From Christensenellaceae bacterium (lineage in GTDB: Bacteria > Bacillota > Clostridia > Christensenellales > Aristaeellaceae): a stretch of 33,816 bases of DNA. Both the position numbers and the translations under genes were made by a program. Of the stretch, positions 1 through 33,816 are shown in pieces (the first letter of the stretch is position 1; each line of letters begins with the position of its first letter). The stretch lies in contig JAAZPT010000162.1 of NCBI GenBank assembly GCA_012797085.1, forward strand, positions 1 to 33,816. Reading direction: 5' to 3'. Under the pieces are notes generated by a model. The model was not told the origin of the DNA. It made no database searches and saw only the letters and a list, made by a program, of their open reading frames with translations.

Positions 1-3000
1 AATTGTTTCGCCTACTGTTGAGTATGTGGGATTATTAGCTTCCTTCGTTGCCTCCATTGCAGGTGTTTGGGTTGCATCTACTGTCTTTTCAGCTGTTGCT
101 CCACCCGGAATCCTTATATGGTTGGCTGTAAATTCATTTGTAATTGAGCCTGCATCTATATCAGCTTGAGTTACTTCATATGTATACTCATATGTCCAGG
201 TCTCGCCTACTTCCAACTTACCGTCGGATGTCATTGATTCTGTAGGTGTTATTGTGCTTAAATCTACTAAAGTATCTTCTACCGTTACACCTTCAAGGGT
301 TAAGTTTCCTGTGTTCTTTAGTTTTACTGTGTAGGTAAGCACATCGCCTACTGTTGCGTATGTAGTCTTATTCGCTTCCTTATTTGCTTCCATTGCCGGT
401 GTTTGGGTTGCATTTATTGTATTTTGTGCTTTTACTTCATCCGTAATATCTGCATGAGTTGCTTCAAAGACGTTTGTAATAGAACCGCTATCTATATCAG
501 CTTGTTTTACTGCATATGTATATTCATATGTCCAGGTTTCTCCAACTTCAAGCTTGCCATCCGGATTTTTGGATTCGGTACGCATAGCATTTGTTAAAGT
601 TACCAAGCTATCTGTTACTGATACATTTTCAAGGGTTACGTTACCTGTGTTATTTAATTTTACTGTATAGGTAATTAATTCACCTGCTGTTAAGTAAGTG
701 GTCTTGTTAGCTTCCTTACTTACTTCCATTGCCGGCCCTTGTACAGCGTTTACTGTTTTTTGAGCTGTTACTCCTGCCGGAATATCTACGTGAGTTGCTT
801 TAAATGTGTTAGTAATTAAACTTGCATCTATATCATCTTGAGTTACTTCATGGGTATACTCATATGTCCAGGTTTCGCCTATTTCCAGAATGCCATCCTG
901 ATTCATAGATTCGGTAGGTGTTACCGTACTTAAATCTACTAAAGTGTCTGTTACTGATACATTCTCTAAAGGCACATTACCTTCGTTGTTTAGTGTTACT
1001 GTATAGGTAATTGTTTCACCTACTGTTGCGTAAGTATTCTTATTAGATTCCTTACTTGCCGTCATTACCGGGTTTGGTGTAAATACGTTTTTAAATTCCA
1101 CGTTCGCCGGGAATGAAGGTGTAACTATTAGTGCACCGTTGCCACCATCTTCCACCTTAACGGTGAAAGTAATTGTCCTGCTATCATATGCCATTCCGCT
1201 TTCGCCAACGGCAGGAATTATTTCATTAATAGTATAAGTGTAGGTGTTTCCAATATCCGCTTGAGTATATTGAATAGCATCAAAGGTGATATTTCCATTT
1301 ACATCGTTAGACTTTTGTTGTAAAACAATGCCACCGGAGTCTTTAAGTTCAAAGCTGAACTCGTTAGCCCTTAATGTTCTACCGGTAAGTGATTTTGTAG
1401 CCCATGCGCCGGAAGCAAGTTCGCCACTGGCTACATAGCTATTATTAAATTCCGTATCAATAGAATATACAGGGGTTACAATGAGGTTTCCATCGTTTAG
1501 GAAATTATCGGTAATTGTAACATTAACTTCAACCACGGTCTGGTCATCATAGGTCATGCCTGTTTCCACTACAGCAGGTACAACTTCTCGTACAAAGTAG
1601 GTATAGGTTTTACCTATGTCAGCGGAAGTATATTCAATATCTGTAAAGCTTACATTACCTGATGCATCATTGGATTTGGTTTCGATAGTTCCGGTACCGT
1701 TATACAATTCAAAGTTGAACTCGCCATCCTTCAATGTACGGCCGGCCAGTTTTTTGGTCACCTGGGGCGTAAATATACCGGTAGCTTGATAAACGTTGCG
1801 TACAAGGGTATTTGTTTCCGTTTTTTCGTATCTGCTTGGAGTAAAGTCAACGCCGTTTGCGTTCACTTCCTTCACAAAGAAGTAGTATAATTTAGCTTTT
1901 TCATCTCTCTCGTGAATATCATTCCAGTTGAATGTGGTTGTAAACACTCTCTCGGGGTTTTCAGTATATACTGCTGTATTATCCAGATGATAGAGTGCAG
2001 CGTTCGGTACAGCTTCCCAATCAGCTTCTACAGCGTTAGCATCAGTGCTGCGATAAAGCTTCATATATACATCGGGACGATTGCTATTATTGCCATATAC
2101 CCAAACTTTTGTACCGCTTACCGTTATAGTAGGCTGTATATATTTGTTTGTTACTGCGGTTCCGGCAAGGCCATAATCGTTTTCATAGGGGCTTGCATAT
2201 ATGCGAGTATAGCCTGAAACAACATCCTCTTTGAAATAGTAGGTGTATACATTGCCGTTGATATCGGTTTTGTCAACACCGGTCCAAGTATAATCATACT
2301 CTATTTTGCCGCCAATTAATGTAGCAGGCCCAACAGTATAATCCTTTGAAACAAGCTGCAATGTTCCGCCATCTATCTTACGGTACAAGCTTAAAACTAC
2401 CGGTGTATGGTCAAGTATATCGCCGTTTTCCCAGATTTTTTTAGCTGTAACTTCTATTGTGGGTGATGTATAGGTATTGTAAGCAGTAGCGCCACTGGGA
2501 GCATAATCCTTTGTGCCGTCTGAAACGGAGGCACTATAAGTAAGCGCATACTCTACCGGTATGGTAGCATCTTCTTCAGTAAAGTAGAAGGTATACTCAA
2601 CACCGTTATTATCCTTGCGCTGCAAGTTGCTCCAAGTATATGTAAACGTATTTGACGGGCCGGCGGCCGGGTCAATTACAGGTGTGGTTCCTGTTACTTC
2701 TTCCATAGTTGCGCCGTTATCAAGTGAGCGCCACAATTTCATTGTTACAGGAACGTGTTCAGCAGAGCTGCCGTTTACCCATTGCTTGATAGCAGTAGCT
2801 GTACCATCTGTATTAGGTACATATGTGTTTGTAAATGTTAAGGGATTTGCCGGGTCGGTTAAGCTACCACTGGAAGTGGATACATAAACATTATCACCTT
2901 TATGCAATTCATAGCTACCGTTATTTTCAATTAGCCCTTCTTCTTTGGCTGAATAGATATAAGGTATACCGTAACTGTTATAAAGGGGCAAGTTATCCCA

Positions 3001-6000
3001 AGTATAAGTAAATTTGCTTTCGCCGGGATTTACAGGCGTTACAGGTGTTACTACAGGAGCATCTGTAACCTTTTGCAGCGTTTGCTGCCCTGCTATACCG
3101 CGATATAGATTAATTACAACATCATGATCGGACAGCGGACCGTTTACCCAGTTTTTATGTACAGTAAAGCCCGTAGTTGTCTGGTCTGTGTTGGTATTTG
3201 TAATTGTAACTAAAAGGGTTTCATCTTTTGTAAGGAAATATTCTTGGGCGGGAGAATAGCTTGGCGTATAACCGTGTGTTTCAATTTCTGTAATTTGATA
3301 CCAACCTTGCACCACGTTATTGAAATCCATGCTTTCGCCGGGCGCCAAGTAGAATTCATGTAACATTCCATAGGGGTCCACAGCGGAGAATTTGAACTTT
3401 AGCTTATCTGTTGCTGCCGGATTATCTACATCACCTGCAGCGGGAGCATCTCCGGCGCCGTTCAAATATGCCTTTGTAACTTTAATATTGGATGTGGGAG
3501 GGATCATTGTGTTGGTAACAGTCATGCCCTCTTCGGTTTTAATAAAGTTTAGCGGCATCCAAGTTTCATCGGACGCACCTGCTGAAGCCACTTCAACTAC
3601 CCAGAAAGTATAGGGTCTGCCGTCTATCCTTGTTAGAGGTAAATTGTTCCATGTTGCGGTACCGTCTGAAGCACCTGTAACAAGTATATCATCAGCGCCG
3701 GCCCCATGACCCATTTGCTTAATAGTAATACCGTCAATATTTACGAAACTGCGATATATTCTTAGGTATAAATCGGTGCGATATTTTGAATCGGTGGGTA
3801 AAGGAGTAACACCGTCAGGACCTATCCATACTTTGGTTCCGGTTTGGTTGGCACGAGGGATAGTGTAGGTGTTGGTTAACTCAAGAGTACCTACACCGCT
3901 TGCGGTAAAATTGGAACCTGCAGGCAAGCCTTCTGCAAAGGCTGTTCCTGTTCCCACACCTTCCTTGATGTAGTAGGTGTAGTCACGGCCCAATGTGTCA
4001 GTTGCGGGCAACTTGCCCCAGTTGTTTTGGAAGGTGAACTGAGCATCTGTTTCAGATCCGATACCGATTGTGGGTTCACTGCTTCCCTCTACAAATTCAT
4101 CTGTAACAGTAGCTCCGGCAACAACAACCTTGCGCCATAGCTGCATTGTAAGGTTGTTATGACGAGCAACTTGACCGTTTACCCATGTTTTTTTACCTAC
4201 AACGTCTTCCGCTGTAAGGGGTTGTTGATAGGTATTGGTCAAGGCTAAAGTGCCTTCGCCACTTACTGTAAAGTTTGAGCCGGCAGGCAAGCCTTCTGCA
4301 AAAGCTGCTCCTGTTCCCACACCCTCTTTGATATAGTAGGTGTAGGTGCGACCCTGAGAGTCGGTTACAGGCTGAGCCAACCATGTTTTTGATACTGTTG
4401 CCGTTTGCTCGCTACTTTCTGTAGGAATAGCAAAATCTGTACCGGAAACATATTCGTCGGTTACTGTTGTTCCGCCAACAACAACCTTGCGCCATAGCTG
4501 CATTGTAAGGTTGTCGTGGCGCACGGCTTGACCGTCCACCCAGGTTTTTGTACCGGTAACATCTGCATAGGTCATATTATAGGTGTTTGTTACCGTTAGA
4601 CCGTTTTCGGTGGAAGTAAAGGTGGGTGATAAATCTGTATACTCTTCAACAGTATATGTAATTGTATTTCCGTTAATATCTTTTAGCGGCTTATCTTTCC
4701 AAATATATCGCCAGGTATTGCCATCGGCGCTGGGCGCTAACTCACCGCTACCGGTTCCACTTGTTTCATCAACGTTTTGTGAGCCGTCAAGGATACCGTT
4801 TGTCCATGTAGTGCCATCAAAAAGCCTGATTACAACTTGCCCGCGCAAAGATTCACCGTCAACCCACTTTTTGGTACCTATAATATTACCGAGGGGCTGA
4901 TTATAGGTGTTTGTAATGGTATGTACTCCGTTTTCAAGTACCGGCCCGGAAGAAATATAGTTTGTTATAGCTGGTTCCGATACGGAATATTGATACTCTA
5001 CTTTTTCATTATTAAAGCGTGGTAAATCCATCCATTGGGCATTCCAAGTATTGCCGTCAGCTGAAGGAGCCGTCTCGCCTGTGGCTCCGGGAAGGGCATC
5101 GGCTGTTCCATCAAGAGTCAATTCGGAAGACCATGAATCAGCTACGCCATTGGCACTGCGGCTTAGTGTAAGGGTTATATTTGCCGGGCGATCATTTGCG
5201 CCGTCTACCCACTTTTTAGCTGCAAAAAAGTCTATAGTTTGTGCTTGGTTTACAACTTTTGTGCTGGCAGAAGACACTATATCATAATCGGCAGGTCCGT
5301 CTTTTTCCACAGCATAGAATATATAAATATTACCTTGGGGATCATCTCCATCCAAGTTTTGCCACACGGCAACCCAAGCCTGGTCTTCTGTAACACCGTC
5401 AAGCTGAATATCATAGGCTGTGCCCATGTATTCAAATTCCGGGTTTCCGGGTGGTGGACTTTGATAACTGTGATTAATTGTACGATATAGTCCAAATGTA
5501 ACGGTTGTTCCCGGATCGGGAAGAATATCCCATATCTTTTCGGCATAGAAAGAGCCTCTGTTAAATTGGTTGGTTACTTCCCACTGCCCCTCCGCCTGAT
5601 TGTATATAACAGATTCCCTTAGGAAGTTCGTAGGAATATTTTTTTCCGTAATGGTATATTGATGTTCATGAAGGGTAACATTACCTGTTGCTATATCAAT
5701 ATCCTGTTTATATTGCGGTAGATCAGTATACTCTTTTACCATGGGTGAAAGAGGAACGGTTACCGGGCTTGAAAGCTCAAAGCTATCATATTCTATTCCA
5801 TCCTGGTTCAGCTCCAAAGTGAAGCTTACTACTCCCAAATCAGCAGGAATTATCTCAGGATTAGATACAAATTTTACCGCTTTAAGGGGAACACCATAGT
5901 ATTTGTTTGTAATTATCGCATCATAGTTGGCTGTAGGACCACTTATTGTGCGTTGATAGCCATCGGGTACATTAGGCTCCTCAACACGGTAAGTATATGC

Positions 6001-9000
6001 AACACCCGTAGCATCATACATAGGTAGTCCTGTCCATGTATGCTCTGTATTGGTTGCAGTAAGTGTAGCTGTTTTGTACACAGCATCGTTTTGTAGCAGA
6101 ACAACTTCAGCGCCCTCTGTGGGGGGAGTTCCGCCATCCCAAACTTTTTGAACTTTAAAGTTACGGGTTTGCCAAGTGTTGGTTACGGTAGTACCAACTT
6201 CTTCTTTTTGATAGTTAACGGGCGTATAATCCGTACCGTCCACCCTGGTCTCTTTAACGCTGAAAGTGTAGGCGTTGCCTTGAGCATCCTCAGGTGCAAG
6301 GTTTCCCCAGCTTACGGTTTTTACCGTTTGCCCTGCTATATAGGGGATTAATTTAATTTGTGCACCGGGCACAGGCTCTGCAGCGGCCATGGCATCGGTT
6401 TTGCGGAATAGTTGGAAACAAACTTCCGGGAAGGGTTCAGGCCCATTGCCTGCCCAAACTTTTGTTGCTGTAACATTAGCTAAAAAGGTTGCAGTATAAG
6501 TTTGAGGTACAAACTGTGAAGGATCGCCTGTTGTGGCTGTGGTAGGTACAAAGTTAGGATCTGTACTTACAACATTACCACTTTCGTCTATCCAATTATT
6601 AAATACATAACCTGCATTGGCATTGGCAACAGAGCCGGCAGGTGTTCCCGTTTTTGCCAATACAGCCTCTTGGGTGTTGCTAACAGTACCAAAGGCATTG
6701 TTTTGGCTCTTGTATTTCAGTACGGGGTCGTAATAGAAGGTTATTGTGTTATCTTCAGGATTGGTTGTTAACATTGTTATTTGTTCATAAAGATTAACTC
6801 TGTTATAACCATTAATAATTCTTGAGTTATACTCGGTAACAATACGGTAAGAGGTTGGTGGACTGTCCTCATAGTAATGTGGAGGAGGTCCAAGTTCATC
6901 TATTGTTTCACGCTCTTTTAAATATACCCTGTAAACACCCTCCTGGGACGGTTTATACCAGAAAGTAACAACATTGTTTACATCCGCTACAGTGGAGGGT
7001 TTACTCAGTGCATCGGGCAAATAGCCGTAGAGCGTTTGAGCATCAAAAGTAGTAGTCTGCCCTTTAAGCACCACATAAGTTTGTGGGGAGACTATTTCAC
7101 TGCTGTCGCTTACCCTAAGGTGCCTTACTGTATATATAACTGTGCCGGAAGCGGCCCACTTTGCATAAACATTAGCATCTCTAGTAACGGGTGAACCAAA
7201 GACATAGCGTTGTTCCAAGCCATTCTCATCCGTAACATACCAGCCTAAGAAGGTACAATCGGCTTTTACGGGTTCTTCAGGTATGGCACTTGGCTTGCTG
7301 TATTCAACCGTTTGGCTACCCAAGTATGCGCCACCGGCATCGAGGGTCTCTTTGTCTATATACCAATTAATGTTGTAAGTTTGGGGCACCCAACCTGCAT
7401 ACAGTTGCACGTTGTTTGGCGGCATGCTAACTAAGTTGCCGTCAAAGTCATATAAATAAAATTGTGTTTCGCCATAGGTATCTATATACCAACCGGTAAA
7501 TGTATAGCCTGTACGCACAGGAGGTGCCGGCGGTATATTACCGGGTTGAATTTGAGTACCATATGGAACACTTTGGGGGCCAAAGCTGGTTGTTCCGTCC
7601 GGGAACTCCCCTCCGTTTGTGTTAAAGCCCAATTGGTATTCATTACGAGTGTAAACGAAAATATAGTTATAATAATTACCTGAACCTACAGGATATTCTT
7701 TTGTAGTAGTTGTGCTGGAATAGTTCATCGGGTCGCCGGAAGAATGGGTCAAACCATCAAACTCTTTGGCAACTAAAGATGAACCTGATAACTGTGAGGT
7801 AGTAAAAGTTGAGTGAGTGGTATATGTACCATTTGACTCCCTTATAAGATATATAGCATGACGAGTGTATAGTGTGGACGTAGTCCATTGGGCTTGTATT
7901 GTTGCGGTATTTCCGGCAGCGCTATCAATCATGCTTGTTGTAAGCATAAACTGCCTCGTAGCATAGCCGGTACCATTTGTATCTCTCCAGATATTAAAAT
8001 TCGCAAACGAATCAAAATTATAACTGGTTCTGTATCGTCCGGCCAGGTAGGTTGTGGATCCCTCCTGATACTTATACCCTGTAGAAACGTTTGTGCCGTC
8101 TGTAAGTTGTGGGTAGTCCAACCATAAAGAATCAATTTTTTGCCCTAAACGTACATTGGGCACCTCTTTATAGGTATAAGTACCATCCGGAGAATAAGTC
8201 CATGAACTTCCGGTCCAACGATATCTGTCGGTAATGAACCTTAAGTTATATAGTTTACGATTGTAACGCACATTAACAACGGTGCTTCCGTCACCGCTTA
8301 CTGTTTGTGTCTCTATTATTGGGTCTTGGAAATAGGCTCTAACATTCCAAAACTCTGTTTGGAAGTTAGCTGCCCTGTTTTGTAAATTTCCCCAGTAATA
8401 CGGGCTGCTTGTAGTAGCGGACAAAGCCTCGGCAGGAGCCGTACTTTCCGTTGGAACCGGACCTTTATCGAAAAATCCAAGGTAGGAATATCCATCATCA
8501 ACGGCATTTTGTGACCAATAAACAATTTTATAGTTAGCTGTTCCGGGGTTCCATATAGCTTTTACGGTTATATTGTTACCGGGCATTGTAGCAGGCGGAA
8601 CATCGCTGGAGTTATACACACCATCGTTGTTCCAATCCCAGCCTTGGAATACATAGCCGGGACGTGCCGGAACAGGCGTTGTGTTTATAGGTGCTTCAAA
8701 GCGTTCTGTAATAGGCGATACCGCAAAACCACCATTGCTGTTAAAGAATATGCTGTAGCTGTTACGGGTATAATAAAGATCTACTACAGCCTGACCATCA
8801 GCCGGAATTACCAAATCGGAATACGGTTGCAATGTAAACTCCGGGTAATCCTTAGGCAAGGCTCTGGTTAAAGAGCCTACAGAGCCACTTTGTGTATCTG
8901 TAGCAACAAGCACAAAGTTTGTGGGATTAAAATCAGCGCCACCTGTTACTGTTTGCTTCCAGTGACGTACTAAGTAGTTTTTATCGCTAAAATAATATGT

Positions 9001-9348
9001 AACTGTTCTTGTAACATCGGAGCCGTTTACCGTTCCTGTAATCACCTGATCACTAGGTAACGGAGCATGGCCGGTAACCGTAGGCGAGGGTATGCTATAC
9101 GATGTACCGTCCACATACTTTCCAAGGAACGAAGGGCTTGCCATTGTTCCATCCTCATATTGATAATGTATGTTTACATCATAAAAGGAAGGAGGGGGAT
9201 CCTCATTCAAACCTTTGGAATTTACTTGATTTTCAAGAGTGATAGGCGGGGAATAAAGGGTTTCCGCCAGCACCTGTAAAGGCAATAGCTGTATGATCAT
9301 CATAACCGCTAGGAACATTGCCATTATTCTTTTTCTTTTAATGAACAT
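1..9348 (-). CDS. Giant multidomain surface adhesin / pilus-like protein (3' end outside window)
   Basis: Predicted secreted, wall-associated adhesin. The frame is open from ATG at 9348 (AGGAGG 9 nt upstream) to base 1, 3116 codons, with no stop in the window. Visible domains in order: signal peptide (about residues 1-29, basic MFIKRKR then hydrophobic, ending VLAE); a MucBP-like segment (about 57-117); InlB/Flg_new-type beta repeats (about 195-250, 567-640, 655-740; motifs such as FNTNGG and GYTFTGWY); then about 14 Cna_B-like repeats of roughly 110-120 residues (about 957-2520; each begins like GTKxWVxG and ends with a TNTY-type strand); two FctA/Spy0128-like domains (about 2523-2755; GRTL..GEF.FEL and DIG.TYTY); and three full plus one partial DUF11/DUF7507-like repeats (period 336 bp). 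Cna_B and FctA families are known to form Lys-Asn/Asp isopeptide bonds, giving rigid stalks. The sorting signal, if any, lies beyond the window. It follows the repeat protein at 9394-11388 by 45 bp, so both are probably cotranscribed. Confidence 0.93.
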   Translation of the reverse strand, partial: MFIKRKRIMAMFLAVMMIIQLLPLQVLAETLYSPPITLENQVNSKGLNEDPPPSFYDVNIHYQYEDGTMASPSFLGKYVDGTSYSIPSPTVTGHAPLPSDQVITGTVNGSDVTRTVTYYFSDKNYLVRHWKQTVTGGADFNPTNFVLVATDTQSGSVGSLTRALPKDYPEFTLQPYSDLVIPADGQAVVDLYYTRNSYSIFFNSNGGFAVSPITERFEAPINTTPVPARPGYVFQGWDWNNDGVYNSSDVPPATMPGNNITVKAIWNPGTANYKIVYWSQNAVDDGYSYLGFFDKGPVPTESTAPAEALSATTSSPYYWGNLQNRAANFQTEFWNVRAYFQDPIIETQTVSGDGSTVVNVRYNRKLYNLRFITDRYRWTGSSWTYSPDGTYTYKEVPNVRLGQKIDSLWLDYPQLTDGTNVSTGYKYQEGSTTYLAGRYRTSYNFDSFANFNIWRDTNGTGYATRQFMLTTSMIDSAAGNTATIQAQWTTSTLYTRHAIYLIRESNGTYTTHSTFTTSQLSGSSLVAKEFDGLTHSSGDPMNYSSTTTTKEYPVGSGNYYNYIFVYTRNEYQLGFNTNGGEFPDGTTSFGPQSVPYGTQIQPGNIPPAPPVRTGYTFTGWYIDTYGETQFYLYDFDGNLVSMPPNNVQLYAGWVPQTYNINWYIDKETLDAGGAYLGSQTVEYSKPSAIPEEPVKADCTFLGWYVTDENGLEQRYVFGSPVTRDANVYAKWAASGTVIYTVRHLRVSDSSEIVSPQTYVVLKGQTTTFDAQTLYGYLPDALSKPSTVADVNNVVTFWYKPSQEGVYRVYLKERETIDELGPPPHYYEDSPPTSYRIVTEYNSRIINGYNRVNLYEQITMLTTNPEDNTITFYYDPVLKYKSQNNAFGTVSNTQEAVLAKTGTPAGSVANANAGYVFNNWIDESGNVVSTDPNFVPTTATTGDPSQFVPQTYTATFLANVTATKVWAGNGPEPFPEVCFQLFRKTDAMAAAEPVPGAQIKLIPYIAGQTVKTVSWGNLAPEDAQGNAYTFSVKETRVDGTDYTPVNYQKEEVGTTVTNTWQTRNFKVQKVWDGGTPPTEGAEVVLLQNDAVYKTATLTATNTEHTWTGLPMYDATGVAYTYRVEEPNVPDGYQRTISGPTANYDAIITNKYYGVPLKAVKFVSNPEIIPADLGVVSFTLELNQDGIEYDSFELSSPVTVPLSPMVKEYTDLPQYKQDIDIATGNVTLHEHQYTITEKNIPTNFLRESVIYNQAEGQWEVTNQFNRGSFYAEKIWDILPDPGTTVTFGLYRTINHSYQSPPPGNPEFEYMGTAYDIQLDGVTEDQAWVAVWQNLDGDDPQGNIYIFYAVEKDGPADYDIVSSASTKVVNQAQTIDFFAAKKWVDGANDRPANITLTLSRSANGVADSWSSELTLDGTADALPGATGETAPSADGNTWNAQWMDLPRFNNEKVEYQYSVSEPAITNYISSGPVLENGVHTITNTYNQPLGNIIGTKKWVDGESLRGQVVIRLFDGTTWTNGILDGSQNVDETSGTGSGELAPSADGNTWRYIWKDKPLKDINGNTITYTVEEYTDLSPTFTSTENGLTVTNTYNMTYADVTGTKTWVDGQAVRHDNLTMQLWRKVVVGGTTVTDEYVSGTDFAIPTESSEQTATVSKTWLAQPVTDSQGRTYTYYIKEGVGTGAAFAEGLPAGSNFTVSGEGTLALTNTYQQPLTAEDVVGKKTWVNGQVARHNNLTMQLWRKVVVAGATVTDEFVEGSSEPTIGIGSETDAQFTFQNNWGKLPATDTLGRDYTYYIKEGVGTGTAFAEGLPAGSNFTASGVGTLELTNTYTIPRANQTGTKVWIGPDGVTPLPTDSKYRTDLYLRIYRSFVNIDGITIKQMGHGAGADDILVTGASDGTATWNNLPLTRIDGRPYTFWVVEVASAGASDETWMPLNFIKTEEGMTVTNTMIPPTSNIKVTKAYLNGAGDAPAAGDVDNPAATDKLKFKFSAVDPYGMLHEFYLAPGESMDFNNVVQGWYQITEIETHGYTPSYSPAQEYFLTKDETLLVTITNTNTDQTTTGFTVHKNWVNGPLSDHDVVINLYRGIAGQQTLQKVTDAPVVTPVTPVNPGESKFTYTWDNLPLYNSYGIPYIYSAKEEGLIENNGSYELHKGDNVYVSTSSGSLTDPANPLTFTNTYVPNTDGTATAIKQWVNGSSAEHVPVTMKLWRSLDNGATMEEVTGTTPVIDPAAGPSNTFTYTWSNLQRKDNNGVEYTFYFTEEDATIPVEYALTYSASVSDGTKDYAPSGATAYNTYTSPTIEVTAKKIWENGDILDHTPVVLSLYRKIDGGTLQLVSKDYTVGPATLIGGKIEYDYTWTGVDKTDINGNVYTYYFKEDVVSGYTRIYASPYENDYGLAGTAVTNKYIQPTITVSGTKVWVYGNNSNRPDVYMKLYRSTDANAVEADWEAVPNAALYHLDNTAVYTENPERVFTTTFNWNDIHERDEKAKLYYFFVKEVNANGVDFTPSRYEKTETNTLVRNVYQATGIFTPQVTKKLAGRTLKDGEFNFELYNGTGTIETKSNDASGNVSFTDIEYTSADIGKTYTYFVREVVPAVVETGMTYDDQTVVEVNVTITDNFLNDGNLIVTPVYSIDTEFNNSYVASGELASGAWATKSLTGRTLRANEFSFELKDSGGIVLQQKSNDVNGNITFDAIQYTQADIGNTYTYTINEIIPAVGESGMAYDSRTITFTVKVEDGGNGALIVTPSFPANVEFKNVFTPNPVMTASKESNKNTYATVGETITYTVTLNNEGNVPLENVSVTDTLVDLSTVTPTESMNQDGILEIGETWTYEYTHEVTQDDIDASLITNTFKATHVDIPAGVTAQKTVNAVQGPAMEVSKEANKTTYLTAGELITYTVKLNNTGNVTLENVSVTDSLVTLTNAMRTESKNPDGKLEVGETWTYEYTYAVKQADIDSGSITNVFEATHADITDEVKAQNTINATQTPAMEANKEANKTTYATVGDVLTYTVKLKNTGNLTLEGVTVEDTLVDLSTITPTESMTSDGKLEVGETWTYEYTYEVTQADIDAGSITNEFTANHIRIPGGATAEKTVDATQTPAMEATKEANNPTYSTVGETI
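60..1080 (-). repeat. 336-bp DUF11/DUF7507-like coding repeats
   Basis: The string CATATGTCCAGG occurs at 189, 525 and 861, an exact 336-bp (112-codon) period. Each unit encodes a beta domain with a TYATVGETITYTV-like start and a GETWTYEYTYEVTQADID-like core. A fourth unit begins at the window edge, so the array continues outside. Confidence 0.85.
3840..4560 (-). repeat. Tandem near-duplicate Cna_B units in the giant gene
   Basis: Two adjacent blocks of about 357-363 bp are much more alike than the other Cna_B units. For example the stretch from about 4119 to 4160 recurs from about 4476, and 3921-3960 recurs at about 4284. This suggests recent duplication within the adhesin. Confidence 0.75.
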
Positions 9349-9357
9349 TTAAAGTAA

Positions 9358-9363
9358 CCTCCT
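9358..9363 (-). promoter_or_regulatory. Ribosome binding site of the giant adhesin
   Basis: Perfect AGGAGG on the minus strand, 9 nt before the ATG at 9348. It fixes the start of the giant open frame, whose other end is outside the window. Confidence 0.8.
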
Positions 9364-9393
9364 GTATTTGCAGTGCTTTAACGGAAAACGTCT

Positions 9394-11388
9394 TTAGTCA
9401 GTAATGGTAACGCCAACGCGCCAATATCCCCTAAAGTTTCCGGCAGTAAGTATAATATCTAAACGTGAACCGGTGGCACCGGTTACATCAATCCAATTTT
9501 GGTTGTCTCCGGAAAACTGCCATTGAAATTGCGGGTTTTCCCCACAGTTAACAGTTTCCGCTGTAAAGCTGATAGAATCGCCAAATTCCAGTTCTTGGTC
9601 AGCCTTAACATTCATATATACACGTACAACGGGAACTTCTTCATCGGAATAGGTGTGGGTGATTGTAACGGGAGCGGACTGTATTAGGGTTAAAGCCCCA
9701 TTCTCATCCTCAGTCACACTTACATTTATGGAATATATGGTTTGATCATACATATAGCCGTTCTGGGGAGCATCTACTACCGCTTGAACATTATATGTAT
9801 ATTCGCCAATTTGTTCTTTAGTAAATACAATATCAGGGAAGTTGAAGCTGTTGCCAACATTATGCACCTGAACGCTTGGTGCACCTTCGCCAATAAGTTG
9901 AGCAGCAAACTGACCATCCTCAACGGTTACGCCATCAACAGCAAGGCCAACAGTTAGAGAGAGGGTTACAGATTCGGGTTCGGCAACTTCTTCTGATTCG
10001 AGGTCTTCCTCGCCATCGGGGTCTTCTGATTCAGGGTCTTCTTCACCGTCGGTTTCTTCTTCTGATTCAGGATCTTCTTCACCGTCGGCTTCTTCTTCTG
10101 ACTCAGGATCTTCTTCGCCGTCGGCTTCTTCTTCTGACTCGGGGTCTTCTTCGCCGTCAGTTTCTTCTTCTGATTCAGGATCTTCTTCACCGTCGGTTTC
10201 TTCTTCACCGTCGGTTTCTTCTTCACCGTCGGTTTCTTCTTCACCGTCGGTTTCTTCTTCTGATTCGGGATCTTCTTCGCCGTCAGTCAACTCCTCAGAT
10301 TCCGGAGTTGCTTCGGGATCAGCTGTTTCTTCTATATCCGGAGTTGCTTCAGGATCAACTGTTTCTTCAGGATTCGAAGTGGCTTCGGGATCAACTGTTT
10401 CCTCGGGAGCCGGCGTTGCTTCGGTATTTTCCTGTGCAATGCGAACAAAGCAAGCCTTAATATATGTAAGACCTGTAATTGGGTTATTAAAATCATATGG
10501 AACTGAAGAATTACCACGTAGTTCCTCGTCTACCTGGTACCAGTGTAAAAATTCTCTGCCGCTTGGAGCTTCAGGGGTTGAATTAGGCTCTTTAACAGGT
10601 TGACCTTTTTCAACAACGGTACTCATCCACTCTTCGCCTTTGGAATCATAAAATCTAACAAGGTATTTAGTAACCACTGTTTCGGATATAAGTACACCGG
10701 GTTCTTCATCAGGTTCTTTCGTTGCTGAAGGAACAGGAGACGGTTTTACATCTTCTGCTTCTGTGCCCTGTTCAGGAACCGGTGTTTCTGATGTTCCTGC
10801 ACCTTCAGAGTCTGCATTTTCCTCAGGAGCTACAGTGTTTTCAGCATCTGCAGTGCTTTCCGGTGCTGCTGTATCAGCCGGTGCCACTGTGTTTTCCGGC
10901 GCTGCTGTATCAGCCGGTGCCACTGTATTTTCCGGCGCTACCGTATTTGCAGGCGCTACCGTATTTGCAGGCGCTGCCGTATTTGCCGGTGCCGCTGTAT
11001 TTTCCGGCGCTGCTGTATTAGCAGGTGCCGCTGTATTTGCCGGTGCTGCTGTATTAGCAGGCGCTGCCGTATTTGCCGGTGCCGCTGTATTAGCAGGTGC
11101 TGCCGTATTTGCCGGTACCGCTGTATTAGCAGGTGCTGCCTGTTGAGTTGTAACAGCATGGGAAACCGGTGTTGTAGCAGCTTCAGATGATGGAAGCTCA
11201 GCTACAGCCGTCGGTTTTGGAGCCGACGTCACTTGAGGAATAGGTGTCTCTTCTGTATTTTTGAGTGTCACATCCGAATCAAAATCAGATGTTGCACCTC
11301 CTGTTGTTATCATCGAAAAAACAAGGGTAAACACAACAAGATTTACCATGATCAAATTAAATAGATTTCTTTTTCTACTCCTAAACAT
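9394..11388 (-). CDS. Secreted repeat protein with PANTAA and acidic repeats, InlB-type, FctA-like and Ig-like domains
   Basis: No named family covers the whole 664-residue protein. The start is ATG at 11388 with GGAGG 9 nt upstream; a TTG three codons earlier overlaps the ribosome binding site and is unlikely. Visible parts: basic N-terminus plus hydrophobic signal segment (about 1-35); a Pro/Ala/Thr linker of about sixteen six-residue units of the ANTAAP type (about 84-187); an InlB/Flg_new-like domain (about 237-317, LVRFYDSKGEEW to FLHWY); a very acidic tract of EEDPESEEETDG-type units (about 320-468); an FctA/Spy0128-like beta domain (about 473-577, IGEYTYNVQ); and an Ig-like C-terminal domain (about 580-664, FQWQFSGDNQNW). 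No LPXTG signal or C-terminal membrane anchor is present, so it may be released or held non-covalently. It is first in the operon with the giant adhesin and shares domain types with it. A role as accessory subunit or spacer is inference. Confidence 0.88.
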   Translation of the reverse strand: MFRSRKRNLFNLIMVNLVVFTLVFSMITTGGATSDFDSDVTLKNTEETPIPQVTSAPKPTAVAELPSSEAATTPVSHAVTTQQAAPANTAVPANTAAPANTAAPANTAAPANTAAPANTAAPANTAAPENTAAPANTAAPANTVAPANTVAPENTVAPADTAAPENTVAPADTAAPESTADAENTVAPEENADSEGAGTSETPVPEQGTEAEDVKPSPVPSATKEPDEEPGVLISETVVTKYLVRFYDSKGEEWMSTVVEKGQPVKEPNSTPEAPSGREFLHWYQVDEELRGNSSVPYDFNNPITGLTYIKACFVRIAQENTEATPAPEETVDPEATSNPEETVDPEATPDIEETADPEATPESEELTDGEEDPESEEETDGEEETDGEEETDGEEETDGEEDPESEEETDGEEDPESEEEADGEEDPESEEEADGEEDPESEEETDGEEDPESEDPDGEEDLESEEVAEPESVTLSLTVGLAVDGVTVEDGQFAAQLIGEGAPSVQVHNVGNSFNFPDIVFTKEQIGEYTYNVQAVVDAPQNGYMYDQTIYSINVSVTEDENGALTLIQSAPVTITHTYSDEEVPVVRVYMNVKADQELEFGDSISFTAETVNCGENPQFQWQFSGDNQNWIDVTGATGSRLDIILTAGNFRGYWRVGVTITD
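9985..10290 (-). repeat. Acidic coding repeats (EEDPESEEETDG type)
   Basis: In-frame repeats encode runs of Glu, Asp, Ser and Thr. The DNA unit is about 36 bp, with shorter 18-bp EETDGE units in the middle. Because the units are multiples of three, slippage would change length without breaking the frame. Open frames in other readings of this stretch are by-products of the repeat. Confidence 0.85.
10830..11140 (-). repeat. PANTAA coding repeats (18-bp units)
   Basis: About sixteen tandem six-codon units encoding ANTAAP, with variants ENTAAP, ANTVAP and ADTAAP. Units near the 5' side of the gene are the most uniform and those on the 3' side more diverged, as expected for an array growing by slippage. 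The composition resembles wall-spanning or glycosylatable Pro/Thr linkers. Confidence 0.85.
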
Positions 11389-11455
11389 TAGTAGCAACCT
11401 CCAAATACTTTTAAACTAAATTTTTGCGAAATTCGTCGATATTAGTCAATAGTAT

Positions 11456-11483
11456 ATTATACGAAACAGTTATCATTTGTCAA
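11456..11483 (-). promoter_or_regulatory. Promoter of the surface-protein operon
   Basis: On the minus strand, TTGACA (11483-11478) and TATAAT (11461-11456) are both perfect, separated by 16 nt. The start would be near 11449, giving a leader of about 60 nt before the ATG at 11388. This is one of the best sigma-A-type matches in the window and suggests strong expression of the adhesin pair. Confidence 0.85.
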
Positions 11484-12050
11484 CACTTTTTTAACAATTT
11501 TTAATATTTTATAGGATTTTTATATTTTTTTGTTGAATTTCTAAAAATTTTTTGTCAAAAAAATAACCATTTAAGCTATTATAGCAATTGAGTTTTCTTT
11601 GACTTTTTAAAAGGCAAAGCGCTACATGCCTTGTATTTGTACGGATACAGCCGATATTTCGTCAAAATTCCACATTAAAAATTTCTAATTTTAACAAACT
11701 TAAAATATTTCTAATTTATTAAGTTTTCTTAATTAAAAATTATTTAATTTTAATAAGTTTCAGAATTTTTGCAAAATTTTCAATATGTAGTTCTTTGTTT
11801 TTTTCTATATACTACATATAGTTCTTTTTTTAAATATTCTACATGTAGCTTTTTTTATATAGTTGTAAAGTAAATATATTTTTCCACATCAATAAAAACA
11901 ACCCTATTAGAAAATGCTTTATTGGCTTGCTAAAGTCTAACAAAAAATAGCCGTCAATACTTAATGGTATTAACAGCTACCTTGTATACCTGCCCCCCCG
12001 AGTGTATATCTAGTATTACATAATATATATGTAGAAATAAATGCACTATA

Positions 12051-12071
12051 AAAACTACTATATGTAGTTTT
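12051..12071. terminator. Short perfect hairpin in the AT-rich gap
   Basis: AAAACTAC, a 5-nt loop, then GTAGTTTT: a perfect 8-bp inverted repeat with A- and T-rich edges. It could act as a weak bidirectional terminator or a protein-binding dyad. It is far from both flanking genes, so the call is tentative. Confidence 0.3.
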
Positions 12072-12330
12072 GTCCCTTAATTTTAATTTTTTAATAAAAT
12101 TTTTAGTGTTCTTTCTATATAATATATAGAATAATATATAGAAATTATAAAAAACTAAAAATCACCCCTAAACATCGAGAGCGAAATCCGTATTAAATGA
12201 TTACTATAATATTTCGGGTTTGAATTTACCATGGGGATTTTGTAGTACTGTATATTTTTAGTTTTGAGCTCAAAATAAATCGTTTTTTGCTATTTTCTGT
12301 TATTCCTTCAGTATAAACAAAAACTTTTTC

Positions 12331-12362
12331 TGTTGAATTATATAAACTCAAAGGTTTCAACA
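12331..12362 (-). terminator. Possible terminator of the telA operon
   Basis: On the minus strand, 28 bp past the telA stop, TGTTGAA pairs with TTCAACA across a loop of 18 nt, followed by GAAAAAGTTTTTG. The stem is only 7 bp, so this is weak. Confidence 0.35.
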
Positions 12363-12389
12363 ACCCATTTGATATTTAAAGCAATAATA

Positions 12390-13340
12390 TCATCCTTGAT
12401 TTTTAGCTTTTTGTGCGCTGCTTATAGTTTCTTCCATTAACAATTTAAGCTGAAAATCAGCATCTTTCAAGCGTTCAAGTTCTGTGAGTATGTTTTCTCC
12501 CTCTTCGGCAGCAAGGCCTTTACCATCTTTTAGAGCCTGTTCGGTTTTGCCCATTACTTCCACTGTACGTTGGGCGGCTTCACGATAGGCACCTAAAGCT
12601 TCCTGCTGTTGCTTAATGTTCAGGGCCAGGGCTAACTGGCTTTTCCATAAGGGAAGAGCAACTTCCGTTATCTGTTTGAGCTTTTCAACCACCAGCTTTT
12701 GGTTATGCTGAGTTAAGCGAATTTGCACGGCTAACTGTAGGCTTACGGTTTTTGATTGCCTCAATTGATTAAGACGCTCTGAAAACAAAAAGGACTCTTG
12801 TTTATCTTGTATTGATTTTTCCTGTTGTGCAATGGCTAAAGCTTGCTCTCCTATTATAATTTTGCGTTCCAAAGCACGGTAATATTTCAGGTTGCTATCA
12901 TATAGAGTATCTAAAAGCCCAATTTCCTTCAGCAGTGCTAACCTTGCCATGCCTATTTGATTGGACAAACGATCCACCATAAAGGTAATTTCGGTATAAT
13001 CCCGCCGTAAATTGTTATACTTTCTTTTATTTGAGGAAAAAAGCTTAGCAAAAAAGCCCTTGGACGAGCCGAGGGAAACAATATCAAGGCTTGCAATCTG
13101 TTCCTGTAAATCGTTTATTGCAGCCACTGCATCCTCAAGGGCCGTACCGGAGGCTCTTTTAAGCAACATATCGGATACATCGCTCAATTCGCGCTGTTCT
13201 TGAGCGCCAAAAGCTGAAATAGTAAGAGAATCCTTTATGTTAATATTCTTTGCTTGCAAAACAAGCTCTTGTTTTTCTTCAGAAGAAAATTGAGTTTCAA
13301 AATCCCTAGCAATTTGAGCAGGATCAAAGGCTTGCTCCAT
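12390..13340 (-). CDS. telA: TelA family protein (toxic anion resistance, YaaN-like)
   Basis: 316 residues, mostly helical with heptad-like Leu patterns. It has the central TelA signature (about residues 105-170: YNNLRRDYTEITFMVDRLSNQI followed by a long helix with LLDTLYDSNLKYYRALE). TelA/KlaA proteins are linked to tellurite and other envelope or toxic-anion stress, but their biochemical activity is not settled. ATG at 13340 lies 3 nt after the stop of the SBP-like gene, whose last codons supply a GGAG ribosome binding site. It is the last gene of the operon SBP-VWA, xpaC-like, SBP-like, telA. Pairing with an XpaC-like protein recalls the adjacent xpaC and yaaN genes of Bacillus subtilis. 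No signal peptide or membrane segment is seen, so it is probably cytoplasmic. Confidence 0.88.
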   Translation of the reverse strand: MEQAFDPAQIARDFETQFSSEEKQELVLQAKNINIKDSLTISAFGAQEQRELSDVSDMLLKRASGTALEDAVAAINDLQEQIASLDIVSLGSSKGFFAKLFSSNKRKYNNLRRDYTEITFMVDRLSNQIGMARLALLKEIGLLDTLYDSNLKYYRALERKIIIGEQALAIAQQEKSIQDKQESFLFSERLNQLRQSKTVSLQLAVQIRLTQHNQKLVVEKLKQITEVALPLWKSQLALALNIKQQQEALGAYREAAQRTVEVMGKTEQALKDGKGLAAEEGENILTELERLKDADFQLKLLMEETISSAQKAKNQG

Positions 13341-13343
13341 TTT

Positions 13344-14405
13344 TTAATGCTCCAGGGACTTTATAAGTTTATCCATTACCTGAGAATCCGGCATTTGAAT
13401 AATCTGTGCTACAAGGGGTGCAACACCCGGCACGGCTATATTTGATACGTCCATATTGGCAGCACTTATGCCCGTGCGAAAACCATGCTTTTTCCATGCC
13501 AAATCCTGTATTTCCGGTGAAAGTAGCGCCTCCAAACCGATCTTTCCCTTTTCGTTAAGGGCAATATATACATGGCTGGACCATACTGTAGGCACAGGAT
13601 ATAACAGCACAACATCATCCTTTATTTGCTTATAGTCTTCAGGGTTGGTATGAGCAAATTCCAATATTTGGCTTTCATAACCTGCCACCAAGGGCCTTGC
13701 CCCAACGCCGGTTTTTAAAAACTGACTGAATATATCTGCAGAGCTCGTTTCCATATACCCCAAGCGTTCAATTAAAGCTTTAAGCCTTGGAATAACTTCG
13801 TTAACGCGATCCAATGTAACCACATTGCCGTCATTTATCATGTTGGCCAAAAGGCCTGCAAACATGTTACCTGAATTTGATTTTGTAGGGTTGGTGGTTG
13901 ATACAAGTACAGGCCCATATAAAGGTAGACCCAGACTCTCCCAACGCTCGCCTTGTTCCAGCACAGGCAGGAAGGCTTTCATATCCAGATAATGTACTCC
14001 ATCCTTCTTAGTTACATAACCGGCCTTAATTAAGGCATCCGAAACCATTTGCCTTGTATACAGCACAATAGGAGTGTTGAATACAATTTCGCTTTGTGGT
14101 GGTTTTCCATAGGTTTTTTCATATAATTCAAGCGCTGTTTGGCTGGAGGGCCAAAGGTAGTCCCTGCCCCCGTGGTCCAAACGAATCATATCCAACGATC
14201 CGGCTTTTTGATAATTCAAGGTCAATTTTTTCTTGTTCATCAAAATCTTTTTCACTTCCGGGTCATCTACCAAGCCAATCTTTTCACCACCGATATAACC
14301 TGTTATATCTACCTGTTCTCCCTGCCTGCCTTGAAACCAGGAATAAGCCCCGGCTACAAGTATTACAAGCACTAACAGCAACAATCCCCAATGTTTTGTT
14401 TTCAC
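13344..14405 (-). CDS. Membrane-anchored substrate-binding-like protein
   Basis: 353 residues with an N-terminal hydrophobic anchor (about 7-25) and no lipobox Cys. The rest resembles a type II periplasmic binding protein related to the N-terminal part of the SBP-VWA protein upstream. Both share a WP box (YLWPSS here, AVWPAN there), an internal TPIV/TPVV segment, a T-x-SNSG motif, and a C-terminal RTG motif (HGFRTGI / YGRRTGY). GTG at 14405 overlaps the xpaC-like stop (GTGA) and uses the GGAGGAAGG at the end of that gene, so translation is probably coupled. No permease or ATPase is nearby, so import is unlikely. A ligand-sensing role is inference. Confidence 0.8.
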   Translation of the reverse strand: MKTKHWGLLLLVLVILVAGAYSWFQGRQGEQVDITGYIGGEKIGLVDDPEVKKILMNKKKLTLNYQKAGSLDMIRLDHGGRDYLWPSSQTALELYEKTYGKPPQSEIVFNTPIVLYTRQMVSDALIKAGYVTKKDGVHYLDMKAFLPVLEQGERWESLGLPLYGPVLVSTTNPTKSNSGNMFAGLLANMINDGNVVTLDRVNEVIPRLKALIERLGYMETSSADIFSQFLKTGVGARPLVAGYESQILEFAHTNPEDYKQIKDDVVLLYPVPTVWSSHVYIALNEKGKIGLEALLSPEIQDLAWKKHGFRTGISAANMDVSNIAVPGVAPLVAQIIQMPDSQVMDKLIKSLEH

Positions 14406-15010
14406 AGTCCTTCCTCCAGATGTAGTGTTTTCTCCAACAAGTTAATATCTGCCTCCACATCCATTACTTCATTCTGCATAAGCTTGTTAAACTGTTTCAT
14501 AAAGGCATCATGAAGTATATCCAAGGCCCGAGCCGTCTCAGGAGTTAAGCTCTGCACCTGTGGACTATCCGGATTGGAAGCGATAAGGTTCATATATTTA
14601 TTAAGAATGTTTGCGCCGGTATCCAGGTAAAAGCTGAAAAAACGCCTTGCGGAAGAAATCTTCTTGGGGTTGTTATCCAAATAAGTAAGCAAGCGATTTC
14701 CAAGCTCATGCAATTTTTTTGCCTTCTCGCTAATATCAGCATCCAAGCTGAGTTGGGATGCCTTGTATATTACCTGCATATCATCATGGGCATCGGACAT
14801 TATTTGCAGCAATTCCTGCCCTCCCTTAATATTATCTACAGGAGTGTTTCCTATGCGCTTAACAGGCTTAGTAAACAAAAATACCGCCCCATATATCAAA
14901 ACGGCAATTAGCCCGCTCACTATAATATGCCAATCGGCTTTAAAATATAGCAATGCAAAAACTATAATTCCTGCCAGAAAAGATATAAAGCTACGAAAGT
15001 TTTCTTTCAT
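14402..15010 (-). CDS. xpaC: XpaC-like membrane protein
   Basis: 202 residues. Two closely spaced N-terminal membrane helices (about 8-25 and 29-46) are followed by a long alpha-helical cytoplasmic part. This fits the XpaC family (annotated as 5-bromo-4-chloroindolyl phosphate hydrolysis protein, a name from an old phenotype rather than a proven enzyme). Family members commonly occur next to TelA, as here. ATG at 15010 has AGGAG 8 nt upstream and starts 16 nt after the SBP-VWA stop. It may connect the extracytoplasmic binding proteins to TelA; this is a proposal, not shown by sequence. Confidence 0.78.
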   Translation of the reverse strand: MKENFRSFISFLAGIIVFALLYFKADWHIIVSGLIAVLIYGAVFLFTKPVKRIGNTPVDNIKGGQELLQIMSDAHDDMQVIYKASQLSLDADISEKAKKLHELGNRLLTYLDNNPKKISSARRFFSFYLDTGANILNKYMNLIASNPDSPQVQSLTPETARALDILHDAFMKQFNKLMQNEVMDVEADINLLEKTLHLEEGL

Positions 15011-15026
15011 TTATACGCTCCTATTA

Positions 15027-16646
15027 TCAGTTATAGCCTTTAACTTTTTTAAAGGCGTCTATAAGATTCTTATCACCGTCAAAAACCCGCGCATGGGTCC
15101 ATTCCGCTAATTTGTTCAGAGTTTTTACATCCGCATCACCGAAGGAAATACAGAAGACGGGTACATCCTGCCCATGCTTATTATAGCTTCTTAAGAAGTC
15201 ATCTATGCTCATGCTGCCGTTGGCCTGGCCGTCTGTCATAACTATTATGGCCGGGGTATAGTTTTGAAGGTCATAACCCGCAACTATATCAAGGGCTTTA
15301 TCAAGGGCTTCAAACATGGAAGTTCCGCCACCCGGCTTTTCCTTGGATACTACAGTGTAAAGTTTTTCGATATCACTATTGCCTGTTTCTTTGCTTATGC
15401 TTATTATGTCACTACTAAAAAGAATTACAATGTTTTCTTCCTGTTGGGAAGCCTGCAGCAAGTTTTTAGCCGCCCTGTCCTGTAAAAGTATTTCTCCCAT
15501 GGCATCCTTTAGTTTTTCACTCGGATCACCATACATTGAGCCGGAAAAGTCCAAAACATACACCGTTAAAGAAGGCTTACGAAACTCGGTTTGATATAAG
15601 TTGAGAGCTTCCCAAAGCACATCGCTGTCGGGCATACGTATGGGTGATAGAATATTTTGAGTGTCGGCGCCCCATTCCTTTCGCCATACATTAAGGTTTT
15701 CTGGAAGTATACCCGCATAGCCCGTACGGCGACCATATTTTTGAATATCTGCCTGTATTTCGCTTGACATAAGAAAATCACGCAATTTTAAGAAAGCCTC
15801 TTCTTTTTTCTTATCACCCTGGTCTACATAGCCAAGGGGTGCATCGGATATGGAAAGTCCGTCATAGGGATATACCAAGTGCAAGGGTTCCCTCCCCTGT
15901 TTTAAAAGCTCCTCATTGGTGCTGAGAATAAGGCTTTCATAGTTGACCATGGCATCAAAGTCCCCTTCTAAAAACAGGGTTTTAAGCCACTCGCTGCTGC
16001 CGGAGGAACGGTCCACACCCTTGAGCAATGCCTGTATATCCGCCCTGAGCCCTTCCTGCTTAAGGCTTTCCGAAGTAATAATTTCAGGATTATCCAACAG
16101 AGCATATAAAAAGCCGATATAAGCCGAACAACCGGAGTTTGACTGTGTAGCACTGGTCATACAGAAGGACAGCTTTCCGTTTTGAATTTGATTAAGAATA
16201 TCCCGCACGGATACCTGTGTACCAACAAAGCCCAATTCCTTAGCCAAGGACTCCTTGATACCGAATACAACAGGAGTTATTGAAACGGACTCCATATACT
16301 TTACCCTATGCTTTGTATCCCCAATGGAAATCCACATGCTGTTAGCCGGCCATACCGCATCATAGGGTATATTATCTTGGCCCAATATTCTGGAAATTTC
16401 CACAGAGCCCTGATACTTCATATCAAGGGCAATTTTGTTTTCCTTGGAAAAGCGTTGCAACAAGGGTTCCAACTCTTTATTTTCAGAGCCGGATACAATG
16501 CGTAACGTTACCGGATAATTGCTTTCCCCTATAGTAGGGTTGCCGGTAGTTTCCTTTTTATCATCTGTACAGGAACTTAGGCACAAGGCTAAAGCTAAAA
16601 GTATAATAAAGATTTTTGAAATTTTTTTAATTGAATTAATTTTCAT
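15027..16646 (-). CDS. Lipoprotein: substrate-binding domain fused to a VWA domain
   Basis: 539 residues. The signal peptide ends in a lipobox (LCLSSC, Cys26), so it should be lipid-anchored outside the membrane. Residues about 48-345 are a type II solute-binding domain (YDAVWPANSMW, SATQSNSGCSAYIGF, YGRRTGYAG). Residues about 358-535 are a von Willebrand factor A domain with an intact MIDAS: DFSGS near 364, a Thr in GGGTS near 438, and Asp in MTDGQ near 471. VWA domains bind partners through a divalent metal. First gene of the four-gene TelA operon; ATG at 16646 with GGAGGGG 6 nt upstream. Proteins with this fusion are known in Clostridia but lack an assigned function. It could be a ligand sensor that assembles a complex with XpaC and TelA. 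Confidence 0.88.
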   Translation of the reverse strand: MKINSIKKISKIFIILLALALCLSSCTDDKKETTGNPTIGESNYPVTLRIVSGSENKELEPLLQRFSKENKIALDMKYQGSVEISRILGQDNIPYDAVWPANSMWISIGDTKHRVKYMESVSITPVVFGIKESLAKELGFVGTQVSVRDILNQIQNGKLSFCMTSATQSNSGCSAYIGFLYALLDNPEIITSESLKQEGLRADIQALLKGVDRSSGSSEWLKTLFLEGDFDAMVNYESLILSTNEELLKQGREPLHLVYPYDGLSISDAPLGYVDQGDKKKEEAFLKLRDFLMSSEIQADIQKYGRRTGYAGILPENLNVWRKEWGADTQNILSPIRMPDSDVLWEALNLYQTEFRKPSLTVYVLDFSGSMYGDPSEKLKDAMGEILLQDRAAKNLLQASQQEENIVILFSSDIISISKETGNSDIEKLYTVVSKEKPGGGTSMFEALDKALDIVAGYDLQNYTPAIIVMTDGQANGSMSIDDFLRSYNKHGQDVPVFCISFGDADVKTLNKLAEWTHARVFDGDKNLIDAFKKVKGYN

Positions 16647-16689
16647 GTTTTCCCCTCCAGGCGCTTTATACGCCCATATTGTCTTTTTT

Positions 16690-16695
16690 ATTATA
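16690..16695 (-). promoter_or_regulatory. Candidate -10 element for the SBP-VWA/telA operon
   Basis: TATAAT on the minus strand about 44 bp before the SBP-VWA start, inside an AT-rich stretch. No convincing -35 is seen at the right distance, and a second TATAAT lies further upstream, so the position is uncertain. Confidence 0.35.
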
Positions 16696-16758
16696 ACATA
16701 AATCTATATTGCATTATAATAATAAGCTATAAAATTAAAATAAAATACATTAAAAACA

Positions 16759-16779
16759 GATTATAATTTTCTAATAATC
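16759..16779 (-). terminator. Weak terminator after the DUF6326-like gene
   Basis: GATTAT/ATAATC 6-bp stem that overlaps the stop codon, followed on the minus strand by TGTTTTTAATG. Short AT-rich stem; tentative. Confidence 0.35.
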
Positions 16780-17161
16780 ACCAAAGCCATGTCCATACTA
16801 TTGTAAAAACATTAAGGACCAAACTTAATACTATCAGCATTCTATCAAATAATCCGCTATAACCGGCAACCCCGAAAATATTAATTATAAATAGTATAAT
16901 AGCGCTGATTATTCCGGCCCATTTGGCAAAACCTTGGGGCAAGAAAACCATAGTAAGGGCCATTAGTATAGGAATTAACATCATAATAGCCGCCATCATT
17001 AAATGGGTTTGGGTCATGGGCTTTCCATCAATATATGCCGCTGCTTGACCTTTTTCGTATAGGCGCAGCACATCTCCAAGAAGGTACATAAGCATCAATG
17101 CTATCCAACATACCGCCAGTTGAATGCGTCTAGGGTCCATGGGAACAATATTTTGCATCAT
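16778..17161 (-). CDS. DUF6326-like four-helix membrane protein
   Basis: 127 residues with four predicted membrane helices (about 13-31, 49-72, 80-98, 103-126). The pattern, with a short Asp-containing first helix (LLGDVLRLY) and a final WTWLW, resembles DUF6326 proteins, which have no known role. The ATG overlaps the TGA of the MDR reductase gene (ATGA), so the two are translationally coupled. It may be a membrane partner for that enzyme, but nothing in the sequence proves it. Confidence 0.72.
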   Translation of the reverse strand: MMQNIVPMDPRRIQLAVCWIALMLMYLLGDVLRLYEKGQAAAYIDGKPMTQTHLMMAAIMMLIPILMALTMVFLPQGFAKWAGIISAIILFIINIFGVAGYSGLFDRMLIVLSLVLNVFTIVWTWLW

Positions 17162-18114
17162 TTAAATTCCTCCTCATACATATTTATAAGCACACTGCCT
17201 CGTTTATGACCCGTATCCACAATACGGTGGGCTTCCCGTATTTCTTTAAATGGTAATATATTATTTATAACGGCTTTGAGCTTTCCTTCTTCAAACCATT
17301 TTGCCAAGCGCTCTACCTGCTGACGGTTTTCCTTGGAAACATCACTGCCGCAAACATTAATAAAACTGCCATCAGCCTTGAGAGCCTTATTCGCCTGAGT
17401 TTTATTCAGCTTGCCAACGGTGTCCATAATAATATCATATTGAACATCGGGATTAAATATTTTGCCCGAAGTGTAATCAATAAAATGATTTGCACCAAGT
17501 TCAAGTACCAAAGCCTTATTTTTATCACTGGCAACTCCTGTTACATTAAGCCCCATGTTTTTTGCAATTTGTACAGCCATACTGCCTACCGCTCCTGCTG
17601 CACCGTTTATTAAAATAGACTCGCCCTTCTTTGCTCCGTGTTTTTCCAGAAAATAAAGGGCGGTGTTGCCTCCAAAGGGAAGGGCCGCAGCCTCATCAAA
17701 ATCCATAGATTGCGGCATAAGAGCCATAGCACTTGAGGCCGGAACAGCAACATATTGAGCATGACAACCATAGCTCATGCCGGGAGAGGAGCCGAAAACC
17801 GCATCCCCTACTTTAAAAGAATTTACTTCCGAACTTGTTGCAACTACTGTACCTGAAAATACCGTGCCCAATATCGGCTGACGGGGTTTACGAAACCCTA
17901 AAGCCAACCTCATCAATGTTTTAAGTGGTTCTTTCGCAAGCAAACTCCTTGTTCTAACATCCGCGGAGTTTACAGCACTGACCTCAACCCGAACCATCAC
18001 CATATTCGGCTTTAAAATCGGTAGAGGAACTTCTTTGATTTCTATTACTTCTGGCCCGCCGTAGCCTGTAACTAAGGCTGCCAACATTCGTTCCGGCAAG
18101 TCGTTTTTATTCAT
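17158..18114 (-). CDS. MDR-family NAD(P)-dependent oxidoreductase (quinone reductase type)
   Basis: 318 residues from ATG at 18114, with AGGAG 9 nt upstream; a TTG eight codons earlier overlaps that site and is unlikely. N-terminal GroES-like domain (about 10-130: GGPEVIEIKEVPLP, VEVSAVNSADVRTR, GTVFSGTVV, FKVGDAVFG) and Rossmann domain with the dinucleotide motif GAAGAVG at 171-177. The Cys/His residues of zinc alcohol dehydrogenases are missing, so it belongs with zinc-free quinone oxidoreductases or enoyl reductases. It would use NAD(P)H to reduce quinones or enones in the cytoplasm. It sits between a hydrolase gene and a coupled membrane-protein gene and is divergent from a MarR-controlled redox operon. 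Confidence 0.88.
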   Translation of the reverse strand: MNKNDLPERMLAALVTGYGGPEVIEIKEVPLPILKPNMVMVRVEVSAVNSADVRTRSLLAKEPLKTLMRLALGFRKPRQPILGTVFSGTVVATSSEVNSFKVGDAVFGSSPGMSYGCHAQYVAVPASSAMALMPQSMDFDEAAALPFGGNTALYFLEKHGAKKGESILINGAAGAVGSMAVQIAKNMGLNVTGVASDKNKALVLELGANHFIDYTSGKIFNPDVQYDIIMDTVGKLNKTQANKALKADGSFINVCGSDVSKENRQQVERLAKWFEEGKLKAVINNILPFKEIREAHRIVDTGHKRGSVLINMYEEEFK

Positions 18115-18219
18115 TGTTTTTTTCTCCTTTTTACTCAAAGTAAAACATCTTTTAAGGAACTTTATACCTTTGCGATAACAAAAGTAGGCAAGAAGTCTTT
18201 TAGTATCACAATATGTTTG

Positions 18220-19320
18220 TTAGTTATCTACCTTTAAATGTTTGTCAAAAAACTCCAAGGCTGCCTGATTTATTTGCCTTAAACCATCCTCCCCCGATAA
18301 TGTATAATTGCCGCCGATAATTTTGCAAAATAGGGGAGACTGTTGAACCAAATCGGTAAGGGTAAAATGGTTGGCGCCTTCAATGTGCAAGTAGTCCAGT
18401 TTATCATTATGTACCATATGTTTTTTGTTTTGGGCATACTTATGGTCCTTTTCCACCAAGGGCATGCCGGAATCACTGTATATATTCAAAATAGCTGCAT
18501 CATAGGGGGCTTGATTCCAGGTAAAATCTCCCTCCGAAACGCCGATAATATCTGCTAAGTAAGGGGATTCCAACACCAAGGCCGCCTTAATGTCAGGCCT
18601 TAAGCGAGCAACACCCAGGGCTGCACTTCCTCCCAAGGAATGCCCGCTTACACCGATTATATCAGGGGATATTATTGCAAAGGCTTTTTCTCCATTCATT
18701 GCCCTGTCTTTTAGATAATTTATTGCAGCATCTATATCCTTAACACGAATATCCATCCAACTCTGAAAACATTTAAAAGAGTTTTCAATATCCTTATGAG
18801 AATTCTCCCCCATCATTTCCTTGAAATATTCTCCATCCATCCAAGCCTTATGCCCATTTATTCTTGTAAACAGCGCTTGATAGGTATGATCCAAACTGGC
18901 CACAGCATAGCCGTGGCTGGCCAGCTCTGAAAACATGGAAACATTGCTTGTTTTGGAGCTTATGCCTCCATGGGAAAACATTATCAATGGCACGGAACGG
19001 TCGGCAATTTTATCGGACACAGGATAATAATAATCCATTACCAGAGTTCGATTTTTCTCAGGATGATACGGATCCTTACGGTCAGGCTGGGTAAACTGTA
19101 TTGTTTTAACCTGATAATCATAGGGCCCGCTTACCGGAACAGGCGGATAAAAGGGAAAAAATATTACAGTTAATATCAACAATATGGAAACTGACCATCC
19201 TAATATATAAACAACTTTTCGCTGCCAATTTTTTTGAATTATTTTGCTCTTTTTAATATTTGTTAATACAAAAAGAATTATAATTACAATAATTAAAAAC
19301 AGGTAGTTAATGAGACGCAT
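18220..19320 (-). CDS. Membrane-anchored alpha/beta hydrolase, PAF-acetylhydrolase-like
   Basis: 366 residues from ATG at 19320 with GGAAGGAG just upstream; the TTG at 19335 lies inside that ribosome binding site. Two N-terminal hydrophobic helices (about 3-20 and 35-57) anchor it, and the catalytic domain follows. An oxyanion motif FSHGG is near residue 114 and the nucleophile elbow GHSLGG near 226-231. A plausible acid and His (IEGANHFTLTD) lie near the C-terminus. Layout and motifs match the platelet-activating factor acetylhydrolase II-like family, which cleaves short or oxidised acyl esters. The natural substrate is unknown. It is divergent from the FMN-binding gene, sharing a 146-bp region that contains the MarR operator. 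Confidence 0.85.
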   Translation of the reverse strand: MRLINYLFLIIVIIILFVLTNIKKSKIIQKNWQRKVVYILGWSVSILLILTVIFFPFYPPVPVSGPYDYQVKTIQFTQPDRKDPYHPEKNRTLVMDYYYPVSDKIADRSVPLIMFSHGGISSKTSNVSMFSELASHGYAVASLDHTYQALFTRINGHKAWMDGEYFKEMMGENSHKDIENSFKCFQSWMDIRVKDIDAAINYLKDRAMNGEKAFAIISPDIIGVSGHSLGGSAALGVARLRPDIKAALVLESPYLADIIGVSEGDFTWNQAPYDAAILNIYSDSGMPLVEKDHKYAQNKKHMVHNDKLDYLHIEGANHFTLTDLVQQSPLFCKIIGGNYTLSGEDGLRQINQAALEFFDKHLKVDN

Positions 19321-19388
19321 TTTTTCTCCTTCCAAGTTTATGTTATATTTTGAATTTTATAAGCTTCTATATTTTATATTCAAACTAC

Positions 19389-19417
19389 TTGACAAAGATT
19401 ATTATTCAAATTATACT
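19389..19417 (+). promoter_or_regulatory. Promoter of the MarR/flavoprotein operon
   Basis: TTGACA at 19389-19394, a 17-nt spacer and TATACT at 19412-19417. Transcription should begin near 19424, just before the palindrome at 19432-19449. Confidence 0.85.
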
Positions 19418-19431
19418 GTTGATAACGCAAT

Positions 19432-19449
19432 TAGGTAATATGTTACCTA
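19432..19449 (+). promoter_or_regulatory. Palindromic operator, probably bound by the operon's MarR protein
   Basis: TAGGTAA, TATG, TTACCTA: a perfect 7-bp inverted repeat just downstream of the predicted transcription start and 4 bp before the AGGAGG of the FMN-binding gene. Dyads of this size near the start are typical MarR sites, and the marR gene is second in this operon, so autorepression is likely. It may also affect the divergent hydrolase gene. Confidence 0.75.
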
Positions 19450-19466
19450 TTAAGGAGGGAATTTTT

Positions 19467-19859
19467 ATGAAAATCAAAAAGTTGCTTATAGGGTTTATTG
19501 CTTTGATTTTAGTTGTTGGCGGCATTGTTTTCTTTATAATGAGCAAACAGGTAAATCAACTTGCAAACCAGGATTTTGGCATGATTGATGTTGCCGACCT
19601 GCCTGACGGAATATATCAAGGCAGTGTATCTGCGCTATTGGTTAGTGCAAATGTAGAAGTTGCTGTATACGACGGACATATTAAAGAGGTAAAACTTATA
19701 GAGCATAACCATGGCAAAGATCATGGTGCCGAAGCACTCTGTGAAAAAATAGTTAGCGCAAACAGCCCGAATGTGGATATCATAAGTGGCGCAACAGCCT
19801 CAAGCATAGTTGTTAAAAGTGCTGTGTTGGATGCTTTGAAAAGGGGTATTACGCCATGA
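19467..19859 (+). CDS. Membrane-anchored FMN-binding domain protein
   Basis: 130 residues. ATG at 19467 with AGGAGG 7 nt upstream; a longer frame to 19350 lacks a ribosome binding site and crosses the promoter. N-terminal membrane segment (about 6-24) and then an FMN_bind domain. The segment DIISGATAS near the C-terminus matches the Dxx(S/T)GAT motif where ApbE-type transferases attach FMN through a phosphoester to Thr. The protein probably carries flavin on the outer face and passes electrons. No apbE gene is in the window. Its last codons overlap the marR start (ATGA). It heads an operon with a MarR regulator and two flavodoxin-fold proteins. Confidence 0.87.
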   Translation: MKIKKLLIGFIALILVVGGIVFFIMSKQVNQLANQDFGMIDVADLPDGIYQGSVSALLVSANVEVAVYDGHIKEVKLIEHNHGKDHGAEALCEKIVSANSPNVDIISGATASSIVVKSAVLDALKRGITP

Positions 19860-20368
19860 ACCGGGAAAAACAACAAGCAGATAATGTTAATATGCCAGTT
19901 GACCTAAGTAATATAGATGATAGATATTATCTATTCGGTATGCTTACCGTATTTGCCAACCGCATGCAAACCGTGGGCGACACCGTATTTGAAGAAATAA
20001 CATGGAAACAATGGTTTGCCTTGCTTGGTTCCAGTGTTTTACAACCCTTGCCCTCCGTTTCCCAGGTGGCAAATTTTTTAGGGACTTCACACCAAAATAT
20101 GAAACAGTTGCTTTTACGCTTGCAATCAAGGGGTTTTATAAAACTGGAAAAGGATAAGGCCGACCTGCGCAGAACCCTTATTAAGCTAACCCCGGAATAT
20201 GAAGCCTTTGATAAAAAATACAGGGAGAGCAGCAGCATTTTTATGGATAGTTTGTTTGAAGGAATATCAAGCGAGTCTTTAGCTACAGCCCGTCAAGTAT
20301 TGTATCAGCTTGATAATAACTTAAAAGCCATAGCACAGGATATCAATAAACAGGAGGATAACATATGA
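19856..20368 (+). CDS. MarR family transcriptional regulator
   Basis: 170 residues with a central winged helix-turn-helix (about 62-115). SVSQVANFLGTSHQNMKQLLLRL is the helix-turn-helix, and FIKLEKDKADLRRTLIKLT is the wing with the D-x-R motif. N- and C-terminal helices would form the dimer. No obvious sensor Cys is seen, so it may respond to a bound ligand. Start overlaps the FMN-binding gene by 4 bp and its stop overlaps the next gene, so it is translated with the enzymes it probably controls. The palindrome at 19432-19449 is the likely target. Confidence 0.87.
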   Translation: MNREKQQADNVNMPVDLSNIDDRYYLFGMLTVFANRMQTVGDTVFEEITWKQWFALLGSSVLQPLPSVSQVANFLGTSHQNMKQLLLRLQSRGFIKLEKDKADLRRTLIKLTPEYEAFDKKYRESSSIFMDSLFEGISSESLATARQVLYQLDNNLKAIAQDINKQEDNI

Positions 20369-20901
20369 TAGTAATAATTTCAGATGACAGCAAAGATAAT
20401 TGGGGTGCGGCTTTTGAAGAAACATTACTACAAACGGAAAGTGAAGTTTTTCGTTTTTCCTCCAATAAGCTTGACATTAAACCTTGTGCAGCATGTGGCA
20501 GCTGTAGCGGAAAAACTTATGGCCGTTGCATTATTCCGGATGATATGCAGCAGGTATTAGTTAAAATTGCAGGTTGCTGTTCGCTCATTCTTATTTCCCC
20601 GATAGTGTTTGGCGGCGTCAGTCATCATATTAAAAAGATAATGGATCGTATGGCCTCCATAGGCGACCCTCGATACCGAATAAACAAGGGAGAAATAGTA
20701 AAAGGTATGAGCGGCCAAGGAATGAACTATTACATGGTAGGCACAGGAAACAATATTAGCGAGGCGGAGAAGTCAGCTTTTTTATACCTTCATGAAGAAA
20801 ACATAAACATAATGAGTGCCAAAGGGCGAGCTTTTGTACTTGATAAGGGATTTAACAGGGAATTGATTAATAAAACAGCACAGGAGATTTTACATGAATA
20901 A
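20365..20901 (+). CDS. Iron-sulfur flavoprotein-like reductase
   Basis: 178 residues, flavodoxin fold of the NADPH-dependent FMN reductase / iron-sulfur flavoprotein group. A compact cluster C41-x2-C44-x2-C47-x7-C55 should bind a [4Fe-4S] centre next to FMN. SPIVFGGVSHHIKKIMDR is the conserved FMN-side loop and helix. Such proteins transfer electrons to quinones, oxygen species or other acceptors. ATG overlaps the marR stop by 4 bp and the 3' end overlaps the next gene by 8 bp. The same Cys spacing occurs in the products at 22774-23514 and 32920-33408. Confidence 0.83.
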   Translation: MIVIISDDSKDNWGAAFEETLLQTESEVFRFSSNKLDIKPCAACGSCSGKTYGRCIIPDDMQQVLVKIAGCCSLILISPIVFGGVSHHIKKIMDRMASIGDPRYRINKGEIVKGMSGQGMNYYMVGTGNNISEAEKSAFLYLHEENINIMSAKGRAFVLDKGFNRELINKTAQEILHE

Positions 20902-21538
20902 GTCAAATATAATGCTCCTTTGCGCAAGCCCTAGAAGCAAAGGAACCAGTGCCATGTTGCTGGAACGCATACGTGTTGTAACAGGTGGGGAAATTGTTTT
21001 TCTGCCCCAAAAGGGCAGCTTGGATAAGTTGATACCGGCCATGCAACAGGCCTCAACCATAGTAATATCCGGGCCTTGTTACATAAATACATATCCGGCC
21101 AGGCTGGTGGAATTGTTGGAAACGGCATCGTCAGCAGGCGGTTTTACAGGGCAAAAGCTATATGGCATAATAAACGGCGGTATGCCTTATGTTCACACCC
21201 ATAGGCACGGTATTACATTGCTGCAATTATTTGCAGAGCGGAATAATATTGCGTGGCAAGGCGGCTTTGTATTGGGCGTTGGCGCCATGTTGGACGGCAA
21301 TCCCCTTGAAAAGCATATGGATCGCAAAACAATAGTTCCGGCTTTTGATATGTTTATACAGCACATCGCAGAGGGCAGCCCATCACCTGATAGCCTATAT
21401 GAACAGGCTCAAAAGCCTCCAAGTAAAATAATGACTTACGTTTTTTCAAAACTTCTGACTTTTTTAGTAGTAAAACGTATCAAAAAGCATGGTCATGACC
21501 CGGATGCTCCCAATTGGTATATAAGAGAGCAGAAGTAA
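20894..21538 (+). CDS. Flavodoxin-fold NAD(P)H oxidoreductase
   Basis: 214 residues. A flavodoxin-like start (MLLCASPRSKGTSAMLLERI, phosphate-binding Ser/Thr) and GPCYINTYPARLVELLE match FMN reductase-type proteins, but the Cys cluster of its partner is missing. An amphipathic or membrane-touching C-terminal segment (about 175-195, MTYVFSKLLTFLVVKRIKK) may bring it to the membrane. Overlaps the preceding gene by 8 bp. An iron-sulfur flavoprotein followed by a Cys-poor flavodoxin with a membrane tail is repeated at 33408-32192, suggesting a two-protein unit. Confidence 0.8.
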   Translation: MNKSNIMLLCASPRSKGTSAMLLERIRVVTGGEIVFLPQKGSLDKLIPAMQQASTIVISGPCYINTYPARLVELLETASSAGGFTGQKLYGIINGGMPYVHTHRHGITLLQLFAERNNIAWQGGFVLGVGAMLDGNPLEKHMDRKTIVPAFDMFIQHIAEGSPSPDSLYEQAQKPPSKIMTYVFSKLLTFLVVKRIKKHGHDPDAPNWYIREQK

Positions 21539-21584
21539 AGTTGCATTTGTTTTAACTAATAATCGCTTTGTTCAAATACCGAAC

Positions 21585-22721
21585 TTAATTTTCTACTTGA
21601 TTTTTTAAATTAAGTAGAACTTTAATATAGTCATTAGGTAAATCTGCATGAATATCATGGCTGGATTTAAACCCTCCAATGTATTTGCTGTTTGGTATCA
21701 AATCAACAACTTTTTGTGCATCTGTTTCATCCATTGCGGCAAGCAAAATTCCATTTTTATCATAATAGCTCGGTTTGGTTAAATCACTAGGAGCTACATG
21801 CATAACAATGGTGGGCGATTTGATGTTTTTCAATATTTCTTCCTGGTCAAATCCGTCAAACCATGAAAAATCATAAAACTTTACACCAAACCGCAAATCA
21901 TAATTGCTTGTTCCATCCTGCAAGTTGGCATTTAATGCATAAATGGAGTTTATCCCCAACTCCGGCGGATAGAACCATATTTTAGGAACTTCTCCGGGAT
22001 GTTTATCCAAAAATGTTAAGGCGGAATTTTTTACTATTTTATTCCATGCTTGAGGGTTTTCAGCATTAAATACTTCCTGCATATAATCATTCTCTAAGGA
22101 ATATTTCATAAAGCTGTCTATTTCATTTTGGTTTAAATAGTCATACATATTTTTAAACCCCAACCATGAAATAGTCTTTTGTGCTCGCCCGGGGAGTGTA
22201 GCAAAAAAGGGACCATCTTCTAATACCGTGGCTATTATGCTGTCAGGCGCATTAGCGGAAATATAAGAAGCAAGCAAAGCCCCTGAAGAATGGCCGGATA
22301 TATATACCTTGTCCTTAATAATATTATCTATAAACCAAATAATATCATTACCTATGTTAACCGCATTATACTTATCTGGGTTTTTGGATGATTTTCCGTG
22401 ACCATAATAATCAAGGGCAAAAACATGAAATTCCTTTGATAATTTTGGCAACACCTTTGCATAATCATAGCAGCTTGCTTGTTGACCATGAAGTAAAAGA
22501 AGTTTAGGTCCATTATCGGGGCCTTCTATATAATATATCTCCGACCCGTCATCCAATTGAGCCATACCTTCCTTAAAACCCAGCTTGTATCCGTTTTTTT
22601 CTAAAAAATGCTCATTTAAAATATCGTAATGCATATTTCTATATGCAAAAAAGATTATGCCTATTATAATAAGCAAAATAATGATTCCTAAAGCAATAAG
22701 AATTTTATAGATTAAGCGCAT
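21585..22721 (-). CDS. Membrane-anchored alpha/beta hydrolase
   Basis: 378 residues with an N-terminal membrane helix (about 5-27). Alpha/beta hydrolase core: LLLHGQ (oxyanion region), ALDYYGHGKS, nucleophile elbow GHSSGALLA with catalytic Ser, and a C-terminal SSHDIHADLP segment with the likely catalytic His. Lid-like insertion between about 185 and 290. Substrate unknown; general esterase or peptidase-type roles are possible. ATG at 22721 with GGAGGGG upstream. Converges with the flavodoxin gene ending at 21538, 46 bp away; probably read with the upstream flavoprotein gene (52-bp gap). Confidence 0.85.
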   Translation of the reverse strand: MRLIYKILIALGIIILLIIIGIIFFAYRNMHYDILNEHFLEKNGYKLGFKEGMAQLDDGSEIYYIEGPDNGPKLLLLHGQQASCYDYAKVLPKLSKEFHVFALDYYGHGKSSKNPDKYNAVNIGNDIIWFIDNIIKDKVYISGHSSGALLASYISANAPDSIIATVLEDGPFFATLPGRAQKTISWLGFKNMYDYLNQNEIDSFMKYSLENDYMQEVFNAENPQAWNKIVKNSALTFLDKHPGEVPKIWFYPPELGINSIYALNANLQDGTSNYDLRFGVKFYDFSWFDGFDQEEILKNIKSPTIVMHVAPSDLTKPSYYDKNGILLAAMDETDAQKVVDLIPNSKYIGGFKSSHDIHADLPNDYIKVLLNLKNQVEN

Positions 22722-22773
22722 ATTCCCCTCCGTTTATTTTGATAACAATATTTATATAATATAAGTTACATAC

Positions 22774-23514
22774 TCAGGCCTTATTTTTCCAAGGAAAATT
22801 ACCGTCCAGCCATCCTTCTTTTTGCCAATACAGATAATCGCTGGTTACAGGTTGGCCTTTCTTTTGCAGCATGTCATGTATGCCTTTTTCAGCGAAAGCC
22901 ATAGCACGATACAGCAACTTTGTAATAAACCCCGGTGCGGTATCCTGTTGTTTTGAGATGATTTTACGGATTGTTTCCTCCATTTGCCGATTCAATTTAT
23001 CCTTTACGTTTTGTTCTACCAAATTATAATCGGTCATGGCTAAGCGTGCCTTAATGCTATATATGCGTTTTACACCCCAAAAACGCAGGCTGTACTTTAA
23101 GGGAGTAAGTGTGCTGCGAAAGCCTGCTCCAACAGCTTGATTGATTATAAGGGCTTGTTTGCCTATCATTTTGGGGCTTGGCTTATGCACAATCCATCGG
23201 CTGCCGAAGTGATCCAACAAGGTTTTCAACTGCCCGGGAACGCTGAATACATAGGTGGGAGTTATAAACACTATCAGGTTGGCATCCTCCATGGCCTGCC
23301 ATATTGTTTGTGTAACACTCAAGTGTGGGCAGGCGCTCATATCATTAGTAAAGCAGGCTTTACAGCCTAAGCAATATGCCGGGCCATCCTTTGGAAGAAT
23401 AAACTGTTTTATATTTGCCTCGGGTATAAGGCTTTTAACTTTATCTAAAAATGTTTTATGAATATGTTCAGTGCATCCTTTATTGGAAACAGCTAATATT
23501 ATGCATATATTCAT
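22774..23514 (-). CDS. Iron-sulfur flavoprotein-like NADPH:FMN reductase
   Basis: 246 residues, flavodoxin fold. Cys cluster C48-x2-C51-x2-C54-x7-C62 matches the iron-sulfur flavoprotein pattern and has the same spacing as the other two in this window. FITPTYVFSVPGQLKTLLDHFG is the conserved FMN-binding loop and helix. The C-terminal 80 residues, with a hydrophobic amphipathic stretch, extend past the usual family length and resemble the tail of the 20894-21538 product. So this single gene may combine the roles of the two-gene units elsewhere. ATG at 23514 follows AGGAGG at 7 nt. Confidence 0.83.
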   Translation of the reverse strand: MNICIILAVSNKGCTEHIHKTFLDKVKSLIPEANIKQFILPKDGPAYCLGCKACFTNDMSACPHLSVTQTIWQAMEDANLIVFITPTYVFSVPGQLKTLLDHFGSRWIVHKPSPKMIGKQALIINQAVGAGFRSTLTPLKYSLRFWGVKRIYSIKARLAMTDYNLVEQNVKDKLNRQMEETIRKIISKQQDTAPGFITKLLYRAMAFAEKGIHDMLQKKGQPVTSDYLYWQKEGWLDGNFPWKNKA

Positions 23515-23575
23515 TGTAACCTCCTACAAGGGCGGTGTGGACAATTGTTTAACACAGTTGACATGCTGCCTTTTA

Positions 23576-24472
23576 TTATTTATCCGACAATTTCCCCTTC
23601 GCCTTGATATTTTTAAGCGCATAAAAATAACTGAATACACAAATCACTACCAACACCCAAAATCCCCAATTGCCTAATATGCTTAGCCATGGACTTTGCC
23701 CGTCCGTCAGTTCAGGTGGAATATAATGAGCAAAATTAAACACAAACAATAAAAAGCCTATAGTTCCCATAACAGCTAAACAAGCCAAATATACGCCATG
23801 TCCCTTTTTGGTTTTTTCCAGATAATCAGGAATAAAAACCATCATAAGGTTAAACAGCATATGGTAAACAGTGCATAATATTAGGCTGCCGCTACTCGCA
23901 TATACCCATGCCCATAGAAAGCCGGTATAAAGCATACCTACGGCTACCGCAATACGCCCGGTTTGCAGATGTAGTAAAGAAAACACTATGGCGGACAAGT
24001 ACAAATAAAGCCTTAAATCCACTGTACCCAGTATGTTGCTCGGCAGTTGTCTGTTAAGCAATTCTTCCAAAAAAGGCACCACCGCAAAAAGCAGTATGGC
24101 ATTTATACCTTTGTTGCTTTCCGTTGTTTGATTCTCCAATGTTTTAATCGACACCAAGCCAATTTTAGTTTCAATTATACCAAACAGGCCTATCAACGCA
24201 AAGGCAAAAAACTGTGCTATAAACACCACTATATAATCTAATACGGAAAAGTTCTTCGGAACAACTTGTAACACAGGCATATCCTTAATTAGCAACAGCA
24301 AAAGCCCCAGCCCCGGTATGTAAAGCAAGGCTGTATCTATCAAATTTTTGCTTTTGTTTGGCAGCTTACCTGCGGCAAAAAGCGGCGAAACAACAAGGCG
24401 CTTGCTCAACCAATAAAAGCTGAACATTAGGCTTATTCCAAGGGTGTATCGGGTAATAGGATCATACCACAT
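23576..24472 (-). CDS. CPBP family intramembrane protease
   Basis: 298 residues with about eight membrane helices. ATG at 24472 has AAAGGA 6 nt upstream; the ATG five codons earlier has none. The three CPBP/Abi motifs are intact: E136-E137-x3-R141, F164-x3-H168 and H204-x3-N208. These form the glutamate-type active site of CAAX-prenyl-protease-like enzymes. In bacteria members have been linked to peptide processing, bacteriocin immunity and signalling; the substrate here is unknown. It lies 87 bp after the SPFH gene, another membrane-organisation protein, in the same direction. Confidence 0.86.
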   Translation of the reverse strand: MWYDPITRYTLGISLMFSFYWLSKRLVVSPLFAAGKLPNKSKNLIDTALLYIPGLGLLLLLIKDMPVLQVVPKNFSVLDYIVVFIAQFFAFALIGLFGIIETKIGLVSIKTLENQTTESNKGINAILLFAVVPFLEELLNRQLPSNILGTVDLRLYLYLSAIVFSLLHLQTGRIAVAVGMLYTGFLWAWVYASSGSLILCTVYHMLFNLMMVFIPDYLEKTKKGHGVYLACLAVMGTIGFLLFVFNFAHYIPPELTDGQSPWLSILGNWGFWVLVVICVFSYFYALKNIKAKGKLSDK

Positions 24473-24559
24473 AATTGTTCCTTTCATATGGTGTAGCTTG
24501 TGTTGGTTTTTACAAGATTTTTAGTATTAACAAAGAGTTTTTTGTTATTATCCATTTTT

Positions 24560-25579
24560 TTAATATTGACTACCGCTGTTTACAACCGGTTGAGCATCCC
24601 TATTGCCACACAATACAACCAAAAGGTTGGATACCATGGCAGCCTTGCGCTCATCGTCCAAGTTTACAACATTGTTTTTAGCAAGTTTTTCAAGGGCCAT
24701 TTCAACCATGCCCACTGCTCCTTCGACAATCAACTTACGAGCATCCACAATGGCACTTGCCTGCTGGCGCTGCAGCATAACGGCGGCAATCTCCTGTGCA
24801 TAGGCAAGGTATGTAATACGTGCTTCTAAAATTTCAAGCCCGGCATCCGTTACCTTGCTTTGAATCTCGTCCTTTATACGCTGAGCTACCACCTCGCTGG
24901 AGCCGCGCAAGCTGCCTTCATCAGGCTCACCATCGCCTGTAGTATCAACATTGGGTGCCACATCATAGGGATATATGCGTACAATATTGCGCAAAGCGCT
25001 ATCACATTGCAAAGACAAGTATTCCTTATAATTATCCACGTTAAATACAGCCTTGGCAGTATCTACAACCCGCCAAATTACTGCAATTCCGATTTCTACC
25101 GGATTACCCAAACAATCGTTTACCTTTTGCTTGGCATTGTTGAGTGTCATAACCTTGAGGGAAACCCGCTTACCAAGGGAGTCTATATCCACCTTGGTAC
25201 TCTCACCGGATATTGTGATGGCTTGCTTAGCTGTTTTTACATCACCACTTTGCCCAAGCTTCGTTTTAGCTGCTGGATTAACCGCCACAGAAAAGGGATG
25301 AACAAAGTAGAAGCCCGCTTCACGCAAAGTTCCCGTATATTTACCAAACACGGTGAGCACCAATGCTTCGTTGGGTTTTAACACTTTAAGCCCAAAGAAA
25401 GGAACAAAACCTACAATCAACCAAAGAATGCCAACCACCAAAGGCAAAGTTCCAATGTTTCTTTCGTTTTCCAGTAGGATATCCCCCAATACAATAAGAC
25501 CTATGGCTGCAATATATAGCACAATGGATAATATCAAAACCGGCATGCCCGGCTTGGCTTTGAGTTCTTTTTCCTTCAT
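24560..25579 (-). CDS. SPFH/Band 7 (stomatin/prohibitin-like) membrane protein
   Basis: 339 residues. Two N-terminal hydrophobic segments (about 13-33 and 44-63) precede the SPFH domain (from about 66: [31 protein letters not shown]). A charged helical tail follows ([36 protein letters not shown]), the usual coiled oligomerisation part. SPFH proteins form ring-like membrane scaffolds and hold proteases or stress proteins in microdomains. ATG at 25579 has AGGGGG 8 nt upstream. It is followed by a membrane protease gene. Confidence 0.9.
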
Positions 25580-25618
25580 AATATGAGCCCCCTTTTTTTA
25601 TATAAATATATCAGTATT

Positions 25619-25624
25619 ATTATA
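25619..25624 (-). promoter_or_regulatory. Candidate -10 element for the SPFH gene
   Basis: TATAAT on the minus strand 39 bp before the ATG, in an AT-rich tract. The matching -35 is poor, so this is low confidence. Confidence 0.35.
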
Positions 25625-26083
25625 CTAAATTTGAATGCACTTTTAATTAAACGAATGTAAAATTATGGTAAGTTTTTCTTTTATTTATAACATCAAAATA
25701 ATATACTTAATACCTCAACTATTAAGAGAAATATAAAATGGCTTAATATTAAAAGAAGCTAAAAGTAAATATTTATTATAATAAGTAAATATAAATTTTG
25801 TTAAAAATAAAAATCGACCAACCCTGATGAGTTAGTCATATTTCCTTGCTGGTGACCAATTTGTTGCAACAAAAAACTAATTTTCAGTAATTGCTTACAA
25901 TTAAAAAAAGACCCCGTCATTATCCCTAAAAAGGGAAAAGTACCGGAAACAATATTAATTCTCCCCCGCAACACAGCTTTATTAAAAGGCTACAAGCTTT
26001 AAAAAAGTTTGTAGCCTTTACTAATTATCAGGCGAATATCTTAAATGGGTTTAAGGGTAATACAAAAAGCAATGGGAGCCCTA
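25625..26083. other. Intergenic region between the SPFH and rseC genes
   Basis: About 460 bp without a plausible gene. It contains a 14-bp palindrome TTTGTTGCAACAAA near 25859-25872, a small TCCCT/AGGGA hairpin near 25923-25936 and the strong terminator at 25985-26019. Confidence 0.55.
25985..26019 (-). terminator. Strong terminator after rseC
   Basis: Stem AAAGGCTACAAGCTT / AAGTTTGTAGCCTTT, 15 bp with one G-T wobble and a 5-nt loop. On the minus strand it is followed by TTTAATAAAG, which makes it a terminator for rseC, whose stop is 65 bp upstream. Confidence 0.75.
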
Positions 26084-26587
26084 TCATTCCTTTTTCAACA
26101 CGTCTTTCCAGGCGTTTGTTTTGGGGCAGATGGAGAGTTTTTGATACTTTGCCAATACCTGCTCATCATTTACCGAAAGGACTTTGGCCTGCCCAATATC
26201 CTTTTTCCCTTTCCCTTTATCAAACACAAAGCGACTCACACCGGCCAAAACCATACCCAAAACACCACCCGCCACCATGGCAAGCTCTGTATGGCTGATA
26301 ATATAGCCAATTATTAGGCCGCAGGCAAAACCCAGACCATAAATCACATAGTTTTGCCACGCAGCTTTGTTGCTTTGTCCCTCGGGCATCTGTATAGAGA
26401 CAATATCTCCAACCTTGGCTGTTCCCAGAGCAAAAATAGTTTCCGTTTTTTGCTTGCCACGCAGACAGGCCCCGCAGCCCGTGCAGGATTCCGGGCGCTC
26501 AAACCTGACCATTACGCCCTGCCCCTCCCCACGTACCACCTTACCAATACGTGTAATGGGCTTGGTTTCATTTCCTTTTTGTGTCAT
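26084..26587 (-). CDS. rseC: RseC/MucC family redox-associated membrane protein
   Basis: 167 residues. N-terminal soluble part with a glycine-rich GKVVRGEGQGVMVRFER start and three Cys, C35-x2-C38-x2-C41 (CTGCGAC), then two membrane helices (about 75-95 and 99-118) and a short tail. RseC proteins are associated with RNF-type electron transport and SoxR reduction, and in Clostridia usually occur outside sigma-E clusters. The canonical family has a fourth Cys, which I do not see here. ATG at 26587 with GAGGTG upstream. Transcribed alone from the promoter at 26627-26655. Confidence 0.83.
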   Translation of the reverse strand: MTQKGNETKPITRIGKVVRGEGQGVMVRFERPESCTGCGACLRGKQKTETIFALGTAKVGDIVSIQMPEGQSNKAAWQNYVIYGLGFACGLIIGYIISHTELAMVAGGVLGMVLAGVSRFVFDKGKGKKDIGQAKVLSVNDEQVLAKYQKLSICPKTNAWKDVLKKE

Positions 26588-26626
26588 TCACTATCACCTC
26601 ACGGGGTCTTTGTATTTCTTTCGCTA

Positions 26627-26655
26627 ATTATAACAAGCTCGTAAACAAAAAGCAA
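26627..26655 (-). promoter_or_regulatory. Promoter of rseC
   Basis: Minus strand TTGCTT (26655-26650), 17-nt spacer, TATAAT (26632-26627), about 40 bp before the rseC ATG. The -35 lies in the first codons of the prophage-derived fragment on the other strand, so the junction of phage and chromosomal DNA falls inside this promoter region. Confidence 0.65.
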
Positions 26656-27000
26656 TGGAAACACAAAGCTAATGCTCTATTAGGAATTCTAGGGAAACCA
26701 TTATCAGATATGCCACACGGTACAGATTTATCAAATCCGACCGAAAAAGCAGTAGAAAGACGGGAATATTACATCAAGCAATGCAGAAAATATCGAATGT
26801 GCAATCGACAAGGCTTTAGATACGATTTGTACAACAAATACAAAAAAGCGTTAATACAAAATATGTGTTATGGAAAATCTATAAACATTTGGACAAAAAA
26901 ATATAACCATTTGGACAAAAATGCACTTTTTAAGATACGTCGCAAAGCCCTTTATTACCTTGATTTGATACTACTTGAAAACGACCTGAAAAAAATTTAG
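26641..27000 (+). pseudogene. Phage late-regulator-like fragment, 5' end lost
   Basis: Open frame of about 118 residues with the look of a small prophage regulator found upstream of terminase genes in Firmicutes phages (WKHKANALLG, DLSNPTEKAVERREYYIKQC, RRKALYYLDLIL near the end). No in-frame ATG, GTG or TTG precedes the conserved Trp region; the first ATG (26709) would remove it. No ribosome binding site is seen. The frame runs back into the rseC promoter, so the gene appears truncated at the left edge of the prophage remnant. Family assignment (RinA/ArpU-like) is from pattern memory only. Confidence 0.5.
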
Positions 27001-27040
27001 TAAATTGGGGCAATGCTTTTGTGTTATAATGTTATTAGTG

Positions 27041-27089
27041 AAAGTTATGCACAAGGGAAATTCCCTCAAAAGAAGTGCATAACTTTTTA
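27041..27089 (+). terminator. Long nested hairpin before toxin cassette 1
   Basis: AAAGTTATGCAC (27041-27052) pairs perfectly with GTGCATAACTTT (27075-27086), with an inner AGGGAA/TTCCCT hairpin, followed by a short T run. It may terminate the truncated regulator gene. A TATAAT at 27025-27030 just before it could instead place the structure at the 5' end of the cassette transcript. Confidence 0.55.
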
Positions 27090-27142
27090 TATTGTATTAT
27101 TCTTTTTGAGGTGGTATCATAGGTGGCAGAGGTTCTGCAGGC
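27090..27142 (+). repeat. 53-bp cassette leader, copy 1
   Basis: Identical over all 53 bases to 28532-28584. It contains an AGGTGG ribosome-binding-like site and the codons for GGRGSAG, with ATA where ATG would be expected (27119-27121). The downstream sequences are unrelated, as in exchangeable toxin tips. Confidence 0.92.
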
Positions 27143-27466
27143 GGTAAAAACAAACAAGCACCTGCATTAAACAAAAGCTTGTTAAAAGCAAATTTACAGT
27201 TTTTTGCCAGAAAACCTGCGGTAGATTTGGCAAAACAAAATAATAAACAACTATTAAAAGGAATCAAGAGTAATTTAAAAAACATAAAAGTACATGAGGA
27301 AAAAATAAGCAATCCAATGAAATATTATCCTAATTGGAACGAATTAAGTTCAAAAGTAAAACAGGGGCATATCAAACATTGGAAAAAAGAAATAGCAAAT
27401 TTTAAACAATCAATTCATGATTCCACAAATATTATAAAAAGGAGAAAAAACAATGAAAATAAATAA
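27119..27466 (+). CDS. Toxin-like cassette protein 1 (GGRGSAGG start, NLQFFA motif)
   Basis: Frame of 115 codons from an ATA codon to TAA at 27466. A TGA lies four codons upstream and no ATG/GTG/TTG exists between it and the GGRGSAGG sequence. The first conventional start is TTG at 27179, without a ribosome binding site. Features: GGRGS N-terminus; NLQFFAR near residue 24, a motif common at the start of phage capsid and head-linked proteins; and a Lys-rich helical C-terminal part (HEEKISNPMKYYPNWNELS, HIKHWKKEIANFKQSI) like small toxin tips. Overlaps the acidic downstream gene by 14 bp. The pair looks like toxin and immunity protein. Activity unknown; start codon unresolved. Confidence 0.6.
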   Translation: MGGRGSAGGKNKQAPALNKSLLKANLQFFARKPAVDLAKQNNKQLLKGIKSNLKNIKVHEEKISNPMKYYPNWNELSSKVKQGHIKHWKKEIANFKQSIHDSTNIIKRRKNNENK

Positions 27467-27695
27467 TTTTAATGGTGATTTGGAAGATTATTTATTGTAT
27501 ATGTTATCTCGAGTTTTAAAGCATATTGATGAAGAATATGACGAAGGCGAACAGAATGACGAGTTTTATGAGGGTAAGCGTTTAGCATATTTTGAGATAT
27601 TGAATATGATTAGAAATGATTTAGATGTTAGAGGGCTTACATTTAAACAATTAGGTTTAGATAACGAAAAAAGTTTAAAAAGAATACCAAATTAA
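27453..27695 (+). CDS. Small acidic protein, candidate immunity partner of cassette 1
   Basis: 80 residues, strongly acidic (LKHIDEEYDEGEQNDEFYEG). ATG at 27453 with AGGAG 9 nt upstream, overlapping the cassette 1 toxin-like gene by 14 bp. The opposite charge to its Lys-rich neighbour, the overlap and the terminator just after it fit an immunity protein. I do not recognise a named family with certainty; FYEGKRLAYFEILNMI resembles short proteins next to phage-borne toxins. Confidence 0.7.
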   Translation: MKINNFNGDLEDYLLYMLSRVLKHIDEEYDEGEQNDEFYEGKRLAYFEILNMIRNDLDVRGLTFKQLGLDNEKSLKRIPN

Positions 27696-27696
27696 C

Positions 27697-27733
27697 CAAC
27701 CAAAAGCAAGACTAAACACCTTGCTTTTATATT
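27697..27733 (+). terminator. Cassette terminator repeat, copy 1
   Basis: Hairpin AAAAGCAAG/CTTGCTTTT (27702-27728) followed by ATATTTTG. The 37-bp block matches 29190-29226 at 36 of 37 positions, so each cassette ends with the same terminator. Confidence 0.8.
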
Positions 27734-27772
27734 TTGATTACAACACAAATAATAAAAGTTTTTAAAAAGCTA

Positions 27773-27801
27773 TTGACACATTTTTATAATTGTAATACAA
27801 T
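27773..27801 (+). promoter_or_regulatory. Promoter of the RHH/RelE toxin-antitoxin pair
   Basis: TTGACA (27773-27778), 17-nt spacer, TACAAT (27796-27801). Confidence 0.8.
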
Positions 27802-27809
27802 GTATTACA
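27791..27809 (+). promoter_or_regulatory. Palindromic operator over the toxin-antitoxin -10
   Basis: TGTAATAC, AAT, GTATTACA: a perfect 8-bp dyad covering the -10 and ending 2 bp before the AGGAGG. It is the expected site for autorepression by the ribbon-helix-helix antitoxin. Confidence 0.75.
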
Positions 27810-27825
27810 CAAGGAGGTGTATAAA

Positions 27826-28038
27826 ATGGCTATATCTATCAGATTAAGTGAACAGGAGACACAGCTAATAAAAGATTATGCAGATTTAAAAGGCTATAGT
27901 GTATCGGAATTGGTACGTCGCAGTGTTATAGAACGCATTGAAGACGAGATTGACCTCGAGATGTATTATAAAGCAAAAGAGCAAGATGACGGCACACGCT
28001 ATACACATGAAGAAGTAAAGGAAATGCTGAATTTATGA
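27826..28038 (+). CDS. Ribbon-helix-helix antitoxin (RelB/DUF6290-like)
   Basis: 70 residues from ATG at 27826 with AGGAGG 8 nt upstream; a GTG three codons earlier overlaps that site. MAISIRLSEQETQLIKDYADLKGYSVSELVRRSV is a ribbon-helix-helix domain (beta strand, then two helices), and the acidic tail (YKAKEQDDGTRYTHEEVKEML) would wrap and block the toxin. Stop overlaps the relE-like start (ATGA). It should repress its own promoter through the palindrome at 27791-27809. Confidence 0.88.
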   Translation: MAISIRLSEQETQLIKDYADLKGYSVSELVRRSVIERIEDEIDLEMYYKAKEQDDGTRYTHEEVKEMLNL

Positions 28039-28307
28039 TGTATAAGGTGGAATACACAAAACAAGCCTTAAAAGATTTAAAAAAGTTGGACAGGACAACG
28101 GCCGCATTGCTAATTGGGTGGATAGAAAAAAACCTGGTTAATTGTGAAAACCCCAGGCAACACGGCAAGGGGCTAAGTGCTAATTTAAGCGGACTATGGC
28201 GTTACCGTGTAAACGATTACAGGCTGGTTGCCGAAATATCCGACGAGCGAATATGTATTACAATGATTAACATAGGACATAGAAAAGAAATTTATAAAAG
28301 CCTTTAG
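28035..28307 (+). CDS. RelE/ParE family toxin
   Basis: 90 residues, MMYKVEYTKQALKDLKKLD start, GLWRYRVNDYRLVAEI core and IGHRKEIYKSL end: the standard RelE/ParE fold with basic catalytic-face residues (R in WRYRV, R in YRLV, H-R in GHRK). RelE-type members cleave mRNA on the ribosome. The typical RelE end (GHR..IY) is intact, so the toxin looks functional. Overlaps the antitoxin gene by 4 bp. Confidence 0.88.
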   Translation: MMYKVEYTKQALKDLKKLDRTTAALLIGWIEKNLVNCENPRQHGKGLSANLSGLWRYRVNDYRLVAEISDERICITMINIGHRKEIYKSL

Positions 28308-28325
28308 GATTGCCTAAGGCTTTTT
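28299..28325 (+). terminator. Terminator after the RelE toxin
   Basis: AGCCTTTAGG and CCTAAGGCT pair with one bulged T over an ATTG loop, followed by TTTTTG. It overlaps the stop codon. Confidence 0.75.
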
Positions 28326-28372
28326 GTTTGGAAAAATTAGAATAAAATGAATAACGAACAATTATACAATTT

Positions 28373-28528
28373 ATGCAAGCCGATTATGGACTATTTGCAA
28401 GCAACAAAACCGAAGGATTGTTTGAAGTAAAGGAAACCTGCAATGTTTACACCAACTGGACGGGTACACAAACATTGATTACACCAAGAGGGCGTGAAGT
28501 GTTCAGGTTATTAACAAAGGGCTTGTAA
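28373..28528 (+). pseudogene. Phage antirepressor C-terminal fragment
   Basis: A 51-residue frame ending at TAA 28528, preceded by an in-frame TAA just upstream. The sequence (GLFEVKETCNVYTNWTGTQT, then LITPRGREVFRLL) has the pattern of the last part of KilAC-type phage antirepressors (short F-x-V-x-E strand, then T-x-K/R-G and a final helix). The N-terminal two thirds are missing. No ribosome binding site. Decayed prophage gene. Confidence 0.55.
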
Positions 28529-28531
28529 ATG

Positions 28532-28584
28532 TATTGTATTATTCTTTTTGAGGTGGTATCATAGGTGGCAGAGGTTCTGCAGGC
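28532..28584 (+). repeat. 53-bp cassette leader, copy 2
   Basis: Perfect copy of 27090-27142, including the AGGTGG site and ATA (28561-28563) before GGRGSAG. Downstream coding diverges immediately, from GGC GGT AAA in copy 1 to GGC AAG CAA here. Confidence 0.92.
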
Positions 28585-28955
28585 AAGCAAACAACGGTAT
28601 ACCCCATACATGCAAGGCTTGCTACTGCATATAAAGGTACACGCAATTATGCAAATGATTTTTACAAAGGAAAACTAATTAAAAATCATTTTGAAAGACA
28701 TAAAAACGAGTTTGGAGTAAAAACGGAAAGTGAATATGTAAATAAAGCAAGAAACTTTTTTGAAAGACCTATAACAACGGCAGACAGAAGTTTTACAACT
28801 GTACAAAATACATATTTTAATACAATGTTGTTACAAACGAGTTTGGCATAATTAACGAATATGGGGGTATATCAACTTATATGAAACCAGTTGAAAGATT
28901 TGAATACTGGTACAAACAAATGAATGATTATTATCTAAAGAGGAAAACAAAATGA
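28561..28955 (+). pseudogene. BECR-type nuclease toxin cassette 2, frameshifted
   Basis: From ATA at 28561 the frame reads GGRGSAGKQTTV, then GKLIKNHFERHKNEFG and EYVNKARNFFERP, and stops at 28852. The rest of the domain continues in another frame: YNVVTNEFGIINEYGGISTY, then KPVERFEYWYKQMNDYY, to TGA at 28955. Joined, this matches the phage barnase/EndoU/colicin E5-D/RelE-like (BECR) nuclease tip, with its initial KH.xEF helix, TNEFG strand and final K-P...YW box. A single base lost near 28818 (an A run) would explain it. The overlap of its end with the next ATG (28952, ATGA) fits the restored frame. Assembly error is possible. Confidence 0.68.
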
Positions 28956-29185
28956 TTGAAGAATATGCACGTGGTGAAAATTTTGAATGCCCCGTATGTA
29001 AGCAAAAAACAATTAGAATGATTTTTGATATTTGTGATGTTTGCGGTTGGCAGTATGATTTGGCATATCACGATATCCCCGACAGGATTGGAGCAAATAA
29101 AATCAGCTTAAATCAAGCAAAAGAAAATTATAAAAAATATGGGTATTTTGACCCAAAGTATTTACACGAAAAAACAAATAATTAA
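28952..29185 (+). CDS. CPCC-type cysteine-rich protein, candidate immunity protein
   Basis: 77 residues. Two Cys pairs, C-P-V-C and C-D-V-C-G-W, followed by GANKISLNQAKENYKKYG, match the short CPCC family whose members often sit after toxins in polymorphic toxin loci. The Cys pairs may hold zinc. ATG overlaps the end of the frameshifted nuclease frame by 4 bp, the usual coupling of toxin and immunity gene, and the 37-bp cassette terminator follows at 29190. Confidence 0.8.
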   Translation: MIEEYARGENFECPVCKQKTIRMIFDICDVCGWQYDLAYHDIPDRIGANKISLNQAKENYKKYGYFDPKYLHEKTNN

Positions 29186-29189
29186 AAAT

Positions 29190-29226
29190 CAACCAAAAGC
29201 AAGGCTAAACACCTTGCTTTTATATT
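29190..29226 (+). terminator. Cassette terminator repeat, copy 2
   Basis: AAAAGCAAGG/CCTTGCTTTT perfect 10-bp stem (29195-29221) followed by ATATTG. Copy of 27697-27733. Confidence 0.82.
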
Positions 29227-29253
29227 GCGATAATTTAGAAAGGAAATAATAAC

Positions 29254-29649
29254 ATGGGCGGTAGAGGATCAAGTTCCGGAGTAAGTGTTAAGGGAATACC
29301 TTATGGTTCTGAGTATACATCTGTATTAAACATCATTAATATAAAATTTCTTAAAAAAAATGACGGCAGTTCAACGGCACCATTGGAAACTATGACAAAA
29401 GGGCGTGTTTATGTGACTATAAATGATGAAAACAGGTTAAAATCAATATCATACTATGACAATAACAATAAAAGAATGAAACAAATAGATTTAGACCATT
29501 ATCATAAAGTTAAAGATAAAAACGAAAAACCACATAAACATTTAGGTTATTATCATAACGAAAAAGGTGATAGTACATTATCTTATAAAGAAAGTAAAAT
29601 GGTTGACTTTGTTAATAGAGTATGGAATAATAGAACTAATAAGAAGTAG
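29254..29649 (+). CDS. MGGRGSSSG-type phage cargo protein (cassette 3)
   Basis: 131 residues with a normal ATG and an AAAGGA site about 9 nt upstream. The N-terminus MGGRGSSSG is the same type as the other two cassettes. The body has TMTKGRVYVTIN and a His-rich segment (IDLDHYHKV then PHKHLGYYHNE) that could bind metal or be catalytic. Similar proteins accompany phage head genes in Clostridia; activity is not established. No immunity-like gene follows; a separate terminator does. It lies immediately after the cassette 2 terminator. Confidence 0.75.
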   Translation: MGGRGSSSGVSVKGIPYGSEYTSVLNIINIKFLKKNDGSSTAPLETMTKGRVYVTINDENRLKSISYYDNNNKRMKQIDLDHYHKVKDKNEKPHKHLGYYHNEKGDSTLSYKESKMVDFVNRVWNNRTNKK

Positions 29650-29686
29650 TTTAGGAGGAAAACAAAAGATTTTGTAATCTTTAAAC

Positions 29687-29709
29687 TCCGGTGCGACTCC
29701 GGACTTTTT
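29687..29709 (+). terminator. Terminator after cassette 3
   Basis: TCCGG, 7-nt loop, CCGGA, then C and TTTTT. A second short perfect hairpin AAAGATT/AATCTTT lies just before it (29665-29682). Confidence 0.7.
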
Positions 29710-29779
29710 ATTAAAAGCATTGTTGTATTTTACACAGTGCTTTTTTTATACAAAAATATTATAAATTAGGTGATATAAA

Positions 29780-30130
29780 TTGAGTGATAATTTAGTGCCT
29801 ATGTCGGAGCGAAGCAAGGACGAAGTTAGAAAGCTTGCAAGAACAGGCGGTATTAATTCAGGTAAAACACGCAGAAAGCAAAAAGCACTAAAAGAAATAT
29901 TTAAAACCTTGCTTGATGAAGAAGTTACCGACAACAAAGGCAACAAAAAAACGGTTAAAGAAGTCGGAGCAATCAAGATTGTACAGGAATATTTAAAAGG
30001 CGATTTTAAAGCCTTTGAACTTGTACGAGATATGATTGGTGAAAAGCCGGCAGATAAGGTTATCGTTGCCGAAGTTGCAAAAGCGCTAGCCTTAGTATTG
30101 TTAATGTCTTGTTTAGTTTTAGTCCCATAA
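29780..30130 (+). CDS. Prophage terminase-associated protein, 3' end probably replaced
   Basis: 116 codons from TTG at 29780, with AGGTGA 7 nt upstream. NLVPMSERSKDEVRKLARTGG then INSGKTRRKQKALKEIFKTL is the usual start of a small phage protein encoded near terminase genes (GG.xSGKxRR). The TTG start is favoured because the conserved residues begin directly after it. The last 17 residues (AKALALVLLMSCLVLVP) do not resemble the family, whose members continue with acidic residues after IVAEV. The frame seems to run past a break into unrelated DNA near 30080, close to the terminator-like repeat at 30121. Confidence 0.65.
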   Translation: MSDNLVPMSERSKDEVRKLARTGGINSGKTRRKQKALKEIFKTLLDEEVTDNKGNKKTVKEVGAIKIVQEYLKGDFKAFELVRDMIGEKPADKVIVAEVAKALALVLLMSCLVLVP

Positions 30131-30140
30131 CGGGGCTTTT
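30121..30140 (+). terminator. Terminator-like repeat at the right edge of the remnant
   Basis: AGTCCC ATAAC GGGGCT then TTTT; related to the two 29-bp copies at 33719 and 33788 but shorter and more diverged. Confidence 0.5.
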
Positions 30141-30175
30141 CTATTTATAGTTAATCATTTTTAAAGCTCTAATCA

Positions 30176-30197
30176 AGGGCATTTAATAATATGCCCT
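30176..30197. terminator. Hairpin between the prophage remnant and the DUF2812 gene
   Basis: AGGGCAT/ATGCCCT perfect 7-bp stem with an 8-nt loop, between converging genes. No T run, so its terminator role is uncertain. Confidence 0.35.
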
Positions 30198-30206
30198 CTA
30201 GGGAAG

Positions 30207-30755
30207 TCACTCCCATATATCCATGTCTTCTTTTTTAAGAGAATATCTTTTTTGCCCTTTAACTCCTATGATTAAAAATATAATGCCTGCGATTGTACAA
30301 GCTGTGCCGAATGCGGCATTTATCCAAAAGGCTGAACCTTTCTCACTTATATAACTAAACATTTGAATAAGGAAATATACACCAAGGAAAAATTGCGATA
30401 ACCCTATGCTTTTGAAATGTGAATAGCGTTTTTTCGCCTGTTTAATTAACTCCGCATTTTCCGTATATAGTTCAAAGGGGCCATCCGCTTTATTCTTGCG
30501 CAAGTAAATTTTTCCGGCATATTCCGTTACAACGCTGATTCCGCTCTGCTCTAAAAATGAAATATAGTCTTTTTTCTTGGAGCCGGAATAGTTTGGAATG
30601 TCGAGCTTATATTGAAATTCTACAGGTGAAACATCTTCAAACTCATATTCTCCGTTGCTGTAGCCTATGAGCATAAGGCCGTTATTGCCTTGCTGATTTA
30701 GCCATTCTTCCTCCTTGTTGAGGTCAAGAAAGGTCTTTTTAATTATGGTTTTCAT
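30207..30755 (-). CDS. DUF2812 family membrane protein
   Basis: 182 residues. The soluble first part (EEWLNQQGNNGLMLIGYSNG, FEDVSPVEFQYKLDI, YISFLEQSGISVV, ADGPFELYTEN) matches DUF2812 proteins, followed by two membrane helices (about 118-134 and 145-164). DUF2812 genes are commonly coupled to PadR regulators, as here: its start overlaps the padR-like 3' end by 17 bp. Role unknown; it may be an anti-regulator or membrane sensor. Confidence 0.85.
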   Translation of the reverse strand: MKTIIKKTFLDLNKEEEWLNQQGNNGLMLIGYSNGEYEFEDVSPVEFQYKLDIPNYSGSKKKDYISFLEQSGISVVTEYAGKIYLRKNKADGPFELYTENAELIKQAKKRYSHFKSIGLSQFFLGVYFLIQMFSYISEKGSAFWINAAFGTACTIAGIIFLIIGVKGQKRYSLKKEDMDIWE

Positions 30756-31077
30756 TTTCTTTCTCCTTCATCTCATTTCCATTACGCAATAATTCTTCCA
30801 AACGGATGAGCTCAATCTCAAAAAATTGTTTTCCTAAATCTGTAATAATATACTCAATTTTTCTGTCATATGGCTCCCCCTCCAAGGGCTTTATCCATCT
30901 TTTTTTTTGCAAGCTGTCCAAGGCTCCGTATAAAGTTCCGGCTCCGAGCCTTACACGGTTATCAGTCATTTCCGCAATATCCTTCATAAGAGCATATCCA
31001 TGGGCCGGACGGTGAAGACGAAGCAAAATATAGTAGGTGGATTCCGTCATAGCTTTTGCATTTTTAAATTTACTCAT
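30739..31077 (-). CDS. PadR family transcriptional regulator
   Basis: 112 residues. Winged helix: TESTYYILLRLHRPAHGYALMKDI, then RLGAGTLYGALDSLQKKRWI and the wing (EGEPYDRKIEYIITDLG). The C-terminal dimer helix is short, as in the small PadR subgroup. ATG at 31077 with AGGAGG upstream. Probably represses its own operon with the DUF2812 gene through the 17-bp repeats at 31105-31155. Confidence 0.9.
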   Translation of the reverse strand: MSKFKNAKAMTESTYYILLRLHRPAHGYALMKDIAEMTDNRVRLGAGTLYGALDSLQKKRWIKPLEGEPYDRKIEYIITDLGKQFFEIELIRLEELLRNGNEMKEKENENHN

Positions 31078-31104
31078 TGTTCCTCCTTTGTATTACGATT
31101 TCTG

Positions 31105-31155
31105 ATATATCGTTTAACGTAATATATCGTCAAACATAATATATCGCAAACCGTA
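31105..31155 (-). repeat. Three 17-bp tandem repeats over the padR promoter
   Basis: ATATATCG occurs at 31105, 31122 and 31139, exactly 17 bp apart, each followed by a related 9-bp tail (TTTAACGTA, TCAAACATA, CAAACCGTA). The array covers the -10 and the leader, where a repressor would block transcription. It is the most likely PadR operator. Confidence 0.75.
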
Positions 31156-31166
31156 ATAGTTGTCAA
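31138..31166 (-). promoter_or_regulatory. Promoter of the padR/DUF2812 operon
   Basis: Minus strand TTGACA (31166-31161), 17-nt spacer, TATATT (31143-31138). The -10 lies within the tandem repeats. Confidence 0.75.
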
Positions 31167-31217
31167 TAGAAAATTTAAAAAAATTTTTGAAAATAAGAAG
31201 ACGGCTCCTTTTAATAT

Positions 31218-31253
31218 TATTATGACATCTTCATGTGGGAAGATGTCATAATA
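31218..31253. terminator. Perfect 15-bp inverted repeat
   Basis: TATTATGACATCTTC, loop ATGTGG, GAAGATGTCATAATA. It is 78 bp past the stop of the EFR1-type gene and upstream of the padR promoter. It could end the EFR1 transcript, but no T run follows. Confidence 0.5.
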
Positions 31254-31330
31254 GTACTCTTTATACACTTAACAAAAGCTTTTAAAATCAAGCTTTTCAA
31301 CATATTTTTGAAAGCGGGCCTTTGACATAT

Positions 31331-32080
31331 CTAAAAATTCTTGAATAAATATTGGCCATAGACCTTTTCCCCCAATACGGTTAAGGCTTTTTCGGGGCAA
31401 TTGTTTACGCAACGATAGCATAATGTACATCTATCATGGGAAATTGCTTTTTCTTCCACAAATATATTTTTTGTGGGGCAAAGTTTACTACAGAGGCCGC
31501 AGCCTGTACATTTATTTGTATTAATTACAGGCTTTTTCTTATAAGAGGATACTGCATTTCGGAACCATAGCCGCTGTAAAAGCAAGCCCGATACACGATT
31601 AAAAATGCTCAGCCCGTCCTTATGAGGATTGTTTTCTTTAAGCCTTGATACTGCAATACCAATTTTTTCCTTTGCCCTATTTATCATTTTTTTATTTGCT
31701 TTATAAGAAGTTTTCAATATTGGCGAATCCGAAATGGAATCCGGCATACGCAAATGTAAGCCTCCTAATATATGGGCAGAGTCAAATAAACGAGCGGCGC
31801 ACCCTGTACCGTCACCGCTAAAAAAAGCCATTGTAGCTATAATATATATCTTTTTTCCGTAAAAGCATTTTTGGTTATTCACTATAAAATCATGGACTAT
31901 TTTTGGTAAATTACTAAAATAAACAGGGTATCCGAAAACTATAATATCTTGACTTTTAATTTTATCAACTACAGAAGGATCCTCTATAGAAACAATATAC
32001 GCTGAAGGATCAAATTGCCTTACAAAAGTCTCAACACAATATTTAGTGTTCCCTGTTCCGCTGAAGTACACGCCTAACAC
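31331..32080 (-). CDS. EFR1-type flavodoxin-ferredoxin fusion
   Basis: 249 residues. Flavodoxin part (about 1-165) with phosphate loop FSGTGNTKY, VFGYPVYFSNLPKIVHDFI and MAFFSGDGTG. C-terminal ferredoxin with two complete [4Fe-4S] motifs: C-TG-C-GL-C-SKL-CP near 200 and C-TL-C-YR-C-VNN-CP near 225. It would shuttle electrons between ferredoxin-type donors and FMN-linked reactions in the cytosol. Start GTG at 32080 with AGGTGG 10 nt upstream. Last in a group of three flavodoxin-fold genes, 111 bp after the previous one. Confidence 0.88.
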   Translation of the reverse strand: MLGVYFSGTGNTKYCVETFVRQFDPSAYIVSIEDPSVVDKIKSQDIIVFGYPVYFSNLPKIVHDFIVNNQKCFYGKKIYIIATMAFFSGDGTGCAARLFDSAHILGGLHLRMPDSISDSPILKTSYKANKKMINRAKEKIGIAVSRLKENNPHKDGLSIFNRVSGLLLQRLWFRNAVSSYKKKPVINTNKCTGCGLCSKLCPTKNIFVEEKAISHDRCTLCYRCVNNCPEKALTVLGEKVYGQYLFKNF

Positions 32081-32191
32081 GATATTCTACCCACCTGTAA
32101 ATTAATACATTAACAATTTTATTTAGCATTATCCTCTAAGAAAAGATCGGGAATAAATTCCGTTTATTGTATAGAATAGTTTTTCTTAAAT

Positions 32192-32923
32192 TTATTTTTT
32201 AGCAAGCCAACCCCTAAAAAGGCCGCCTTGAAAGAAGGAAATAACGAAAAAGAACACACTTGCCATAGGTACAAAAATAAAGGAAGGAATCATAATACGG
32301 GTATATTGTTTGCCGAAAAAGGAGCCATTATTTATCGCAATACCCATACGAATTAGAAAGAACAAAACCCCCGCATTAAAAAACAAAAGAACACCCACAT
32401 TTTGCAAAATAGGCGAAAGATAACCGGTACCCCAAAAAACTCCGGTTTGTATTCCATTTATGATATACCGTGTTAAATACATTACTATTTGTATAGCAAA
32501 GACGATGCGGGTAACATTCAGCATTACACCGCCTCCTATTCCTACGCCGCCGCACCAATTAATTCCGGCTCTAAGGCAAAAGTTTTCAAGCACCTGCATA
32601 AGGGGTTCATTCTGCCGCCCTTCTATGAAACCGTTATTGGCAATACAATAAAGATTTGTGTGCAGATTATTCTCCAAAAAGAACTTTTCCGCCTCCTCTA
32701 AAAAAGCCAACACATGGGAGGGGACGCCATCTACATATAAAGGTAGGCAAAGCACTACGGAGTCCGCATCTTTAAGCTCTTCAAAAATAGGTGCATAATC
32801 GTTTTTGAGCCTCAGTTTTTTTATAACTTTATCACCCTTTAAAAACAGACTTTGCAGTGCAGCAAGGTATGATGAAGCACTCAGGCTTTTTTTAGGGCTG
32901 CAATTAATCAATAATGTTTTCAT
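32192..32923 (-). CDS. Flavodoxin-fold oxidoreductase with C-terminal membrane helices
   Basis: 243 residues. Flavodoxin-type N-terminal domain (LLINCSPKKSLSASSYL, LCLPLYVDGVPSHVLAFLE, YCIANNGFIEG) without a Cys cluster, then about three membrane helices (about 135-155, 165-190 and 212-234). The helical part is longer than in the 214-residue relative at 20894-21538. ATG overlaps the stop of the preceding iron-sulfur flavoprotein gene (ATGA), so the two are made together. It may bring flavin electron transfer to the membrane. Confidence 0.78.
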   Translation of the reverse strand: MKTLLINCSPKKSLSASSYLAALQSLFLKGDKVIKKLRLKNDYAPIFEELKDADSVVLCLPLYVDGVPSHVLAFLEEAEKFFLENNLHTNLYCIANNGFIEGRQNEPLMQVLENFCLRAGINWCGGVGIGGGVMLNVTRIVFAIQIVMYLTRYIINGIQTGVFWGTGYLSPILQNVGVLLFFNAGVLFFLIRMGIAINNGSFFGKQYTRIMIPSFIFVPMASVFFFVISFFQGGLFRGWLAKK

Positions 32924-33408
32924 AAAGCTGCCTCCGCTTCTGAAGCCGATTCGAAAAAAAGCACCTCGGTTTCCCTGTATCCATCGTTAATGGCATTCCT
33001 TTTTGCCATATAAGTGAAGGTGGCTTTTTCCTGCTCCGTAATATCGCCATATACAAGCACTTTCATAATATTATGCTTTCCATAGCGCAGTGTATGGTGC
33101 ATCTCCCCTTTTCGATATGTGCAAAGGGGTGTAGAAGAACCTATTGTTCTATCCATAACGTTTTTAATTTGCGTACTGTAAGCGCCGTAAAGATTTTTTG
33201 TGATAATAATCAGCTCATCCGCACGCCCCAAAATACGGCATGCCGTATGGAGTTTGTCTTTAATAAAACATTCCGCCGGATGCTTTGTCCAGCAGCCGAA
33301 ACAGCCTTTACAAGGGGCATATTTACCGTCCGCTTCAATAATAGCATCGCACTTTGTTAAAAGCCGTTCGCTATGGATTGTATCTAAATCGTGTAGTATA
33401 ACTTTCAT
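32920..33408 (-). CDS. Iron-sulfur flavoprotein-like reductase
   Basis: 162 residues, flavodoxin fold. Cys cluster C33-x2-C36-x2-C39-x7-C47 has the same spacing as in the products at 20365 and 22774 and should hold [4Fe-4S]. ELIIITKNLYGAYSTQIKNVMDR matches the FMN loop and helix. Start ATG at 33408 with AAAGG upstream. First gene of the group running to 31331. A candidate -10 (TATAAT, 33467-33462) lies upstream, but its -35 is unclear. Confidence 0.82.
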   Translation of the reverse strand: MKVILHDLDTIHSERLLTKCDAIIEADGKYAPCKGCFGCWTKHPAECFIKDKLHTACRILGRADELIIITKNLYGAYSTQIKNVMDRTIGSSTPLCTYRKGEMHHTLRYGKHNIMKVLVYGDITEQEKATFTYMAKRNAINDGYRETEVLFFESASEAEAAL

Positions 33409-33550
33409 AGTTTTTTACCTTTCAAGTTGTTAGTAAGCATTAACGCTGTGGTTCATTGCATATTATATTTTACTATGAATTATCTTGATTATTTGCAAAT
33501 TTTGTGTAAAAGATAGGTTAATACGAAATATGGCTATATAAAGTCATCAA

Positions 33551-33593
33551 AACAAGCCCTTTAGGCTTTACGGATGGGCTTAAAGGGCTTGTT
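33551..33593. terminator. Long hairpin with 13-bp stem
   Basis: AACAAGCCCTTTA pairs perfectly with TAAAGGGCTTGTT around a 17-nt loop. A direct GGGCTT duplication (33576-33590) allows an alternative shorter pairing. No T run on either side; it could be a terminator for a gene beyond the window or a processed structure. Confidence 0.5.
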
Positions 33594-33718
33594 GTAGCAG
33601 TTTATTATGGAAGCAGCAATATAACTTGGGTGCTGTTATAAAAATTAAATATTCAACAAAAAAACCTATACAATGCCTAAAGGCATAAAATAGGCTAAAA
33701 ATATTAGTTGGTTTTTTA

Positions 33719-33747
33719 GTCCCCTAGCGGGGCTTTTGTATTTAGAA
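33719..33747 (+). repeat. 29-bp terminator-like repeat, copy 1
   Basis: GTCCCC TAGC GGGGC, TTTT, then GTATTTAGAA. It differs from copy 2 at one base. Confidence 0.75.
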
Positions 33748-33787
33748 CATAGAAGCTTGTGCCAAGTTGGCGGATGCTGTAGTTTTC

Positions 33788-33816
33788 GTCCCCTAACGGG
33801 GCTTTTGTATTTAGAA
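33788..33816 (+). repeat. 29-bp terminator-like repeat, copy 2
   Basis: GTCCCC TAAC GGGGC, TTTT, GTATTTAGAA, 69 bp after copy 1, ending exactly at the window edge. A diverged third copy is at 30121. Confidence 0.75.

Follow-up and report, generated by a model that had tools for sequence, protein, structure and literature searches.

XpaC and TelA have been linked for years to tellurite, nisin and envelope stress, without a mechanism. In Bacillota loci that lack the module described below, an XpaC-family open reading frame lies upstream of TelA in 25 of the 27 examined, and the two are nearly always adjacent. The pair xpaC-yaaN of Bacillus subtilis belongs to the core sigma-W regulon (PMC3498285), an XpaC-like protein and telA1 were found to be induced in a study of the CesSR envelope-stress response of L. 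lactis (PMC3139573), and garvicin KS induces lmo1966-1967 of Listeria, where the lmo1967 mutant shows a 4-fold increase in nisin sensitivity (PMC12791056). In PMC7824862 (citing Anantharaman 2012), TelA and a VWA protein of Ter systems are described as making sub-membrane structures.

The operon considered here lies in a window of 33,816 nucleotides (the whole stretch of DNA that was analysed) from a Christensenellaceae assembly. It contains xpaC and telA, with the gene of a solute-binding protein (SBP2) between them and that of a VWA-fused solute-binding protein (VWA-SBP) in first position:

16647..16777, minus strand: intergenic region 5′ of the operon, in which no promoter stands out
15027..16646, minus strand: VWA-SBP gene, first gene, Pfam SBP_bac_11 and VWA
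14402..15010, minus strand: XpaC gene, second gene, Pfam Halogen_Hydrol
13344..14405, minus strand: SBP2 gene, third gene, GTG start, no Pfam or NCBIfam match
12390..13340, minus strand: TelA gene, fourth gene, Pfam TelA

The genes are tightly packed: 16 nt separate VWA-SBP from XpaC, XpaC and SBP2 overlap by 4 nt in a GTGA that combines the stop of the former with the GTG start of the latter, and 3 nt separate SBP2 from TelA. Sigma-70-like matches are not enriched in the region upstream of the operon (18, versus 13.9 ± 3.9 in shuffles). Unrelated genes for a DUF6326 protein and a zinc-type dehydrogenase lie upstream, and an AT-rich gap of almost 1 kb followed by giant surface proteins lies downstream. 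Neither a permease nor an ATPase is encoded within the operon or adjoining it, and the Pfam-scanned window proteins include no TerC, TerD or TerB. The genome itself is an 80%-complete assembly in 441 contigs. Searches of same-family relatives gave no full-length VWA-SBP (the best were VWA-only matches at 24-30%), and across 11 genomes of the same family the window's SPFH protein has no homologue and its hydrolase has partial matches only (18-32%). The contig may have been mis-binned or acquired horizontally, which does not affect the reading of the operon.

VWA-SBP matches SBP_bac_11 (4.1e-14) and VWA (5.4e-10) and carries a lipobox, LSSC, whose cysteine is Cys26 in the window protein; a lipobox is also recognized in most homologues. 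Its C-terminal VWA domain (about residues 358-535) follows a solute-binding domain of type II (about 46-345), and the structure model has a pLDDT of 90. The MIDAS residues D366, S368, S370, T442 and D472 (DxSxS...T...D) are identical in all 34 VWA-SBP homologues compared, as are E55, G172 and E237 of the binding domain. Among solved structures, Foldseek places closest to the model ferric-binding proteins, glucose-6-phosphate binders and PDB 6lkg, which is titled as a two-component signalling protein and which we take to be HptA. The SBP2 family has no match in Pfam or NCBIfam. Its window member has a predicted hydrophobic helix at residues 2-26 and an AlphaFold2 model with a pLDDT of 90.8, whose neighbours in the PDB are sulfate-, molybdate- and ferric-binding proteins; K42, S176, Y243, E244 and R310 are kept in 30 of 30 SBP2s.

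The two binding domains are homologous, with a profile-profile E value of 1.1e-15 between SBP2 and the SBP half of VWA-SBP, and both adopt the type II fold (Foldseek probability 1.00, E about 1e-10 to 1e-12 to solved SBPs). The nearly invariant motifs SGSEN/GGEK, WP, SNSG, YE and RT fall at matching strand-helix junctions in the two models. Type II SBPs hold their ligands at such strand-to-helix junctions, and the conserved motifs would line the ligand pocket of both proteins, judging from the secondary structure of the models. XpaC (Halogen_Hydrol, PF10112) scores 79.7 bits against a cut-off of 29.8 (3.7e-22) and has a hydrophobic hairpin at the N terminus and a probably cytoplasmic helical domain. 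TelA (PF05816; 2.5e-43, 148.9 bits against a cut-off of 30) is cytoplasmic and both shorter and more divergent than is usual in its family. All parts except SBP2 belong to named families. The original prediction had described an operon of four genes without an ABC permease or ATPase, in which one binding protein is lipid-anchored and fused to a MIDAS-intact VWA domain and a second one, with the same binding domain and motifs, is membrane-anchored; its open reading frames, strand and spacing (16, −4 and 3 nt) match to the base, and the lipobox, MIDAS, hydrophobic helix and profile comparison agree with the rest.

Conservation of the four genes was followed from VWA-SBP. A scan of a bacterial and archaeal genome collection gave 32 loci, and two complete loci were added from sampled Bacillota genomes; with a single protein as bait, this sample is biased towards homologues 47-82% identical to the query, and many of the records are MAGs. 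XpaC follows VWA-SBP in 32 of 32 other loci whose contig continues, SBP2 comes next in 28 of 28 that reach far enough, and TelA lies next to SBP2 in 24 of 27. XpaC and SBP2 overlap by exactly 4 nt in 20 of the 28 other loci. Carriers of this gene order include Christensenellaceae, Lachnospiraceae, other Clostridia, Sporolactobacillus, Treponema and other Spirochaetes. A less biased comparison covered 399 sampled Bacillota genomes: four of them contain VWA-SBP, the SBP2 profile detects its protein in exactly these four, and no genome has one of the two alone; with the query genome left out, the two coincide in 3 of 3 among 398 genomes (P about 1e-7). TelA is commoner (49 genomes over the cut-off), and in the three other module-bearing genomes of this sample it is present and adjoins SBP2.

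TelA is the least fixed partner. It is absent beside SBP2 in three loci (L017, L018 and L024), whose genomes contain a separate XpaC-TelA pair, and it is absent from the Deinococcus locus described below. The co-directional gene that follows SBP2 in L018 and L024 was tested as a divergent TelA and is not one; an apparent absence at L020 was an artefact of ORF picking, TelA being complete there (L091). Distance matrices of VWA-SBP, XpaC and SBP2 correlate at r 0.97-0.98 and that of TelA at only about 0.75, values that partly reflect shared species history. The lower correlation of TelA and the separate pairs in these three genomes suggest a three-protein receptor core able to use a TelA encoded at another locus.

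A second gene order occurs in other phyla. Plasmids of Sphaerotilus, Variovorax (two loci, L046 and L050) and Nonomuraea (hosts that are Betaproteobacteria and one actinomycete; L044 and L047 for the first and last) carry the genes in the order SBP2-TelA-VWA-SBP, with a protein of some 210 residues encoded next, and Deinococcus (L045) has this arrangement of SBP2, VWA-SBP and the ~210-residue protein without TelA. Relative to the window order, VWA-SBP-XpaC-SBP2-TelA, the two pairs are swapped. The ~210-residue protein starts with a two-helix hydrophobic segment and fills the place of XpaC; its position and general layout match, but the profile-profile probability is only 6-8% and homology is not claimed. 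It has a weak relative in a TelA-TerD cluster of Curtobacterium. On a Variovorax plasmid, the module is closely followed downstream by a Wadjet operon. A TelA search in plasmids did not recover the kla/tel operon of RK2. The reordering of the same families in other phyla, the strongest of the evidence for a unit, argues for function rather than passive linkage, and recurrence of the four genes as a conserved unit across several phyla is far from chance.

The genes around the module are unrelated between loci. The 82 proteins that flank it elsewhere contain 125 Pfam families, none of them in more than four proteins, and ABC_tran (3 of 82) and BPD_transp_2 (2 of 82) are sporadic. The operon lacks the linked permease and ATPase expected of an ABC importer; the module is self-contained, and no permease or ATPase is consistently linked to it. 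Two outcomes had been set beforehand as grounds for giving up the original prediction, namely consistent linkage to transporter genes and failure of the two binding proteins to co-occur. No transporter family recurs among the flanking proteins, the two binding proteins share the same 4 of 399 genomes, and the proposed neighbourhood survey found all four genes together in the proportions given above. A different arrangement is seen on a Vibrio plasmid, where TelA and a VWA protein are accompanied by an SBP-OmpA protein, another SBP and an ABC permease; the SBP2 profile does not detect the SBPs of this cluster.

Taken together, the operon is probably an uncharacterized stress-sensing machine rather than a nutrient pump. 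The reading that we favour, with a probability of roughly 55%, is a transporter-free XpaC-TelA envelope-stress module in which two surface receptors capture an anionic ligand and signal to TelA. VWA-SBP, held by its lipid, and SBP2, held by its membrane helix, would each bind an anion on the outer side of the membrane, either one ligand in common or related ones; oxyanions, metal-oxyanions and phosphorylated compounds are the candidates. A protein partner, for example SBP2 or a component of the surface, is probably bound by the VWA MIDAS in a manner that depends on metal and ligand. When the SBPs close, the anchor of SBP2 and the hairpin of XpaC would pass the change on to TelA, a direction of signalling that, like a physical complex of the proteins, we infer from their architecture. 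TelA would then build a protective sub-membrane assembly as part of an envelope-stress response, a role transposed to the window pair from the published regulation of its relatives. Given that regulation, the simplest view of the module is that of an XpaC-TelA stress pair that has gained two surface receptors. Of the envelope-spanning sensing or stress complex originally predicted, the working unit is borne out by co-occurrence and by the second gene order, while sensing, assembly into a single complex and the stress answer stay conditional, drawn from architecture and from what is published on XpaC-TelA regulation. More tentatively, a general scheme may be put forward in which two paralogous SBP receptors, one of them MIDAS-gated, relay their ligand occupancy through a two-helix membrane protein directly to a sub-membrane TelA effector without kinase or transporter, a scheme kept in lineages as distant as Clostridia, Spirochaetes, Betaproteobacteria and Actinomycetota.

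Four other explanations deserve consideration, in order of falling probability. VWA domains with a MIDAS mainly mediate protein contacts, and the MIDAS is invariant here; the SBP folds and the VWA domain might form a constitutive adhesion and protection structure that ties lipid-anchored and membrane proteins to each other over a TelA layer beneath the membrane, without ligand gating. The sub-membrane structures ascribed to TelA in PMC7824862 (citing Anantharaman 2012) fit this picture; the ligand-loop motifs, whose loss would be expected if the fold were purely structural, are kept in both SBP domains across phyla and make it unlikely. SBPs can also serve unlinked permeases, so the two proteins could hand over an oxyanion, a metal or a sugar phosphate to an ABC permease whose gene lies at another locus, and XpaC and TelA would then be tied to them by co-regulation alone. 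Solved folds closest to the two SBPs are mostly those of binding proteins of ABC transporters, and the Vibrio plasmid cluster does combine TelA with SBPs and a permease. Such uptake nevertheless appears improbable when 82 flanking proteins show no linked permease family beyond sporadic matches, and when the VWA fusion and the constant coupling to XpaC are kept, together with the whole module, across phyla without a transporter.

Mobile defence against phages or plasmids, by a module related to Ter systems, is a still weaker candidate. Published proposals cast Ter systems and TelA as anti-phage or xenobiotic systems, phages are among their carriers, and the Wadjet neighbour in Variovorax points the same way. 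Against this, PADLOC yields a single marginal match (Csx27 for XpaC, E 7e-4), the flanks of the other loci show no enrichment of defence genes, and none of 50,697 phage records contains SBP2; neither the PADLOC matches nor the flanks support a defence island. Finally, both SBPs resemble ferric- and metal-citrate-binding proteins in structure, and this could indicate a metal-handling module similar to TerC-linked systems, which would sense metal or load it on secreted proteins. Judged by sequence, the SBP loops appear to differ from the iron ligands of FbpA-type proteins, and the window proteins scanned include none of TerC, TerD and TerB, which leaves this explanation with very little probability.

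If the transporter-free module does sense a ligand through its SBPs, it would give a TelA system the input that has so far been missing and make it testable, and would provide a clear case, kept by distant phyla, of SBPs that act as receptors without transporter or kinase. In the literature searched, which did not extend to the main 2012 paper on Ter systems, no description of the four-part transporter-free unit was found, and a prior mention is possible. Its parts can be compared with several known systems. The XpaC-TelA (YaaN) pairs, such as B. subtilis xpaC-yaaN, Listeria lmo1966-lmo1967 and L. lactis llmg_1115-telA1, share both families with the window operon; they are described as a pair, whereas the operon adds two extracytoplasmic SBPs around and between its members, one of them VWA-fused. 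The Actinomycetota ‘Substrate-binding and VWA domain-containing proteins’ (L051 and L052) have the same domain fusion as VWA-SBP and match its profile over the full length, and no SBP2, XpaC or TelA neighbours are detectable at these two loci. With Ter/TelA stress systems, as outlined in PMC7824862, the operon has in common TelA, a VWA protein and a membrane-linked organization; its VWA domain differs in being extracellular and fused to an SBP, and the window proteins scanned lack TerC, TerD and TerB. HptASR of Staphylococcus aureus (PMC8774646) offers a likeness by sequence profile and fold, as HptA is a secreted SBP that works as a signalling receptor and not for a permease. HptA signals to a histidine kinase, whereas the window operon, without a kinase, has XpaC and TelA at the membrane and cytoplasmic places.

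The contig may have been mis-binned, since its SPFH protein and its VWA-SBP (the lipoprotein in which a solute-binding domain is fused to VWA) have no full-length homologues in the sampled genomes of the same family. Close relatives of the operon were found in Christensenellaceae-type MAGs. Among the loci compared, the contig starts of L012 and L038 are almost identical, yet the former is recorded as a Bacteroidales MAG and the latter as a Clostridiales MAG; these assignments cannot both be right.

Other features of the window are as follows:
1-9348, minus strand: partial surface protein of 3116 aa with Cna_B, FctA isopeptide, List_Bact repeat and DUF7507 domains
9394-11397, minus strand: 667-aa ORF, also matching FctA
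19350-23514 and 31331-33408: a number of small genes resembling flavodoxin/NADPH-dependent FMN reductases
29639-29712, plus strand: tRNA-like gene (Rfam, 48.9 bits)

The 667-aa ORF lies 46 nt upstream of the surface-protein gene, and the two represent either a single gene split by a frameshift or two adhesin genes. The tRNA-like gene, to which ARAGORN assigns a four-base anticodon (ttgt), has a poor acceptor stem and an anticodon loop apparently one base too long, and is either an unusual or a degraded tRNA. The flavodoxin/FMN reductase-like genes are grouped around hydrolases and a MarR-type regulator.

In locus L011 the pair formed by XpaC and VWA-SBP is repeated in tandem (7221-11239), and the second VWA-SBP is split over two frames. 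On plasmid 2 of Variovorax sp. PBL-H6 (L050, 7193-21527), a complete Wadjet (JetABCD-type) operon lies a few genes downstream of the shuffled module (SBP2-TelA-VWA-SBP, then a two-helix membrane protein), which is common to three sister plasmids. Plasmid pAM7 of Vibrio rotiferianus (L095, 1-7043) encodes OmpA, VWA, an SBP-OmpA fusion, an unknown protein, TelA, SBP and an ABC permease; this cluster, seemingly an independent association of TelA, SBP and VWA, includes a permease, whereas the window module has none.
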